DNA of 64,000 nucleotides from Aminithiophilus ramosus (GTDB lineage Bacteria > Synergistota > Synergistia > Synergistales > Aminithiophilaceae): NCBI RefSeq assembly GCF_018069705.1, contig NZ_CP072943.1, positions 1,167,260 through 1,231,259 of the forward strand, given 5' to 3'. Numbering within the stretch: the stretch's first letter is position 1; each line of letters begins with the position of its first letter. The notes beneath the pieces are model-generated. The model was not told the DNA's origin. It searched no databases and saw nothing but the letters and a program-made list of their open reading frames with translations. Below, piece by piece: positions 1 to 64,000 of the stretch. The translations under genes and the position numbers were made by a program.

Positions 1-455
1 GGCGGTACCTCCTTCTTTCAGCAGAGAAAAGGCCAAAGAATGTCCCAACGACAAGGGAGGATCGACCTGACAGGGCTTCCATTTTATGGACTTCAACCGA
101 CAACCTCTCCGGCCCAAAGGCCGCAGCCACCCGGAAAAGCGTTTTCTCCCCAAGGGGCCTCCATCTCCTGCCGGACAGGAACAAATCGGAACATTCCGCC
201 TTGTCGATCTTGATGCCACCTGGCGCCCACTATACCAAAACCGAGAAGGCAACACCATCCGAATTCAGCGGCCGACCAGGCTCCACCGGATCTTTCGTCC
301 CCGTTCCGCCAGGGTCCGATCAGGCCGATGACGTCCGAAGCCCGACCGCCGATGAGGGCGGGAGCCGCCACGACGGAAGGTTCCCGGCGACAGGGGAAGC
401 CCCTTCCCCCTCGCCCACGACCTCCTTCCGACGAATCGAATCGGATCGGGGCCTC
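1..455. other. Intergenic region left of the molybdenum hydroxylase operon
   Basis: No convincing coding sequence is visible; the open frames here are short, overlap each other and resemble no family. It separates a leftward gene beyond the window edge from the rightward operon. A 13-bp palindrome (TCCATTTTATGGA) lies at 78-90 and could be an operator for the leftward gene. Confidence 0.5.
7..14 (-). promoter_or_regulatory. Ribosome binding site of a leftward gene starting outside the window
   Basis: On the minus strand this reads AAGGAGGT, a near-perfect Shine-Dalgarno. The start codon it serves would lie just left of position 1, so a gene diverges from the molybdenum hydroxylase operon. 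Its identity cannot be seen. Confidence 0.6.
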
Positions 456-500
456 TTGACGCATTTTTGACGGCCGGAGACTATCGTTCCTTCAAGGACA
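456..500 (+). promoter_or_regulatory. Promoter/operator module with paired TTGACG boxes (copy A)
   Basis: TTGACG occurs at 456-461 and 467-472, exactly 11 bp apart. They are followed 20 bp after the first box by TATCGT (482-487) and then CAAGGACA (493-500). The same arrangement occurs before the BCCT gene at 5596-5639. The module lies about 60-100 bp upstream of the first GTG of the operon. An 11-bp repeat puts both boxes on one DNA face, as expected for an activator or repressor dimer; a normal 17-bp -35/-10 spacing is not obvious. The regulator is unknown. Confidence 0.55.
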
Positions 501-557
501 CAAAGGGAACCTCTCCGGCGAAGAGGCCCTTCGTGAAGAGCATGGGAGGGATGGCAC

Positions 558-1022
558 GTGAAAGTCACCATGACCGTCAACGGACGGCTCCGCGAGGCCG
601 ACGTCGAGGCCACGCTCCGTCTCGTCGATCTTCTGCGGAACCGCTTCGGGCTGACGAGCGTCAAGGAAGGGTGTTCGGAGGGAGAGTGCGGCGCCTGTAC
701 CGTCCTCGTCGACGGCAAGGCCGTCACCTCCTGCACGGTCCTCGCCTTTCAGATGGAGGGCAGGTCGGTGACGACGCTGGAGGGTCTGAGCGACGGCGAG
801 CGTCACCCCCTCCAGCAGGCCTTCATCGATAACGACGCCGTCCAGTGCGGCTTCTGCACGCCCGGCATGATTCTGTCGGCCAAGGCCCTTCTCGACGCCA
901 ACCCCTCTCCCACGGAGGAGGAAGTCCGCCGCGCCCTGGAGGGAAACCTCTGCCGCTGCACGGGCTATCTCCCCATCGTCAGGGCCGTTCTCGACGGCGC
1001 CGAGAGGCTCCGTTCGCGATGA
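558..1022 (+). CDS. Molybdenum hydroxylase, small [2Fe-2S] subunit (xanthine dehydrogenase family)
   Basis: A 154-residue electron-transfer subunit carrying two [2Fe-2S] clusters, passing electrons from the molybdopterin subunit to the FAD subunit. The N-terminal plant-ferredoxin fold shows GCSEGECGACTV and a following SCTV cysteine. The C-terminal helical domain shows QCGFCTPGM and GNLCRCTGY. Length and motif order match CoxS/XdhC-type proteins. The GTG start at 558 is chosen for the GGGAGGG site seven bases upstream. It overlaps the FAD subunit by four bases (ATGA), so the three subunits are translationally coupled. The substrate cannot be read from this subunit; the adjacent MIO-less lyase and BCCT transporter suggest an imidazole-derived compound rather than a purine (inference). 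Confidence 0.93.
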   Translation: MKVTMTVNGRLREADVEATLRLVDLLRNRFGLTSVKEGCSEGECGACTVLVDGKAVTSCTVLAFQMEGRSVTTLEGLSDGERHPLQQAFIDNDAVQCGFCTPGMILSAKALLDANPSPTEEEVRRALEGNLCRCTGYLPIVRAVLDGAERLRSR

Positions 1023-1822
1023 GGGGCGCCCGTCCCACCGACCTGGGAACCTTGAGGGCCCTGCTGGCCTCCGATGACGGAAAGGGGCGCCTCGTCGCGG
1101 GAGGGACCGATCTCGTCGTCCACCTTCACCGACATCCCGAGGAGGAGCCCCATCTGATCGACATCTCCTCCCTCGAAGAGCTGCGGCAGATCGAGAAAGT
1201 CGGCGACGCTCTTTCCGTCGGCGCCGCCGTCACCTTTTCCGAGATCGGGGACTCGCCCCTCATCCGAGAGAGGGCCGGCGCCCTCGCCATGGCCGCCGCC
1301 GTGATGGGATCGACGCAGATCCGCAACAGGGCCACTCTGGGTGGGAACGTGGCCAACGCCTCGGCCGCCGCGGACGGCACGTCGGCCCTCTGTGCCCTCG
1401 ACGCTCTGGCCGTCGTCGAGGACAGTCGGGGCAACGAAGAGAGGGTTCCCGTCCGAACCCTCATCACCGCTCCGGGGAAAACCCTCATCGGCCCGGGCCG
1501 ATTCCTCCGCTCTTTCCTGATTCCTCCTCAGGGAGGGCCTTCGGCCTTTTTCAAGACGGGCAGCCGCCGGACCGTCACCATCTCCAAGCTCAACATCGCC
1601 CTGGGCCGCCGTCTCGTTCTTGGCGCCCTGGCCCCCGCTCCTCTCGACGTTCCCGAGGCGAAGACCCTTCTCCGAGGCCGATCGGAGGAGGCCTTTCTCG
1701 ACGGCCTGACGGCCGCCGTCGAGCGGGCCATCCCGACGCGGAGCTCTCTCGCCTACAAGCGGAGCGCCGTCCGGGGCCTGGGCGACGATCTCTGGAGATT
1801 CCTTTTGGAGGCGGGAAGATGA
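1019..1822 (+). CDS. Molybdenum hydroxylase, FAD-binding subunit
   Basis: A 267-residue CoxM/XdhB-type FAD subunit of the xanthine dehydrogenase family. It accepts electrons from the iron-sulfur subunit and passes them to a soluble acceptor. FAD-contact signatures are visible: VAGGTDLVV near residues 27-36 and GGNVANASAAADG near residues 108-120. A CO-dehydrogenase-flavoprotein C-terminal domain follows. The ATG at 1019 overlaps the preceding stop, and the 3' end overlaps the large-subunit ATG at 1819. The length is slightly short of the usual 275-295 residues but no core motif is missing. An earlier in-frame start would overlap the upstream gene heavily and is rejected. Confidence 0.9.
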   Translation: MRGARPTDLGTLRALLASDDGKGRLVAGGTDLVVHLHRHPEEEPHLIDISSLEELRQIEKVGDALSVGAAVTFSEIGDSPLIRERAGALAMAAAVMGSTQIRNRATLGGNVANASAAADGTSALCALDALAVVEDSRGNEERVPVRTLITAPGKTLIGPGRFLRSFLIPPQGGPSAFFKTGSRRTVTISKLNIALGRRLVLGALAPAPLDVPEAKTLLRGRSEEAFLDGLTAAVERAIPTRSSLAYKRSAVRGLGDDLWRFLLEAGR

Positions 1823-4050
1823 CCCTTCGCTACGTCGGCCGCGACGTGCGGCGCAACGACATCGTCGAGAAGGTCTCGGGACACCTCCGCTACCTCGCCG
1901 ATCTGCCGCCCGGGGGAACGACCCACGGCCGCCTCCTCCTTTCCTCCGTCGCTCACGGCCGGGTCCGCTCCGTCGACGGCACCGAGGCGGCGAAGGTGCC
2001 GGGCTTCATCCGCCTTTTCACGGCCGCCGACGGACCGAAACGGCGCTACAACAGCGCCCTTTTTCTTCCCGACCAGACCGATCACCGCGATCAGCAGGTC
2101 TTCACCGACTACCCTCTCTTCGTAGGCGACATGATCGGCGCCGTTCTGGCCGAGACGGACGAGGCCGCAAGAAAGGCGGCGTCCCTCGTCAACATCGATT
2201 ACGAGCCTCTCGAGGCCGTCACCGACCTCATGGAGGCCCTGACGGCACGCTCCTGCCGCAAGGGCTTTCCCCAGGTCATCGAGGGACGCCTCGCCTGCGG
2301 CGACGGGGAACCCCGAGGCGAAGGTCTCGTCGAGGTGACGACGACGGTCCGGACGCCCAAAATCCATCACGCCGCCATGGAAAACCACATCTGCAGGAGC
2401 CGCCTCGACTACGGCGACGTCCTCGTCGTCGAATCGCCCTGTCAGATGATCTTCACCGTCCGCTTCGTCCTCGCCGAGCTTTTCGACCGCCCCGTCAACC
2501 GCGTGCGCGTCGTCAAGGTCCCCATGGGCGGCACCTTCGGCGGCAAACAGGAGGTCATGATCGAGCCGGCCTGCGCCCTCATGACCCTCGCCACGGGCCT
2601 CCCGGTCCAGCTCAACCTGGACCGGCGCGAAACGATCATCGCCACCAGGACGCGGGCGGCCTCGTCGGGAACGGTCCGCACCGTCGCCGACGGCCAGGGG
2701 CGCTTCCTCTTCCGCGAGACGGACGTCGTCGTCGACGCCGGGGCCTACGCGACGGGAGGCCATCGCGTCGCCATGGCCATGGGGAAGAAACTCTTCCGCC
2801 TCTATCGCATCCCCTCCCAGACCTTCCGGGCCCGGACGACCTTCACCCACACGACGCCCTGCGGCGCCTGCCGCGGCTACGGCTCGCCCCAGATCCACGC
2901 CATCACCGAGATTCACATCGATTTCCTGGCCCGCAGGCTGGGCCTCGATCCGGCGACCCTGCGTCTGAAGAACCTCGTCGAATCCGGCGATCTCGACCCC
3001 ACCGGCGCTCCCCCCCTGGGAAACGCCCGCATCAAGGACTGCCTCGTCCGAGGCATGGAGCGTTTCCGCTGGGACGAGCGGGTCCTGGCCGATCCCGGCG
3101 AAGGCCGCTACCGGCGGGCCGTGGGGCTCGCCTGTGCCACCCACGGCAACGGCTACTACGGCTCGCCCTTTCCCGACTTCCTTTCCATGTCCATCCGCTT
3201 CTGCGAAGACGGAACGGCGCTCGTCAACGCCGGCCTTCACGAACTGGGCAACGGGACGCTGACCATCGTCGGCCAGATCGTCGGCGAGGTGCTCTCCCTC
3301 GATCCCTCGCGGATCGTCGTCGTCGAGGGAGACACACAGACGGCCCCCTTCGACGTGGGCTGCGTGGCCAGCCGCGTCACCTACGTCTGCGGCGCCTGCG
3401 CCTACGAGGCGGCCCGAAAGCTGAGAGACCTTCTTCTCGATCAGGTTTCTCGGGCGACGGGAACGTCGCCCGAGAAGCTGAACCTCGACGACGGAAAGAT
3501 CCTCTTTGACGACGGTCGCTCTTTGCCCTACGGAGAGGCCGTCTGCCTCGTGGCGCAGAGACTCCGCGAAGAGGTGGGCATCTACCACCCCTTCAGGCCC
3601 CAGGCCAATCCGGCCTCTTTCGGCGTCCACTTCGCCGAGGTGGAGGTGGACCGCCTGACGGGTCTGACTCGGGTCACGGACTTTCTCGCCGTGCACGACG
3701 TGGGACGGGCCATCAACCCCCGCCTGCTCCGAGGGCAGATCTACGGCGGCGTCCAGATGGGAATCGGCATGGCCCTTTCCGAGGAGCTGACCTACGACCC
3801 TTCGGGACGCCCCCGGAACGACGCCTTCAGCCGCTACCCTCTCGTCAATGCCCCCGACATGCCTCCCGTCGACATCCTTCTCGTCGAGGAGGGCGAACCC
3901 GGCGGCCCCTACGGCGCCAAGAGCATCGGAGAGATCTGCACCGTCCCCACGGCGGCGGCCGTCGTCAACGCCGTCAACAGGGCCCTGGGGACGGAGCTTA
4001 CGGAGCTGCCCCTGACGGCGGAGCGCATCGTCGCCGCCCTGCATTCATAA
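1819..4050 (+). CDS. Molybdenum hydroxylase, molybdopterin-binding catalytic subunit
   Basis: A 743-residue catalytic subunit of the xanthine dehydrogenase/aldehyde oxidase family. The N-terminal a/b-hammerhead domain is followed by the molybdopterin-binding domains. Family signatures are present: GGTFGGKQE, ACRGYGSPQ, and near the C-terminus GGPYGAKSIGEIC, whose Glu corresponds to the catalytic base. Family members hydroxylate heteroaromatic carbons, and some act on nicotinate, purines or thio/oxo-imidazoles. Here it is followed 12 bases later by a MIO-less histidine-lyase homologue, and both share an upstream promoter module with a betaine-type transporter. I infer a role late in degradation of ergothioneine or a related imidazole. 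Hypoxanthine or nicotinate hydroxylation cannot be excluded. Confidence 0.9.
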   Translation: MTLRYVGRDVRRNDIVEKVSGHLRYLADLPPGGTTHGRLLLSSVAHGRVRSVDGTEAAKVPGFIRLFTAADGPKRRYNSALFLPDQTDHRDQQVFTDYPLFVGDMIGAVLAETDEAARKAASLVNIDYEPLEAVTDLMEALTARSCRKGFPQVIEGRLACGDGEPRGEGLVEVTTTVRTPKIHHAAMENHICRSRLDYGDVLVVESPCQMIFTVRFVLAELFDRPVNRVRVVKVPMGGTFGGKQEVMIEPACALMTLATGLPVQLNLDRRETIIATRTRAASSGTVRTVADGQGRFLFRETDVVVDAGAYATGGHRVAMAMGKKLFRLYRIPSQTFRARTTFTHTTPCGACRGYGSPQIHAITEIHIDFLARRLGLDPATLRLKNLVESGDLDPTGAPPLGNARIKDCLVRGMERFRWDERVLADPGEGRYRRAVGLACATHGNGYYGSPFPDFLSMSIRFCEDGTALVNAGLHELGNGTLTIVGQIVGEVLSLDPSRIVVVEGDTQTAPFDVGCVASRVTYVCGACAYEAARKLRDLLLDQVSRATGTSPEKLNLDDGKILFDDGRSLPYGEAVCLVAQRLREEVGIYHPFRPQANPASFGVHFAEVEVDRLTGLTRVTDFLAVHDVGRAINPRLLRGQIYGGVQMGIGMALSEELTYDPSGRPRNDAFSRYPLVNAPDMPPVDILLVEEGEPGGPYGAKSIGEICTVPTAAAVVNAVNRALGTELTELPLTAERIVAALHS

Positions 4051-4062
4051 GGAGGTTTTCAG

Positions 4063-5583
4063 ATGGATCCCCTCGTTCTTGACGGCCGAGGTCTGACCGT
4101 CGCCAAGGTCATCGACGTGGCCCGCCGGGGCCGCAAGGTCGCCATCGCCCCCGAGGCCATGGAGGGCGTCGAGCGCTCCTGGGCCCTTCTGCAGAAGATG
4201 GCCCTGACGGGCTCGCAGAAAGTCTACGGGATGAACACCGGAGTGGGCGCCAACAAGGACCGGGAGATCTCTCCCCGCTACTACGGCGAATACAACCGCA
4301 ACATGCTTCTGGCCCACTGCGACGGCATCGAGCCCTTCGCCTCGGAGGAACAGGTCCGTGCCGTCCTCGTCGTCCGCCTCAACAGCCTCCTCGCGGGACG
4401 AACGGGCATGGCCCCCGATCTGGTCCGCCTTCACAGCGACTTCCTCAACGAGGGGATCCATCCCTGCCTTCCCCTGAGGGGCTCCGTGGGCGAGGCCGAC
4501 ATCACCAACATGTCCTTCATCGGCCTGGCCATGATCGGCGAGGGCGATGTCTCCTTCCGGGGCCGACGCGTCGCCGCCGCCGAAGCCATGAAAGAGAGAG
4601 GGCTCGATCCCGTCACCCTGGGCCCCAAGGACGGGCTCTCCCTTGTGAGCTCCAACGCCCTCGGGGCGGGGCTGGCCGTCCTCCTCGTCGACGCCCTGGA
4701 CAGACTCATCGACACGGCCGATCTGGCCTACGCCCTGACGATGGAGGGATTCAAGGGGAACGTCTCTCCCCTCGACCCGGCCCCCTACCGTTTCCGCCCC
4801 TATGACGGCCCACTCCGGAGCCTGAACTTCGTCCGCGCCCTTCTCGAAGGGAGTTATCTGTGGCTCCCCGACGTGACGGAGGCTCTCCAGGACCCTCTGA
4901 GCATCCGCTGTTCCTGTCAGGTCCACGGCGCCCTCCGTGACGCCCTGGAGTACGCCCGGAAACAGATCGAGATCCACATCAACAGCTCCGACGACAACCC
5001 CTGCATCGTCTATGAAGAGGAGCGCATCGTTCCCTGCGCCAACTTCGAACCTCTCGGCTGGGTCCTGGCCTTCGAAATGATGGGCATCGCCCTCAGCCAT
5101 CTTTCCAAGACGGCCGTTCACCGGACGCTGCGCATGGCCTCGCCCCGTTTCACCGGCCTGGCCCGATTCCTGACGCCCACCGACGGCAAGGTCCACGCCT
5201 TCGGGACCATCCAGAAGCTCTTCTGCTCCCTCGACAGCGAGGTGCGCCACCTCTCCAATCCCGTCTCGGCCGACTACAGCTCCCTCTCGGAGGATATGGA
5301 GGACAGGGGGAACAACACGCCTTACGTGATGCTCAAGACGGGGCGCATCGTCGAGGCCGTCGAGGTGATCCTGGCCATCGAGATGATCCACGCCGCCCAG
5401 GCCATCGACCTCCGCAGGGCCACCCGCCTCGGCAGAGGAACGGCGGCGGCCCTGGCCGCCCTCCGCGAGGACGTTCCCTTCCTCGACAGGGACCGTAACC
5501 TCTCCCTCGACGTGACGGCGGCGACGAGGCTCGTCCGGGAGGGGACGCTCCTGAAGCGGGCTCGGGAGGCCCTCGAAAGATGA
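4063..5583 (+). CDS. HAL/PAL-superfamily lyase lacking the MIO triad (ergothionase-like candidate)
   Basis: A 506-residue homologue of histidine ammonia-lyase across its full length. Seen: KVYGMNTGVG with the catalytic-type Tyr55, RGSVG, QDPLSIRC and a SDDNP motif. In true HAL, GSVG is followed by Ala-Ser-Gly (142-144 in the Pseudomonas enzyme), which cyclises to the MIO electrophile. Here those positions are Glu144-Ala145-Asp146, so MIO cannot form. Ergothionase is a known MIO-independent member of this superfamily; it eliminates trimethylamine from ergothioneine to give thiourocanate. The neighbouring BCCT transporter and molybdenum hydroxylase fit that role (inference). A strong AGGAGG precedes the ATG. 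It could act on another histidine betaine such as hercynine. A canonical HutH annotation would be wrong on the residue evidence. Confidence 0.85.
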   Translation: MDPLVLDGRGLTVAKVIDVARRGRKVAIAPEAMEGVERSWALLQKMALTGSQKVYGMNTGVGANKDREISPRYYGEYNRNMLLAHCDGIEPFASEEQVRAVLVVRLNSLLAGRTGMAPDLVRLHSDFLNEGIHPCLPLRGSVGEADITNMSFIGLAMIGEGDVSFRGRRVAAAEAMKERGLDPVTLGPKDGLSLVSSNALGAGLAVLLVDALDRLIDTADLAYALTMEGFKGNVSPLDPAPYRFRPYDGPLRSLNFVRALLEGSYLWLPDVTEALQDPLSIRCSCQVHGALRDALEYARKQIEIHINSSDDNPCIVYEEERIVPCANFEPLGWVLAFEMMGIALSHLSKTAVHRTLRMASPRFTGLARFLTPTDGKVHAFGTIQKLFCSLDSEVRHLSNPVSADYSSLSEDMEDRGNNTPYVMLKTGRIVEAVEVILAIEMIHAAQAIDLRRATRLGRGTAAALAALREDVPFLDRDRNLSLDVTAATRLVREGTLLKRAREALER

Positions 5584-5595
5584 GAACCCATCCTT

Positions 5596-5639
5596 TTGAC
5601 GTTTTTTTGACGGCTCCGGCCTAGCATCGCCCAAGGACG
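5596..5639 (+). promoter_or_regulatory. Promoter/operator module with paired TTGACG boxes (copy B)
   Basis: TTGACG at 5596-5601 and 5607-5612 is again 11 bp apart. TAGCAT follows at 5622-5627, exactly 20 bp after the first box as in copy A, and CAAGGACG lies at 5632-5639. It begins 13 bases after the lyase stop codon and about 90-130 bases before the BCCT start. Matching spacing and sequence suggest one regulator controls enzymes and importer together. Confidence 0.55.
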
Positions 5640-5726
5640 GCGCGAAGAGGAGGTCCGTCGGCCGACAAAAGGAGTGAAGAGGAAAGCCGTCAAGGAAGGA
5701 CCCTATTCAGGCAGGAGGGACAGACA

Positions 5727-7343
5727 GTGGAAAACGAGCAGCAGAAAACGAAGAGAGCGCCCGACGCAATCCGTTCCGATCAGGTCAAGGTCCGCATGGG
5801 GGTTTTCCTCCCCATGTCGTTGGCCTTCGTCGTCATCATCGCCCTGGGGCTCCTGGCACCCAAGGCCTTCTACGACGCCGAGAACGCCATCGTCAACTTC
5901 GCCTTCCAGGATTTCGGCTGGCTTTTCCAGATTTCGGGCAACATCTTCCTCTTCATCTGTCTTTTTTTCTGTTTTTCCAGATACGGCGACATCCGCTTCG
6001 GCGGCAAGGACGCCAAGCCCGAAATGAGCACCTGGAACTGGTTCGCCATCTCCCTCTGCGCCGGCATCGCCACGGGGATCGTCTTCTGGGGCATCGCCGA
6101 ACCGCTCTACCACTTCATGGATTCGGGCGTCTTCGAGACGCTGGGCATCACGGCCAAAACGGAAGAGGCGGCCATGTTCTCCATGGTGAGCACCTACATC
6201 CACTGGACTTTCATCCCCTACGCCATGTACGCCATCTGCGGCCTGGGCATCGCCTACGGAGCCTATAACATGAACCTTCCCTACCGCGTCAGCTCCACCC
6301 TCTACCCCCTCGCCGGCAGACACATCGAAGGTCCCGTCGGCACCGTCGTCGACAGCCTCTGCCTCCTGGCCATCGCCGGAGGCGTGGCGGCCGTCCTCGG
6401 CGTGGGCACCATGCAGATCTCCAGCGGCATCCAGATCATGACGGGCATCGCGGCGGGCCGGGCCATGTGGGTCGCCGTCGTGGCCGCCATCGTCGCCGTC
6501 TACATCATTTCGAGCTACACGGGCCTCAACCGGGGAATCCGCTGGCTTTCGGACAAAAACGCCAAAATTTTCCTGGCCCTTCTCGTCTTCGTCTTCGTCT
6601 TCGGCCCCACCCGTTTCATCCTCTCCCTGGGCACGCAGGCGACGGGCCATTTCCTCGACGACTTCTTCGTCCGTACCCACTACCTGAGCCCCGTCGACGG
6701 GTCGGCCTGGCCCCGCTGGTGGCCCATCTACTACTGGGCCATCTGGCTCGCCTACGCCCCCCTGATCGGCATGTTCCTGGCCCGCCTCGTCAAGGGACGG
6801 ACGATCCGGCAGTTCATGTTCATGAACCTCTTCATGCCCGCCTTCTTCGGCTTCCTCTGGTTCTCCGTCTTCGGCGGCGCCGCCATCCACCTCGAGCTCT
6901 CGGGGCAGGGGCTCTGGGAGGCCATCCACGAGGGGGGCAAGCTGGCCCTGGAGAAGTCCGTCTTCGAGTTCCTCAAGTTCTATCCTCTGACGAAAGCCAT
7001 CAGCTGGATCTTCATGGGAACGGTCTTCGTCTCCATCGTCACCATGGCCGACTCGATGACCTCCACCGTGGCCTCCCTCTCGACGACGGCGGCCCACCAG
7101 GAAGGGCTCGAGCCTCCCGCCGCCATGAAGATCTTCTGGGGCGTCGTCATGTCCTCGGTGGCCATCATCAACCTCATCAGCGGCAGCGGCGGCGGCGAGA
7201 TCAGCGGCATCGACGCCACCAAGCAGATCGCCACCGTGGCGGGATTCCCCATCCTCTTCCTCATGATGGTCATGGCCTTCTCCATCTGCTGGATGATCGT
7301 CCGCCACGCCAAGGGCGAGAGGGTACTCCTCATCAGGGAGTAG
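5727..7343 (+). CDS. BCCT-family betaine/carnitine/choline-type transporter
   Basis: A 538-residue inner-membrane secondary transporter with about twelve hydrophobic segments. BCCT carriers import quaternary-ammonium compounds with sodium or protons, or exchange them. The diagnostic central segment reads YYWAIWLAYAPLIGMFLARL, matching the family FYWAWW...P..GMF..R region that contributes the aromatic substrate cage; GRTIRQF follows. A GTG start at 5727 is chosen for the GCAGGAGGG site upstream. It has its own promoter module, almost identical to the one before the molybdenum hydroxylase and lyase operon. That makes a trimethylammonium histidine derivative such as ergothioneine the favoured substrate (inference); glycine betaine or carnitine are alternatives. 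Confidence 0.9.
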   Translation: MENEQQKTKRAPDAIRSDQVKVRMGVFLPMSLAFVVIIALGLLAPKAFYDAENAIVNFAFQDFGWLFQISGNIFLFICLFFCFSRYGDIRFGGKDAKPEMSTWNWFAISLCAGIATGIVFWGIAEPLYHFMDSGVFETLGITAKTEEAAMFSMVSTYIHWTFIPYAMYAICGLGIAYGAYNMNLPYRVSSTLYPLAGRHIEGPVGTVVDSLCLLAIAGGVAAVLGVGTMQISSGIQIMTGIAAGRAMWVAVVAAIVAVYIISSYTGLNRGIRWLSDKNAKIFLALLVFVFVFGPTRFILSLGTQATGHFLDDFFVRTHYLSPVDGSAWPRWWPIYYWAIWLAYAPLIGMFLARLVKGRTIRQFMFMNLFMPAFFGFLWFSVFGGAAIHLELSGQGLWEAIHEGGKLALEKSVFEFLKFYPLTKAISWIFMGTVFVSIVTMADSMTSTVASLSTTAAHQEGLEPPAAMKIFWGVVMSSVAIINLISGSGGGEISGIDATKQIATVAGFPILFLMMVMAFSICWMIVRHAKGERVLLIRE

Positions 7344-7378
7344 ACTCGACGTTTCCTCCTTTCCGCGCCTCCCATCCG

Positions 7379-7421
7379 ACAGGGAAGGGCCCCGAGATCG
7401 TTCTCCGGGGCCCTTCCCTGT
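7379..7421. terminator. Strong GC-rich hairpin between convergent genes
   Basis: Inverted arms ACAGGGAAGGGCCCCG (7379-7394) and CGGGGCCCTTCCCTGT (7406-7421) form a 16-bp perfect stem with an 11-base loop. They lie between the BCCT stop and the stop of the leftward aminotransferase. The T tract is weak on both strands, but position and strength suit a shared bidirectional terminator. Confidence 0.7.
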
Positions 7422-7447
7422 ATGGAAAGATCGAGAACCGATCGGCT

Positions 7448-8839
7448 CTACCACCCCTGAAGGTGGGTCAGGATCCCGTCGGGGACGCGGCCAGAAGAGG
7501 CGTCGTCGAGGGCGCCCTCGAGCCGATCGAGGGCCTCCAGGAAAAGCTCCTCCGAGATGTTCAGCGGCGGGGCCAGGCGGAGGACGTTGCCGTCCCTGCC
7601 GAAGGTGATGAGGAGAAGGCCCCTCTCCCAGGCGGCCCAGGAGATCTTCAGTGCCATGGCCTTGTCGGGACTCTTTTTCTCCCTGTCGGAGACGATCTCG
7701 ACGCCCATGAGGAGCCCCCTCTGGCGGATATCTCCGATGAAGGGAAACCGCTCGGCGCGCCGACGGAACCAGTCGGCCAGACGCCTGCCCTTCTCCTCGG
7801 CCTTTTCCGTCAGCTTCTCGTCGCGGATGACGGAGAGGGTGGCCTCGGCCGCCGCACAGCTGACGGCATGGCCCGTATGGGTATAGGCCAGAAGCGGAGA
7901 GGGAAGATCGTCGAGGATATCGGCCCTGCCGACGATGGCCGAGATGGGGAGACCGCCGCCGAGGGCTTTGGCCGAAACGATCAGGTCGGGGACGACATCG
8001 TCGTGTTCGATGGCCCACCACCTGCCGCTCCGGCCCATGCCCGTCTGGACCTCTTCGTCGATGAAGACGACCCCCTCCCGCTCCGTCACCTCTCTAAGAC
8101 GCCGCATGAAGGGCCTGGGCGGGAAGATCATCCCCCCGTCGCCCTGAGCCGGTTCGATGAGGAGAGCCGCCACGTCGCCTCTGTGACGGGCGAGGGCCTC
8201 CTCTACCTCCTTCATGGCCGCCTCGGTCAGGGCCTCGGGATCGCCGTAGCCGTCGATCCCCCACGAATTCCTGTAGGGATCGGGGTATTCGAGAAAGACC
8301 ACGTTCCGATCGGGGCAGACCCGCTCGCGGATCTCCCGACCGACGATGGCCGTCACGGAAAGGGAGATCGTCGTCATCCCGTGATAGGCGTTCTTGAAGC
8401 AGAGGACCTGCCTGCGTCCCGTGAAGGAGCGGGCCGCTCTGATGGCCCCGTCGACGCCGTCGGAACCGGAGAAGGCGAAGGCCGCCTTCTTCGCGAAGGT
8501 TCCCGGCGTCGTCTCGATGAGACGTTCGGCGAGGCGGACCGGCCTATCGTTGTAGAAATAGACGATGGTGTAATTCTGAAGTTTGCCGACCTGCTCCCGA
8601 ACGGCCTCGACGACGGCGGGATGGCCGTGCCCCACGTTGTAGACGGCCGCGCTGGTCAGGAAATCGATGTAGCGGTTGCCGTCGGCGTCCCAGACGAGAG
8701 AACCCCGGCCCCGCTCGATGGCCATGGGAAAATACTTGATGGCCACCGCTTTGGGCAGGACCCTCTCCTCTCTCTCGATGATCTCGCCGCTTCGGGCGAT
8801 CGGCTTGTCCGTATACGCCGCAAGAGCTTTCCAGTCCAT
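7448..8839 (-). CDS. Class-III PLP aminotransferase
   Basis: A 463-residue fold-type-I, class-III aminotransferase of the 4-aminobutyrate/diaminobutyrate/ornithine group. Visible are the cofactor-binding AYHG stretch near residue 151, FIDEEVQTGMGRSG with the pyridine-binding Asp261, and SAKALGGGLP with the Schiff-base Lys291. Such enzymes move an omega-amino group to 2-oxoglutarate or pyruvate. The exact amine donor cannot be assigned. The gene follows a YkvI-like transporter by about 27 bases on the same strand, so the pair probably imports and deaminates one amino compound. Transcription probably comes from the promoter at 10416-10444 through a regulated leader. Confidence 0.88.
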   Translation of the reverse strand: MDWKALAAYTDKPIARSGEIIEREERVLPKAVAIKYFPMAIERGRGSLVWDADGNRYIDFLTSAAVYNVGHGHPAVVEAVREQVGKLQNYTIVYFYNDRPVRLAERLIETTPGTFAKKAAFAFSGSDGVDGAIRAARSFTGRRQVLCFKNAYHGMTTISLSVTAIVGREIRERVCPDRNVVFLEYPDPYRNSWGIDGYGDPEALTEAAMKEVEEALARHRGDVAALLIEPAQGDGGMIFPPRPFMRRLREVTEREGVVFIDEEVQTGMGRSGRWWAIEHDDVVPDLIVSAKALGGGLPISAIVGRADILDDLPSPLLAYTHTGHAVSCAAAEATLSVIRDEKLTEKAEEKGRRLADWFRRRAERFPFIGDIRQRGLLMGVEIVSDREKKSPDKAMALKISWAAWERGLLLITFGRDGNVLRLAPPLNISEELFLEALDRLEGALDDASSGRVPDGILTHLQGW

Positions 8840-8866
8840 GGCGCTGCCTCCGATTTCCGGTCGACG

Positions 8867-10009
8867 TCAGCGGGCGTCGACCTTTTTCCTGCCGATCTTG
8901 TAGATGCCTATCGTGAACAGGGCCACTCCGTGGAGGATGAAAAAGCCCCAGCTGATCGTTCCGTACCCCTTGGCGATGAGGCCGATGAGGCCGAAGGAGG
9001 CGATTCCCAGGCCGACGAGGGCCATGAGCCCGCCCAGCAGCCCTCTGTTGGCCCTGGTGAGTCCCGTACCTTTCCGATCGACGAGCCAGGCGTTGATCCG
9101 CTCGTTGACGGCGTGGATGAATCCGGCTCCCGTCTCGATCATGGTTCCGAAGAGAACGACCATGTAGACGGGCAGAAGCCAGGGAGCGATCTTCTCCAGT
9201 ATGGCGTAGGTGGGAAGCTCCGTCTCGAGAATGGCGGGGTAGAAACCCATGATGACGAGGTAGAGGAAGAAGCCGGGAAGGATCGTGATGACCGACGTCA
9301 TGATCCCCGAGAGAACGGCTTCCTTTCTGTTTTCGATGTAGTTCAGGGCGAAGAGGATGGCCGGGAAGGTGCCCATGTTGTAGAAGGCGTACTTGAAGCC
9401 GCCCAGGGCCCACCCCTCTTTGATCTCGCCCGAGAAGAGATTGGCGCCGATCTGGCCCCCCACCTGGGAGAGACCGACGAGAAGGAAGACGAGGAAGACG
9501 GCGTAGAGGAGGTAGGACCACCAGGACATGGCCACTTCGATGACGTAGCTTCCGAAGAAGGTCAGGGTGGCCACGCCGCCGAGAAAGAGGGCCGCGCCGA
9601 CAAGGGGCGGAAGGCCGAAGGACTGCATGAAGATGCTCCCCGAAGTGGCCCCGACGACGCCGAGGACGATGAGGAGAAGGACGATGTAACAGGCCTCGTA
9701 GAGCACCCAGCCGGGACCGAGGAGTTCCTTGAAGAAGCTGCGGTAGTCGTAGACCTTGAAGGTCCGGGCAAACTCGTAGCTGACGGCGAAGACGAGGGAC
9801 CAGAGAACCGTCGTGACCAAAGCCATGCCCAGAACGCCGCCGAGGCTGCCGTAGTTGACGAAATACTCGACAAGCTCCCGCCCCGTCCCGTATCCCCCGG
9901 CGACGACGACGGACTGTGAAATCAGACCGGGAAGGAAGTACTTTTTGTAGGCCGAAGAGGCCATCATTTTGCCGAAGAAGCCCTGCTTGCTCTCTGACGC
10001 TGCGCTCAT
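8867..10009 (-). CDS. YkvI-like membrane transporter
   Basis: A 380-residue polytopic protein with about ten hydrophobic segments. It resembles the YkvI family of APC-superfamily-like permeases, whose substrates are poorly known. The opening SQSVVVAGGYGTGRE stretch, a glycine-rich broken helix, is typical of sodium-coupled amino-acid carriers of this fold. It is first in a two-gene operon with a class-III aminotransferase, so an amino-acid or amine substrate is likely (inference). A 400-nt leader with a transcription terminator lies upstream. Confidence 0.75.
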   Translation of the reverse strand: MSAASESKQGFFGKMMASSAYKKYFLPGLISQSVVVAGGYGTGRELVEYFVNYGSLGGVLGMALVTTVLWSLVFAVSYEFARTFKVYDYRSFFKELLGPGWVLYEACYIVLLLIVLGVVGATSGSIFMQSFGLPPLVGAALFLGGVATLTFFGSYVIEVAMSWWSYLLYAVFLVFLLVGLSQVGGQIGANLFSGEIKEGWALGGFKYAFYNMGTFPAILFALNYIENRKEAVLSGIMTSVITILPGFFLYLVIMGFYPAILETELPTYAILEKIAPWLLPVYMVVLFGTMIETGAGFIHAVNERINAWLVDRKGTGLTRANRGLLGGLMALVGLGIASFGLIGLIAKGYGTISWGFFILHGVALFTIGIYKIGRKKVDAR

Positions 10010-10415
10010 CTTGGCTCACACCTTTCGATTTCAGTTAAGATCTCCCCTGCGCTCTTCAGGGCCTCGAGTTCCTTTTAAAAGCCCTCCTCGGATCCTCCTT
10101 TCCGCGACTCATTCAACTCATTCAAAAGAGGAGGCCCCTTGAACCGGGGGCCTCCTCTCTCCTGGACGTTCGAGCGGAACGGTAAGAACCGACCGCGCTA
10201 GGAGGGCGCCCCCGAGACGTGACGGTGAAGACCTGCATAAATAAAGCTGTCGATCGTCACGGCTGAGAGACTCACGGAAAGGGCCCCCTTTCGGTCGGTT
10301 CCCTTACAAATGGGGCGCAAAAGGCCCCTCTGACAGGTTCGATGCAGAAAGAACGCCACCCCCCTCCGTCGCATCGGCGGGAAAGTCCCGCCTCACGGAA
10401 GGTGACTTTCCGGGG
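10010..10415 (-). other. About 400-nt structured 5' leader of the YkvI/aminotransferase operon
   Basis: The interval between the YkvI-like start and the promoter at 10416-10444 has no convincing gene. On the minus strand it holds several inverted repeats, including GTGACG/CGTCAC arms around 10218-10263 enclosing an AT-rich loop. It ends in the hairpin at 10127-10158, which is followed by TTTTGAAT. Promoter, structured region, terminator and gene in that order is the architecture of a riboswitch or attenuator. I could not match it confidently to a known class. Confidence 0.55.
10127..10158 (-). terminator. Intrinsic terminator inside the leader (possible attenuator)
   Basis: Arms AGAGGAGGCCCC (10127-10138) and GGGGCCTCCTCT (10147-10158) form a 12-bp stem. 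On the minus strand TTTTGAAT follows it. It lies about 118 bases before the YkvI-like start codon and downstream of the operon promoter. Confidence 0.7.
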
Positions 10416-10444
10416 AGTCTATACCACCCCGGTGTCCTTGTCAA
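10416..10444 (-). promoter_or_regulatory. Sigma-70-type promoter for the YkvI/aminotransferase operon
   Basis: On the minus strand TTGACA (10439-10444) is separated by exactly 17 bases from TAGACT (10416-10421). The predicted transcript starts near 10409. The -35 box overlaps the stop codon of the preceding aminotransferase gene (10441-10443). Confidence 0.7.
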
Positions 10445-11541
10445 CTTTTCGCAGCGGCACTCCAGCGTTCGAGAAAAGCGTCGAGCTCTTCCGGCGCGGG
10501 CACGCGGAGCCTCACGCTTTCGGCGCCCAGTCCCTCGAAACAGGTGCCCGCCTCGGTCCTGATGCCCTGCCTCATGAGACGATCGTAGAGATCGTCCCCC
10601 TCGATGCGCGACGAGAGGAGGAGAATGGGAACCTGATCGTGGGTGACGGCGACGGAGAAATGGGGAGTCGCCTCGACGGCCTCCACGATTCGTCTCTTGA
10701 CGGCCGCCACGGCCGCCCTGGACCGGAGGAGGAAGGCCTCGTCGCCGAGGGCCCGCGAGGCGAGGGACAGGGCGATGGAGTTGACGGAGAAGGGGGGCGT
10801 CGTCTTTTTCATGAAACGGCGGGCCTCCCCGTCGCGGATGACGGCATAGCCCGCTCTGATGCCTGCCAGCCCCCTTCCCTTGGAGAAGGATCGGAGGACG
10901 ACGAGGGAGGGACGGGAGAGATTAAGGGCCGACTCGTCGGGAGGGAGGAAATCGCCGTAGGCCTCGTCGACGATGAGGAGCGTCCCCCTTTCGTCGCAGG
11001 CCCGTGCCAGGCCTTCGACCTCCGCCAGGGGGACGGCCTGCCCCGTGGGGTTGTGAGGCCGGTCGAGGTAGAGGAGCGACTCCTCTCCCGTCATGGCCGC
11101 CTTCATCGCATCCAGGTCGAGCCGGTAGTCGGGAGGAGAGAGGGGGATGGCCCTGTAGGAGGCACCCGAAAGCTGGAAGTGCATGGGCCCGTCGGGAAAC
11201 TGGGGAAGAACGCCCAGGACCTGGGCTCCGGGCGCGCAGAAAGTCCTGGCCAGACCGACGAGAAGGCCGATCGATCCCGTGCCGAGAACCACCTCTTCGG
11301 GAGAGAAGGCCCCTCTCCACGCGTCGGAGAGGGCCCGCCTCAGGGGAAGGTCGTCGCCTGGGTAGGCGCAGAGATCCCCCACCACCCGCTCCGCCGCCGT
11401 CTCGGCGACACATCGGGGCGAGCCGAGGGGATTCGTCCCCAGGGCACAGTCGACGGCCACGGGACGATCTTCCCTGGCGCTCCCGTACTCGGCGAACTCC
11501 ATCTCCCTGACGGCCCGAGGCATTCTCTTTTTCCAGTGCAT
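10441..11541 (-). CDS. Class-I/II PLP aminotransferase, histidinol-phosphate/threonine-phosphate decarboxylase type
   Basis: A 366-residue PLP enzyme of the HisC/CobD branch. The motifs run in order: GTGSIG near residue 87, RPHNPTGQ near 161, VDEAYGDFL with Asp192, and LRSFSKGRGLAGIRAGY with the Schiff-base Lys221. HisC aminates imidazole-acetol phosphate; CobD makes aminopropanol phosphate for cobalamin. No his or cob gene is adjacent, so neither name is safe. It is the last gene of a leftward run with a racemase and a PhzF-like isomerase, hinting at amino-acid racemisation or transamination. The ATG at 11541 is preceded by GGAAGGTGA; a longer frame upstream has no ribosome binding site. Confidence 0.85.
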   Translation of the reverse strand: MHWKKRMPRAVREMEFAEYGSAREDRPVAVDCALGTNPLGSPRCVAETAAERVVGDLCAYPGDDLPLRRALSDAWRGAFSPEEVVLGTGSIGLLVGLARTFCAPGAQVLGVLPQFPDGPMHFQLSGASYRAIPLSPPDYRLDLDAMKAAMTGEESLLYLDRPHNPTGQAVPLAEVEGLARACDERGTLLIVDEAYGDFLPPDESALNLSRPSLVVLRSFSKGRGLAGIRAGYAVIRDGEARRFMKKTTPPFSVNSIALSLASRALGDEAFLLRSRAAVAAVKRRIVEAVEATPHFSVAVTHDQVPILLLSSRIEGDDLYDRLMRQGIRTEAGTCFEGLGAESVRLRVPAPEELDAFLERWSAAAKS

Positions 11542-11707
11542 AGCTTCACCTTCCTGAATTGCGGTTGGAAGCCATGATACCACGCATCGGAGCTTGCCGC
11601 TCGCCGGAGGAAGGGAATCGCCCTCGACGGCGGGGGAAATTCCAAAGGAAGGTCCCTTTCCCGTCTCAGGGGAAAGGGGCCCGACCGGATAGGGCCGTCG
11701 ATGGCGG

Positions 11708-12400
11708 TCAGCCCTCTTCGGCCAGAGAAAGGTCGACGGCGGCCAGGGCGTGGAGACGGAGGGAATCGAAAAGGGGCAGCTCCGTATCACCGGCCCCGAC
11801 CAGCATGGGAATTTCCGTGCAGCCCAGGACGACGGCCTCGGCTCCCCTGGCGGCCAGGTTCTCCATGATCTTCAGGAAAACCTGGCGCGAGGCGTCGAGG
11901 ACCCTGCCGCGACAGAGCTCACCGAAGATGACCTCGTTGACGGTCTCCCTTTCTTCGGCGTCGGGGACCAGGACGGAGAGCCCCCAGTTCTCTTCCATGC
12001 GGCGACGGTAATGATCGGCCTCCATGAGAGCCCTCGTCCCAAGAAGCCCCACCGTCCGGAAGCCCCTCTCGCCGGCCGGGCGTCCGATGGCGTCGACGAT
12101 ATGAAGGAGGGGCAGCCCCGTCCGGGCCTCGACGTCTCCGGCAAAGGCGTGCATCGTGTTGGAGCAGATGAGGAGGAAGTCGGCTCCGGCCCTCTGGAGG
12201 CGACAGGCCGAGTCGACGACGAGGCGGCGGCAGATCTCCCACTCTCCGGCGGCCATGGCACGGGCCAGGGGATCGAAATCGAGGGAGGACAGGACGCATG
12301 GTGCGGAATGGAGTCCCCCCAGACGGGAATTCACCTCTTCGTTGACGATGCGGTAATAGTCGCGGCTCGACTCCCAGCTCAGGCCGCCGATGAGCCCCAT
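11708..12400 (-). CDS. Aspartate/glutamate racemase-family enzyme
   Basis: A 230-residue cofactor-independent racemase of the Asp/Glu superfamily. Both catalytic cysteines are visible: Cys79 in LICSNTMH and Cys194 in LGCTEIPML. Members interconvert L- and D-aspartate, glutamate or related amino acids by two-base proton transfer. The start MGLIGGLSWESS is the family's usual N-terminus, so the ATG at 12400 is preferred over longer frames. It begins five bases after the PhzF-like stop codon. It could supply a D-amino acid or consume one; substrate specificity is not visible. Confidence 0.9.
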   Translation of the reverse strand: MGLIGGLSWESSRDYYRIVNEEVNSRLGGLHSAPCVLSSLDFDPLARAMAAGEWEICRRLVVDSACRLQRAGADFLLICSNTMHAFAGDVEARTGLPLLHIVDAIGRPAGERGFRTVGLLGTRALMEADHYRRRMEENWGLSVLVPDAEERETVNEVIFGELCRGRVLDASRQVFLKIMENLAARGAEAVVLGCTEIPMLVGAGDTELPLFDSLRLHALAAVDLSLAEEG

Positions 12401-12405
12401 CGTTC

Positions 12406-13311
12406 TCACGCTCTCTCGCCTCCCGGAAGGTTCATCGTTCCCTCGAGAACGGTGACGGCCGATCCTCCGACGCGAACCCGCGAGGGAAGGGAACCTTCGC
12501 GGCAGACGGTGACGAAAACCTGGCCCGGTCTTCCGACCTCGAAGCCAGCCTCGCTTCTCATCTCCATCTCCTCTCCACCCAGAAGACGGTGATGGGCGAT
12601 AAAGGCGCCGATGCAGCCATTGCCCGTTCCGCAGACGGGATCTTCGTCGATGCCCCCTTCGGGAGTGAAGGCCCTCATGTGAAAGGAGGCATCGGGCGAC
12701 AGGGTCTCGAGGCAGAAGGGCAGGAGACCGGCCACGCCGTGGCGGGCGCTGAAGCGCCTGATGGCCGCCTGATCGGGGACGAGGTTCTGCAGCCCTTCGA
12801 GACGTTTCAGGCCCACGACGAACCACCAGATTCCCGTCGAGATCTTGAGGGGCATCGCATCGAGAAGATCCTTGGCGTCGACGCCAAGAAGACGGGCCGC
12901 GTCACCGCCTGTCGCCTCGACCTCCTCGAAGCGGGGGCTGGCCTGGGTCATGGTGAAGACGGGCCGATCCGCGCGGAAGGAGCGCTCCACCTCCAGGACG
13001 CCGGCCTTCGTCTCCTGAGTGAAGACGGAACGGGAAGGGTCGAGACGTCCCTCCTCGTGGAGGGCGAAGAAGGCGGCAATCGTCGCGTGGCCGCAGAGAT
13101 CGACCTCTCTGTGGGGAGTGAAAAAGCGGATTTTGAAATCGGCCCGATCGGAGGGAAAGACGAAGGCCGTCTCGCTCAGATTCATTTCCCGGGCGATAAG
13201 CCCCATCGTCTTCCCGTCCAGGCCATCGGCATCGGTGACGACGCCGGCCGGATTGCCGCCGAAAGGGACGTCGGAAAAGGTGTCCACTTGCTTGATCCGA
13301 ATGCGTTCCAT
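12406..13311 (-). CDS. PhzF/DapF-superfamily isomerase
   Basis: A 301-residue protein with the two-lobed diaminopimelate-epimerase-like fold. Seen: VDTFSDVPFGGNPAGVV at the N-terminus, NLSETAFVF with the PhzF-type acidic residue Glu47, DLCGHATIAAFFAL, and DPVCGTGNGCIGAF in the second lobe. Family members isomerise or epimerise small acids; PhzF itself acts in phenazine synthesis, but no other phz gene is present. A GAGGAGG site precedes the ATG. It heads a run with a racemase and an aminotransferase, so amino-acid isomerisation is the likeliest theme (inference). Confidence 0.88.
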   Translation of the reverse strand: MERIRIKQVDTFSDVPFGGNPAGVVTDADGLDGKTMGLIAREMNLSETAFVFPSDRADFKIRFFTPHREVDLCGHATIAAFFALHEEGRLDPSRSVFTQETKAGVLEVERSFRADRPVFTMTQASPRFEEVEATGGDAARLLGVDAKDLLDAMPLKISTGIWWFVVGLKRLEGLQNLVPDQAAIRRFSARHGVAGLLPFCLETLSPDASFHMRAFTPEGGIDEDPVCGTGNGCIGAFIAHHRLLGGEEMEMRSEAGFEVGRPGQVFVTVCREGSLPSRVRVGGSAVTVLEGTMNLPGGERA

Positions 13312-13344
13312 TTTCTTATGAAACCTCCTCGTTCATCAGACGAT

Positions 13345-13370
13345 CCGTTCCCGCCCCTCGGCGGGAACGG
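13345..13370 (-). terminator. Hairpin following the regulator gene
   Basis: An 11-bp perfect stem, CCGTTCCCGCC with GGCGGGAACGG, and a 4-base loop sit in the 108-bp gap after the STAND ATPase gene and before the PhzF-like gene. No T run follows, so a role as terminator or transcript stabiliser is only likely. Confidence 0.5.
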
Positions 13371-13419
13371 AAAGGCACCTGCCATCCACACCTTCCGTCA
13401 CGACGGAGAAACGAGGCGG

Positions 13420-15678
13420 TCAGAAACCCCCTCGCATCCCCGCCGCTTCGGTGACGGCCTTCGCCTTGTGGCGGACCGCCATGGCCCGATAAAGAGAAAG
13501 GGCGCCTCGGCGATAGGTCTCGGGAGTCTCGGTGAGGGCCTCGTCGAGAAGGCCTCCCCTTCGGACTCCGGCCTTGATGCGCCCTTTGACCTCGAGCTGC
13601 AGGGCCAGCCAGAACCGTTTCCCCAGGGCTTCGACGAGGGCGTCACCCCGTCGGAGGGCCGTCAGGGCCCTTTCTTCCTCCCCCTCCCTGGCGGCATCCC
13701 AGGCAAGGAGGCTGAAGAGGATCCCGTTCCCCCGCCAGGCCTCGCTCTCCTCCTGCAGGGACCGGGCCGCTTCCAGATGACGCAGAAAGGCCTCATCGTC
13801 GCCGAGGTCGAAGGCCACGTGAGCCGCGTTGCTGTGGAAGAGACAGAGACCGCGGAAAAGCCCCTCGTCACGGCACTGGCCGACGCAGGCCCCATAGAGA
13901 TCCAGAGCCTCGTCGAGCCGCCCCCTGCGATGGGCGCTGTCGGCCAGATAGTTTCGGGCCGCCGCCGTCTGGAGGGTGTAAGGCTCGTCGAGGGCCTCGA
14001 CGGCGCGGAAACGATCGATGGAGGCCTCCAGAGCCCTTTCGGCTCCGTCATACTCTCCCCGGAAGAGACGGGCCATCCCCAGAAAACGCAGAGCCACGCC
14101 CCGGAGGGCCTCGAGGCGGGCCTTCCCCGCCGATTCGAGGAGACTTCGACTATGGCGCTCCAGAAGGGAGGGCTCTTCCGTCTGGATGGCGTAGTAGCAG
14201 AGATGCTGGAGGGCCTCGAGCTCCAACGTCCCGTCCCGCCGCCGCCGCGCCTCTTCGAGGGCCTTCGCGACGAGCAGTTTCCCCTGGACGTAGTCGCCCC
14301 ACCAGAGACGATAGCCGCCGCTGAGGGCGCGGAAAGAGGCCTCGAGACGCTCCAGCCGCGCCGAGGGCGTACCCTCGCGGCGGAGGCGGCGCAGAAGTTC
14401 TTCCAGGCCCGCCAGCTGCTCCCGGGTGTCCTTTCTCCCCTCCAGAGGCGCCGAGGCCCCTCGGAGGACATCGTCGCTGAGGAGGGGAAACAATTCGTAG
14501 TTGAGATGAATGTGGAGTTTCAGTCGGCGGATGGAATAGTCGAGCTCCTCCGTCGCCAGGGCCGCCCGGCGGCAGTGGCCGATGATGCGGGAACAGAGGA
14601 GATCGTTCCAGCGCCTCTCTCCCAGCTCCTCCATCAGGAGGTGGGCCAGCTCTCCGTGGAGGAGGCGTCGTCGCGCCTCGGAGAGGGAACGGTAGATGTG
14701 GTCTCTGACGGCGACGTGGCTGAACTCGATGTGAAGCCTCTCCCCCTCGTCGAGGCGCTCGGCCAGGATCGCCCCCGTTCTGAGCCTTTCGACGCGCTCC
14801 GTCAGAACCGCCTCGGAAAGCCCCGAAAAGCGGCGGAGAAGCCCCCACTCGGCGCGCGTCGAAAAGACGGAGAGCCGCTCCAAAAGGAAACGGTCCTCGT
14901 CGGAGAAATCGGCCAGAAGCCTCTCGTAGGTCTCGGCGAGGCTGGAGGGAGCCTCGTCGAGAGAGCGGCCCGCCGCCAAAAGGCGGATCACCCCCGACAG
15001 AAAAAGGGGCAGGCCGTCGGTCTGGCCGTAGAGGCGGTCGAAATCGGCGCCGGCCAGATCCCTTCCGGGAAGACAGAGGCGGCAGAAGGATTCCGTCTCG
15101 CCTCGGGAAAAGGGGGCCAGGGCGATCTCCTTCAGCTCACAGCGTCCGACTCGGGCGGCGCTGCGGAAAAGGTCCCGTCCCCGGCAGCTCCGACTGTGGC
15201 GGGTCGTGACGAAAAGGAGAAGGGGAGCCCGCCGATGGGCCAGGAAGCTCTCGAGAAGGTCGAGAGAGTCGCCGTCGAACCACTGCAGGTCCTCGAAAAC
15301 GATGGCGACGGGACAAAAGCGGGCGAGAAGGTCGAAGAGGCGGGCCATGGCGGCGCCGAGACGGAAGGGCCCGGCGGGGTGGCAGGAGGTGGCTGTCGCG
15401 GCCAGTGCGGGAAAACTCTCGGCCAGCAGGGAACGGTGGGCCGGGGGAAAGTCGAGGCCGTCGAGATCGATCCGGGCGGCCACGCCCTCGAGCAGATCGT
15501 TCCAGGGGAGAAGCGGATGGCGCTCCTCCCCCCGGGCGGCGCCGCAGGTCACGACGAGCGTTCCCGGGGGAGCCTGGCCCAGGGCCCGCGAGACGAAGAG
15601 GCTTTTGCCGACGCCGGCCTCTCCGGAGACGAAGATGGCGCGGCAGCGGTCGAAAGGCGGTTCCGTGCAGGCTCTCAC
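13420..15678 (-). CDS. STAND/AAA ATPase with TPR-rich region (C-terminal part of a split SARP-like regulator)
   Basis: A 752-residue protein with Walker A GEAGVGKS about 20 residues in and a Walker B-like IVFEDLQW near residue 90. A long helical region rich in A/L/R follows and looks like TPR repeats. This is the MalT/AfsR-type NTPase and sensor half of a transcription activator. The annotated start is a GTG overlapping the stop of the BTAD gene. However, the frame stays open upstream and encodes GGGFFGRQVELESV, matching the conserved F-x-GR-x-x-EL element that opens these ATPase domains. The true start is therefore probably inside the upstream gene, reached by a one-base frame correction at the C8 tract 15736-15743. 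Ligand and target are unknown; the IclR gene is divergent from it. Confidence 0.82.
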   Translation of the reverse strand: MRACTEPPFDRCRAIFVSGEAGVGKSLFVSRALGQAPPGTLVVTCGAARGEERHPLLPWNDLLEGVAARIDLDGLDFPPAHRSLLAESFPALAATATSCHPAGPFRLGAAMARLFDLLARFCPVAIVFEDLQWFDGDSLDLLESFLAHRRAPLLLFVTTRHSRSCRGRDLFRSAARVGRCELKEIALAPFSRGETESFCRLCLPGRDLAGADFDRLYGQTDGLPLFLSGVIRLLAAGRSLDEAPSSLAETYERLLADFSDEDRFLLERLSVFSTRAEWGLLRRFSGLSEAVLTERVERLRTGAILAERLDEGERLHIEFSHVAVRDHIYRSLSEARRRLLHGELAHLLMEELGERRWNDLLCSRIIGHCRRAALATEELDYSIRRLKLHIHLNYELFPLLSDDVLRGASAPLEGRKDTREQLAGLEELLRRLRREGTPSARLERLEASFRALSGGYRLWWGDYVQGKLLVAKALEEARRRRDGTLELEALQHLCYYAIQTEEPSLLERHSRSLLESAGKARLEALRGVALRFLGMARLFRGEYDGAERALEASIDRFRAVEALDEPYTLQTAAARNYLADSAHRRGRLDEALDLYGACVGQCRDEGLFRGLCLFHSNAAHVAFDLGDDEAFLRHLEAARSLQEESEAWRGNGILFSLLAWDAAREGEEERALTALRRGDALVEALGKRFWLALQLEVKGRIKAGVRRGGLLDEALTETPETYRRGALSLYRAMAVRHKAKAVTEAAGMRGGF

Positions 15679-16442
15679 CGACTCCAGCTCGACCTGGCGA
15701 CCGAAAAAACCTCCCCCCTCCGGAGGCAGATCCCTCCCCCCCCGTCACAGCCCCCTTCTCGGAGGAGGAGATACCCGTAGAGGGCGATCGTCTCCTCCGA
15801 GGGCCCCAGATCCAGCTCCGAGGCCAGCCGTTCCGTCAGAAGGCGGTAGGTGCGGATCATCTCGCATCTCCGCCCCGTTCGGGAATAGGCCTCCATCAGA
15901 AGACAGCCCGCCTCCTCGTCGACATCGGAGGCGAAGAGGGACTCCAGGCAGGAAAGGGCCCGATCGGGAGTCCCCCTGTCGAGGCAGAGTCGGCCGTAGT
16001 CTCTCATGGCCCTGCGGCGGCGGAGCTCGAAAAGAGAACGGCTCTGGCGGAGCCACTCCTCGAAGGGAGGACAGGCCGGGAGGGAAAAGCCCTCCATGAA
16101 AGGACGGAGGGAAGAGACCGTCGGAGAGGAGGAGGGGAAGACATCGAGGGCCGAAAGATCGAGACAAAACCCCTCGTCGCCGGCGACGACCCTCTGCCCT
16201 CTGTTCCGAATCAACCCCTGAGGCAGGACCTTGCGCAGCTCGTAGAGGGCGTTGCGCAGGTTCCGCGAGGCCGCTTCCCCCTCCTTGTCGCTCCAGAGAA
16301 GGTCCATCAAGGTCTCTCTCGAGGCCTGACGCTCCACGAAGAGATAGCAGGCCAGTCCCTCGACCTTGCGGAAGGGGAAGACCAGATCGACGCCATCGAG
16401 GGAAAAGCGGGGCGGACCGAGAAGCTGAACGTTCAACGTCAT
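15675..16442 (-). CDS. BTAD/winged-helix DNA-binding regulator (N-terminal part of a split SARP-like regulator)
   Basis: A 255-residue protein: an N-terminal OmpR-like winged helix (LNVQLLGPPRF...VFPFRKVEGLACYL) and then the helical bacterial transcriptional activator domain (ETLMDLLW...LRNALYELRKVL). The ATG at 16442 is chosen because GGAGGA lies nine bases upstream. Its last 30 or so residues are Gly/Arg/Ser-rich and unlike the family. They follow a run of eight G on the coding strand, after which the adjacent frame carries the conserved start of a STAND ATPase domain. The two genes together are one base short of a single 1,007-codon frame. It may be a real coupled pair, a phase-variable gene, or a sequencing slip. 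Confidence 0.82.
   Translation of the reverse strand: MTLNVQLLGPPRFSLDGVDLVFPFRKVEGLACYLFVERQASRETLMDLLWSDKEGEAASRNLRNALYELRKVLPQGLIRNRGQRVVAGDEGFCLDLSALDVFPSSSPTVSSLRPFMEGFSLPACPPFEEWLRQSRSLFELRRRRAMRDYGRLCLDRGTPDRALSCLESLFASDVDEEAGCLLMEAYSRTGRRCEMIRTYRLLTERLASELDLGPSEETIALYGYLLLREGGCDGGGGICLRRGEVFSVARSSWSR
15736..15743. repeat. C8/G8 homopolymer at the frame break of the SARP-like regulator
   Basis: Eight consecutive C on the plus strand (G on the coding strand). Nine would join the BTAD and ATPase frames in one protein with an intact FFGRQVELE element. Such tracts are typical slippage points in replication and in sequencing. Confidence 0.7.
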
Positions 16443-16500
16443 GGGCCATCGTCCTCCGTGGACATTATAGGCCAAAGGGGAGAGGGCGAGGAATTTCCCG

Positions 16501-16529
16501 TTGACAGTGTCCTGTCTTTTCGGTATCGT
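16501..16529 (+). promoter_or_regulatory. Sigma-70-type promoter of the IclR gene
   Basis: TTGACA (16501-16506), a 17-base spacer and TATCGT (16524-16529) make a near-consensus promoter. The predicted transcription start is about 16536, some 45 bases before the IclR ATG. Confidence 0.75.
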
Positions 16530-16548
16530 TCTGCATGAGAGCATTTAC

Positions 16549-16563
16549 GGGACAACTTGTCCC
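16549..16563. promoter_or_regulatory. Perfect 15-bp palindrome, probable autoregulatory operator
   Basis: GGGACAACTTGTCCC is an exact inverted repeat with a single central base. It lies about 13-28 bases downstream of the predicted start of transcription and before the IclR ribosome binding site. IclR proteins bind palindromes of this size and often repress themselves, so this is the likely operator (inference). Confidence 0.65.
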
Positions 16564-16579
16564 ATTTTTGGAGGAAGCG

Positions 16580-17308
16580 ATGGCCGAAAAACTCGACGCC
16601 GTGGGGCGGATCGTCAAAATCATGGAACTGCTCTGTTCGGCCGAGGAGACGATGACCCTCCGCGAGATCGAATCGCGCATCGCCGTCCCCCGCAGCACCC
16701 TCCACCGCCTTCTTGCCTCCCTCGAGGAGCGGGAATGGGTCCACCGAGAGGAGGGAACGGAGCAGTTCCGGCCCTCCGTCGGCTTTTTTCTCCTCAACAG
16801 CCGCAGCCTCTTCTACGACGAGCTGATCCGCATCGCCTCTCCCGAGATGGAACGTCTCGTGGCCGAGACGGACAAGACGGCCATTCTCTCCGTCCTGGAA
16901 GGCCTCGAAGGGCGGTGCATCCACGCCGTCGATCCCGCGATGGCCCTCAAGTTCGTCGCCCACAGGGGGATGGCCGTCCCCGTCTATGCCGGGGCCACAG
17001 GGAAGGTCCTCCTGGCCTTCGCCTCCCCCGCCCTTCGGAAGCGGATCTTCGAGGGAGGCCTCCCCGAGGGACTGGACGTCGAGAACCTCCAGGAGGCCCT
17101 CGAATCGATCCGGCGCCGGGGCTACGCCTACAGCCGCGAGGAATGGATGGCCCATGCGGGCGACATCAGCGTCCCCCTTTTCGACAGGCGAGGTCTTTTC
17201 GTCGCCCAGCTCGGTCTGGCGGGTCTGGCCTCCAGCTTCGACGGCGAAGAGGAAAAGATCGTCGCCTCCCTGAGGGAGGCGACGGCGAAGATCACCGTCC
17301 GCCTCTGA
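16580..17308 (+). CDS. IclR-family transcriptional regulator
   Basis: A 242-residue regulator: an N-terminal winged helix-turn-helix (TLREIESRIAVPRSTLHRLLASLEE, residues about 26-50 in segments) and a C-terminal effector-binding domain with VPVYAGATGKVLLAF. The start at 16580 is preferred to the longer frame from 16535 because GGAGGAAG sits just upstream of it. The longer version would also translate the palindromic operator. It is co-directional with urocanate hydratase, which starts 128 bases later, so control of histidine or urocanate use is likely. The effector may be urocanate or an analogue (inference). Confidence 0.9.
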   Translation: MAEKLDAVGRIVKIMELLCSAEETMTLREIESRIAVPRSTLHRLLASLEEREWVHREEGTEQFRPSVGFFLLNSRSLFYDELIRIASPEMERLVAETDKTAILSVLEGLEGRCIHAVDPAMALKFVAHRGMAVPVYAGATGKVLLAFASPALRKRIFEGGLPEGLDVENLQEALESIRRRGYAYSREEWMAHAGDISVPLFDRRGLFVAQLGLAGLASSFDGEEEKIVASLREATAKITVRL

Positions 17309-17436
17309 GGCGATCCGTCCCGGAAGAGAACGGTTTGACGAAGATGGGGGCCCTCCGGGGCCCGTGGCCCGGAGCGAGACACAACTCCGGATCTGGCGGG
17401 AACGTCCGTTCCCGACGAAAACAGGAGGGATCTTCA

Positions 17437-19467
17437 ATGGAAAGCAACGCCACCATCGGTGCAGCCATGACGATCAAACTCGATGCGACCCTGCCCGAGC
17501 ATCCCCACTTCGCTTCAGGCATACGGCGCGCCCCCGACAGGGGCTGGACGCTGAGCCGCAAGGAGACGGAGCTGGCCCTGAAGAACGCCCTCCGCTATGT
17601 CCCCGAGGAACACCACGCCCTTCTGGCTCCGGAGTTCATGGAAGAGCTGCGTACCATGGGCCGGATCTACGCCTACCGCTTTCGTCCCGAGGGACGGATC
17701 TGGGGCCGGCCCATCGATGAGTACAAGGGCAAGTGTCTCGCCGGCAAGGCCTTCCAGGTCATGATCGACAACAACCTCGATTTCGACGTGGCACTCTACC
17801 CCTACGAGCTGGTGACCTACGGCGAGACGGGACAGGTCTGCCAGAACTGGCTCCAGTACCGGCTCCTCAAGAAATACCTCGAGGAACTGACCGACGACAC
17901 GACTCTCGTCGTCGAAAGCGGCCATCCTCTGGGGCTCTTTAAGTCTCGGCCCGAGGCCCCCCGAGTGATCGTCACCAACGGGCTTCTCGTCGGCATCTTC
18001 GACAACCAGACCGAATGGCACCGGGCCATGCAGCTCGGCGTGACCAACTACGGCCAGATGACGGCCGGCGGCTGGATGTACATCGGCCCCCAGGGCATCG
18101 TCCACGGCACCTTCAACACCCTTCTCAACGCCGCGCGCCAGCGCCTCGGCATCGGTCCCAAGGAGAACCTCGCCGGAATCCTCTTCATCTCCTCCGGCCT
18201 GGGCGGCATGAGCGGCGCCCAGCCCAAGGCCATCGAGATCGCCGGCGGCGTCGGCATCGTCGCCGAGGTGGACGCCTCGCGGATCGAGACGAGGCGCAGC
18301 CAGGGCTGGGTCAGCGCCGTGGCCGAAACCTGCCAGGAGGCCTTCGCCTTGGCCAGGGAGGCCCAGGAGAAGAAGCAGGCCCTCTCCATCGCCTATCACG
18401 GCAACATCGTCGATCTGCTCCAGTACGCCGTGGACAAGGGCATCGAGATTCCCCTTCTCTCGGACCAGACCTCCTGCCATGCCCCCTATGACGGCGGCTA
18501 CTGCCCCGTGGGCCTCTCCTTCGAGGAGCGCACCGCCATGCTCCACGACAATCCGGACGAATACCGCCGCCGCGTCGACGAGACGCTGAGAAGGCACTAC
18601 GAATTGATCAAGACCCTTGTCGAGCGGGGAACCTACTTCTTCGACTACGGCAACTCCTTCATGCGGGCCGTCTACGACGCCGGCGTCAAGGAGATCTGCA
18701 AGAACGGCGAGAACACCTACGACGGGTTCATCTGGCCCTCCTACGTCGAGGACATCATGGGTCCCGTCCTCTTCGACTACGGCTACGGGCCCTTCCGCTG
18801 GTGCTGCCTGAGCGGCAAGCCCGAGGACCTGCGCAGGACCGACAGGGCCGCCATGGAGTGCATCGACCCCAACCGGCGAAGCCAGGACTACGACAACTGG
18901 ATCTGGATCCGCGATGCCGAGAAGAACCGTCTCGTCGTGGGCACCCAGTGCCGCATCCTCTATCAGGATGCCGAGGGGCGGACCAGGATCGCCCTCAAGT
19001 TCAACGACATGGTCCGCAAGGGCGAGATCGGCCCCGTCATGCTCGGCCGCGACCACCACGACGTCTCCGGCACCGATTCGCCCTACCGGGAGACGTCCAA
19101 CATCAAGGACGGCAGCAACATCTGCGCCGACATGGCCACTCAGTGCTTCGCCGGCAACGCCGCCCGAGGCATGACGCTCTGCTCCCTCCACAACGGCGGA
19201 GGCGTCGGCATCGGCAAGGTCATCAACGGCGGCTTCGGCATGGTCCTCGACGGATCGGAGCGGACCGACGAGATCATCCGGTCCGCCATGATGTGGGACG
19301 TTCTGGGCGGCGTCGCCCGCCGCGCCTGGGGCCGCTGCGACCACGCCGTCGAGGTGGGCGCCGAGGTGAACGCCAAGTACCCCGGCAGCTACCACATCAC
19401 CCTCCCCTACGTCCCCGCCGAGGAACTCGTCGCCAAGGCCGTGGACAGAGCCTGGGAGAAACGATAG
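17437..19467 (+). CDS. hutU: Urocanate hydratase, long (eukaryote-like) form
   Basis: A 676-residue urocanase that adds water to urocanate using tightly bound NAD+ as electrophile. The NAD-loop motif GLGGMSGAQPKA and the active-site region YGYGPFRWCCLSG are clear. Most bacterial HutU proteins are about 555 residues with GLGGMGGAQ and a Cys in F-C-x-G-x-G-P-F-R-W. This one has the length and the GMSGAQ/WxCxSG variants of the animal-type enzyme, and Asp replaces that Cys. AGGAGGG precedes the ATG. No canonical hutH or hutI is in the window. Thiourocanate, the product of the candidate ergothionase at 4.1 kb, is a possible alternative substrate, since thiourocanate hydratase belongs to this family. 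Formate-THF ligase downstream fits recovery of the formimino carbon. Confidence 0.93.
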   Translation: MESNATIGAAMTIKLDATLPEHPHFASGIRRAPDRGWTLSRKETELALKNALRYVPEEHHALLAPEFMEELRTMGRIYAYRFRPEGRIWGRPIDEYKGKCLAGKAFQVMIDNNLDFDVALYPYELVTYGETGQVCQNWLQYRLLKKYLEELTDDTTLVVESGHPLGLFKSRPEAPRVIVTNGLLVGIFDNQTEWHRAMQLGVTNYGQMTAGGWMYIGPQGIVHGTFNTLLNAARQRLGIGPKENLAGILFISSGLGGMSGAQPKAIEIAGGVGIVAEVDASRIETRRSQGWVSAVAETCQEAFALAREAQEKKQALSIAYHGNIVDLLQYAVDKGIEIPLLSDQTSCHAPYDGGYCPVGLSFEERTAMLHDNPDEYRRRVDETLRRHYELIKTLVERGTYFFDYGNSFMRAVYDAGVKEICKNGENTYDGFIWPSYVEDIMGPVLFDYGYGPFRWCCLSGKPEDLRRTDRAAMECIDPNRRSQDYDNWIWIRDAEKNRLVVGTQCRILYQDAEGRTRIALKFNDMVRKGEIGPVMLGRDHHDVSGTDSPYRETSNIKDGSNICADMATQCFAGNAARGMTLCSLHNGGGVGIGKVINGGFGMVLDGSERTDEIIRSAMMWDVLGGVARRAWGRCDHAVEVGAEVNAKYPGSYHITLPYVPAEELVAKAVDRAWEKR

Positions 19468-19867
19468 ATCCTCTTTCCGGAGCCCGCCGGACCGGTCCCG
19501 ACGAGGGTTGATCCCCATCCTCACCGTCCGAAGGGAATTCCTTGTTCTTGAAGCCAGGCTTTGAGTCTGGCCGATCGGGCCGAATCAACCCTTTTCCGGA
19601 GACGTCCGGCAGACGCCCAGCCTCCCTTCCCGCAGGAAGATCATCGGCCTCTCATAGCCCCAGATCTCCTGCGGGAGGGAAGTCGGGCCTTTGCGACGGG
19701 AAGCCTTTGACGGGAGGCCGGAAAGACAGAGGGCCTTTCCGGCCTCCCGAGGCGAAAGAAGGACGCCCTTCCTATCTCGACGGCCCGCTTCTGTCTGTCC
19801 TCTTCATTCATCACCCCTTTTTCCCGGCGCAACGGCACACCTCATCTTTTTTTAAGGAGGATCCCCC
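19468..19867 (+). other. Hairpin-rich leader before the YjiH-family gene
   Basis: About 400 bases with no credible gene separate urocanate hydratase from the YjiH-like transporter. Two strong inverted repeats stand out. One has a 14-bp stem with one bulge (19628-19642 with 19663-19676). The other has a perfect 15-bp stem (19711-19725 with 19735-19749). TTTGCGACGGG and TTTGACGGG repeats occur at about 19690-19714. Only a short T run (about 19847-19853) lies downstream, beside the ribosome binding site. A regulatory RNA or protein-binding leader is plausible; no known riboswitch was recognised. Confidence 0.5.
19711..19749 (+). promoter_or_regulatory. Perfect 15-bp hairpin in the YjiH leader
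   Basis: CGGGAGGCCGGAAAG (19711-19725) pairs exactly with CTTTCCGGCCTCCCG (19735-19749) around a 9-base loop. No T tract follows, so it is not an ordinary intrinsic terminator. Confidence 0.6.
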
Positions 19868-21193
19868 TTGTCTTCGAACAAAGACACTTCCCCGACAGTC
19901 GGTTCCGGCGTGGCTCTGGCCCGTTTTCTGGGGCTGAGTCTCTTCGGTCTTTTCATGTTCTTCTTCCCCCTGACTCTCGGCGGGAACTCGACCATCCCCG
20001 TCGATCACATCATCACGGCCATCCGCAACAGCCTGCCCGGGGCATCGGCCCTTTACGCCATAGCCGTCATGGTCGCCGGAGCGGCGGCCCCCTTCCTCCG
20101 CAAGACCTGGAACCGGTCGACGACGGACCTCGTCTTCTCCTTCGCAAAAGTCGCCGGAGCCGTCATCGGTCCCATGATCTACTTCAAGATCGGTCCCGCC
20201 TGGCTCCTCGATCCCGGCGTCGGCCCCTTTCTCTTCTCCAAGCTGGCCATTCCCGTCGGGCTCGTCATCCCCATCGGATCTCTTTTCCTGGCCTTCCTCG
20301 TCGGCTTCGGCCTGCTGGAATTCACCGGAGTCCTCATGACGCCCGTCATGAGACCCGTCTTCAGGACGCCGGGCCGCTCGGCCATCGACGCCGTCGCCTC
20401 TTTCGTCGGCAGCTACTCGGTGGGCCTGATCATCACCAACAACGTCTACCGTCAGGGCAAGTATTCGGCCCGGGAAGCGGCCATCATCGCCACGGGATTC
20501 TCCACCGTTTCGGCCACCTTCATGCTCATCGTCGCCAAGACGCTGGGGCTCATGGAAGAGTGGGGCACCTTCTTCTGGGTCTCCATGGCCGTCACTTTCG
20601 CCGTCACGGCCGTGACGACGCGCCTCTGGCCCCTGGCCTCCATGGCCGACAGCTACTACACGGGCAGGGCTCCCGAGGAGGAGACGACTCAGGGCTCCCT
20701 TTTCGCCCGTGCCTGGAAAGAGGGGCTCGACACGGCGGCCGGCGCCCCCTCCGTGGCCTCCCTCATGGCATCCAACCTCAAGGAGGGGCTGAACATGGCC
20801 ATGGCCGTCATTCCCTCCATCACCTCCATCGGCCTCCTCGGGCTTCTGGCAGCCAACCACACGCCCATCTTCGACATCCTGGGCTACGCCTTCTACCCCT
20901 TCTTCAAGCTCTTCTCCATGCCCGAGGCCCTTCTGGCCGGCAAGGCGGCCGCCGTCTCCCTGGCCGAGATGTTCCTCCCGGCCATTCTCGTCGCCAAGGC
21001 CGATGCCCCCATGGTCCTGCGTTTCACCATGGCCGTCCTCTGCATCTCGGAAATTCTCTTTTTCTCGGCCATCATCCCCTGCATCGTCGGCACCGACATT
21101 CCCATCAAGATGGGCGACATCCTCGTCATCTGGTTCGAGCGCGTCGTCCTGACGATCCTCATCGCCTCGCCGATCGCCATGCTCCTCTATTGA
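19868..21193 (+). CDS. YjiH-family membrane protein with nucleoside-recognition GATE-like domain
   Basis: A 441-residue polytopic inner-membrane protein with roughly ten hydrophobic segments. It matches the YjiH family, which carries Gate/nucleoside-recognition domains; transport function is presumed but substrates are uncertain. Supporting segments include VGSYSVGLIITNNVYRQGKY in the central region and SVASLMASNLKEGLNMAMAV before the second half. Translation begins at TTG 19868, seven bases after a strong AAGGAGG; no better start exists in frame. Between urocanate hydratase and formate-THF ligase it is a good candidate for uptake of histidine or urocanate (inference from context only). Confidence 0.78.
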   Translation: MSSNKDTSPTVGSGVALARFLGLSLFGLFMFFFPLTLGGNSTIPVDHIITAIRNSLPGASALYAIAVMVAGAAAPFLRKTWNRSTTDLVFSFAKVAGAVIGPMIYFKIGPAWLLDPGVGPFLFSKLAIPVGLVIPIGSLFLAFLVGFGLLEFTGVLMTPVMRPVFRTPGRSAIDAVASFVGSYSVGLIITNNVYRQGKYSAREAAIIATGFSTVSATFMLIVAKTLGLMEEWGTFFWVSMAVTFAVTAVTTRLWPLASMADSYYTGRAPEEETTQGSLFARAWKEGLDTAAGAPSVASLMASNLKEGLNMAMAVIPSITSIGLLGLLAANHTPIFDILGYAFYPFFKLFSMPEALLAGKAAAVSLAEMFLPAILVAKADAPMVLRFTMAVLCISEILFFSAIIPCIVGTDIPIKMGDILVIWFERVVLTILIASPIAMLLY

Positions 21194-21209
21194 GTGGCAA
21201 ACTTTTTTG

Positions 21210-21232
21210 TCGTTTTATGCTAATATGTCCGG
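21210..21232 (+). promoter_or_regulatory. Extended -10 promoter for formate-THF ligase
   Basis: TGCTAATAT with TAATAT at 21221-21226 is an extended -10 element in an unusually AT-rich pocket just after the YjiH stop. No good -35 box is present at 17 bp. The predicted start is near 21233, about 36 bases before the ATG. Confidence 0.6.
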
Positions 21233-21268
21233 TGTATCGCCAACTCCAACATGCCTAGGAGGTTTAAT

Positions 21269-22945
21269 ATGAGCCAGCACCTCTCCGACATCGACATCGC
21301 CCAGCAGTGCGTCATGGAGCCCATCGATGCCATCGCAGCCAAACTCGGAATCGGCGACGACGATCTTGAACACTACGGCAAGTACAAGGCCAAGGTCTCT
21401 TTCGACCTCTGGGAGAGGATCAGGGGCAACGACGACGGCAAGCTGATCCTTGTCACGGCCATCACGCCGACGCCGGCCGGAGAGGGGAAGACGACGACCT
21501 CCGTAGGCCTGGCCCAGGGATTGGCCCGGCTGGGCAAGAAGACCACCCTGGCCCTGAGGGAGCCCTCACTGGGCCCCGTCTTCGGCGTCAAGGGCGGAGC
21601 CGCCGGAGGCGGCTACAGCCAGGTCGTCCCCATGGAGGACATCAACATCCACTTCACCGGCGACATCCACGCCATCACGGCGGCCCACAACCTGCTGGCC
21701 GCCATGGTCGACAACTCTCTCCAGCAGGGCAACGAGCTCAACATCGACCCCCGCCGCGTCGTCCTGCGCCGCGTCATGGACATGAACGACCGGGCCCTCC
21801 GCAACATCGTCATCGGCCTGGGAGGCAAGGCCCAGGGCGTGCCCCGGGAGAACGGCTTCGACATCACCGTCGCCTCCGAGGTCATGGCCATCCTCTGTCT
21901 CGCCTCGGGCATCTCCGATCTGAAGGAACGCCTGGCCCGGATCATCGTCGCCTACACCTACGACGACAGGCCCGTCACGGCCGGCGATCTGGGCGCTCCG
22001 GGGGCCATGGCCATGCTCCTCAAGGACGCCCTCAAGCCCAACCTCGTCCAGACCCTCGAGGGCGTTCCGGCCTTCATTCACGGCGGCCCCTTCGCCAACA
22101 TCGCCCACGGCTGCAACAGCGTCATGGCCACCAAGTACGGCCTCAAGCTGGCCGACTATTTCGTCACCGAGGCGGGCTTCGCCGCCGACCTGGGCGCCGA
22201 GAAGTTCCTCGACATCAAGTGTCGCCTGGCCGGCCTCAAGCCCGACGCCGTCGTCATCGTCGCCACCGTACGGGCCCTGAAGATGCACGGAGGCATGGCC
22301 AAGGAGAGGCTCGGCGAGCTCGACATGGAGGCCCTGGCCGCGGGCATCCCCAACCTGGAGAAGCACATCGAAAACATCAAGGGCTTCGGCCTTCCCGTCG
22401 TCGTCGCCGTCAACGCCTTCCCCACGGACCGTCCCGAGGAGCTGGCCCTCGTCGAGGAGAAGTGCCGTGCCCTTGGCGCTCCCGTGGCCCTCTCCGAAGT
22501 CTGGGCCAAGGGCGGCGAGGGAGGGCTCGATCTGGCCCGGAAGGTCATCGCCGCCTGCGACGAGCCCAAGGCCTTCCACTTCCTCTACGACGCCGACCTT
22601 CCCCCCAAGGAGAAGATGAGGGCCATCGCCACCAAGATCTACGGCGCCGACGACATCGCCTTCACCGACCAGGCCGAGAAGGACCTCAAGACCGTCAGCG
22701 CCCTGGGACTGGACGGGCTTCTGGTCTGCATGGCCAAGACCCAGGCCTCTCTCTCCGATGACCCTGCCAAGAAGGGACGGCCCCGGAACTTCACCGTCAC
22801 CGTCCGCGAGGTCCGCATCGCCGCCGGGGCGGGGTTCCTCGTGGCCGTCACGGGAAGCATCATGACCATGCCGGGCCTGCCCAAAAGACCGGCGGCCCTG
22901 GCCATCGACGTCGACGAGAAAGGCCGCGTTTCGGGGCTCTTCTAG
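21269..22945 (+). CDS. fhs: Formate--tetrahydrofolate ligase
   Basis: A 558-residue enzyme that makes 10-formyl-THF from formate, THF and ATP, or runs backwards to make ATP. The P-loop [18 protein letters not shown] and the conserved [20 protein letters not shown] segments are intact, as is the C-terminal [15 protein letters not shown]. The ATG at 21269 follows AGGAGGT by five bases; a slightly longer frame from 21251 has no ribosome binding site. In histidine-fermenting anaerobes the formimino carbon of histidine ends as formyl-THF. Running this enzyme in reverse recovers ATP, which fits its place after urocanate hydratase (inference). Confidence 0.97.
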
Positions 22946-22970
22946 AACCACCGGGCCGGAAAGGGGCCCA

Positions 22971-23028
22971 GACGCAAAAAAAAGGGGGGGCGGACTGGGT
23001 CCGCCTTCCCCTTTTTTGCGTCTTTTTT
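22971..23028. terminator. Bidirectional intrinsic terminator
   Basis: A long hairpin with A-rich and T-rich flanks: GACGCAAAAAAAAGGGG... pairs with ...CCCCTTTTTTGCGTC around a GGCGGACTGGGTCCGCC top. T runs follow on both strands. It lies between the converging formate-THF ligase gene and the 20-kb leftward RiPP operon, ending both. Confidence 0.92.
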
Positions 23029-23035
23029 CCTCATT

Positions 23036-23836
23036 TCACAGGGAGACCGCGAAAGCCGCGATCATCCGGGCCATGGCAGGGCTCTCCGTCACGGCCAGGG
23101 CATGGCCGCCGTCGGGCAGGATCTCGAAGCGGCTTTCCCTCAGGTGCCGATGAAGGGACCGGACCTCTTCGGGGCGGACCATCCGGTCCTCCCCTCCGGC
23201 GACGAGCAGGGCCGGAACGGCGATTTCGCCGAGACGGTCGTCCCTGTCGAAGTCGAGACAGGCCCGGGACTGAGCCAGAAAACCCTCGTCGCTCTGGCCG
23301 AAGACATCCCGGTGGGCGAGGAAGAAGGCGATCATGGCCTCCAGCCGGGCGGGATCGGCGAAAAGAGCCGGAGGAAGGGTAGCCCCAAGCTGAATCCGCA
23401 GGAGGCTCTCCGGCGAGACGCCCTCCCGGCGCAGACGCCGCCAGGTCTCGATCTGAAAACGTCCCTGCCCCTCCAGGCGCGAGGCGGTGCCGAAAAGGAC
23501 CATCCCCTCGACGGAGGAAAGGCGACGAAGGGCCATTTCGAGGGCCGCGAAGCCTCCCATGGAGGTGGCGACGAGGAGGGGCCTTTCGACGGAGAGGGCC
23601 TCCAGAAGGGCCTCTGCCGTTCGGGCCATGTCCGCCACGGAGAAAGGCTGGCCGGGATCGTCGCTTCCGCCCGAACCGGGCGGATCGAAGCGGATGGCCC
23701 TGTAGGTCGGGCCCAGGGCGGAGACGATGCCCTGCCAGCCCGCAAGGGGCATGCCGAGACCGCTGAGAAAGAGAAGGGACCGTCCCTCGCCCTCGACGGC
23801 ATAGTGAATCTGTCTGCCCTCGAAATTCAGATACAG
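23036..23836 (-). CDS. Alpha/beta hydrolase at the distal end of the RiPP operon
   Basis: An alpha/beta hydrolase with nucleophile elbow ATSMGG, acid-bearing GGEDRMV and a C-terminal DGGHAL, so Ser, Asp and His are all present. The first ATG is at 23752 (238 residues), but that loses the conserved first strands. The frame is open upstream and encodes YLNFEGRQIHYAVEGEG and LLFLSGLGM, typical for the family. The only start near an excellent GGAGGTGAT site is a CTG at 23836, giving 266 residues; it overlaps the ThiF-like stop. A role in the RiPP pathway (leader removal, ester or amide hydrolysis, immunity) is inferred only from co-transcription. Confidence 0.78.
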   Translation of the reverse strand: MYLNFEGRQIHYAVEGEGRSLLFLSGLGMPLAGWQGIVSALGPTYRAIRFDPPGSGGSDDPGQPFSVADMARTAEALLEALSVERPLLVATSMGGFAALEMALRRLSSVEGMVLFGTASRLEGQGRFQIETWRRLRREGVSPESLLRIQLGATLPPALFADPARLEAMIAFFLAHRDVFGQSDEGFLAQSRACLDFDRDDRLGEIAVPALLVAGGEDRMVRPEEVRSLHRHLRESRFEILPDGGHALAVTESPAMARMIAAFAVSL

Positions 23837-24939
23837 GGGGGATCACCTCCGGCCCCACAGCGGCAGGGGCAGTCCGGCCTGGGCGTCACGGCGACGCGCC
23901 GGGCCTCCCAGCGGGAGAGGTCCAGGACGAGGCGGGCCCCTTCGGTCAGGGGTTTCTCGAAGCCGGTTAGGAAGCGGAGGGCTTCGAGAGCCATGAGGCT
24001 GCCGACGATGCCCACCTGAGGGGCGATGACGCCGTGGCGGTAGGGACCGTTGACGGCCGCCACTTCGGGGCGGGAGAAGTCGGGCCGCCAGGGCGGAAGG
24101 GAGCAGCGGTAGCAGGCCGTCCTGCCCGGAACGACGAGGGGACCGACGGAAAGGGATGTGGCCGTGACGCCGGCCGTGAAGAGGCCCGCCGTTTTCGCCC
24201 TGTAAAGGGCATCGTTGAACCAGAGAAAGACGGCCTCCCGCGGCGAGTCGGCCGTGAGAAGGGCCAGGTCCTGCCCTTCCATCACGGAGGCGAAGGCCTC
24301 GACGCCGTCCATGGCCCTATCGACGAAGCGGAAGTCGATGTCGCCGTTCCACCGCGGGAGCTCGCGGCGGAGGACGTCGATCTTGGAGCGCCCTATGTCC
24401 TCGGGACGGTAGAGGCACTGGCGGTTCAGGTTGGAGGGCTCGACGTCGTCGAAGTCGACGACGGTCAGATGGCCCACGCCGAAGGCGACGAGGTCCTGGA
24501 GGAGGTGAGAACCGCCGCCGCCGACGCCGAAGAGGACGACCCGACAGGTCTCGATCCGCCTCTGGGCCTCGGCGGCGAAGGAGACCCCGTCGGGACGCCA
24601 GGCGCCGAAAAACAGGCGTTGCCGGCCGTAGCGGTCATCGTCCTCCGTCACCACCTCCCGGCCCTCCTCGAGGAGGCAGAGGGCATCCAGACGGTCGACG
24701 AAGGAGAGAAGGGCCTCGGCGGCGACGTCATAGCCCATGAGGGAGAGAATGGAGAGGAGCTCGCCCAGAGTGCGGCTCCCGTCGAAGAGCTGGACCAGGA
24801 CGCGCTGCCAGGGCTCGAAGCGGGTCACGAAGGGGGCCGGCAGGAAGGGGAAGAGCACCTGCTCTTCCGGAAGGCCCACGGCCATGATGGTCCGTTTGAA
24901 TAGGGGCCGCCCCTCCCAGGCCGAGAAACGTCCACCCAT
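23827..24939 (-). CDS. ThiF/MoeB-like E1 enzyme with N-terminal RRE-like region
   Basis: A 370-residue protein. Residues from about 20 to 95 (VQLFDGSRTLGELLSIL... ending LDALCLLEEG) look like a PqqD/RRE winged helix, the module that binds RiPP leader peptides. The rest is an E1-like ATP-binding domain: FGVGGGGSHLLQDL, VVDFDDVEPSNLNRQ, CYRC and CPCRCG zinc-type cysteines, and APQVGIVGSLMALEAL. RRE-ThiF fusions recruit precursor peptides in YcaO pathways and adenylate acids in others such as MccB. It begins at an ATG sharing one base with the TolC-like stop. I infer that it delivers the Nif11 precursor to YcaO; adenylation of another substrate is possible. Confidence 0.82.
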   Translation of the reverse strand: MGGRFSAWEGRPLFKRTIMAVGLPEEQVLFPFLPAPFVTRFEPWQRVLVQLFDGSRTLGELLSILSLMGYDVAAEALLSFVDRLDALCLLEEGREVVTEDDDRYGRQRLFFGAWRPDGVSFAAEAQRRIETCRVVLFGVGGGGSHLLQDLVAFGVGHLTVVDFDDVEPSNLNRQCLYRPEDIGRSKIDVLRRELPRWNGDIDFRFVDRAMDGVEAFASVMEGQDLALLTADSPREAVFLWFNDALYRAKTAGLFTAGVTATSLSVGPLVVPGRTACYRCSLPPWRPDFSRPEVAAVNGPYRHGVIAPQVGIVGSLMALEALRFLTGFEKPLTEGARLVLDLSRWEARRVAVTPRPDCPCRCGAGGDPPCI

Positions 24940-26249
24940 CAGGGAGAGCCTCCTTCCAGGCGATCTTTCGGCACCCTTTCCAGGTAATGGCCCAGGGCCT
25001 CCCGGGCCTTGGCCTCGGCGAGGCAGACGTCGAGACGGGCCTCGACGAGCTGCGTCTTGGCCTGCTGGTCCTTCTCGAAGGCATCCATGAGGGCCAGGGT
25101 GTCCTTCAGGCGCTCCTGGAAAAGGGTCCAGATATCGCTCTGATTTTCGTCGGTGTGCCGCTGCTGCCGTTCGAGGACCTCGACCTTTCGCATGGCCGAC
25201 GCCCACTCGTCGCAGGCCTGACGGTAGTGCAGACGGATCTCGTCGTCGGCGGCCCTGAGACGGCGAAGGGATTCTTCAACCAGATTGACGTTTTTCCTCA
25301 CGTCGGCCTTCTCCTTCCCCCCGTCGACGAGGGGGATGTCGACGTAAAGGAGGAGATCCCACTCGTTTTCCTCGACGTCCGAGTAGGGGTAGGTGTAGTC
25401 GGTCCAGAGGCGGTAGGTGGCCTGAAGCTGGACCGTGGGCGTTCTGCCTTTGGCGGCCAGGGCCAGGAGCGTACGGGAATAGTCGACGCCGGTCCGGGCC
25501 GAGGCGAGTTTGGGATTGTTCCTGAGGGCCTCGTCGAGACTGCCCGGCAGGGAGGGCACGGGATCGGGACCTTCCTGAAGAGGGACGAGTCTCTCGCCTC
25601 CGGCGTACCAGGCAAGTTCCTCCAGGGCCTGAATTTCGGAGGCCTTGGCCTCCTCGAGGGCCAGCAGGCCCTCTTCCAGGTTGACGCGGCCTTTGGTGAC
25701 GTCGATTTTCGTGACGAGCTGCTGCGAGAGCTGGAGCTCGAGAAGATCCAAGGCCTGACGGCGCTCTTCGAGGACCGCTTCGAGAAGGTCCGCCTTCCGC
25801 CGGGCGAAAAAAGCCTTCCAGTAGGCCTGTTCTGCCTCGGAGAGGACGGAGTTGATCGTCGCGGCGTAGTCGTGGAGGGCCTGGCGGTAGGCGAAGAGGG
25901 CCTTCCGTTCCGTCTCCCTGTAGAGGCCGGACACGTCCACGTTCTGGCGCAGCACCAGGGAGAGGGTCTGGTCGCTCCGGCTGTCGGGATAGTAGGTCCA
26001 TCTCTCGAAGGATCCGGAGAGAGAGACGTTGGTCTTCTGGTTCGCGACGACGACGCGGGCATCTTCGCGAAGGGCCTGGGCCTTGAAACGGTCGGCCTCG
26101 ATGGAGGGATTTTTCTTCAAAACGACGAGAAGACAGCTCTCCAGGTCGAGGACGCTCCCCGGAGGAGCGCCCTTTTCCTCGGCGCCACGGCAGGGAGAGG
26201 CCCCCAAGAGGGAAAAGAGAAAGACGAGGGTCATCACGCGACGGAACAT
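24939..26249 (-). CDS. TolC-family outer-membrane efflux protein
   Basis: A 436-residue outer-membrane factor with an N-terminal signal peptide (MFRRVMTLVFLFSLLGASPCRG; a Cys near the cleavage point might allow lipidation). Two halves of long alpha-helical coiled coil follow, rich in Glu/Leu/Ala, as in TolC. The ATG at 26249 is preferred to a GTG at 26273 because GGGAGGTG then lies at proper spacing. With the HlyD-like adaptor and the two ABC transporters it completes a type-I-like path across both membranes, and shows that the host has an outer membrane. Confidence 0.85.
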   Translation of the reverse strand: MFRRVMTLVFLFSLLGASPCRGAEEKGAPPGSVLDLESCLLVVLKKNPSIEADRFKAQALREDARVVVANQKTNVSLSGSFERWTYYPDSRSDQTLSLVLRQNVDVSGLYRETERKALFAYRQALHDYAATINSVLSEAEQAYWKAFFARRKADLLEAVLEERRQALDLLELQLSQQLVTKIDVTKGRVNLEEGLLALEEAKASEIQALEELAWYAGGERLVPLQEGPDPVPSLPGSLDEALRNNPKLASARTGVDYSRTLLALAAKGRTPTVQLQATYRLWTDYTYPYSDVEENEWDLLLYVDIPLVDGGKEKADVRKNVNLVEESLRRLRAADDEIRLHYRQACDEWASAMRKVEVLERQQRHTDENQSDIWTLFQERLKDTLALMDAFEKDQQAKTQLVEARLDVCLAEAKAREALGHYLERVPKDRLEGGSP

Positions 26250-26269
26250 TGCGGGCGGCACCTCCCTTT

Positions 26270-29158
26270 TCACGTCATCTGACGGAGACTGAGCTCGTAG
26301 AAGAGTCCCCGACGGGCCAGGAGGTCATCGAAGGTCCCCTCTTCGGCCACGCCCCCTCCGGCGACGACGACGATGCGGTCGGCGTTGCGGACCGTCGAGA
26401 GGCGATGGGCCACGACGATCCGCGTCGCCTTGAGGCGTTCCAGGCTCCGGGAGACCTCGTCCTGAGTCCGGTTATCGAGGGCCGACGTGGCCTCGTCGAA
26501 GAGGAGGATGGCGGGCCTGGCGACGACGGCGCGGGCGATGGCCAGACGCTGCCTCTGTCCTCCCGAAAGGGTGTTGGCCCCTTCGGTGATCATGGTGTGC
26601 ATCCCCATGGGCATGGCCTTGATGTCCTCTTCGAGACCGGCCACCCGGGCCGCCTCCCAGGCCTGTTCGATGGAGAGAGGACGGGAACAGACGATGTTGG
26701 AGAAAAGGTCGCCGGCGATGATGCCTCCCTGCTGGAGAACGACGCCGATCTGGGAGCGGACCTTGCGGAGATCCATGTCCTTGAGCGGCTTGTCGTCGTA
26801 GAAGACGTCGCCCACCTCGGGAAACTCGAAGCCCAGCAGGAGGCGGATCAGCGTCGATTTGCCCGCCCCCGAGGGGCCGACGACGGCGACGAACTCCCCA
26901 GGCCTTATGGACAGGGAGAAGTTCTGGAAGAGGACGGGAGCGTCTCTGTGGTAGCGGAAGGTCAGGGCCGTCATGTCGATTTTCCCCCTGAGAGGGCCGG
27001 GATCGGCCTTGTGGTCGCCCACTTCGGGCTCTTCGTCGAGGATGGGCGACAGGGCCTCGTAGAGGGGCAGGACGGCGAAGAGGGTGGCCACCGTCGAGAC
27101 GAGGCTGAGGAAAGCGCCCTGCATGGCGCCGTAGGCGGACCAGAAGCTGACGAAACGCCCCAGGTCGTAGGCCTTTCCCATGTCGTCGGGGTAGCCCACG
27201 CGGCCATACATGATGACGAGGAAGATGACGACGGCGCACAGGGGGGGGAAGGCCGAGGCGAAACCGCTCAGGATGGCCGCGGCCCGGGCCGACCTGTAGT
27301 TGCAGAGGCGTTGGGCGCCGAAGAGGTAGGCCCAGCGGGCGAAGGCCGGTTCCTCGGCGGCGGCGACGCGGATCTTGTTGAGCCCCGTCAGGATCTGGAG
27401 GACGAGGCCGCTCAGCCTGTTCTGAAGGGCGACCATTTTCCTCTGAAAACGGATCTGGATGTAGCCCGTGAGGGCCATGGCCGATCCGAGAAGAGAGAGG
27501 CAACCCGCGGCGGCGAGGGCGACCTTCCAATCGTAATAGAACATCTGGGCCAGGAAGAGCAGGGTGTAGACGAAGTTGGTCACCACCGTCCTCCCCGACT
27601 GACTCATGTACTGGTGGACCGAATTGAGGCCGAAGGCCCTGTTGGCCAGGTCGCCTGCCGAGTAGCGGCGGAAGAAGGTGGCCCGGAGGCGCAGCATGCG
27701 ATCCCAGAGGGCCATCTCGATGTCGTGGTCCATGCGGCTTTCGACGCGAAAAAGGCTGATCTGCTGAAAAAGGCGGAGAAGGGCCGTCGAGAGCCCCAGG
27801 GCGAGGAGGACGACGAAGGCCTCGACGATCTGGCCTCTCTCGGCGGCGGGGATGACGTCCTGAAAGACCTTGCCGTTGATGACGGGGACGAGAAGCCCCA
27901 ATCCCCCCATGGCGAAGGCGGCGACGACGGCCACGAGAATCTCCCGTCCCGATCGGAAAAGTCCGAAAGAGAAGAGGTCCCTCTTGGTCAGCCTGCCGGG
28001 AGGAAAGGGACGGTAGACGGCATAGGCCTCCCGCTCCAGCTCGGCCGCCCTCGTCGCGTCGAGAGGCCTTTTCGAGTCGTCCGACGGGTCGTAGAGACCG
28101 TACCTCCCCCTGCCCGGAAGGAGGGCGACGGGCTTTCTCTCCTCGCCCCTGAAGGCGATGAGAGGGAGGCCGTCGTCCTTCCACCAGTCCCTTTCGAGCG
28201 TCACCTTGCGGACCCGGAGGCTCAGGGCCCGGCCCAGATCCTCGACGGTGACGATCGATTCAGGGTGGCGCAGCCCCTGGGGGAGACTGAATCCCTGAAG
28301 CTCCCCCAGGCGGTAGGCGATCTTCATGAGCGGGCCTGTCGGAGGAGGCCCCTTGTGCTCCTCCTTACGCGAGAGAAGGGAGCCCAGGTCGCCGAGGGCG
28401 GAGGCGAACTGTTCCCGCCCCTGGGCGGCCATCGACCTCGAAAGGTTCCACTGGTCGGCCAGGTCGAGTCGACCGTGAAGAAAGGCGAGGCGCCGGTAGA
28501 GGGAGAGGGTCCCCTCCAGGGCCGCCTCCATGTCCCGCCCCGACAGGTCACGGGCCGAAAGCCACCGCACGGCCCCCTCCGAGAGTCCTCGGAGCCAGAG
28601 GGCGTCGCCGACGAAAAGGGCCGAAGCCCTCTCCACCGTCTCCTCTCCGAGAAGGGCCACGTCGCCCTCCTCGACGAGGGCCCAGCGAGCCTCCGAGGGC
28701 GCGGCGAAAAAGGAGTCGGCCGAGCAGGGATGAGGTCCCGGTCCCTCGGCCCGTTCCGGAGCGACCGAGAGGGGCGGGACCGATCGGGCCAGCCAGAGGC
28801 CGAACTTGTCGAGGAAGGCCTCCATCCCCTCTTGAAGCGCCTTCTTCAGCGGGAGCTCGGCGGCGTCGAGCTCCTCCCAGGCGAAGACGATCAGACGGAC
28901 CCGGTCGCGAGCCGTCATCTCCAGAGCGTAGGAGGCATCGTCGGCGACGGCATCCCAGAGGAACTCTCCCGGCTCGAGGGAGAAAAGGGGTTCCCGGGGC
29001 CCCCAATCCCGCCCCTTCGACAGGAGGACGCCCCGAACGTCGACGGTGCCGTCGACGACGAGGAGGACTCTTTTTTCCCGCCCCAGGCGCTCGGGAGCGG
29101 AGGGGAGAAGGACCCTTTCTCTTCCGGTACCGCCGAGGCGGCCGATCAGTTCGTCCAT
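26270..29158 (-). CDS. NHLP-type bacteriocin ABC exporter, permease/ATPase without peptidase
   Basis: A 962-residue ABC transporter. The first ~400 residues lack a C39 peptidase and include a cupin or cyclic-nucleotide-like region (LLVVDGTVDVRGVLL...LEPGEFLWD). Then come about six membrane segments and an ATPase domain with Walker A VGPSGAGKSTLIRL, signature LSGGQRQRLAIARA and Walker B ILLFDEATSALD. This matches the second ABC protein of the Nif11/nitrile-hydratase leader peptide export systems. It probably works as a pair with the peptidase-bearing ABC, whose gene ends 15 bases upstream. Its N-terminal half is long for an ABC exporter. Confidence 0.9.
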   Translation of the reverse strand: MDELIGRLGGTGRERVLLPSAPERLGREKRVLLVVDGTVDVRGVLLSKGRDWGPREPLFSLEPGEFLWDAVADDASYALEMTARDRVRLIVFAWEELDAAELPLKKALQEGMEAFLDKFGLWLARSVPPLSVAPERAEGPGPHPCSADSFFAAPSEARWALVEEGDVALLGEETVERASALFVGDALWLRGLSEGAVRWLSARDLSGRDMEAALEGTLSLYRRLAFLHGRLDLADQWNLSRSMAAQGREQFASALGDLGSLLSRKEEHKGPPPTGPLMKIAYRLGELQGFSLPQGLRHPESIVTVEDLGRALSLRVRKVTLERDWWKDDGLPLIAFRGEERKPVALLPGRGRYGLYDPSDDSKRPLDATRAAELEREAYAVYRPFPPGRLTKRDLFSFGLFRSGREILVAVVAAFAMGGLGLLVPVINGKVFQDVIPAAERGQIVEAFVVLLALGLSTALLRLFQQISLFRVESRMDHDIEMALWDRMLRLRATFFRRYSAGDLANRAFGLNSVHQYMSQSGRTVVTNFVYTLLFLAQMFYYDWKVALAAAGCLSLLGSAMALTGYIQIRFQRKMVALQNRLSGLVLQILTGLNKIRVAAAEEPAFARWAYLFGAQRLCNYRSARAAAILSGFASAFPPLCAVVIFLVIMYGRVGYPDDMGKAYDLGRFVSFWSAYGAMQGAFLSLVSTVATLFAVLPLYEALSPILDEEPEVGDHKADPGPLRGKIDMTALTFRYHRDAPVLFQNFSLSIRPGEFVAVVGPSGAGKSTLIRLLLGFEFPEVGDVFYDDKPLKDMDLRKVRSQIGVVLQQGGIIAGDLFSNIVCSRPLSIEQAWEAARVAGLEEDIKAMPMGMHTMITEGANTLSGGQRQRLAIARAVVARPAILLFDEATSALDNRTQDEVSRSLERLKATRIVVAHRLSTVRNADRIVVVAGGGVAEEGTFDDLLARRGLFYELSLRQMT

Positions 29159-29172
29159 TGTCTCTCCCTCCC

Positions 29173-31380
29173 TCAGTTCTCGATGAGGGACCGGTAGCGG
29201 CCGCCAAGGGCCATGAGCGTCTCATGATTCCCCCGCTCCACCACCTTGCCCCTCTCGAGGACGATGATTTCATCGCTGTCCCGGATCGTCGACAGACGGT
29301 GGGCGACGATGAGACAGGAACAGCCTCGTCGTCGGAGTCCTCCGTCGACGAGGCGCTCCGTCTGCGTGTCGAGGGCGCTCGTCGCCTCGTCCATGACGAG
29401 GAGGGAGGGGCTCATGACGAGGGCCCTGGCGATTTCCAGACGCTGCCTCTGGCCGCCGCTGAAGTTGCGGCCGTTCTCCTCGACGAGGGAGTCGTATCCC
29501 TTGGGCCGGGCGACGATTTCGTCATGGATGGCCCCGTCGCGGCAGGCCTGGACGATCCACTCGTCAGGGATGCCGTCGCGCCAGAGAGTCAGGTTCTCCC
29601 TTACCGTCCCCTCGTAGAGGACGATATCCTGGTCGACGAAGGAGAAGGAGCGGGCCATCCTGCCCCTGTCCATGGCCGACAGGGGCAGGCCGTCGAAGAG
29701 GACCTCGCCCGACCAGGGCTTGAAAAGCCCGCAGACCAGCTTGGCCACCGTCGACTTTCCCGATCCCGACCCGCCGACGAGGGCGATGCGTGCTCCGGGC
29801 CGGAGGGTGAGGGAAAAGTTCTCGATGAGGGGCGCCTCGAGGTGGGAGTAACCGAAGGTGAGATTGCGCACCTCGAGGTGTCCCGTCAGGCGGAAGGGCA
29901 GGATCAGGTCCGGAGGCGTGCCGGCGGTCTCGTCCGATCCCGGGACCCAGGGCGAGTCGGCCGGGTAGCGGAGCACGTCTTCGAGGCGGTTGAGCGTCCC
30001 CTGGACGGTCTGGAAGGTGCCGCTCAGCTCGACGAGCTGCCCCACCGGCGTCAGGAAGTTGGTCATCAGGGTCTGAAGGGCCAGGAGCATGCCCAGAGTC
30101 AGAAGGCCATCCATGACCTGAAGGCCTCCCAGGCAGAGGAGGGCGGCGCCGACGACGGCAGAAAGCAGAGAGGGAACGGGCTCGATGAGGGTGTTGAAGA
30201 AGCCCATCCGGACCTGGCCGTTTTTGGACTTGGTGAGGTAGCCCGATAGGCGGGCGAAGTGGTCGTCCTCCCCTCCCGTGGCCTTGATGGTCTCGATGAG
30301 CTGGAGACCGCTCATGGCGATGCCCGAGAACTTTCCCCTGTCGGCGAGAATCCGCTCGTTGAGGTCGGAGCGGCGGCGACTGACGGAGAGGAGGATGGCC
30401 ACGTTGGCCAGGGCCGCGGCGACGCCGATGAGGGAAATCGTCGGCGAGTAGCCGATCATGACGGTGAAGAAGAAGACGAGAGTGGAACAGCTCAGAAGCG
30501 TCGTGGCCAGCTGGCGCGACAGGGTCGTGGCGATCTGATCGTTGAGGGCCACGCGGTTGCCCACCTCGCCGCTGAAGCGCTGGACGAAGAAGGAATAGGG
30601 CAGGCGAAGGACGTGGAGGAAGAAGCGGAGCGACTGGCCGACGGCGAGGGCCATCTCCTGTTTTAGAAGCGTCTGCTGCTGGAGCAGGGTGAGGAGGGCC
30701 TGGAGGACGCCCAGACCGACGAGGAAGAGGAGAAGGGGCTTGAAGTAGCCCGGTTGGAAGGAGACGAGGATCTCGTCCATGAAGACCTGGTAGAGTCCGG
30801 GCACGAGCAGCCCCGGAACGACGAGCCCCAGGCCGGCGACGACGGCGAAAAGGAGCATGGTCCACACCGAGAGGAGGCGCCGTCCCAGGGCCTTCCAGGG
30901 GCGCTTGGGACTGCCCTGGGGGACGAAGTCGCCGCCGGGGACGACGGACAGGGCCACGCCGGTGAACCCCCTGTCGAAGGTCTCCCTGTCGATGACGGTC
31001 GGCCCCGAGGCCGGGTCGTTGAGGAAGACCTTCCCTCCCTTCACGCCCTCCAGGACGAGAAAGTGGTTGAACTTCCAGAAGAGGATGAGGGGAAGGGGAA
31101 GCTGCGTAAGGTCTTCCACCTCGACGCGGTACCCCTCGGCCTCCATGCCGTAGCGCCGGGCGGCGCGGACGACGTTGCCCGCCTTGCTGCCGTCGCGGGT
31201 GATGCCGCACTCCTCGCGGAGGGTTTCGAGGGGGACGAAGCGCCGGTAGTAGCCGAGGACGATGCCCAGGGCGGCGGCGCCGCACTCGGTGGCCTCCATC
31301 TGGAGGAGGGTCGGCGTCCTGACCCGTCCCTGACCCGAGGTCCATTTGAGGGGAGAGGGCACCTTGAAAAAGCCCCTCAT
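29173..31380 (-). CDS. NHLP-type ABC exporter with C39 leader peptidase
   Basis: A 735-residue peptidase-containing ABC transporter. The C39 domain has its oxyanion Gln27 and nucleophile Cys33 (QMEATECGAAALG), His106 (FNHFLVLEG) and Asp122 (NDPASG). A membrane region and an ATPase with VGGSGSGKSTVAKL, FSGGQRQRLEIARA and LLVMDEATSALD follow. These enzymes cut after double-glycine leaders while exporting the peptide. The Nif11 precursor at 42.7 kb ends its leader in AVAGGG. The ATG at 31380 overlaps the HlyD stop (ATGA). It defines the likely cleavage chemistry of the pathway. Confidence 0.95.
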   Translation of the reverse strand: MRGFFKVPSPLKWTSGQGRVRTPTLLQMEATECGAAALGIVLGYYRRFVPLETLREECGITRDGSKAGNVVRAARRYGMEAEGYRVEVEDLTQLPLPLILFWKFNHFLVLEGVKGGKVFLNDPASGPTVIDRETFDRGFTGVALSVVPGGDFVPQGSPKRPWKALGRRLLSVWTMLLFAVVAGLGLVVPGLLVPGLYQVFMDEILVSFQPGYFKPLLLFLVGLGVLQALLTLLQQQTLLKQEMALAVGQSLRFFLHVLRLPYSFFVQRFSGEVGNRVALNDQIATTLSRQLATTLLSCSTLVFFFTVMIGYSPTISLIGVAAALANVAILLSVSRRRSDLNERILADRGKFSGIAMSGLQLIETIKATGGEDDHFARLSGYLTKSKNGQVRMGFFNTLIEPVPSLLSAVVGAALLCLGGLQVMDGLLTLGMLLALQTLMTNFLTPVGQLVELSGTFQTVQGTLNRLEDVLRYPADSPWVPGSDETAGTPPDLILPFRLTGHLEVRNLTFGYSHLEAPLIENFSLTLRPGARIALVGGSGSGKSTVAKLVCGLFKPWSGEVLFDGLPLSAMDRGRMARSFSFVDQDIVLYEGTVRENLTLWRDGIPDEWIVQACRDGAIHDEIVARPKGYDSLVEENGRNFSGGQRQRLEIARALVMSPSLLVMDEATSALDTQTERLVDGGLRRRGCSCLIVAHRLSTIRDSDEIIVLERGKVVERGNHETLMALGGRYRSLIEN

Positions 31381-32669
31381 CGTCCTTCCCCCACGCCGAG
31401 AAGGTACTTCTTCAGGAAAGGCAGGACGAGGGACAGAGGCCTCTGGCGGCGCGTCACGATCTCGACGGAGCAGACCGAATTCCTGTCGATGGTGACGGCA
31501 GGCCCCTTGCCCGACGTCCAGACGTAGCCGCTTGCCGTCTCGTCCGAGTCGACGAGGTCGATGAAGACCCCCATGGGAGCCCCCTCGCGGGAAAGCTGCT
31601 CGACGAGGTCCTCGTTGCCGAGGAAGCGAAGCATGGTCTTCTTCGAGACGGGTGCGTCGGAGACGCTGAGGACGACGCCCCGAATGGAACCGTATTCCTC
31701 CCGCTTGACCATCGTCGGCGTGACGAGGGCCTCCATGTCCTTGAGGATTTTCTTGCCCTGAGCGGCTGGGACGTAGACCTGGGCGAAGAGCCCGGCGTCC
31801 TTGCCGCTCAGGGCGCGATTGGCCTCTTCGATGACGAAGATGGCCTCGCCGCCGACGACCATTTCCCCGGCGTTCCGGTAGAGGCCGACGATGTAGCCCG
31901 AGACGGGGCTGGTCAGGATCCGGTTCTCCTCGAGAGTCGTCTTGAGCTGGCGGACGCGCTCCTCCATCTGGACGATCTGGTAGGCCAGATCTCTTCTTTC
32001 CTTCTCCCACTGGGTCTTGGACTGAACGATGGAGACGGGAAGCTTGGCCAGATTCTCCCTGTAGGTGAGAATGTCCTGCAAGGTCTTATCGTACTTGTCT
32101 CGGACGTCGTTGTACTCCCCCTCGGTGACGAGCTGACGCTCGAAGAGGTTGCGGTATTTCGCCTCCATCTCCTTGAGCCTTCGGGCCCTCTCCCCGGCCG
32201 AGGCGATGGAAGCCTCGAGAGTCCGGCGCTGTTTTTCCGTGTAATCCGTCTCGTAACCGCGCCGGGAGGTCTCGCTCGATTCGGCCTGAATCAGCTGGCC
32301 GCGGAGGTCTTCCAGCTCCCTTTCGGCCTCCTCGAGCTTCTGTTCCGTGTCGATCTGGTCGATCTGTCCCAGCACGTCGCCCTTCTCGACATAGCCGTTG
32401 AGAGAGCCCGACAGGCTCAGAATCCGGCCTCCTTCGCGCGAGCTGACCTCGACGACGTTGCCCATCCCCAGAAGAATGCCGGAGCCTGTCACCTTCGTCG
32501 CCACCGATCCGAAAAAGCCCCAGAAGAGAAGGCCGCCCAGAGAGGCCAGGCAGGCCAGAAGCAGTATCCAAGCCTTGGGACCGACGAAGCGCATCGTCCG
32601 GTCCAGCTGCTCCGGAGAGGAGAGGATATCGATGGCCTTCTTCCGAAAGAGCTTTGTCCCTTCCGCCAC
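31377..32669 (-). CDS. HlyD-family secretion adaptor (NHLP bacteriocin system)
   Basis: A 430-residue membrane-fusion protein: a short cytosolic tail, one membrane segment around residues 33-52 (AWILLLACLASLGGLLFWGF), a lipoyl-like half, a long coiled coil (about residues 105-235), then the second lipoyl half and a beta-barrel. It bridges the inner-membrane ABC exporters and the TolC-like channel. Translation starts at GTG 32669 behind AAGGAGGTG. It overlaps the C39-ABC gene by four bases. Its size and order match the third component of Nif11-leader peptide export systems. Confidence 0.9.
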   Translation of the reverse strand: MAEGTKLFRKKAIDILSSPEQLDRTMRFVGPKAWILLLACLASLGGLLFWGFFGSVATKVTGSGILLGMGNVVEVSSREGGRILSLSGSLNGYVEKGDVLGQIDQIDTEQKLEEAERELEDLRGQLIQAESSETSRRGYETDYTEKQRRTLEASIASAGERARRLKEMEAKYRNLFERQLVTEGEYNDVRDKYDKTLQDILTYRENLAKLPVSIVQSKTQWEKERRDLAYQIVQMEERVRQLKTTLEENRILTSPVSGYIVGLYRNAGEMVVGGEAIFVIEEANRALSGKDAGLFAQVYVPAAQGKKILKDMEALVTPTMVKREEYGSIRGVVLSVSDAPVSKKTMLRFLGNEDLVEQLSREGAPMGVFIDLVDSDETASGYVWTSGKGPAVTIDRNSVCSVEIVTRRQRPLSLVLPFLKKYLLGVGEGR

Positions 32670-32793
32670 GGGTCACACACCTCCTTGCCCTTTTTTCGCC
32701 CTCTGCCCGTCCCTCTTTCCCCGAAGATCGGGGCGTTCCCCTTCGAAAAAGACTTCGGTGACCGCCTCCGACGACGGGACTTCCCGGCTCGGA

Positions 32794-34623
32794 TCAGGGC
32801 CGATCCAGCGGAGGAGCGCTCTCGTCGCCTCTTTCGAGGAAGGAGAAAAAATCGAGATGGGGTGGGGCGTACGACCGTATTCTCTCCCCCACCAGACGGG
32901 GAGGGAAGGGCAGAGAGATCTTTCTCCCGGCCAGAAGGAGGGAAGAGGGAGCACCCCCCTCGGCCAGGGCCTGTTCCCTCAGGCGGGCCGAAAACTCCTG
33001 GCTCAGGGAGAAGGCCCTCTGGCGGCTCATCCCCGGCGACTCGAAATCGACGGCCGGAGGATTGAGATCGGCGTCGCGGGGATAGAGGATCGCCTCCACT
33101 CCGTACCGCTCGGGATGGAGGGCCACGTCCGACCCGGGGGCGAGCTGAAAGGCCGAGTAGAAGACGGAATCGACGAGACCCTCGGAGCGAAGGGCCGCGA
33201 TCCTCCCGAAGGATTTCCAGGCCGTCTCCTCCCCCTCCGTCGGGAAGCCGACGATCATGTAGACGCCCAGGGGGAGACCGGCCCAGGCCGCGTTGGAGAG
33301 GGTCCTCTCGACGAGAGCCTCCGTCGTTCCCTTGCGCATCAGGCCTAACAGGCCGTCGTCGAGACTTTCGACGCCGAGGATGAGACGGCGGCAGCCGGCC
33401 CGGCGGAGCAGGCGGCAGAGCTCCATCGAAAGGCCGGGGCCGATGCGGGCGTTGACGCTCCATCCGATCTCGATGCCCTCGTCGAGAAGCCACCGGGCGA
33501 AGGCCTCAAGCAGATCGGGATCGGCCTCGTCATCGCCGAAGGCGAAGGAGCGCCGCCCCGAGGCGACGAGGGGACGGAGACGGGCGAACAGCGCCGACCC
33601 GCCCCGATCTCGGTGGGAGATGAAGGCCTCCTCGGTGCGGCAGAAGGCGCACTTCGCCCAGGAACAGCCACGGGAGAGGCGGAATCCGGTGAAATCGCCG
33701 CCGCTGTCGCGGTAGTAGTCCCTCTCGGGAAACTCGCTCCAGTCGGGACGGACCGTCCGAAGAGGCGTGGGAGAAGCGGGCGGGACGCGATGAACGGCCC
33801 CCTCGCGGAAAAAGACGAGTCCCTCGACGGCCGACAGGTCGCCGCCGTCGCCCAGGCGCAGGTAGAGCGATTCCAGGGTTTTTTCGCCGTCGCCTACGGC
33901 CATGGCGTCGATCCACCGGAAGAGATCGCCCTTTTCCGTCCTGGCCAGGTGGAGGGAGACGAAGGCCCCTCCCATGACGACGAAAAGGTCGGGGAAGCGG
34001 GCCTTGATCTCCCGGGCGAGGCGAAAGGCGGGGATGACCTGCCCTCCGTAGGTGACGGAAAGGGCCACCAGCCTGGGGCGATCTGAGGCCATGTGGGCCT
34101 CGACGCAAGAGGCGAAGAAGTCGCCGAAAAGGCCCGGCGACCGGGCTCCGTCGAGAATGGCCTTCGTGCTGTAGGGGCTTCCTCCCTCGAAGAAGAGCCC
34201 CTCCCCCACGTTCCAGAGGCTTTCGGGGTAGGCATCGGCCCAGATGAACTTGGAGAGGGATTCGAAAAGCACGCTGCGCAAGGGACCGGGAAGGTCCGCC
34301 CCTCCGTCGAGGGCCCGGGCAAGGAGATCTTTTCCTCCCCGTTCGAGGACGAGAGCGGCCTTGACGAGCCCCAGGTACTCCATCATGGCCGAGAAAGGGA
34401 GGCTCGGCCTTCCGGTCAGGCTCTCCAGGCGGTCGGCGCCCTTGGCCCACCCCTCCTCGACCTTTTCCTCCGTGAAGAAGGCCTTGAAGAAGGCGGCGTT
34501 GACGTCGAGGGCGCGCAAGGGAAGGCCTCGGCCCCGGAGGTGTCCCGCAAGCTGGGGCAGGGCCGCCCCGGGGCGGTGGGGAGAGTCGCAGGGGGGGAAG
34601 AGGAGGAGGATGTCGTCCCTCAC
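32794..34623 (-). CDS. B12-binding radical SAM RiPP maturase 1
   Basis: A 609-residue enzyme with an N-terminal cobalamin-binding-like Rossmann domain (ALSVTYGGQVIPAFRLAREI, GGAFVSLHLAR) and a radical SAM barrel. The cluster motif is SRGCSWAKCAFC, spaced CX4CX2C instead of the usual CX3CX2C. The family resembles RiPP-maturation radical SAM C-methyltransferases, which methylate unactivated carbons of peptide side chains. A GTG start at 34623 overlaps the previous stop (GTGA). Two paralogues lie directly upstream, which suggests several different or sequential methylations. Another radical chemistry on the core peptide is possible. Confidence 0.85.
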   Translation of the reverse strand: MRDDILLLFPPCDSPHRPGAALPQLAGHLRGRGLPLRALDVNAAFFKAFFTEEKVEEGWAKGADRLESLTGRPSLPFSAMMEYLGLVKAALVLERGGKDLLARALDGGADLPGPLRSVLFESLSKFIWADAYPESLWNVGEGLFFEGGSPYSTKAILDGARSPGLFGDFFASCVEAHMASDRPRLVALSVTYGGQVIPAFRLAREIKARFPDLFVVMGGAFVSLHLARTEKGDLFRWIDAMAVGDGEKTLESLYLRLGDGGDLSAVEGLVFFREGAVHRVPPASPTPLRTVRPDWSEFPERDYYRDSGGDFTGFRLSRGCSWAKCAFCRTEEAFISHRDRGGSALFARLRPLVASGRRSFAFGDDEADPDLLEAFARWLLDEGIEIGWSVNARIGPGLSMELCRLLRRAGCRRLILGVESLDDGLLGLMRKGTTEALVERTLSNAAWAGLPLGVYMIVGFPTEGEETAWKSFGRIAALRSEGLVDSVFYSAFQLAPGSDVALHPERYGVEAILYPRDADLNPPAVDFESPGMSRQRAFSLSQEFSARLREQALAEGGAPSSLLLAGRKISLPFPPRLVGERIRSYAPPHLDFFSFLERGDESAPPLDRP

Positions 34624-36491
34624 GACGGCCTCCGCTCCAGAGGGACGAGACCCGCCTCGCCGTTTCTCAGGTATTCGCCGAAAGCGAGGTAGGGTTCGAC
34701 GTTGGCGCTGATCCGCTCGGCCATTTCGCCCAGGTCGTAGTGAAGGACCACGTCGCGGCCGGCCAGGCGCAGATGGCGAAGGGGCGGTGGCGTCCTCTTG
34801 CCCAGAGTCCGCCAGAGGGTCCAGCTGTAGCGCTGCATGAGCGAGAAAGAGTCCCTCCGCGACATGCCCTCGCCTTTGAACCAGACGTTGGGCGGGTCGA
34901 GATCGAGCCCCTCCGGCAGATCGAGAGAGGTGATCCCGTAGCGCGCCGGGGCGTGACCGATGGGAGAATCGCTCAGGACCTGATAAGGGGAGTAGAAGAC
35001 GTAGCTCACGTCGCCCTCTTTGCAGTAGCGGAAGATGCGCTGGAAGGACGTCTCGGCCTCCTCGACGGTCTCCGTTGGGAGGCCGACGATCATGTAGATG
35101 CCGGCCCGCAGCCCCGCCCAGGAGGCGTTGGAGAGGACCCTCTCGATGAGGGGAACGGAGATTCCCTTGGCGATGAGCCTCAGAAGGCGATCGTGGAAGC
35201 TCTCGAGCCCCATGATCAGGTTGATGCAGCCCGCCTCGCGGAAAAGGCGGCAGCGGTCGAGAGTGAGCCTGCCGTCCATGCGCATGTTGATGGACCATTC
35301 GATGGGCAGCTTCTCCTCGATGACGCGCCGCGCGAAGACCTCGACCCGTTCGGGAGAGGCCTCGTCGTCGGTGAAGGGGAAAAAGACGGTTCCGGCCTCT
35401 CGGGCATGATCTCTGACCCTCTCGAAGAACCGGTCCGGATCGGCCTCCTGGTAACAGGAGATGAGAGGCGACAGGGTGCGGCAGAAGGCGCACCGCGCCC
35501 AGGAGCAGCCCCGGGACATGCGGAAAAAGGCGAAAGGGTCCTTTGCCTGGCGGTAGTAGGCCTCCATGGGGAAATCGCCGTACTCGGGGTAGGAGGCCTC
35601 CAGGGGAAGATGGGGCCCTTCGCCGTTGGCCCGCCTTCCGCCGCCGTCGAGGTAGATCAGGCCGGGGACGCTTTCCAGATCGGGCGAACCGCTCCGGAGC
35701 GTCTCGTAGAGGCTCGCCAGGGGAACCTCGCCGTCGCCGACGATCATGTAGTCCATGTAGCGGAAGAAGGCGTCATGAGGCGCCCGGGACAGATGGAACA
35801 TGACGAAGGGCCCGCCGAAGACGATCTGCGTCTGCGGCGAGAGGCGGCGGATCGTCCTGGCGATCCTCAGGGCCGGGACGATATGGCCGGGAAAGACGAC
35901 GGACAGTCCGGCCAGAAGAGGGGGGTCGGATCGGAAAAGAGGCCCGAGGTAGTCTTCGAGGAAGGTCCCGAAGATGCCGTCCTCCTCGGCGGCCTCGAGG
36001 AGGTCCGAGCTGGAGTAGGGATTGCCCCTCCCGGCGAACTGCATGTCCTCGTCGTTGTGGCGGATTCCCTCGGGAAAGTGGCCGGCGAGGATCAGCCGGG
36101 CGGCGGCGTCGAGGATCCGTCCCTGGAGCTCCTTGGCCATCGGTTCCCGTCTCTCGATGTAGGCGGCGAACGTGTCGGCTCCGAAGTGATCGACGATGGC
36201 TCCGGCCCGAGCCAGAGAGAGGTATTCGACCATCTCGGCATAGGAGAGGCGCTCCCTCCCGTCGAGGAGGAGAAGCCTCTCCAGGGCGTAGGCGAGGCCT
36301 TCCGCGAGACGGGATCCGCGGAGGAAGTGATGACAGAAGGCGATATTGGCGTCGAGGGCTCTGACGGGGATCCCCCTCCGGCGCAGGTAGCCGGCGAGCT
36401 GAGGCACGCTCGGATAGGGACGGGTCGGAGCGCTGACGGGGGGAATGATCAGAGTGATCCCCTGAAGATCGCGTCGCAAAGGTGCGGACAA
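34620..36491 (-). CDS. B12-binding radical SAM RiPP maturase 2
   Basis: A 623-residue paralogue of its neighbours. The N-terminus (LIIPPVSAPTRPYPSVPQLA) and GLSVVFPGHIVPALRIARTI...GGPFVMFHLSR form the cobalamin-type domain. The radical SAM motif is SRGCSWARCAFC (CX4CX2C), followed by MGLESFHDRLL and MIVGLPTET strands. The start is TTG at 36491, seven bases after AAGGAGG. It is closest to the first enzyme in the stretches compared by eye. Predicted role: C-methylation or another radical modification of the Ala-rich core, with S-adenosylmethionine and cobalamin as cofactors. Confidence 0.85.
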   Translation of the reverse strand: MSAPLRRDLQGITLIIPPVSAPTRPYPSVPQLAGYLRRRGIPVRALDANIAFCHHFLRGSRLAEGLAYALERLLLLDGRERLSYAEMVEYLSLARAGAIVDHFGADTFAAYIERREPMAKELQGRILDAAARLILAGHFPEGIRHNDEDMQFAGRGNPYSSSDLLEAAEEDGIFGTFLEDYLGPLFRSDPPLLAGLSVVFPGHIVPALRIARTIRRLSPQTQIVFGGPFVMFHLSRAPHDAFFRYMDYMIVGDGEVPLASLYETLRSGSPDLESVPGLIYLDGGGRRANGEGPHLPLEASYPEYGDFPMEAYYRQAKDPFAFFRMSRGCSWARCAFCRTLSPLISCYQEADPDRFFERVRDHAREAGTVFFPFTDDEASPERVEVFARRVIEEKLPIEWSINMRMDGRLTLDRCRLFREAGCINLIMGLESFHDRLLRLIAKGISVPLIERVLSNASWAGLRAGIYMIVGLPTETVEEAETSFQRIFRYCKEGDVSYVFYSPYQVLSDSPIGHAPARYGITSLDLPEGLDLDPPNVWFKGEGMSRRDSFSLMQRYSWTLWRTLGKRTPPPLRHLRLAGRDVVLHYDLGEMAERISANVEPYLAFGEYLRNGEAGLVPLERRPS

Positions 36492-36531
36492 GGCAAAACC
36501 TCCTTCTGGGCGGCTTCAAATCCTGGCCCCT

Positions 36532-38145
36532 TCAGGGGCGGAGAGACCGGGAAAACTCGCGGGCAAGTTCGGCGGCCCGTTCGGCCGTCATTCCCGATCC
36601 CCGATAGGACCGGGCGGGAGCGATCAGGTCCTCCCGGTCGTCGTAGACGACGTCGAAGAGGCCGTACCGGCCGGGATCTTTCCCGACGGGCGAATCGGGA
36701 AAGAGGATGAAGGGGTTGAACTGGACCGCCGCCGAAAGCCCCCGAGAAAGGTGGCCTCGGAGGCGGGCAAAGCCCTGACGGGCCTCCTCCTCCGTCTCGG
36801 AGGGGAAACCGACGATGACGTAGAGGAAGACATCCATCCCCACCCAGGCCAGGTCCTGGAGGTTCCTGTCGATGAGCTCCGTCGTGATGCCCTTGTCCAT
36901 CAGGGTCAGGATCCGGTCCGAGAAGGATTCGAGGCCCATGAAGAGACGGCTGCACCCGGCCTCTCTCAGGAGAAGGATCTTCTCCATCGTCAGAGAGGGA
37001 TGGAAGCGGAAATGGGCGTTCCAGTGGAAGCGGCCGTCGCCTTCAAGCAGGAGACGGGCGAAATCGTAGAGCACGTCCGGCAGCAGACAGGCGTCGGAGA
37101 GGATGAAGGACTCCGACTCCGTCCGATCGGCGAGGCGCAGGAGCTGGTCTCTCAGGAAGGAGGCCTCGGCCCTGTCGTAGGCACCGTCATAGCCCCGGCA
37201 GAAGGAGCAGCGGTTCCACCAGCAGCCCCGGGAAAAACGCAGGGGAAGGACGGCCCGACCGCGAGGGAAGAAGTAGCGCCGCGGCGGGAAGTCGCTGAAA
37301 TCGGGGTCGGGCAGGGCCGAAAGGGGCGGGCCCGAGGCGGCGGGAACGGATCGCCTCCCCCGCGTCAGAAGACCGGCGACGGCCCCCTCTGGCTCTCGTC
37401 CTCCCTCTTCCCGGTCCATCAGTTCCTCGAGGGCGCTCTCTCCGTCGCCGACGACGATTCCGTCGACGAGATCGAAAAGGGCATCGTCGGCGAGATCACG
37501 AAGGTGGTAGGAGGCGAAGGATCCCCCCAGATAGAGGGGCTTGCGGGGGGCGGCCTCCCTGACGACGGAGGCCGCCCTGAGGGCGGGCCCGAACTGTTCG
37601 GCGAAGGATACGGAAAGGCCCACCAGAATGACCTTCTCGTCGACGAGGGGAAGAAGTTCCTCCTCGAAAAAGCCCTCGAGCAGGCCTTTTCGCTCCGCGG
37701 CCGCCTCGATGGAGTCCTTCGACGCGTAGGGCGAGCGCGTCGAGAGGACTCCCAGGCTGTTGCTTCCGTGATCGAAGAGGACCCTTTCGTCCTTCCCCAG
37801 AGAGGCCAGGGCCAGGACGGCCTCGAGGGCGAGGTTGCGCTCCTGAGGCGATCGGAAGACCTCCGGCGAGGCCAGGCCGTAGAGGCTGTCGCCGAGGCGA
37901 TCGACGAGACGGGCCGTATCTCCCAGCCAGGACGGTGCCTGAGGGCGACGGGAGAGGACGTCGAGAAGGCGCCTTCCGGCGTCGATTCTCTCGCGCCGGG
38001 CGGCCCTGTGGATGAAGGCGTTGTTGCCGTCCCAGCAGAGGACCGATTTGCCCCTCCCGCGGAGGTAGGCGGCGAGGACGGGCAGGGCCAGATGGGGGGG
38101 CGTGGGCGGCGCGAAGGGGAGATTGCAAAGGAGGAGCGAGCCCAT
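36532..38145 (-). CDS. B12-binding radical SAM RiPP maturase 3
   Basis: A 537-residue protein with the same architecture but more diverged. It has the N-terminal MGSLLLCNLPFAPPTPPHLA, the cobalamin-type GLSVSFAEQFGPALRAAS...GGSFASYHLRD, and the radical SAM motif SRGCWWNRCSFC, again CX4CX2C. It lacks some of the C-terminal length of its two paralogues. The ATG at 38145 is one base from the glycosyltransferase stop at 38147, so translation is coupled. Probably the first of three tailoring radical SAM enzymes in transcription order. Confidence 0.85.
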   Translation of the reverse strand: MGSLLLCNLPFAPPTPPHLALPVLAAYLRGRGKSVLCWDGNNAFIHRAARRERIDAGRRLLDVLSRRPQAPSWLGDTARLVDRLGDSLYGLASPEVFRSPQERNLALEAVLALASLGKDERVLFDHGSNSLGVLSTRSPYASKDSIEAAAERKGLLEGFFEEELLPLVDEKVILVGLSVSFAEQFGPALRAASVVREAAPRKPLYLGGSFASYHLRDLADDALFDLVDGIVVGDGESALEELMDREEGGREPEGAVAGLLTRGRRSVPAASGPPLSALPDPDFSDFPPRRYFFPRGRAVLPLRFSRGCWWNRCSFCRGYDGAYDRAEASFLRDQLLRLADRTESESFILSDACLLPDVLYDFARLLLEGDGRFHWNAHFRFHPSLTMEKILLLREAGCSRLFMGLESFSDRILTLMDKGITTELIDRNLQDLAWVGMDVFLYVIVGFPSETEEEARQGFARLRGHLSRGLSAAVQFNPFILFPDSPVGKDPGRYGLFDVVYDDREDLIAPARSYRGSGMTAERAAELAREFSRSLRP

Positions 38146-38146
38146 T

Positions 38147-39994
38147 TCAGGCCACCCCCAGAAGGGCCAGATCGAGGCGCCTCAGGAGAGGATCGTCGGG
38201 GACGACGGCCCGAGCCCTCTCGAGGGCCTCTCGGCCCTCTCCGACGGCCTCTCTCCCGCAGGCCAGAGCCGCAAGACACCAGCCGAGGGCCACGGCTCCG
38301 CTTTCGGGACCGTCGGGAAAACGGCGGCACCACGCCGCCAGAAAGGGACGAATCTGCCGGGCCCCATCGATCCCTCCCTCCCGGGCGATTTCGGCGCCCA
38401 GGCGGAGCCAGGGACCGCTCTCCTCGCGGGAGATCCAGTCTCCCTCCCTCCCCTTCCAGACCGAGAAAGCCGCCGCTCCATCGCCCTCCTTGAGAAAAAG
38501 ACGGACGGAGACGAAACGGCGCGCCCTTCCTCCGTCGCCAGGCAGGGCCTCCAGGAGACGGCGCGCCTCGCCGAGGCGTCCTCCCTCGGCCAGGGCCAGG
38601 ACGGTGCCCAGCCGGGACAGATCGCTCCCCATCCCCTGCGTCGCGGCTCGGAAAAGGACGGAATCGCCCTCGCCCGGCGGAAGGGAAAGGGCGCGACGGG
38701 AAGGAAGGGCAGGCTCCCCCTGAGAGAAGAGTCGGACGAGGCCGTCGTGGAGGGCGAAGCCCAGCACGCCCTGGATCCGCTCGGCCTCTCCGTAGAGGGG
38801 AGCCTCCTCGCCGGCCATGCGCTTCAGGCGGCGGGCGCACTCGTCGCGGTGAAAGGCGAAGAGGTCCCCCTCCGGCGCCCCAAGGGGAGCCATCGCGTCG
38901 AGAGAGCCTCCGGAAGCGACGGCAGGGAGGGCTCTCTCCTCCATGGCCTCGACGAGAAGAGCCCTGTAGGCGGCGCCCACCGACCGGGGCTCGAAGGGGT
39001 TCTCCCCGGCAGAAAGGGGGGCTCGACGGGGCAGGGCCAGAAGAGCCTCGAGGCCGTCGGCGACGGCCTCGGCGTCGACGGAGAGGACCCCCTCCTTTTC
39101 GTCCCATCGGGGCGGAACGAAAAGGCCTCTGTCGCCGAGCAGCTCGGGAAAGGCGCTCCAGGCCGTCGCCAGGACGGGAAGACCCCGGACGAGGGCCTCG
39201 GCGGGAGCCTTCCCGAAGGATTCCTCCAGAGAAAGAGAGAGGTTGCAGAGCCCCAGAGCCTCGTCGAAGGCGGCCTCCCTGGCGACTCCCGTCAGGGGGC
39301 CCGGAAAGGAGACAAGCCCCTCCAGGCCGAGACGCCGGGCCCGATGACGGAGGGCCTCGGCGTAGGCCAGGGGGCGTCCGGTCTCCTCGTCGACGAGGGA
39401 ACCGGCCAGGACCAGACGAGGCCCCTTCCCTCTCCGGCTGAGAAAAAGAGCGTAGCCGTCGAGAAGCTGGTGGAGCCCCTTCTCCTGGCGGAGCCTCCCC
39501 AGGAAGAGGAGGGATTGCCCTTCCCCTCTTCTTTTTCCCAAGCTCTCCACCGAGGGGATCGGATGGGAAAGGACACGGACGAAGGGACTCAGACGGGGCT
39601 CCATCCAGACGATGACCGAGGCGGCATGACGGCTGGGGGCCACGATCCGGTCGCCGGGGCGAAGGTGCGGCACCATGAGCCGCCAGACCCAGGCCATGCC
39701 TCCCGGGGAGTGGGCCACGAAAAGAAGACGGGCCGAAGCTCTCCGTTCGTTGCGGAGGGAGAGAAGCCAGGGAACGAAGGGCTCCAGCTCGTAGTTGGGC
39801 GAGAAAAAGGAGACCTCCCGGCCCTGTCGGACGAAAAAATCGGGCCACGACGGCGGCAGGGGAAGGGAAGAGACGTCGACGAAGGGGGCGAGGGCCCCCG
39901 TGAAATTCTCCTCGAAGACCCGGGCCGTGAGGGCCCTGTTGGGCCCCAGGAGGCGCAGGACCCGGATCGGGCTCCGCCTCCCCTCTCCGCCCAC
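38147..39994 (-). CDS. Group-1 (GT4-like) glycosyltransferase with C-terminal extension
   Basis: A 615-residue protein. Residues from about 1 to 360 are a GT-B glycosyltransferase: LLFLGRLRQEKGLHQLLDGYA is the donor-side signature and LSLEESFGKAPAEALVRG holds the E-x7-E nucleotide-sugar motif. The remaining 250 or so residues are helical and Leu/Ala/Arg-rich, perhaps TPR-like, and could hold the peptide. The GTG at 39994 lies just after the TfuA stop with AGGAGG seven bases upstream. It implies a glycosylation step, unusual beside YcaO/TfuA; the core offers Ser and Thr acceptors. It could instead modify a cell-surface component. Confidence 0.82.
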   Translation of the reverse strand: MGGEGRRSPIRVLRLLGPNRALTARVFEENFTGALAPFVDVSSLPLPPSWPDFFVRQGREVSFFSPNYELEPFVPWLLSLRNERRASARLLFVAHSPGGMAWVWRLMVPHLRPGDRIVAPSRHAASVIVWMEPRLSPFVRVLSHPIPSVESLGKRRGEGQSLLFLGRLRQEKGLHQLLDGYALFLSRRGKGPRLVLAGSLVDEETGRPLAYAEALRHRARRLGLEGLVSFPGPLTGVAREAAFDEALGLCNLSLSLEESFGKAPAEALVRGLPVLATAWSAFPELLGDRGLFVPPRWDEKEGVLSVDAEAVADGLEALLALPRRAPLSAGENPFEPRSVGAAYRALLVEAMEERALPAVASGGSLDAMAPLGAPEGDLFAFHRDECARRLKRMAGEEAPLYGEAERIQGVLGFALHDGLVRLFSQGEPALPSRRALSLPPGEGDSVLFRAATQGMGSDLSRLGTVLALAEGGRLGEARRLLEALPGDGGRARRFVSVRLFLKEGDGAAAFSVWKGREGDWISREESGPWLRLGAEIAREGGIDGARQIRPFLAAWCRRFPDGPESGAVALGWCLAALACGREAVGEGREALERARAVVPDDPLLRRLDLALLGVA

Positions 39995-39996
39995 CT

Positions 39997-41382
39997 TCAG
40001 GCCTCCTCGTCCTCTTTGCCGAGGGACTCGAAGGAACGACGGAGTCCCTCTCGGATCAGGGCATGAGAGAGGGCCCGCCCCGTATCGATGGCCATCTCCT
40101 CGCACCAGGCCAGGAAGTTGCGGTCCATCGAGGCCAAAGCATGGGCGGCCACATAAGAGGGGAAGAAATCGTCGCGGCTTCCCAGTTCGGAGGCCTCTTG
40201 CCGAATGTCCTTTCTCAGCGTCCGGAAAAGACCGTAGGCCCGGGCCGCCTCGGCGGACACGGCCTCGTAAAGCCCTTCGAGGCGCATCTCGTCGGCCATG
40301 GCCTGAACGGGCGTTCCGAAGCGCTGGGCCACGAAGAGCCAATGGCGGAGGCGGCTGAGAGTGGCCTCGTCCCTCATGAGGCGGACGAAGCCCTCATCGT
40401 CGAGGTGGTTGGCCTTCATCCAGCCGCGGAAGGCCTCGTCGTCGACGAGGTCCATCCTCCTCCGGAAACGGGTCGACTCGAGCGCCACGTCGTCGTCACC
40501 GGCGACGAGTCCCCTCTGGCGGGCCAGTTCCAGGCCCAGGAAGCGGTTCAATCCCCGGCGCGCCAGGTCGAATCCCTCGGGCCGGGCCAGGGCCCCCCAG
40601 GCGGCGATGTCGCCGACGGTGAGGATGACGTCGTCGACGACCTCCTGACGCTCCTCCTCGACGATGCGCCGGAAAACGTGCGACTCCTTCCAGTCCGGCG
40701 GGAGAGAGACCTGGACCGGCCCTCCCGGGCCCTCCTGAGCCAGATGACGGAGGAGACCTTCGGCGTCCGAGGCAAGCCTGTCGACGCGAAGCGATTCCAG
40801 GACCTCTCCGAGAGCCGCGGCCTCCTCCTCGTCGATGTCGCCGTCGGCCCGGAGCCTCTCGAGGACCTTTCCGAGGGAGCGCTCGCGGTAGAAAAGCCCC
40901 TCGGCGGCGCCTTTCAGGGCCGCTTCCCTCTCGTCTGAGACAAATCCCCTCTCGCGGGCGCGGACAAAGGTGGCCAGGAGATTGACGAGGGGCTCGGCCA
41001 GGCGCCGGTAACGCCCGCCCTCGACGGAGAAGGGGGCCGCCACGGCGTCATCGCCTTCGAGCAGGCCTTCCCGATAGAGGCGATAGACCTCGCCGAAGCC
41101 CCTCATTCCGAAGGGAGCCAGCTCGGCGGCCCTGATGGCGCCCAAGGCCCCTGCGCCGAAGACGGGGATGCCCCTGTCGAGGGCACAGAGAATCTCCTTG
41201 TGCCAGACGAGAGGTCCCGAGGCGTAGTCGTCTCCGTCGATGAGGGCGATGGCATCGACCTCTTTCTCCCTGACGAGGCGCAGGATGTCGCCCTGACGGG
41301 CCGGAGGCAGGTAGCGCCCGTCGAGAATCTCGCGGGCCCTTTCGAGGGGCAGGCTGGGACCGAGGAAGAGGGCGATCGTCAC
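39997..41382 (-). CDS. TfuA-like protein, partner of YcaO
   Basis: A 461-residue protein. The first ~130 residues match the TfuA domain: FLGPSL, LPPARQGDILRL, ALIDGDDYA, VWHKEILCAL, GAGALGAIRAAEL and FGMRGFGEVY are all in order. TfuA proteins accompany YcaO enzymes that install backbone thioamides, probably delivering sulfur. The C-terminal 330 residues are an acidic, helical extension with no domain I can name. A GTG start at 41382 overlaps the YcaO stop (GTGA), so the two are made together. This pairing predicts thioamides rather than azoles in the product. Confidence 0.88.
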   Translation of the reverse strand: MTIALFLGPSLPLERAREILDGRYLPPARQGDILRLVREKEVDAIALIDGDDYASGPLVWHKEILCALDRGIPVFGAGALGAIRAAELAPFGMRGFGEVYRLYREGLLEGDDAVAAPFSVEGGRYRRLAEPLVNLLATFVRARERGFVSDEREAALKGAAEGLFYRERSLGKVLERLRADGDIDEEEAAALGEVLESLRVDRLASDAEGLLRHLAQEGPGGPVQVSLPPDWKESHVFRRIVEEERQEVVDDVILTVGDIAAWGALARPEGFDLARRGLNRFLGLELARQRGLVAGDDDVALESTRFRRRMDLVDDEAFRGWMKANHLDDEGFVRLMRDEATLSRLRHWLFVAQRFGTPVQAMADEMRLEGLYEAVSAEAARAYGLFRTLRKDIRQEASELGSRDDFFPSYVAAHALASMDRNFLAWCEEMAIDTGRALSHALIREGLRRSFESLGKEDEEA

Positions 41383-42635
41383 GGCTCTCTCCTCCCCTCG
41401 GCAGAGCGTCTGCCCCGAAAGCCCGGGGCGTAGTGGTGCATCCTCCACCCCTCCAGGCCGGGAACGACGATACGGAGGACGGAGACGGAGACGGAGAGGC
41501 CGGGGTCCGAAAGGTCCCAGACGAGGACGCGGGAGAGACCGGCCCTCCCGAGCCTGTCCAGGAGGAGATGGACGTCGCCGTGAAAGGTGTCTCTTTCCTC
41601 TTCCGGGGGAGGAGCGGGGGCCCTTTCGAGACCGGCGGCCCTCTCTGCGAGGGATTTGCCCGTTCCGAAGGCCACCGTTCCCTGCGTCTCCAGGGAGGCC
41701 CCGTCGTGACCGCCCAGAAGGTAGGCCGCCCGCCCCTGGGCCGCCTCGGTGAGGGCCCGGACCATGGCCACCTTCGGGTCCAGATGGGTGCCCCGGCCGT
41801 GGTAGAGCCCCCATTGAGGGCAGATCCGGTCCTGGAGATAGCAGACATAGGTGGCGACGTCCGTGTCGGCCCTGCAGTCGAGAAGGAGGACCTCCACGTC
41901 GGCCCGGCGGCAGCGCTCCAGGAGGTCGCCGAAAAGACCGTCGTCGACGGCATCGACGTCGACCTTCCTCCCGGGGAAGGCAAGGCCCCGGGAGCGGTTG
42001 TAGAGCTCCCAGCAGGTCACGGCGTCCCGTTCGACGCACTCGTAGAGTCCCGAGCAGAGGGCCTCGGCGAAGGTGTTTCCCGCCGACAAACCGTTGGAGG
42101 TGCACTGGAAGGATTCGGTCTCGCCGGCAAGGTCGCGGCGGAAGGAGAGGCGCACCAGCTGAAGGGGCGCATAGACCTCCTCCTGGGCGACGATATCCCA
42201 TCCCTTCGTCCACCTCTCGGGAAGGGAGGGCGAAAAAAGGTGATCGCGCTTGAGGGCCAGCTCCTCCAGGTGGAGTTTCGCCCCCTCCAGACGGTCGTAG
42301 GGAAGGCGCACCGAGGGGGGATCGGCCCTCTCTCCGCAGTGACGCTCCAGTGCCTCCATCATGGCCGAGACCTTGGCCTGAAGAAGAGTGGTCCCCTTGC
42401 CCCAGGAGTAGACCTGAATGGGGGCGAGGGGGCGGACGGCGGCGGCGACGGGGATGCCGATCCTGTCGACGCCGGTGATATCGGCGACGCGGGTGACGCC
42501 GATGGCCTCCATGAGGGGACGGACCGTGCGATAAGTCTCCTCGGGGGAACGGGAACGTCTGGCCCCCGCCGGGGAGACCTTGTCCGACGAGAAGGACCGG
42601 CCGCGGAAGAAAATGGGAGAAATCATTTTGTCCAT
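41379..42635 (-). CDS. YcaO-domain peptide backbone-activating enzyme
   Basis: A 418-residue YcaO enzyme, which uses ATP to activate a backbone amide for attack by sulfur or a side chain. The ATP/Mg motifs are intact: YSWGKGTTLLQAKVSAMMEA continuing to LERHCGE, then NGLSAGNTFAEALCSGLYE and CVERDAV. No C-terminal PxPxP of the azoline-forming cyclodehydratases is seen, and the core peptide has no Cys. Together with the TfuA partner this points to thioamide formation. The ATG at 42635 follows GAGGAG; a longer frame from 42683 has a weaker site. It is the first enzyme gene after the precursor. Confidence 0.92.
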   Translation of the reverse strand: MDKMISPIFFRGRSFSSDKVSPAGARRSRSPEETYRTVRPLMEAIGVTRVADITGVDRIGIPVAAAVRPLAPIQVYSWGKGTTLLQAKVSAMMEALERHCGERADPPSVRLPYDRLEGAKLHLEELALKRDHLFSPSLPERWTKGWDIVAQEEVYAPLQLVRLSFRRDLAGETESFQCTSNGLSAGNTFAEALCSGLYECVERDAVTCWELYNRSRGLAFPGRKVDVDAVDDGLFGDLLERCRRADVEVLLLDCRADTDVATYVCYLQDRICPQWGLYHGRGTHLDPKVAMVRALTEAAQGRAAYLLGGHDGASLETQGTVAFGTGKSLAERAAGLERAPAPPPEEERDTFHGDVHLLLDRLGRAGLSRVLVWDLSDPGLSVSVSVLRIVVPGLEGWRMHHYAPGFRGRRSAEGRREP

Positions 42636-42734
42636 GGGAAACTCCTCTGTTTTTGCGTCCTCTGTTTCGCGAAAGGGGAACATTCCCGAAAAAGCCCCCC
42701 GGCAGAGAGGGACATTTCCTTCGGATCTAGGTGT

Positions 42735-43025
42735 CTAGATGGCGGCGGCGGCGGCGCCGATGGCGCCGGCGGCGGCCGATCCGGTGGCGCTGACCCAGGA
42801 GGCGGCTCCGCCTCCCGCGACGGCCTGGAGATCGGCCTCCTCGATTTTCTGGGGGCCGCCGGAGACGCCTGCGGCCTCTTTCAGTTCTTCCTTGGTGAAG
42901 TCGAACCCGGCCTCGGCGACGAACGCCTTGCGGGCCTCGTCGTCAGCGGCTTTCTCCAGAGATCCCCGGAAAGCCTCGTCACTTTTTACCTTTTCCAGAA
43001 AAGCCTGGGCGCTCTCGACGGACAT
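42735..43025 (-). CDS. Nif11-leader RiPP precursor peptide with Ala-rich core
   Basis: A 96-residue precursor. Residues 1-52 match the Nif11-like leader: SVESAQAFLEKVKSDEAFR, then VAEAGFDFTKEELKEAAG. The leader ends with the processing site LQAVAGGG (residues 66-73). The core after Gly72 or Gly73 is 23-24 residues. It is rich in Ala and Gly with one Trp, one Val, one Thr, two Ser and two Ile, and ends AAAAAI. It contains no Cys, Lys, Arg, Asp or Glu. GGGAGG precedes the ATG. It is the first gene of the 13-gene operon and is co-directional with the C39 peptidase exporter that should cut it. The hydrophobic core resembles thioviridamide-type and membrane-active RiPPs in composition (inference). 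Confidence 0.92.
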   Translation of the reverse strand: MSVESAQAFLEKVKSDEAFRGSLEKAADDEARKAFVAEAGFDFTKEELKEAAGVSGGPQKIEEADLQAVAGGGAASWVSATGSAAAGAIGAAAAAI

Positions 43026-43498
43026 GGAAACCCTCCCTTACGCATCATCCCGACTCTGTCGCTTCTGAAAAGACGCCGCGAAAGCGGTACTGCAGGGCCA
43101 TCTGCCGGAGGACTTCAGATCATCGTACTCTTCGTCTGAATTTCATACAAGAACGGACAGGGATGTTTTCCGAGTCCGACGGCCGTTCAAACCCTGCCCC
43201 TTCAGCTTTCGTGGCTTTTGAACCGTCGTAGCCTCTCCCGGCGGCGAAGGCCCACGTAGGCAGGGGACGAAGCGACCTCCACCCCCGTCGAGGCAGCCAG
43301 GAAAAGAGGCACGAGAAGACATGATCCCCTTCGATCGACAGGCAAAAACGGGATGGAAGCTTCCATCGGCCCGGCCCGGAGACGTCTGGAGGACCGGAGA
43401 CGGTCGCCTCGGATCCGTATCCGTACCGGCGAGGTGATTTGAACGGACCTTGAATCCGTGGATCCGACGGAACTTGTCGTAACGAGCCTGCGGATTCG
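43026..43498. other. Region upstream of the RiPP operon, no gene recognised
   Basis: About 470 bases between the precursor ATG and the IS1202-like element. Several overlapping open frames exist, but none has a ribosome binding site, motif or composition that convinces. It should hold the RiPP promoter and its controls. The IS boundary at 43515 may have removed or displaced upstream regulatory DNA. Confidence 0.5.
43122..43150 (-). promoter_or_regulatory. Candidate promoter of the RiPP operon
   Basis: On the minus strand TTGTAT (43145-43150) and TACGAT (43122-43127) are separated by 17 bases. The predicted start is about 43115, leaving a 90-base leader before the precursor ATG. The match to consensus is moderate. 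Confidence 0.4.
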
Positions 43499-43514
43499 GG
43501 ATGCCCGTCGGCTC
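43499..43514. repeat. Left target-site duplication of the IS1202-like element
   Basis: GGATGCCCGTCGGCTC recurs exactly at 45036-45051. The two copies flank the element, as a duplication made on insertion would. Confidence 0.85.
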
Positions 43515-45035
43515 TGTCAAGGGACACTAAAAATGTCATCTAAAAAGAGGGTCTGAGGGACAATGAAAGTGTCGCTTTCGAGGGGCTGAAATCGCCCCCG
43601 TCAACAGCCCGCCTTGGCTTTCCTCCGCGGCGGAGGTCCTTCTAGGGAGGGGAACCCGTCCCTTGCTCGGAGCCGACCGCCGCGGCAGGAGGAGCGGGAT
43701 TCTGTCGCCAGGGATGGTCTGCCGCCGGCTTCCTCTGCTTCTTCGTTTTGCATGGAGTGCCTGTCTTCGTCTCGATGACAGGCGGGGGAGTCGCAGGGGG
43801 CTCTTTGTCGACGGCTGCGAGATCGTAGAGCCCGTCATGGACAAGAGCCAGGAGTTTCCCGTCGAGCTTCTCGATGACCTTGACCGCCTGTCCTCTGGCA
43901 AGAAGCAGGGGGCGTCTGCGGGGGCCTATCAGGGCGTACTGTTTTCCGTCGAGGGAAATCGTCGAGTCTCCCGAGGCCTTCCGGTCGGTCTGGCGAGTCA
44001 GGAGGAGATCGAGAGCGGGTCCGTCCGGCGGAGGGAGAAAGGCAGATGCCCCCTCTGCGGGAGGACGAGCGAACCTCGGGTTATGGACCTCTCCCGGGTA
44101 GGCGGCGAGCAGGACGTTGGCCTCTTCGATCGTTTTCACTCCGGCCCGTCGGAAGGCGACGACGAGACGATCCTGAAGAGTTCCCCAGAGCCTTTCGATC
44201 CGCCCCTTCGCCTGGGGAGACCCTGCAGGGACATAGCGAGTTCCGAGAGCCTCCAGAGCGCGGCCGAACTGGGTTACAGGCGCCGAGTCCTCCAGCTCCT
44301 CCTTGATCGTCAGTTTTTCCGACTTGGGAGAAAGGAAGATGGTGTGGCGGTCGGCGTAAAGCTCGCGAGGCACGCCGTGGCGATCAAGCATCTGACGGAG
44401 CACGCGGAAGTAGCCGAAGAGGCACTCATTCCTGGCCATCCACAGACCGAGGACCTCTCCTGTGGCATCGTCAATCACGCCGTGGAGAGTGCAACGCTCA
44501 CCGATCTCGAACCAATCGAAAGGAGAGGCGTCCATCTGGACCAGATCGCCTCGTCGGGACCGTCGGACCCTGCGGGAACGCCGCTTCGGGGCCCGGTGGC
44601 GATGAACGAGGGACAGGTTCTCCGCGCGAAGGAAACGGGCGATGCTCTTGGCGCTCAGCACGAGATCATGCTCTTCGGCAAGGAGTTCGGCCATGTGCTG
44701 ACAGCTCGTATCCCTGTAAAGACCCTTGGCCAGACTGACGACGAAATCCCGTGTCTCCTGAGAGATTCTGCGCCGGGACGGTTTGCCTCGTCCCTTGTGC
44801 AGGAGCCCCTGCGCTCCTTCTTCCCGGTAGCGTCGTTTGAGCCGAAAGACCTGACGGCGGCTCAGACCGAGCCGATCGGCCACCTCCTGAACCGTCAGGT
44901 TGCCCGCGACAGCCTCTTCCACCAACCCCAAGCGCCTTGCTTCTTTTGTCTTCATGAGTAGGTCTCTCCTGGTCGTCATAAGTGACATTTTCCCTGTCCT
45001 CTTCACGAGTGACAATACCATTGTCCGGCGACACA
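43515..45035. mobile_element. IS1202-like insertion sequence (about 1,521 bp)
   Basis: Bounded by 16-bp direct repeats. Both ends begin TGT reading inward (TGTCAAGGGACAC on the left; TGTGTCGCCGGAC as complement on the right). Related GACAATG-N4-TGTC motifs occur at both ends (about 43559-43576 and 45010-45027) and look like transposase-binding sites. One intact leftward DDE transposase fills the inside. Long target duplications and TGT ends recall the IS1202 family, ISTde1-like group (from memory of that family, not searched). Confidence 0.8.
43642..44955 (-). CDS. Transposase with helix-turn-helix and integrase core (ISNCY/IS1202-like)
   Basis: A 437-residue transposase. An N-terminal helix-turn-helix (LTVQEVADRLGLSRRQVFRL) is followed by a second helical region and an rve-type catalytic core. 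Its acidic residues lie in DLVQMDASPF, LYADRHTIF and SPQAKGRIERLWGTLQDR. The C-terminus is basic and Pro-rich. The ATG at 44955 is favoured for the AGGAGAG site; another ATG at 44979 has none. No frameshift or stop interrupts the frame, so the element could be active. It points toward the RiPP operon. Confidence 0.88.
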   Translation of the reverse strand: MKTKEARRLGLVEEAVAGNLTVQEVADRLGLSRRQVFRLKRRYREEGAQGLLHKGRGKPSRRRISQETRDFVVSLAKGLYRDTSCQHMAELLAEEHDLVLSAKSIARFLRAENLSLVHRHRAPKRRSRRVRRSRRGDLVQMDASPFDWFEIGERCTLHGVIDDATGEVLGLWMARNECLFGYFRVLRQMLDRHGVPRELYADRHTIFLSPKSEKLTIKEELEDSAPVTQFGRALEALGTRYVPAGSPQAKGRIERLWGTLQDRLVVAFRRAGVKTIEEANVLLAAYPGEVHNPRFARPPAEGASAFLPPPDGPALDLLLTRQTDRKASGDSTISLDGKQYALIGPRRRPLLLARGQAVKVIEKLDGKLLALVHDGLYDLAAVDKEPPATPPPVIETKTGTPCKTKKQRKPAADHPWRQNPAPPAAAVGSEQGTGSPP

Positions 45036-45051
45036 GGATGCCCGTCGGCTC
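45036..45051. repeat. Right target-site duplication of the IS1202-like element
   Basis: Exact copy of 43499-43514. It directly abuts the -35 box (45052-45057) of the OadB-like gene's promoter. Confidence 0.85.
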
Positions 45052-45080
45052 TTGACTTTTTCCCCCGAGATGCCTGAAAT
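45052..45080 (+). promoter_or_regulatory. Promoter of the OadB-like gene
   Basis: TTGACT (45052-45057), 17 bases, TGAAAT (45075-45080). The IS element ends 16 bases upstream, so the promoter was left intact but anything further upstream was displaced. Confidence 0.6.
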
Positions 45081-45119
45081 GGAGAGATCCCCTCAACTGG
45101 ACAGGAGGCTTCCCGGCAC

Positions 45120-46238
45120 ATGTTCCAATCCCTGGCCGCACCCCTGATCGCCCTGACATGGCAACAATCGGTCATGATCGGCGTCGGACTGGCCCTCATG
45201 TACATGGCCATCGCCCGAGATCTCGAGCCCAGCCTGCTCCTTCCCATGGGGTTCGGGACGCTGCTGGTCAACCTCCCCCTCTCGTCGGCCCTCACCCAGG
45301 GTCTCACCGAGGGAGCCCTCTCCATGCTCTTTCGCGTCGGCATCGAGACGGAGCTCTTTCCCCTCCTCATCTTCATCGCCGTCGGGGCCATGTGCGACTT
45401 CACACCCCTTCTGACGAACCCCCGCATGTTCCTCTTCGGCCTCACGGCCCAGGCGGGCATCTTCTTCACCATGGGACTGGCCCTCTTCCTGGGCTTCGAC
45501 CTCCACGAGGCGGCCTCCATCGGCATCATCGGCGCCGCCGACGGCCCCACGTCGATCTACGTCTCCAACCGCTTCGCGCCCCACCTTCTGGGCCCCATCT
45601 CCGTGGCGGCCTACACCTACATGGCCCTGGTCCCTCTCATACAGCCTCCGGTGATCCGCCTCCTGACGAGCCGTCAAGAGAGGGCCATGAAGATGGCCTA
45701 CGCCCCCAAACCGGTCTCGAAAAGGGGCCTCATCGCCTTTCCTGTCGTCGTCACCGTCGTCGCCGGACTCGTCGCCCCCGCCTCCGTGGCCCTCCTGGGA
45801 TTCCTCATGTTCGGCAACCTCCTCCGCGTCAGCGGCTGCACGGAACGCCTCTCGCGGGCGGCCCAGAACGAGCTGGCCAACATCGTCACCATCCTTCTGG
45901 GCTTCTCCATCGCCGCCGTCATGACGGGCGAACGCTTCGTCCGCCCCGAGACGCTCCTCATCATCGCCATGGGCCTCGTCGCCTTCGTCCTCGACACGGC
46001 CGGAGGGGTTCTCTCGGCCAAGGCTCTCAACTTGCTCCTTCCCGAGGGGAGGAAGATCAACCCCATGATCGGTGCCGCCGGCATCAGCGCCTTCCCCATG
46101 TCAAGCCGCGTCATCCAGCGGATGGGGCAGGAGGCCGACAAGGGGAACTTCCTCCTCATGCACGCCGTGGGCGCCAACGTCTCGGGCCAGATCGGCTCCG
46201 TCCTGGCCGGAGGGCTCCTCCTGGCCTTCCTGAGCTGA
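45120..46238 (+). CDS. Sodium-ion-translocating decarboxylase, beta subunit (OadB/GcdB family)
   Basis: A 372-residue polytopic membrane protein of the family that couples decarboxylation of oxaloacetate, methylmalonyl-CoA or glutaconyl-CoA to sodium export. The diagnostic GIIGAADGPTSIYVSNRFAP is intact, including its key Asp, as is the C-terminal AHGVGANVSGQIGSVLAGG-type ending (seen as HAVGANVSGQIGSVLAGG). AGGAGG lies 11 bases before the ATG. No carboxyltransferase alpha, biotin carrier or gamma subunit is adjacent, so partners must be encoded elsewhere, or this copy has another sodium-related role. Confidence 0.88.
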   Translation: MFQSLAAPLIALTWQQSVMIGVGLALMYMAIARDLEPSLLLPMGFGTLLVNLPLSSALTQGLTEGALSMLFRVGIETELFPLLIFIAVGAMCDFTPLLTNPRMFLFGLTAQAGIFFTMGLALFLGFDLHEAASIGIIGAADGPTSIYVSNRFAPHLLGPISVAAYTYMALVPLIQPPVIRLLTSRQERAMKMAYAPKPVSKRGLIAFPVVVTVVAGLVAPASVALLGFLMFGNLLRVSGCTERLSRAAQNELANIVTILLGFSIAAVMTGERFVRPETLLIIAMGLVAFVLDTAGGVLSAKALNLLLPEGRKINPMIGAAGISAFPMSSRVIQRMGQEADKGNFLLMHAVGANVSGQIGSVLAGGLLLAFLS

Positions 46239-46588
46239 GAGGCCTCATGAAGAGCCGACCTCACGCAAAAGTCAGAAGCTCCCGCCCGGGAACGGTCACC
46301 CCTTTCCCACAGGAGCGTGCATCCTGCTGTTCTCTCCGGGGCCTTGTGCGGAGCCTGTCGGGCGCAGCCTGCCGATGGCTGGGCAACGTTCTTCGATAGC
46401 CATCCGAAGAGGTTTTTCGATCTCCGTGCCCGGCTTTCAGCCTTACAGGTCAGGCTAAGGGACCTTTTCCCCAAGAGAGAGTTTTTCGCGGGGCCGCTCT
46501 GTCTGCCGGAGAAATTTTCCCGACAGGCAGGGCCGACCTCGAAAACGCTGTTACCCTAGGCGCCAAACCATTCGGGGAGGGTTTTCTC
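46239..46588 (+). other. 350-bp intergenic region, no recognised feature
   Basis: Only an 80-codon frame with unlikely composition runs through this interval. A GATGGCT/AGCCATC stem (about 46373-46403) and other small repeats suggest some RNA structure. I could not assign a known RNA family or a clear promoter. Confidence 0.4.
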
Positions 46589-47638
46589 GTGAACTGGCTC
46601 GTCAATGTCGTCGTCGTTTTCCTCATCGCCCTGCCCGGCTGGGCCCTTCTTGCCGCCCTGAAGATGCCCGCCGCCGCCATGATGGGGGCCATGGTCGCCT
46701 CGACCCTTTTCGCCGTCGTCGGCCTCGCCCCGTCGGGCCCTCCCTTCGGTCTCGACCTGGCCCTTCAGGTCATCCTGGGGCTCTTCATCGGCCTTCGCGT
46801 CACGAAGGAGGCCGACCGGATCGTCCGCGAGATGGGCCTCGTCTCCCTCCTGGCATCGGCCTGGTGGCTCTCCCTTCCCCTGGGACTGGGCTGGATCCTC
46901 TACCGCTTCTTCGGCATGGATCTGGCCACGGCCCTGCTTGGGACCGTCCCGGGCGGTCTGGCCGAGATGAGCCTCATGGCCTTCTCCTTCTCGGCCGATG
47001 CCGCCATGGTGGCCATCATGCAGTTCTGCCGCCTCGCCTCGGCCATGGCGACCATCCCCCTCGTGGCGCGCCGTCTCTCGCGCTCGAAGGGAATGGGGCA
47101 GGAGGTCGCGGCTCGGCAAGAGAGGAGGAAGAGAAAAAAAGACCTCTCCCTCCCCGCTCTCGGAGCCACCCTCCTTCTCGCCACGACAGGGGGCCTCGTC
47201 GGCAAGGGACTCCATATCCCCGCAGGGGCCTTCGTCGGCGCCCTTGCCGCGACGGGGACGGCCTCCTACCTCGGTTTTCGCCTCGCCGCGCCGCCCAAGA
47301 TCGTCCGCGATCTGGCCCAACTCGGCCTGGGCTCCATCATCGGCCTGTCGGCCACGGCCGAGACGATGCGCCTCCTGGGCCGGATCTTCCTGCCCACCCT
47401 GGCCATCACGGCCGTCATGCTCCTCTGGGGACTGGCCCTGGCCCTCATGGTCCGCCGCCTTGCGCGGTGGAATCTCATGACCTGCCTCATCGCGACCTCT
47501 CCCGGCGGGATCACCCAGCTGGCGGCCATCTCGGAGGACCTCGGCGCCGATCCGCTGAGAGTGAGCCTCCTCCACCTCGTCCGCCTCTTCACGATCTACC
47601 TCATCCTGCCGCCCCTCATCGTCAGGCTGGCCGGATAG
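46589..47638 (+). CDS. AbrB-family membrane protein (putative transporter)
   Basis: A 349-residue inner-membrane protein with about ten hydrophobic segments in two repeated halves. Each half holds a Gly/Pro motif (LLGTVPGGLAEMSLMA and LIATSPGGITQLAAIS), which is diagnostic of the AbrB/PF05145 family once called putative ammonia monooxygenase. Function is not established; transport is presumed. The GTG start at 46589 follows GGGAGGG. It is followed at once by a strong hairpin. There is no obvious functional link to the OadB-like gene upstream. Confidence 0.82.
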   Translation: MNWLVNVVVVFLIALPGWALLAALKMPAAAMMGAMVASTLFAVVGLAPSGPPFGLDLALQVILGLFIGLRVTKEADRIVREMGLVSLLASAWWLSLPLGLGWILYRFFGMDLATALLGTVPGGLAEMSLMAFSFSADAAMVAIMQFCRLASAMATIPLVARRLSRSKGMGQEVAARQERRKRKKDLSLPALGATLLLATTGGLVGKGLHIPAGAFVGALAATGTASYLGFRLAAPPKIVRDLAQLGLGSIIGLSATAETMRLLGRIFLPTLAITAVMLLWGLALALMVRRLARWNLMTCLIATSPGGITQLAAISEDLGADPLRVSLLHLVRLFTIYLILPPLIVRLAG

Positions 47639-47685
47639 AGAAGAGGGCCCGTCGTCTCCCGCGACGGGCCCTCTTCTCCATCCGG
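47631..47685. terminator. Very strong hairpin terminator overlapping the AbrB-like stop
   Basis: GAGAAGAGGGCCCGTCG pairs with CGACGGGCCCTCTTCTC, and CCGGAT/ATCCGG extends it outward. The stop codon at 47636-47638 lies inside the left arm. It separates the AbrB-like gene from the converging, decayed ABC operon. Confidence 0.85.
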
Positions 47686-47725
47686 CTCTTTATCCTCGGC
47701 ACAGACGAGAGATAGGGGAAGAACG

Positions 47726-48807
47726 TCAGCCTTTCCCTCCCGGCAGGGCCACGGCCACGACGGGGGAAAAGGAGAGGTGAAGGCACACCCCCTCGCGGTG
47801 CATCGCCCGGCCCGGAAGAAAGGCATCGGAGGAGAGGACGGTCCGTCCCGAGGGCAGGAGAATCTCGTATTCCACACGGCCGCCCAGAAAGGTGGCCGTC
47901 CTCACCGTCCCCGGAATCCCCTCCTCCGAGGGCAGAAGGTTTTCGGGCCTGACGACGACGGAGACCTCGTCGGCGACGGAAAAGGTCTCGCCCCTGACGG
48001 CCCGGACAGGAAAAACCCTGTCGAAGAGGGAGACGAACAGCCGATCCCCTTCCAGAGAGAGGACCCTGCCGGGAATGACGTTGGCCTGACCGATGAAATC
48101 GGCCACGAAAAGAGAGCGGGGATCGCTGTAGATTTCGAGAGGGTACCGATCTGCTCGACACGGCCTCCCCGCATGACCATGATCCGGTCCGAGAGGGTGA
48201 GGGCCTCGCTCTGGTCGTGGGTGACATAGAGACAGGTCACGCCGAGATGTCTCTGGATGCGCCGTATCTCGGTGCGCATGTGAACGCGCAGCTTGGCGTC
48301 CAGGTTGAAGAGAGGTTCGTCCATGAGCAGCACCTGCGGCTCGAGGACGAGGACCCTCGCCAGGGCCACGCGCCGCTGCTCGCCTCCGGAAAGCTGGTTG
48401 GAAAAGCGCCGCTCGGCCCTTTCGAGTCCCACCAGGTCGAGCCCCTCGCGGACGCGGCGCCCGATCATTCCCTCCTCGAGGCCTTTGACCCTCAATCCGT
48501 AGGCGACCTTTTCGAAGACGCTCATGTGGGGAAAGAGGGCGTAGTTCTGAAAGACGAAGCCCATATCGCGGCGGTTGACGGGAAGGCCGGTCACGTCGCG
48601 GCCGTCGAGGGTTATCTCGCCGCCCGAGGGGCTCTCGAAACCGGCCACCATGCGCAGCGTCGTCGTCTTGCCGCAGCCGGAAGGCCCCAGAAAGGTCACC
48701 ATCTCTCCCGGGGCGACGGAGAGGGAAACGGCGTCGACGGCCCGGACGGGCTCGCCATCCTTCTCGAATATTTTGGAGACATCTTTCAGTTCAAGACGAA
48801 CGGCCAT
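47726..48807 (-). pseudogene. Frameshifted ABC importer ATPase (FbpC/PotA type)
   Basis: Originally about 360 residues, the ATP-binding subunit of an iron(III)/phosphonate/polyamine-type importer. Walker A GPSGCGKTTT, NQLSGGEQRRVALAR and LLMDEPLFNLD are intact in the first part. One base is missing within about 48130-48146. The frame then reads TLSKSTAIP where the family has PSEIYSDP, and the C-terminal TOBE-like part continues in another frame (47726-48106). The total of 1,082 bases is one short of a whole number of codons. Next to a frameshifted permease and a truncated binding protein this is decay rather than regulation. The family's usual LSNLDA is LFNLDA here. Confidence 0.85.
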
Positions 48808-50512
48808 CAGGTCGGGCCTCCTTCGCCGGACAGACGTCGCGTCGCCAGGCGAGTGAGCCCCACCATGAGAGCCGTGGCGACGAAGACGAGGAGAATGAGC
48901 ACGACGGAGAAGGCGCAGGCCTGGGCGAACTGGAGCTCCGTCATGCACTCCAGGATGCGCGTCGTCAGGAGGCTCCACCGCACGGAGACGAGAAAAATGG
49001 TGGCGCTGATGGCCGTCATGCAGTGGATGAAGAGGTAGCGCATCCCCATGAGCAGGGCGGGAACGATCAGGGGCAGGGTGACTCGGAAAAAGGTCCGCGC
49101 CGCTCCCGCTCCCAGACTGGCCGAGGCCTCCTCCATGGAACGGTCGATCTGGTGGAGGGAGGCCACGACGGAACGGATGCCCGCGGCCTGGTAGCGGAAC
49201 ATGTAGGCCGCCACGAGAATCGTCATGGTTCCCGTCAGGAGGATGGGCCGCTCGTTGAAGGCGATGACATAGGCGATGCCGACGGCCGTCCCCGGCAGAG
49301 CGTAATTGAGCATGGAGACGAACTCCATGACGCGGTTGCCCCGAAACGTTTTCCTCTGGACGAGAAACCCCACGACGACGGCCATCAGACCGCCCAGAGG
49401 CGTGGCCACGGCGGCGATCTTGAGCGTGTCCGTAAGGGCCTTCCTGCCGTGGGTGAAGACGTAGCGGAAGTTCTCCAGCGTCAGACTGTTGTCGACGCCC
49501 CAGACCTTCACCAGGGCCCCCCAGAAGATAATCGAGCAGAGGTAGAGAATGAAGGCCGCCAGGGAAAGACAGATAGCGAGGAGAATCCCTTCGGAGAACC
49601 GTCCCGTCCTCTTGTAGGACGAACGGCTGCCCGCCTTTCCCGTGATGGTGACATAGCTCTTTTTCCCGACCCAGAAACGCTGAAGAAAGTAGACGGCCAT
49701 GGCGGGCAGGAGGAGCAGGAAGGAGAGGGCCGCTCCTCCCCTGAGGTCGTAGAGCCCCGTGATCTGGAGATAGGCCTGAGTGGGGAGAACGGGGAAGCTG
49801 TGGCCTCCCAGCACGAGAGGCGTGGCGAAATCGGCCAGAGATCCGGCGAAAAGGAGCAGGATCGAGTTGGCGATGCCCGGCGTCGACAGAGGAAGCGTCA
49901 CGGTCCGAAAGACCCGGCCAGGCGAGGCGCCCATGGAGAGACCGGCGTCTTCGAGATTGGGGTCGATGGCCGAAAGGACCGCCGTCAGGGTGAGGAAGGA
50001 AATGGGGAAATAGGTGAGCGTCTCCGAAAGCCAGGTCCCCCAGAAACCGTAGAAGTTGAAGTTGCCCACAGCCCCAGGAATTTGAGAAGCATGCCGTTGG
50101 GCCCCAGCGAGAGGGTCAGGGCGATGCTGCTGGTGAAGGGGGGCGAAATGAGGGGCAGCGTCGTGACGGCGCCGAACCCTCCCTTGAGCCACGGGGACAG
50201 GGGAAGGCGCGTCACCACGAAGGCGCAGACATAGCCGACGAAGGTCCCCGAAAGGGAGACGGTCGTGGCCAGCCAGAGGCTGTTGACGAAGGCCCTCCGG
50301 TCGTACCCGTTGGTCAGGACGCTGGAGAGACCGGAAAAGGAGAGACTGCCGTCGGAGACGAAGGTGACCAGAAAAAGCCGGGACAGGGGGTAGAGGACGA
50401 AAAGTCCCAGGGAAAGCCAGACGGCGACGAGGGCCGGGAGGAGGGAACGATCTCTCGCCGGAGAGGGAACGGATTTCATCGCCGGGGAAGGAACCCCGAA
50501 AGGAAAGGACAT
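48807..50512 (-). pseudogene. Frameshifted ABC importer permease (FbpB-like, double length)
   Basis: A fused two-domain permease of about 568 residues for an iron(III) or 2-aminoethylphosphonate-type importer, with around twelve membrane segments. The original ATG is at 50512 behind AAGGAG. One base is lost near the C4 run at 50072-50075. The first frame ends after GPNGMLLKFLG and the rest (VGNFNFYGFWGTWL...) continues in the next frame. The total of 1,706 bases is one short of a whole codon count. The second half retains an EAA-like SMEEASASLGAGAARTF loop. It overlaps the ATPase pseudogene, so it was once one operon. Confidence 0.85.
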
Positions 50513-50529
50513 GGCATTCGACTCCTTAA

Positions 50530-51773
50530 GGAACCTCTGAAAAAAAGTCCCGGCGAGCTCCAACAGTACCTCTTGGTGGCTGAATTCGTGCGCTGTGTGC
50601 CCTTTCAGCCTGTCGTGTCAGGCAAGTTGCCTATGTGGAGCTATCCCCGGCTCTTTTTTGCCTTATGGTTGCCGTTCTGCCGGCTTTTGAAGACACTACG
50701 CCCTATCCATCTCCAATAAAAGCCTTCTCGCCATGTACAGGTTGGACAGGGCAAAAATCACGTGGACATGGCTTGTGTTCTTCTTGAGCCCCTTGTAACG
50801 CACCTTGGTGAATCCGAAGACTCGCTTCGCTCTTCAAAAGACATGCTCCACCTTTGCCCTCGTTTTGGACAGCATACGATTGTGAGACTGTTCTTCGTCG
50901 GTCAGTTTCCTGTTCCGTGACCCTCTTTTGTTGGTGTTGTCGACGGCATCGGGTGCCTTTTCCCGGATCGTCTCCGTCTTGCCTATGTAGGCCGAATCGC
51001 CCCAGACTCCCTTTTCCGCTCCGTGGAGAAGGTCTCCGACCATCCGGGAGTCGTGGACATTCGCCGCCGTGGTCGCGAGGCTGTGGACCAGCTTGCTGTC
51101 TTTGTCCACCCCGATGTGGACCTTCATGCCGAAGTAGTACGGGTTCCCTTTCTTTACCTGATGCATGTCGGGGTCTCGCTTCTTCTCCTTGTTCTTCGTC
51201 GACGAGGGCGCGGCGATGATGGTGGCGTCCATGATGGTTCCCTCGGCAAGACGCAGTCCTTTCGATTGCAGGTGAGCATCGACCTCACGGAAGATCCGTT
51301 TCCCCAGGTCGTGCGCTTCGAGAAGGTGGCGAAACTTGCAGATGGTCGTCTCGTCGGGGACAGGCTCGTTCCCGACGTCGATGCCGACGAAGCGCCTCAT
51401 CGATTCCATGTCGTAGAGGGCTTCTTCCGCTGCCGGGTCGCTGAGGTTGAACCAGCACTGGAGGTGGATTCGGAGCATCCGCTCCAATCCAACCGGTGGA
51501 CGACCTCGTTCGGCCTTGGGATAGAAGGGAGCGATGAGCGCGCAGAGATCCTTCCAGGGGACCACAGCCTCCATTTCGACAGAGGAACTTCTCCCGCCGG
51601 GTAGGCTTCCTGTATCTCTCGAAGGTCTGGGCGTCGGCAAGGGTTTTCTGTCGCTCCATTTCGCGTCTCGCACTCCTTGGAAAGGGGATGATGACCTCGG
51701 CGCTACAGCTCTATTCTACCGATTACATCATCGCTGATGCGACTTCATGAAAGGCGCTTTTTTCAGAGGTTCC
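50530..51773. mobile_element. IS5-family insertion sequence with inactivated transposase
   Basis: About 1,244 bp bounded by inverted GGAACCTCTGAAAAAA repeats (from 50530, and complement 51758-51773). The flanks are TTAA on the left and CTAA on the right. Both fit the YTAR target of IS5 elements but they are not identical copies. That argues for recombination or deletion between two insertions rather than one simple event. The element sits inside the decayed ABC operon. Confidence 0.85.
50696..51659 (-). pseudogene. IS5-family transposase broken by a frameshift and an internal stop
   Basis: The reading begins at 51659 (MERQKTLADAQTFERYRKPT) and shifts frame by one inserted base near 51586. 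It continues as VVPWKDLCALIAPFYPKAERGRPP through the DDE region. A TGA at 50834-50836 interrupts VEHVF; the same frame continues RAKRVFGFTKVRYKGL to a true stop at 50696. IS5 relatives have an Arg where the TGA stands, so a CGA to TGA change is likely. The 964-base total is one over a whole codon count, as the insertion predicts. It cannot make a full transposase. Confidence 0.85.
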
Positions 51774-51959
51774 CTAAGAGAAACGCATGAAGTTCACCTT
51801 GATACCCGTCTCGGCCGTGAAGGCCTCGAAAACCTGTGAGGCATACTTCTCGGGCATGATCGCGTAGGCGTTCAGGCTGCCTGCAGCGAAGGCCCCCGTG
51901 GAGAAAGAGGCCACCACGAACAGCGACACCAGGAGAATCCGGACTTTGGACAACGACAT
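51774..51959 (-). pseudogene. Truncated ABC importer substrate-binding protein (N-terminal 61 residues)
   Basis: Begins at ATG 51959 with a signal peptide (VRILLVSLFVVASFSTGAFA) and the mature start GSLNAYAIMPEKYASQVFEA of an iron(III)/phosphonate-type periplasmic binding protein. The frame ends in a TAG formed at the IS5 junction. About 280 C-terminal residues are absent: on the other side of the IS the permease begins at once. The missing piece was therefore deleted, not merely separated. Confidence 0.82.
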
Positions 51960-52044
51960 CTCCCCCTCTGAAAGGAATTGGACTGCGATGGGGCAAGGCC
52001 CCGGGTCCTTATCGCCTTCGGGGAGCCCTTTCACAAGGTGCCTG

Positions 52045-52073
52045 TTGACAGGAAGAGAAGTCGATGAGATCCT
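52045..52073 (+). promoter_or_regulatory. Candidate promoter of the RpiR operon
   Basis: TTGACA (52045-52050) is perfect; the -10 at 17 bases is GATCCT (52068-52073), which is weak. A weak -10 with an ideal -35 often depends on an activator or is repressed. It lies 18 bases before the RpiR-family ATG. Confidence 0.45.
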
Positions 52074-52090
52074 TTTGAAGGATTGTTTTC

Positions 52091-53086
52091 ATGGTCGATA
52101 ATTTGATGCATACTTTTCATGAAGGCGAAAAGGGGGAAGGTCTTTTGGGCGTCATCGACGCCATCAGGGAGAGATGGCCCTCTCTGAGCCGGAAACAGTC
52201 CCTCCTGGCCAAGTTCATCGTCGATCACGGGCGGGAGGCGGCCCTCATGAACGCCTCTCAGATCGGGGCCGCCACGGGGACGAGCGAGGCGACGGTGACC
52301 CGCTTCGCCTACGCTCTGGGTTACGGCGGGTTCGCCCCTTTTCAGCTCGCCCTGCGCCGCGAGATGCAGGCAGGCCATGCTTGTCCCGCCTTCCGCTTCG
52401 AAAAGCGGGAGGGAGAAAGGGGGAGCGTCTGGAGGCGCGTCTTCGACGTCGAAGCCTCCCTCCTGGAGGAGACCCTGGCCCTCATCGACGGAGCCATTTT
52501 CGAGCGCTTCGTCGACGGTCTCGTCGGCGGGAGCCATCTCTTCCTCGTCGCCTCGTCGCCCGGCGATTTTCTCGCCCTCTACGGCTTCACCTATTTCCGG
52601 CTGCTTCGGGACGACGTCCATCTCGTCACCTCCCTCGACCTGCCCTTTCTGGGAAATCTCGAGGGGCTTCGGTCGGCGACGGCCCTCGTCTTCTGCTACC
52701 CCCGCTACCCCCGCGAGACGCTGCGCCTGGCCGAAGCGCTGGCCGACGGCGGGGTCCGCCTTCTGGGCCTCACCGACAGCCTTCTCTCCCCCCTCGTTCC
52801 CCTCGTCGACGAGGTCCTTCTGACGCCCCACCGCTACGTCACCTTCGTCGATCCCCAGGCGGCGGCCCTTACGCTGGTCCATGCCCTGCTCGTCGCCCTC
52901 TTCGAGAGAGACCGCCGTCTCTCGGAAGAACGGCTGGCCCATTACGAAAAGGCCGCCGACGGAAGCGATTTCTTCGCCATCAGGGGCTTCAGCTTCGCCG
53001 AGGCCCTGAGAGGAGGGCCCTCTCGAGAGGGCCGAACGAGGGGGAGCTCCCCCCTGTCTGAAGAGGGAGGGAAAGACGATGAATGA
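52091..53086 (+). CDS. RpiR/MurR-family regulator with SIS domain
   Basis: A 331-residue regulator: an N-terminal helix-turn-helix (MNASQIGAATGTSEATVTRF, about residues 53-72) and a sugar-isomerase-like SIS domain that usually senses a phosphorylated sugar or related metabolite. AAGGA precedes the ATG. It overlaps the next gene, an ornithine-cyclodeaminase-family enzyme, by eight bases, so it probably controls that enzyme and itself. RpiR proteins next to amino- or imino-acid enzymes are common in amino-acid fermenters. The decayed ABC operon runs in the opposite direction from the same gap and may once have been a target (inference). Confidence 0.87.
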   Translation: MVDNLMHTFHEGEKGEGLLGVIDAIRERWPSLSRKQSLLAKFIVDHGREAALMNASQIGAATGTSEATVTRFAYALGYGGFAPFQLALRREMQAGHACPAFRFEKREGERGSVWRRVFDVEASLLEETLALIDGAIFERFVDGLVGGSHLFLVASSPGDFLALYGFTYFRLLRDDVHLVTSLDLPFLGNLEGLRSATALVFCYPRYPRETLRLAEALADGGVRLLGLTDSLLSPLVPLVDEVLLTPHRYVTFVDPQAAALTLVHALLVALFERDRRLSEERLAHYEKAADGSDFFAIRGFSFAEALRGGPSREGRTRGSSPLSEEGGKDDE

Positions 53087-54068
53087 GGCGCTGTGGCTTT
53101 CGCAGGAGGACGTGAAGGCGCTGGACATCACCATGAAGGACGTCATGGAGGCCGTCGAGGCGGGGTGGCGCCTCAAGGGGGAGGGCAAAGTGGAGCTTCC
53201 GGCCAAGCCCGGCGTCCACCCCCGCAGGGACTGCTACATCCACGCCATGCCCTGCTGGATCGGCGGGGAGATCGATTCGGCGGGACTCAAGTGGGTCGCG
53301 GGCTATCCCGATAATCCCTCCCGGAGAGGGCTCCCCTACAACACGGGCCTCTTCATCCTCAACGATTGCGAGACGGGCCTCGTCAGGGCCGTCATGGACG
53401 CCAACTGGATGACGACGTGGCGCACCGGCGCCGCCTCCGGCGTCGGCGCCCTCCACCTGGCTCCGACGGGAGCCTCCGTCGTGGCCATCATCGGCCTGGG
53501 GACTCAGGGCAGGATCAACCTCCGGGCCATGGCCGAGGCCCTTCCCGATCTCCGGGAGGTCCGCATCCACGACGTCCGAGAGAGTCAGATCGCCTCCTTC
53601 CTGGCCGAAATGGAACCCCTTTTTCCCCGTTTCCGCTACGTCGCCTGTCCCACCGTCGAGGCCGTCTGCGCCGGAGCCGACGTGGTCATCACCTGCACGC
53701 CCATCCTGGCCGATCCGAGGCGGATCGTCCGTTCGGAATGGCTCAAGGAGGAGGTCCTCTGTCTTGCCGTCGATTACGACTCGGCCTTCGACAGCGACGT
53801 CATGACCGGCGGTGAAGGCTTCGTCTGCGACGACCGCAACCAGTACCTCTGGACCCAGAGCCACGGCGTCTACTTTCAGGACGGCTATCCCCGGGAGGAT
53901 CAGATCTACGCCGACATGGGCGAGATCGTCGCCGGCAGCAAGCCCCCTCTCTCACGAGGACGGAGGAGCGCCCTTTTCATGGGCATCGCCAGCCACGACG
54001 TCATGACGGCGCGGCTCATCCACGCCAGGGCGCTGGAGCGATCGATCGGGACGCGGCTGCCTCTTTAG
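53079..54068 (+). CDS. Ornithine cyclodeaminase/mu-crystallin-family NAD(P)-dependent enzyme
   Basis: A 329-residue protein of the OCD/mu-crystallin family, whose members include ornithine cyclodeaminase, alanine dehydrogenase and ketimine reductases. The substrate-side GLKWVAGYPDNP and TTWRTGAASGVGA, and the Rossmann motif VAIIGLGTQGRINLRA, are all clear. The substrate cannot be decided. Unusually, the middle of the protein shows AVDYDSAFDSDV where ornithine cyclodeaminases have different substrate contacts, so I avoid that specific name. It is translated with the RpiR regulator and converges on the TRAP operon. Confidence 0.87.
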   Translation: MNEALWLSQEDVKALDITMKDVMEAVEAGWRLKGEGKVELPAKPGVHPRRDCYIHAMPCWIGGEIDSAGLKWVAGYPDNPSRRGLPYNTGLFILNDCETGLVRAVMDANWMTTWRTGAASGVGALHLAPTGASVVAIIGLGTQGRINLRAMAEALPDLREVRIHDVRESQIASFLAEMEPLFPRFRYVACPTVEAVCAGADVVITCTPILADPRRIVRSEWLKEEVLCLAVDYDSAFDSDVMTGGEGFVCDDRNQYLWTQSHGVYFQDGYPREDQIYADMGEIVAGSKPPLSRGRRSALFMGIASHDVMTARLIHARALERSIGTRLPL

Positions 54069-54127
54069 GGCCTTCAGGACCGGAAGGGAATCGGAGCGAT
54101 CCCGCGTCGGCACGGGAGGGGGACATC

Positions 54128-54153
54128 GGGGGGGCTGGAGCCCCCCCTTTTTT
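54128..54153. terminator. Intrinsic terminator after the OCD-family gene
   Basis: GGGGGGGCTGGAGCCCCCCC followed by TTTTTT on the plus strand. It ends the RpiR/OCD transcript three bases before the converging TRAP operon's stop codon region. Confidence 0.92.
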
Positions 54154-54155
54154 CG

Positions 54156-55445
54156 TCAGAATCCCAGGAGACGGGGCAGGGTCACGGTGAGGGCGGGGAA
54201 AAAGATGAGGAGGGAGAGGACGACGAGGGCGACGGCGACGAAGGGCCAGATGGCCCGGAAGAGCTCGCCCAGGGGGACCTTGCCCACGGCGGCGACGATG
54301 TAGTTGCAGGCCCCCACGGGAGGGGTGATGAGGGCGATGGTGACGTTGAGGGTCATGACGATGCCGAAGTGGTAGGGGTCGATCCCCGCCCGAGCGGCGA
54401 GGGGGGCGAAAAGAGGGGTGAGAAGGGTGAGGACGGCCACCTCCTCCATGAACATGCCGACGGCGAAGACGATGAGGCTGATGACGACGAGGAGGAGGCG
54501 GGGCTCGTCGAGGAGACCCAGTCCGACGAGGGCCTCGGCGATGCGGGCCCCGACGCGCTCCCACTTGAGATACCAGCCGACGACGGAGGCCGCTCCCATG
54601 ATGAGGAAGATGGCGCTCGTCAGGCGGGCCGTCTCGTACAAAGCCGAGGCGGCCCCCTTGAGCGTCAGATCTCCCGTGACGAAAAAGCCCACGGCCAGAC
54701 AGTAGGCCACGGCCAGGGCTCCCGATTCGGTGGGCGTCACGATGGCGGCGACGATGCCTCCGATGATGATGAGGGGGGCCGCCAGGGCTGCGACGGCCCG
54801 GCGCAGGATCGCCGCCCGGCGCCCTTTCAGTTCCGAGACGTCGGTGCGGGGAACCCCGTGGCGGCGGCAGAAGAGGGCGTTGAGGATCAGGAAGGCCAGG
54901 GCCAGGACGAGTCCGGGGAGGATGCCGGCGGCGAAAAGACCGCCGACGGACGTGTTCGTCAGGGCCGAATAGAGGATCATGAAGATGCTGGGCGGGATGA
55001 TGGGACCGATGAGGGAGCTCCCGGCCGTCAGCCCCGCCGCATAGGCCCGGGGAAAGCCCTCCTTTTCCATGGCCGGAATGAGGAGGGCCCCCAGGGCGGA
55101 GGCGTCGGCGGCGGCTGAGCCGTTGACGCCGGCGAGGATGACGCTCCCCAGGACGTTGACGTAGCCCAGCCCGCCCCGGACCGGTCCGACGAGAAGGCGG
55201 CTGAAGTCGATGAGACGGTCCGTCAGACCCGAGCGGTTCATCAGGTTTCCGGAAAGGACGAAGAGAGGGATAGCCATGAGGGAGAAGGCGTCCATGCCGC
55301 CGAAGAACTGCTGGGGGACGACGCGAAGGAGCTCCCATCCCCCCGTCTGGTAGATGGCCAGGGATCCGGCGGCGAGAAGGGCGGCGTAAAGGGGGACGCC
55401 GCCGACCATGAGGAGGAGGAAGAGGGCCGCCGCCAGGAGGGACAT
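54156..55445 (-). CDS. dctM: TRAP transporter large permease (DctM)
   Basis: A 429-residue, roughly twelve-span large subunit of a sodium-driven TRAP importer. Landmarks are the N-terminal VPLYAALLAAGSLAIY and the central VNGSAAADASALGALLIPAMEKEGF typical of DctM. GPIIPPSIFMILYSAL and the late LITPPVGACNYIVAAVG mark the two halves of the elevator domain. The ATG at 55445 overlaps the DctQ stop. Substrates of the family are carboxylates and amino acids; none can be chosen here. Confidence 0.95.
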   Translation of the reverse strand: MSLLAAALFLLLMVGGVPLYAALLAAGSLAIYQTGGWELLRVVPQQFFGGMDAFSLMAIPLFVLSGNLMNRSGLTDRLIDFSRLLVGPVRGGLGYVNVLGSVILAGVNGSAAADASALGALLIPAMEKEGFPRAYAAGLTAGSSLIGPIIPPSIFMILYSALTNTSVGGLFAAGILPGLVLALAFLILNALFCRRHGVPRTDVSELKGRRAAILRRAVAALAAPLIIIGGIVAAIVTPTESGALAVAYCLAVGFFVTGDLTLKGAASALYETARLTSAIFLIMGAASVVGWYLKWERVGARIAEALVGLGLLDEPRLLLVVISLIVFAVGMFMEEVAVLTLLTPLFAPLAARAGIDPYHFGIVMTLNVTIALITPPVGACNYIVAAVGKVPLGELFRAIWPFVAVALVVLSLLIFFPALTVTLPRLLGF

Positions 55446-55921
55446 CACCGCCCGTCCTCCGTCACCCGACCGAGGAGAAGCTGGACCAGGAGAAGAGCCA
55501 TGCCGACGGGAAGGGCCGAGAGGACGACGGCCTTGGGGATGCCCAGGGCCATCGTCTTCATCGTCCACGTCCCGGCCACGTTTTTGGCCCCTAAGACGAC
55601 GAGAAGGATCAGGACGGTGACCTGAACGGCCAGGACAAGCCCTCGGACCGTCCGGCGCGCCCTCCGGGGAAGACGGGGCCCGAGAAGATCGAGGACCATG
55701 TGGTCCCCCCGGGACTGGGCCCCCGCGGCACCGGCCATGACGAGCCAGATCAGGGAGTAGCGGGCCACCTCTTCGGTCCAGGCGACGGAGCTGCCGAAAA
55801 GGTAGCGGAGGACGACGGCGAAAAGGACGTCGCCGACGTTGATCAGGAGGAGCGAGGAGGCCACGACGGCGCTGAGGGTCTCGACGCCTCTGGCGAGGCG
55901 ACGGAGAGGAAAGGCGGTCAC
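55445..55921 (-). CDS. dctQ: TRAP transporter small permease (DctQ)
   Basis: A 158-residue four-helix membrane subunit. The conserved VVLRYLFGSSVAWTEEVARYSLIWLVMAG-type stretch (AWTEEVARYSLIWL seen) is the family hallmark. The GTG at 55921, overlapping the DctP stop, is preferred to a longer frame reaching 55978 because GGGAGGG sits nine bases before it. It connects the binding protein and the large permease. Confidence 0.9.
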   Translation of the reverse strand: MTAFPLRRLARGVETLSAVVASSLLLINVGDVLFAVVLRYLFGSSVAWTEEVARYSLIWLVMAGAAGAQSRGDHMVLDLLGPRLPRRARRTVRGLVLAVQVTVLILLVVLGAKNVAGTWTMKTMALGIPKAVVLSALPVGMALLLVQLLLGRVTEDGR

Positions 55922-56958
55922 TCTGTGGCGACCCTCCCGTTGGCCTCGGCGGCGCACTCCAGGGCCAGGTCGAGCCACTCGGCCCCCACCTTGGAGCGGA
56001 CCCAGTTCCGGTAGGCTCCTGTGCCCCTTTCGCGGAAAAGCTCCCTCTCGGCCCTGTCGGGGACGTAGATCTCCATTCCCTTTCCGCGGAGCGTCTCGAC
56101 CTGGCGGGCATCGGAGGCCTCCACCTCGGCGCGGTTCAGGACATTGGCCTCCTTGGCGGCCGCGACGACGATCTGGCGGTCGGCCTCGGAGAGGGAGTCG
56201 AAGAGGTCGCCGTTGAGGATGAGGAACTGATCCGAATACTGGATGTTGGCCAGGGTCATGTATTTCTGCACCTCGAAGAGACTGCCGATGAGGATGTACA
56301 TGGCCGGGTTCATCTGGCCGTCGACGAGGCCCGTCCTGAGGGCCATGTAGAGCTCCGTCCAGGCTATGGGCGTCCCTCCGGCCCCGAAGGCCCGGTAGAT
56401 GGCGATCTGCCCCTCGTCCATGGCCCGGAACTTGAGCCCCTTGAAGTCGTCGGGGCTGCGGAGAGGCCTTTTCGAGTTGGTGAAGGCCAGGAAGCCCCCC
56501 TCCTCGACGGCCTCGAGGAGGACGGCCCCTGTCCGGCTTCGGAAGGTCTCCTGGGCCTTCTTCCAGTAGCGGCTCTCGTCGAAGAAGAGGTGGGCCGCCT
56601 CGTAGGAGTCGAAGAGGAAGGGGACGGAGGAGGCGTAGATCTCGGGAAAGAGGGGGGCCACGCCGGCGAAGGAGGCGACGTTGACCAGGGGCTGATTCAT
56701 GCCCGACCGGAGGAGAAGCTCCATGCGCTCCTCTTCCGTCCCGAGCTGGCTGTCGGGGTAGAGGTCGAAGGTGATCCGGCCCTCCGTCCCCTCCTCGACG
56801 AGCCTCTTGAAGTTGAGGGCGAAGGCGTGGACGGCGTTGTTCGCCTCGTCGGCGGGACCGTTGTAGCAGAGCTTGACCGAAGCCGAGGCCGGTGCGACGG
56901 CGACGGCGACAAGGACAAGGGTCAGAAGAAGCCGTGACAGACCTTTCGAGCGAACCAT
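55918..56958 (-). CDS. dctP: TRAP transporter solute-binding protein (DctP)
   Basis: A 346-residue periplasmic binding protein with an N-terminal signal peptide (LSRLLLTLVLVAVAVAPASA). The mature domain has SQLGTEEERMELLLRSG and PFLFDSYEAAHLFF. The substrate-binding FRAMDEGQIAIYRAFGAGGT, where family members use an Arg for a carboxylate, is followed by YMALRTGLVDGQMNPA. The ATG at 56958 is preferred to longer frames. First gene of the TRAP operon; 20 bases separate it from the diguanylate cyclase stop, so it may share the chemosensory transcript. Confidence 0.94.
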   Translation of the reverse strand: MVRSKGLSRLLLTLVLVAVAVAPASASVKLCYNGPADEANNAVHAFALNFKRLVEEGTEGRITFDLYPDSQLGTEEERMELLLRSGMNQPLVNVASFAGVAPLFPEIYASSVPFLFDSYEAAHLFFDESRYWKKAQETFRSRTGAVLLEAVEEGGFLAFTNSKRPLRSPDDFKGLKFRAMDEGQIAIYRAFGAGGTPIAWTELYMALRTGLVDGQMNPAMYILIGSLFEVQKYMTLANIQYSDQFLILNGDLFDSLSEADRQIVVAAAKEANVLNRAEVEASDARQVETLRGKGMEIYVPDRAERELFRERGTGAYRNWVRSKVGAEWLDLALECAAEANGRVATE

Positions 56959-56978
56959 TCTCACCACTCCCCTGTCGA

Positions 56979-58424
56979 TCATCCGATGCTGTCGAAGTCG
57001 GCCTTTTTTCTGGCCTCCTTGCACTCGTACATCTTGCGGTCGGCGAGGGTCATGAGCTCGGCCAGAGTCAGGGCATCGCCGGGGCGACTGCAGTGCAGTC
57101 CCAGGCTTATGGAGAGGCGGCGCGATGGCCGTGACGCCTCTCCGACGCGGAGTAAGGCGGCCTCGAGACGTCCGGAAATCCCGTCGAGATCGGCCTCCCC
57201 GTCGTGGAGCATGAGAACGGCGAACTCATCTCCGCCGAAGCGGCCGATGATGTCGGAGTCGCGGAAGGTCTCTCTCAGGGCCTGGGCCGTCTTCTGAAGG
57301 ACCCGATCGCCCTCGTCGTGGCCCAGCGTGTCGTTGACGGACTTGAAATCGTCGAGATCGGCGAAGAGGCAGGCGACGGGCACGCCGATGCGCTGGGCCA
57401 GCAAGAGCGCTTTCTCCCCCAGGGTCATGAAGCCGCGGCGGTTGTAGAGCCCCGTCAGGGCATCCGTGATGGCCTCGATGGCGAGCCGTTCCCGGAGCTG
57501 CACCATTTCGGTGACGTCGTGGATCGTGGCCAGGCGCACGACCTCGCCGTCCCAGTTGGAACTGACGACGTGCATGTCTCCCACGACCCGTCGGCCGTCG
57601 GCACGTCCGACGGAGACCTCCCGTTTTCCCTCTTCGCCGACGGGGAAGGGGAAGGTCTTGCCCGTCATCTGGGCGCTCGTCGTCTCGAAAAAGAGTTCCG
57701 CCGCGGGGTTGACGTAGCGGACCTTGCCCGCGTCATCGATGACGACGACGGCGTCGCCCGTCGTCTCCATGAGGGTCTGGAAGTTGGCCTGGGCCCTCTT
57801 GACGTCGTCGAGGGCGTTGCGGTAGTCGCCGGAGAGCTTCTGGAGCTGGTTGCTCTGGAGGACGGCGGCCTCGAAGGTGGAGAGGAGGAGGTCGATGATC
57901 TGGATCCTGTCGGCCGTCAATTTGTGATACTGTCCGGCGAAGAAGACCTCGACGGACATCATGGCCTGGCCCGAGCGGCGCAGCTCCAGGTTGGCCAGGA
58001 TGTGGTGGAGACGGCGCAGGAGGTGATCGTCGTCGTAGGGTTTGGTGAGGAAGTTGTCGGCGCCGCACTGGAGCCCCTTGATGACGTCGCGGGGATCGGA
58101 AAGCGAGGTGAGGAGGACGACGGGAATGTCGCGGAGAGCCTCGTCCTGCTTGATCTGACGGCACATCTCGTAGCCGTCCATCTCGGGCATCATGACATCG
58201 GTGATGACCACCGTCGGCTTGATCCGGCGGGCCAGGGCCAGCCCCTGGGCGCCGTTGCGGGCCAGGGAGACCTCGTAGTCGTTGGCCAGAAGAAGCCGCT
58301 CCAGCCGCTTGGCCTGGGTGAGGCTGTCCTCGACGACCTGAACGATGGGGACCTGCTGCATGAAACTCACGCGGAACGCCTCCCTTTCGGCGTGGCGATG
58401 AAATATGAAATCGTTTCGTGTCAT
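56979..58424 (-). CDS. REC-PAS-GGDEF response regulator, WspR-like diguanylate cyclase
   Basis: A 481-residue output protein. The receiver domain (VVEDSLTQAKRLERLL, phosphoacceptor Asp in VVITDVMMPEMDG, Lys in NFLTKPYD) is followed by a PAS domain (GDAVVVIDDAGKVRYVNPAA). The cyclase domain has an intact GGDEF active site (IGRFGGDEFAVLML). Phosphorylation should activate synthesis of cyclic-di-GMP. It ends the chemosensory run after CheB. The start is uncertain: the frame from 58424 has modest spacing, and an ATG about 60 bases on (MQQVPIVQVVEDS) would also preserve the receiver. Confidence 0.9.
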   Translation of the reverse strand: MTRNDFIFHRHAEREAFRVSFMQQVPIVQVVEDSLTQAKRLERLLLANDYEVSLARNGAQGLALARRIKPTVVITDVMMPEMDGYEMCRQIKQDEALRDIPVVLLTSLSDPRDVIKGLQCGADNFLTKPYDDDHLLRRLHHILANLELRRSGQAMMSVEVFFAGQYHKLTADRIQIIDLLLSTFEAAVLQSNQLQKLSGDYRNALDDVKRAQANFQTLMETTGDAVVVIDDAGKVRYVNPAAELFFETTSAQMTGKTFPFPVGEEGKREVSVGRADGRRVVGDMHVVSSNWDGEVVRLATIHDVTEMVQLRERLAIEAITDALTGLYNRRGFMTLGEKALLLAQRIGVPVACLFADLDDFKSVNDTLGHDEGDRVLQKTAQALRETFRDSDIIGRFGGDEFAVLMLHDGEADLDGISGRLEAALLRVGEASRPSRRLSISLGLHCSRPGDALTLAELMTLADRKMYECKEARKKADFDSIG

Positions 58425-58440
58425 CTTTCCCGACCTTTCC

Positions 58441-59490
58441 TCATGGTTCCCCTTTCGTCCCTCGTCGTCCGACGAGGTCGACGAGAGCCGAAGCGATGAG
58501 AGAGGGGGAAAGGACCTGTCCGGCTCCGTCGAGGCGCACGGCCTCGCCGGGCATGCCCCAGACGATGGAACTCTCCCGGTCCTGGGCGAAGGTGACGGAA
58601 CCCAGGTCGCGGAGGCGACGCAGCTCGGCGGCTCCGTCGGTTCCCATGCCGGAGAGGAGGACGGCGGCCGACGACGAGGCGCAGACGGAGGCGACGGAGC
58701 GGAAGAGTCTCGACGCCGAGGGACGGACGGCATGTTCGGGAGGGGCCTCGGTAAGCCTCAGAGTCGCACAGTCCGTCATCTCAAGATGACGGCCTTCGGG
58801 ACCGAGGTAGACCGTACCTCCCTCGACCGGTCCCCCTTCGGCTATTTTAACGGAAAGGGAAGTCGCCTTGGAGAGCCAGTCGGCCAGTCCGCCGAGGAAA
58901 CCGAAGGCGATGTGCTGCACCACCAGGAGGGGAAGGGGGAAATCGCCGGGGAGCCCCGCCAGCAGCTCGGCCAAGGCCTGAGGCCCTCCCGTCGAGGCCC
59001 CGACGACGACGACCCGCAGCGGCCCCGAGGAGCGCTCCTCCGCTCGCGAAGCCGGAGGGCTCAGAGGGGGCATCGGTCTCCGGCGGCGCTTCGGCGGACC
59101 GGCGAGGGCGGCCTCCCGGACGACGCGGCGCAGCTCTCCGCCGTAAAGCTTCGGATCCTCGCCGGCCCCCGGCTTGGGCAGGAGGGCCACCGCCCCGGCG
59201 TCGACGGCGAGGAAGGTCTTTTCCACCTCCGAGGGGTCCCAGCGGGAGCTGACGATGACGACGGGACAGGGACGGCTTGCCATGATCCGCCGCGTCGTCT
59301 CGAAGCCGTCGAGACCCGAGAGCTCGATGTCCATGGTGACGACGTCGACGGAACGTCTTTCGAGGAAGCGGAGGGCCTCCTCGCCGCTAAAGACGCGACC
59401 GACGACGCGGATGTCGGGGTCCTCCGTCAGGAGTCTTTCCAAAAACCGGCGAAGCGTCGTCGAATCGTCGACGATGAGAACTTCGATCAT
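58441..59490 (-). CDS. cheB: CheB-type chemoreceptor methylesterase
   Basis: A 349-residue protein with an N-terminal receiver (phosphoacceptor Asp in VVTMDIELSGLDG) and a C-terminal methylesterase. The catalytic Ser is in VVVGASTGGPQAL, the His in LLVVQHIAFGF and the Asp in LLSGMGTDGAAEL. It removes methyl groups from the neighbouring MCP to adapt the pathway, as WspF does in the Wsp system. GGAGG precedes the ATG. Its partner CheR methyltransferase is not in the window and may lie just to the right. Confidence 0.95.
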   Translation of the reverse strand: MIEVLIVDDSTTLRRFLERLLTEDPDIRVVGRVFSGEEALRFLERRSVDVVTMDIELSGLDGFETTRRIMASRPCPVVIVSSRWDPSEVEKTFLAVDAGAVALLPKPGAGEDPKLYGGELRRVVREAALAGPPKRRRRPMPPLSPPASRAEERSSGPLRVVVVGASTGGPQALAELLAGLPGDFPLPLLVVQHIAFGFLGGLADWLSKATSLSVKIAEGGPVEGGTVYLGPEGRHLEMTDCATLRLTEAPPEHAVRPSASRLFRSVASVCASSSAAVLLSGMGTDGAAELRRLRDLGSVTFAQDRESSIVWGMPGEAVRLDGAGQVLSPSLIASALVDLVGRRGTKGEP

Positions 59491-59568
59491 GGGAGGTTCC
59501 TCCCCCGTGGAGCGATTCGTCACCGGCCCTGCGGGAAGTCGCCCCGTGGGCGGGTCCGGCACAAAAGG

Positions 59569-61950
59569 TCAAAGCAGACGTCCCATCACCTCGATCAGGT
59601 TGCCCTGGTCGAAATGGCTCTTCACGATGTAGGCGTCGGCCCCGGCGTCGATGCCCCGCTCCCTGTCCCTCGGCGAATCGAGGGAGGTGACGAGGACGAC
59701 GGGGAGATCGGCCATCGAGGCGTCGCCGCGGATCTTGGCCGTCAGCTCGAAGCCGTTCATCCGGGGCATCTCCACGTCGGAGACGACGATGTCGAAGGAA
59801 CGATCGGAGAGAAGCTCCCAGGCTTCCTGGCCGTCGACGGCGGCCTCGACGTCGTAGCCGGCCGAGGTCAGGATGTTTCGGATCAACGCCCTCGACGTGA
59901 TGGAGTCTTCGACGACGAGGACCGAGCGTCGTCTCTCGGCCTCCCCCTCCGAGGGGGAGGGCCTCGCTCCTCCGCCGCGGGAGACCGCTTCGAGGAGTTC
60001 CTTCACGTTCAGCACGGGGACGACGCGGCCCGAGCCGAGGACGGTGGCTCCCGCCACGTTGGGGACGTGGCGGAGCTGCCTCCCCAGGGTTTTCAGGAGG
60101 ACCTCCTGCTCGCCGACGACGCGGTCGACGGCGAAGGCGACGGAGAGGCCCGACGCGGAGAGGACGACGACGGAAAGCTTTTCCTCCCCCTTTCTCCTCT
60201 CCGCCGGGGCCAGCCCGAGAAGGGAGCCCAGCCGGACGAGGGCGACGGGCCTGCCGCCGAGGGAGATCAGCTCCCGTCCCTCGACGCGGCGGACCAGAGA
60301 GCCGTCGATGCGGGCCACCCGCTCCACCTTCGACGTGGGGACGACGAAGACCTGGTCCCACTCCTCGACGAGAACGCCCCGGAAGGTGGCCAGCGTGAGG
60401 GGAAGGGCGATGCGGAAGGTCGTCCCCCTTCCCCGCTCCGACTGAAGGGAGATCTTGCCCCCCAGGGCCTCGACGCCCTCCTGGACGATGGCCATCCCCA
60501 GCCCCCTGCCGGAGACGTCAGTGATGAGCGGGCTCGTCGAAAGCCCCGAGCGGAAGATGAGGGACAGAGCCGCCTCGTCGCTCAGGGCCAGGGCCTCCTC
60601 CTCGGTCAGGAGAGCCGCCTTGACGGCGCTCCTGCGCAGCCTCTCCCCGTCGATGCCGGCACCGTCGTCGGCGAGGACGATTTCCGCCTGGCCTCCCTCG
60701 ACGTGGGAGACGGAGAGGGCGAGGCGCCCGACAGAGTCCTTGCCGAGGGCACGTCGCCCCTCGGGCCTCTCGACGCCGTGGTCGACGGCGTTGCGCACCA
60801 GGTGGATGAGGGGATCCTTCATCCCCTCGAGGATGCGCTTGTCCATCTCGATCTCCCCGCCGGAGAGGGTCAGCTCCACCTCTTTGCCCAGATCGCGGGC
60901 CAGGTCGCGGACCATCTTGGGAAAACCCTGGAGCAGCGTCGAGGCGGGAAGCATGAGGACGCCCTTGGCCCCCTCCAGAAGATTCCGCAGCAGCCCCTCG
61001 GCCTGCCGCCGATCGGCCGCCATGGCCTTCTCCAGCCCTCGGAGTCCCTCGTCGAGGGCGATCAGGCGGGCCCGCTCCTCCCCGCCGGATGATGAGGCGA
61101 CGCTCTTCCCCCGTCCTCTACCCTTGCGGGTTTCGGAAAGGGGAAGAAGGCGCCGCAGATCGGACAGGCGCTCGTCCAGGGCCAGCTTGACGGCGACGAG
61201 CTCCTCGGCCTGGAGGAGGAGGGCATCGACTTTGGAGACGCCGATGCGGATCGTCTCCCCCGCCCCCCTCGTCGCCCTCGACGGCGGAGGGACCGAGGCC
61301 GCAGGCCCCGCCACAGGCGTCGAAGCCCGAGGCGAGGTGACCTGAGGCGACGGAGCCCGAGAGGGCTCGTTCCGGGGAGGCGAGGCGGGAGGCGGCGCCT
61401 CGGGCCCCACCTCCCGAGAGGGAGAAGAAGGTGCCTCTGCGACGCCCTCCTCCTCCGAGGCGAGGCGCAGAAGCTCGTCCAGCGTCGGATAGGGACGGCG
61501 GGGTTCGCCCGAGGGACGGCGGGGTTCGCCCGAGGGACGGCGGGGGGAAGGACCGCCGGAGGAACCGGCCAGCCGGTTCAGCTCGTTGACGAGGGGGGAG
61601 GGATTCTCTCCCTCCCCCTCGGAGAGGCCGACGAGTCGGGAAAGGAGGTCGAGGGCGCGCTGAAGAAGGTCGTAGTCGGGCCGCTCCAAAGAGAGAGTAC
61701 GGTCCTTGAGCCGGGAGAAGACGCTCTCCATGGACTGGCAGAGAGAGGCCACTTCGGGCATCCGGACGGCCTGAGCCGCCCCCTTGAGGCTGTGGGCCGC
61801 CCGGTAGACGGCCTCGACGACCGCTTCGGACGGCTCCGGCGCCTTCTCCGCCTCGAGGAGCCCCGAGACGAGCGTCTCGAGGTGCTCTTCGGCCTCGAGA
61901 AGGAAGTCGCGGCGGAGCTCCTCGAGGAAAGCCTGATCGGACAGTTTCAT
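59569..61950 (-). CDS. cheA: Hybrid CheA histidine kinase with C-terminal receiver (WspE-like)
   Basis: A 793-residue kinase with an HPt domain carrying the phospho-His at His53 (AAHSLKGAAQAV). A Pro/Arg/Ser-rich linker contains the RRPSGEP repeats. The kinase core has the N-box LIHLVRNAVDHG and the G-boxes DDGAGID and SGRGLGMAIV. A CheW-like domain and a C-terminal receiver (VLVVEDSITSRALIRN, Asp in IVVSDVEMPRMNG, Lys in AYIVKSHF) follow. A CheA fused to a receiver in a set with CheB and a REC-GGDEF protein is the layout of Wsp-type signalling. GGAGGAGGG precedes the ATG. Confidence 0.95.
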   Translation of the reverse strand: MKLSDQAFLEELRRDFLLEAEEHLETLVSGLLEAEKAPEPSEAVVEAVYRAAHSLKGAAQAVRMPEVASLCQSMESVFSRLKDRTLSLERPDYDLLQRALDLLSRLVGLSEGEGENPSPLVNELNRLAGSSGGPSPRRPSGEPRRPSGEPRRPYPTLDELLRLASEEEGVAEAPSSPSREVGPEAPPPASPPRNEPSRAPSPQVTSPRASTPVAGPAASVPPPSRATRGAGETIRIGVSKVDALLLQAEELVAVKLALDERLSDLRRLLPLSETRKGRGRGKSVASSSGGEERARLIALDEGLRGLEKAMAADRRQAEGLLRNLLEGAKGVLMLPASTLLQGFPKMVRDLARDLGKEVELTLSGGEIEMDKRILEGMKDPLIHLVRNAVDHGVERPEGRRALGKDSVGRLALSVSHVEGGQAEIVLADDGAGIDGERLRRSAVKAALLTEEEALALSDEAALSLIFRSGLSTSPLITDVSGRGLGMAIVQEGVEALGGKISLQSERGRGTTFRIALPLTLATFRGVLVEEWDQVFVVPTSKVERVARIDGSLVRRVEGRELISLGGRPVALVRLGSLLGLAPAERRKGEEKLSVVVLSASGLSVAFAVDRVVGEQEVLLKTLGRQLRHVPNVAGATVLGSGRVVPVLNVKELLEAVSRGGGARPSPSEGEAERRRSVLVVEDSITSRALIRNILTSAGYDVEAAVDGQEAWELLSDRSFDIVVSDVEMPRMNGFELTAKIRGDASMADLPVVLVTSLDSPRDRERGIDAGADAYIVKSHFDQGNLIEVMGRLL
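61492..61545. repeat. 21-bp tandem repeat inside cheA
   Basis: GGGACGGCGGGGTTCGCCCGA runs for about 2.6 perfect copies, adding RRPSGEP units to the linker between HPt and the kinase core. A 21-bp unit keeps the frame, so linker length can vary without breaking the gene. Confidence 0.85.
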
Positions 61951-61974
61951 GGGCGCTCCCTCCTCCGACCGAGG

Positions 61975-63654
61975 TCAGACCCGGTACCGGCCGATGAGAT
62001 CGGTGAGCCTCTGCCCCATCTCCTTCAGGTTCCGGGCACCGCTGTCGACGTCCTTCATGCCCGCCACGTTCTGGGAACCGGCCTCCCGGATGCTCTCCAT
62101 CGCCTGGGCCACCTGATCGACGCCGGCCAGCAGCTCGTTGTTGGCGGCGGCGATCTGGGCCGCCGACTGGGCCGCGTCGGCGAAGCTGCGGCTGATGGCC
62201 TGAATGGACTCCCTGGAGGGGATCGCGTCGCGGCCTCCCGCCTCGACGGCCTTGGAGCCCTGTTCCGTGGCCATGACGGCGGCGTCGGTGGCCTTCTGGA
62301 TGTCCTTCAGGATGCGCTGGACCTGTCTCGCCGACTGTTTCGACTGTTCGGCCAGACTCTTGATCTCCTGGGCCACGACGGTGAAGCCCTTGCCCTGCTC
62401 GCCTGCCTTGGCGGCCTCGACGGCGGCGTTGACGGCCAGCAGATTGGACTGCTCGGCCAGATCCTCGACGGTCTCGGTGATCTCGCCGATCTCCTGGCTC
62501 TGCTCGCTGAGGCGGATGATCGTCTCGGCGATGGAGGTCATCTGCTCGCCGATGCGCTGAATCGCGCCCAGAAGGCTCTCCGTGGCCGCCTTGCCCTTCT
62601 GGACCGTCTGGAGCCCTCTCTGGGCATGGTCGGCCACGTCGCGGCTCTTCTGATTCGTCGTCTCCGCCGTCGTCCGGAGCTCCTCCATCGTCGCCGTCGT
62701 CTCGACGACGGCGGCGGCCGTCTCCTCGGCCCCGGCCGTCACCTCCGAGACGGCCGCCGAGATCTGGTAGGCCGAGGCGCTCAGAGTCGAGACCATTTCC
62801 GTCATGGCGCCGACCTGGCTCCGCAGACCCTCCGTCAGGGCCTGGAGGGCCCGGGCCAGTTCGCCGATCTCGTCGCCGCGACGGAGGAGGTTGTCCGGCA
62901 CGTCCTGGCGCAGATCGCCCTCCTTGAGGCGGACGAGAAGGGCCACCCCCGCGGAAATGGGGCCCGCGACGCTGGCCGTGATGGAGAAGGCCAGGAAGAG
63001 GGCGAAAAGGATGCCGCCGATCATGACGAGGAGACCCGTCGAGACCAGTTTTTCCGACGCGATCCGGTCGGAGCGGATGTTGCGGTCGGCCTCCTCGTTG
63101 ATGTGGGCCGTCAGCTCGTCGAAGATCGCGCCGATGGCGTCGGAGAGGGGAACGAGTGCCTCCAGCTCCATCTGGTAGCGCCGGAAGAGCGATTCCCTCT
63201 CCTGGAGATGGGTCGCGCCGATGATGGCGCCCAAGAGGCGATCAAGCTCGGCGTGCGACTTCCTCCAGGCCCCGTACTGCTCCCTGAGGCGCTCCGTCAG
63301 GACCTTGCCCTGCTCCGTGTCGTCGACCAGATCGGCCAGATCCCGCCAGACCTCGTCGATCCGACGCCAGAGGCGCTCCCTGTCGGCCTTGATCCGCTGG
63401 AGGTCGTCGCCGCGCGTCACCCTGTACTCGGAGAGGGAGACCTCGTAGCTCACGGCGCGGATGGCCATGCGGCTGTAGTTCAGGGCGGACAGGAGGCGCA
63501 TGGCGGGAATCTCCCTCGTTTCGACGGATTTCAGGCTCTCCGAGAGGCGGGAGAGCCCCCAGAAGGCCCCGGCCCCCAACGACAGGGCGACGGCGATGAC
63601 GACGCCGAAGCCGAAGGCCAGCTTGGTCCCGATCTTCGCGTTCTCCAATGCCAT
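61975..63654 (-). CDS. Methyl-accepting chemotaxis protein
   Basis: A 559-residue membrane receptor. The first membrane segment is at about residues 12-30, and a ~160-residue helical periplasmic sensor follows, probably of the four-helix-bundle type. The second membrane segment (LLVMIGGILFALFLAFSITA) leads into a HAMP domain and the long cytoplasmic coiled coil. Its signalling tip reads EQGKGFTVVAQEIKSLAEQS. The ATG at 63654 is chosen because AAGGAGAG then sits at normal spacing. It should drive the adjacent CheW and CheA-REC. The stimulus is unknown; the Wsp receptor responds to surface contact. Confidence 0.95.
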   Translation of the reverse strand: MALENAKIGTKLAFGFGVVIAVALSLGAGAFWGLSRLSESLKSVETREIPAMRLLSALNYSRMAIRAVSYEVSLSEYRVTRGDDLQRIKADRERLWRRIDEVWRDLADLVDDTEQGKVLTERLREQYGAWRKSHAELDRLLGAIIGATHLQERESLFRRYQMELEALVPLSDAIGAIFDELTAHINEEADRNIRSDRIASEKLVSTGLLVMIGGILFALFLAFSITASVAGPISAGVALLVRLKEGDLRQDVPDNLLRRGDEIGELARALQALTEGLRSQVGAMTEMVSTLSASAYQISAAVSEVTAGAEETAAAVVETTATMEELRTTAETTNQKSRDVADHAQRGLQTVQKGKAATESLLGAIQRIGEQMTSIAETIIRLSEQSQEIGEITETVEDLAEQSNLLAVNAAVEAAKAGEQGKGFTVVAQEIKSLAEQSKQSARQVQRILKDIQKATDAAVMATEQGSKAVEAGGRDAIPSRESIQAISRSFADAAQSAAQIAAANNELLAGVDQVAQAMESIREAGSQNVAGMKDVDSGARNLKEMGQRLTDLIGRYRV

Positions 63655-63683
63655 CCGCTTCACTCTCCTTCTTTAAAGTGCCC

Positions 63684-64000
63684 TCACGAAAGGAAATCGT
63701 TCACGACAAGAGCCGGGGCGTCGAGGAGACGAGCCCCGTCGAGAAGGGCCAGGTCCTCTTCGGCCAGCCCCAGCAGGTAGGCGCCGCGCGGTCCGGTCAG
63801 CGTCGGCAGGGGGGGATGGAGAGGCAGCGGGAGAGAGCGGACCTCGAGGGGAGGATCGACGAGGAGCCCCATCTCCGCCGTCTCCGACCGGAGGACGACG
63901 ACGAAGGAACCCGGCGCCTCCGAAGGGAGGCCGAAGAGGACCTTCAGGTCGACGAGGGGCAGGATCTGCCCCCGCAGGTTGACGATGCCCGCCACGAAGG
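63684..64000 (-). CDS. CheW adaptor, truncated by the window edge
   Basis: At least 105 residues of a CheW-domain protein; the start codon lies beyond position 64000. The clear element is AGIVNLRGQILPLVDLKVLF, the family's NLRG-x-hydrophobic-D core, followed by FVVVLRSETAEMGLLVD. CheW connects the receptor tip to CheA. It is first of the visible leftward chemosensory genes, ending 30 bases before the MCP start. Confidence 0.9.
   Translation of the reverse strand, partial: FVAGIVNLRGQILPLVDLKVLFGLPSEAPGSFVVVLRSETAEMGLLVDPPLEVRSLPLPLHPPLPTLTGPRGAYLLGLAEEDLALLDGARLLDAPALVVNDFLS

Follow-up and report, generated by a model that had tools for sequence, protein, structure and literature searches.

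A routine annotation would name the PF00221-family protein (446 bits against the Pfam profile) that is encoded in this 64,000-nucleotide stretch of the Aminithiophilus ramosus genome, hereafter called the window, a histidine ammonia-lyase (HAL, HutH). The protein lacks the Ala-Ser-Gly triad from which HAL forms its MIO cofactor; its substrate is, almost certainly, ergothioneine, a fungal antioxidant from which it would release trimethylamine. The features considered below are collected in Table 1.

Table 1 Positions of the features discussed, numbered within the window.
Feature	Position	Strand	Remarks
Promoter motif upstream of operon, TTGACGn twice at an 11-bp interval	456–487	+	8 bp from -10-like TATCGT
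[2Fe-2S] small subunit of xanthine-dehydrogenase-type molybdoenzyme	558–1022	+	Under every equivalog cut-off; linkage
FAD subunit of molybdoenzyme	1019–1822	+	Inferred start overlaps preceding stop; linkage
Molybdopterin subunit of molybdoenzyme, candidate reductive thiourocanate desulfurase	1819–4050	+	Linkage, co-occurrence
Predicted ergothionase (ergothioneine trimethylamine-lyase), MIO-less aromatic-lyase homologue, 506 aa	4063–5583	+	
Codons of Glu144-Ala145-Asp146, short loop opposite HAL Ala-Ser-Gly-Asp	4492–4500	+	88-sequence alignment
Second, only other genomic copy of promoter motif, before BCCT gene	5596–5627	+	-10-like TAGCAT
BCCT-family transporter, candidate ergothioneine importer	5727–7343	+	Linkage
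AAA-ATPase/TPR half of regulator	13420–15678	-	
BTAD (SARP-type DNA-binding) half of same regulator	15675–16544	-	
Urocanate hydratase HutU	17704–19467	+	Coordinates not anchored to start codon; 12 kb from lyase

The shortened cofactor loop

The open reading frame of the lyase is intact, follows a Shine-Dalgarno sequence (AAGGAGG), and has an exact counterpart (100% identity) in another assembly of A. ramosus, which rules out a frame, strand, or sequencing artefact. The register of the cofactor loop was taken from an alignment of 88 relatives that includes 49 ergothionase-type and 10 HAL rows, with P. putida HAL as the reference. In that enzyme, GSVG is followed by Ala142-Ser143-Gly144-Asp145, whereas in the lyase it is followed by Glu144, a gap, Ala145, and Asp146, which makes the loop one residue shorter. 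Glu144 pairs with HAL Ala142, Ala145 with Gly144, and Asp146 with Asp145, an aspartate that is invariant in both groups. In every one of the 49 ergothionase-type rows, Ser143, the residue that cyclizes, has no counterpart. Because the same short loop is found in these 49 sequences, which come from Synergistota, Bacillota, Pseudomonadota, and Treponema, and because the reading frame is identical in the other assembly, the loop is no local error.

The preliminary description of this locus placed Glu-Ala-Asp (residues 144–146) where HAL has Ala-Ser-Gly (142–144). The triad is indeed absent from the protein, as expected of an ergothionase and not of HutH, but the register requires correction: Glu-Ala stands for Ala-Ser-Gly, and Asp146 falls outside the triad. 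The further claim that MIO cannot form is strengthened because the serine itself is deleted outright. Judged from the alignment, MIO formation is excluded for this lyase.

Relationship to ergothionase and HAL

The best match of the lyase in a phmmer search of the PDB is the ergothionase of Treponema denticola (6s7j/6s7q; E 2.7e-134, 452 bits, 44% identity). HAL comes next with 217 bits, a score that no other HAL exceeds. An AlphaFold model built with 28 aligned homologues (pLDDT 90.8) superimposes on 6s7j at 1.4 Å with a TM score of 0.96, compared with at least 2.0 Å for HAL; the predicted fold is that of ergothionase. In the tree, MIO-type HALs and ergothionase-type sequences part with support of 100/100. 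The lyase belongs to a subclade of seven rows (the window species, Dethiosulfovibrio-like bacteria, and other Synergistota; 100/100) that is placed, with weak support of 82/44, as the sister of the T. denticola ergothionase clade. The lyases of B. arboris and P. denitrificans fall on the same side of the tree, and their genes adjoin those for a thiourocanate hydratase (NF058530) and a thiohydantoin desulfurase (NF058529) whose scores exceed the curated cut-offs. Because of these two loci, the window lyase is flanked on both sides in the tree by enzymes of known ergothioneine pathways. Clustering with MIO enzymes, named beforehand as grounds for abandoning the ergothionase assignment, was not found; by sequence, fold, and tree the lyase lies nearer to the characterized ergothionase, with which it also shares the short loop.

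The warning that a routine HAL label would be wrong proved justified. The lyase scores 339 bits against the cut-off of 539 for the HAL equivalog TIGR01225, a shortfall of 200 bits, and homologous loci are publicly labelled hutH or histidine ammonia-lyase. No NCBIfam ergothionase model was matched by the lyase. At another place, the A. ramosus genome carries a separate gene for a complete HAL of the MIO type (GSVGASGDL).

In the alignment, HAL residues Tyr53, His83, Gln277, Arg283, Phe329, and Glu414 correspond to Tyr55, His85, Gln276, Arg282, Phe328, and Glu413 of the lyase, and HAL Tyr280 is replaced by Leu279. Lys385 is present in 48 of the 49 ergothionase-type rows and in none of the 10 HAL rows. 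The lyase thus contains Tyr55, Arg282, Lys385, and Glu413, the four conserved residues of ergothionase, which are reportedly catalytic in the T. denticola enzyme; for the lysine and glutamate, this role is also suggested by conservation. Maurer et al. reportedly studied the T. denticola ergothionase in 2019 (PDB 6s7j, 6s7q). Glu413-Asp414 is followed by Arg (EDR) in the seven-row subclade and by His (EDH) in T. denticola ergothionase. Since there is no electrophilic cofactor, catalysis would depend on a good leaving group together with acid/base chemistry by Tyr55, Arg282, Glu413, and Lys385.

A Sinorhizobium pSymA protein tagged hutH (L039:8001-9575) is ergothionase-like with Ala replacing the family lysine, and a gene annotated as dimethylsulfoniopropionate lyase lies nearby. 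Three loci in Bacillota and Proteobacteria (L003, L040, L043) carry ergothionase-like genes beside a gene of the ornithine-cyclodeaminase family and have no molybdoenzyme; these lyases possibly act on another substrate.

The A. ramosus genome also contains, outside the window, a member of a second MIO-less lineage of the HAL family (L006:1441-2994; G000:C1:2659296-2660849). In most of its 26 Synergistota proteins, GSVGY or GSVQY precedes a deletion of three residues that removes Ser143, Gly144, and Asp145. This lineage scores 312 bits with HAL and 162 bits with ergothionase, and its predicted fold is likewise nearest to HAL. These scores and the fold prediction, together with an unrooted tree, suggest that it probably lost MIO independently. 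Its genes lie near a related molybdoenzyme trio in two loci (L098 and L099); in two others (L058 and L052), an ergothionase gene is adjacent or close by. This second lineage is more novel than the ergothionase finding itself.

Conserved neighbours and a shared promoter motif

Three molybdoenzyme genes with overlapping stops and starts precede the lyase, which follows after 12 bp as the last gene of a tightly packed operon. All three subunits score below every curated equivalog cut-off. The molybdopterin subunit finds its best PDB match in 4-hydroxybenzoyl-CoA reductase, itself a reductive member of the family, and no desulfurase is among its PDB matches. The BCCT gene downstream of the lyase falls below the cut-offs of the glycine-betaine, choline, and carnitine BCCT models.

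A search of 188 Synergistota genomes, from which homologous loci were collected (an earlier contig scan had given 4 relatives), revealed that an ergothionase-type lyase is present in 32. Scores of the molybdopterin subunit show a gap between 529 and 378 bits, above which lie 35 genomes. Both genes occur in 30 genomes, the lyase alone in 2, the molybdoenzyme alone in 5, and neither in 151 (Fisher p about 3e-27). Of the five genomes that have only the molybdoenzyme, one (G038) contains a partial lyase next to the trio, two (G165, G128) are represented by short contigs, and two (G022, G020) keep the molybdoenzyme with no adjoining ergothionase. Lyase and molybdoenzyme lie within about 10 kb of each other in 24 of 28 Synergistota loci, and 19 of the 28 contain a BCCT gene. 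A three-subunit enzyme of the xanthine-oxidase family (558–4050 in the window) is thus tied to ergothionase. Up to four lyase paralogues are found in some Synergistota (G035).

Two of these loci (L055 and L060) carry lyases of the T. denticola ergothionase clade. Their BCCT proteins are 80–81% identical to that of the window and their molybdoenzymes 64–67%, whereas the lyases share only 46–47%. Because carrier and molybdoenzyme are more alike than the lyases, the lyases of all three loci probably belong to one pathway, and most simply they would share a single substrate.

Within the same genus, one genome (G022) has a syntenic locus that lacks lyase and BCCT genes and retains the molybdoenzyme trio (L093:8290-13254). 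There the trio adjoins a carrier of the Gate family that shares 39% identity with the carrier beside HutU in the window, and the promoter motif persists with it. This species is a possible scavenger of thiourocanate.

The motif was recognized by eye and counted afterwards, which makes the argument from rarity in part post hoc: with at most one mismatch, TTGACGnnTTTTTGACGG has exactly two matches in the 3.1-Mb genome (456 and 5596), and its reversed control has none. Both copies consist of two TTGACGn repeats 11 bp apart, placed 8 bp from a -10-like TAnnnT. A scan for sigma-70 promoters found none. Stronger evidence than rarity comes from recurrence in other species: the strict 32-bp layout is found in eleven loci of related Synergistota, ahead of the same kinds of genes, and in no background locus scanned, apart from copies of the same locus. 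A spacing of 8 bp to the -10 element is characteristic of SARP sites. The classical SARP site also consists of repeats in 11-bp units (PMC10972967).

Besides the window (13420–16544, minus strand), 18 of the 28 loci have a linked regulator with BTAD, AAA, and TPR domains. It occupies two overlapping frames in the window and one continuous frame in nearly all relatives checked. The split is due to an indel of one base, which the other A. ramosus assembly lacks and which is either real or an assembly error. Heptameric repeats in 11-bp units ahead of a promoter, together with a BTAD regulator, are as predicted for a SARP-type regulon, in which binding of this regulator to the motif is putative.

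Elsewhere in the window, a gene cluster that probably serves to modify and export a RiPP (24939–38145, minus strand) encodes TolC-type, NHLP-type export ABC, and HlyD proteins and two B12-radical-SAM proteins resembling RiPP methyltransferases.

A proposed anaerobic route and its relation to known systems

We are confident of a reading in which the lyase is an ergothionase; the route in which it would act is as follows. The BCCT carrier would import ergothioneine, from which the MIO-independent lyase would eliminate trimethylamine to give thiourocanate. The molybdoenzyme would then reductively strip the sulfur as sulfide, and the resulting urocanate would enter the ordinary Hut pathway through HutU in the window and through HutI and FtcD, which are encoded elsewhere in the genome. 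By analogy, the reaction needed for conversion of thiourocanate to urocanate would be reductive C-S cleavage; a gut bacterial homologue of xanthine oxidase is described in a 2025 paper as cleaving an aromatic C-S bond reductively in ergothioneine catabolism (PMC12771579, citing Feng et al. 2025). HutU, the only urocanase of A. ramosus, was considered as a thiourocanate hydratase and rejected, because its score clears the hutU cut-off and, for NF058530, is 297 against 930. Use of trimethylamine through an MttB methyltransferase was likewise rejected, since PF06253 is absent from the A. ramosus genome; trimethylamine is therefore probably excreted.

Three other readings were weighed. That the protein is a histidine or aromatic ammonia-lyase with an alternative cofactor or cyclizing triad would fit its fold and Pfam family, but the deleted serine, the lost Tyr280, the missed HAL cut-off, and the presence of a complete HAL in the same genome make this extremely improbable. 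A lyase that still releases trimethylamine and acts mainly on another imidazole betaine (hercynine, S-methyl-ergothioneine, ergothioneine sulfonate, or selenoneine) is suggested by the EDR subclade, its weakly supported position as sister of the T. denticola clade, and the multiple paralogues of some Synergistota. Such related substrates do exist, since NCBIfam separates S-methyl-thiourocanate enzymes. Yet Lys385 is retained, the adjoining molybdoenzyme suits the elimination of a thione sulfur, an atom absent from hercynine, and the same carrier and molybdoenzyme accompany lyases of the T. denticola clade. We regard this substrate shift as distinctly unlikely.

Alternatively, the lyase could be an ergothionase whose thiourocanate is excreted, with the molybdoenzyme a purine or other hydroxylase linked to it for an unrelated reason. 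The subunits do lie below every curated cut-off, and their likeness to the published desulfurase is one of description. Linkage and co-occurrence across the phylum argue against a chance neighbour, as do the restriction of the promoter motif to operon and BCCT gene and, in G022, the persistence of the trio together with the motif and with a carrier similar to the neighbour of HutU. This arrangement seems unlikely to us, and we favour ergothionase coupled to molybdenum-dependent desulfuration.

Under that reading, a predictable misannotation, HAL for ergothionase, is corrected. A 2026 paper judged ergothionase rare, with poorly annotated homologues outside its coverage (PMC13405746); the frequency in Synergistota indicates that the enzyme type is commoner there than name-based surveys suggest. 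The conserved neighbourhood supports a molybdenum-dependent conversion of thiourocanate to urocanate and sulfide, and it supplies candidates for the importer and the regulator, two components of anaerobic ergothioneine degradation about which less is known. Enzymes of this type have been described before; what is new within the conserved anaerobic gene set is a candidate carrier and a candidate regulator. It is tempting to speculate, although we give the idea somewhat less than even weight, that Synergistota possess a dedicated anaerobic ergothioneine regulon. It would comprise a BCCT importer, a MIO-less trimethylamine-lyase, a reductive molybdenum desulfurase with the thione sulfur as its electron sink, and a SARP-type regulator acting through TTGACG tandem repeats, with lyase and importer lost in one sister species that would live on cross-fed thiourocanate. 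We found no description of such a regulon in Synergistota.

Compared with HutH, the lyase shares the fold and Tyr55, His85, Gln276, Arg282, Phe328, and Glu413, and differs in having no cyclizing Ser, no MIO, Leu in place of Tyr280, and an additional Lys385. It resembles T. denticola ergothionase in its fold, its one-residue-shorter loop (GEAD here, GEGD there), the Lys, Glu, Tyr, and Arg residues, and the Leu replacing HAL Tyr280. It differs in its 44% identity, in EDR for EDH, in its separate subclade, and in SSNALGA where the T. denticola enzyme has SCNAQGE. The aerobic five-step pathway of Burkholderia and Paraburkholderia likewise begins with an ergothionase of this family; it proceeds through thiourocanate hydratase and thiohydantoin desulfurase, whereas A. 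ramosus has no thiourocanate hydratase and HutU only. The gut anaerobic pathway of Feng et al. (2025), as described in PMC12771579, likewise pairs ergothionase with a molybdoenzyme of the xanthine-oxidase family in an anaerobe. The locus described here differs in its host phylum, Synergistota, in its BCCT carrier, and in its SARP-type promoter motif.
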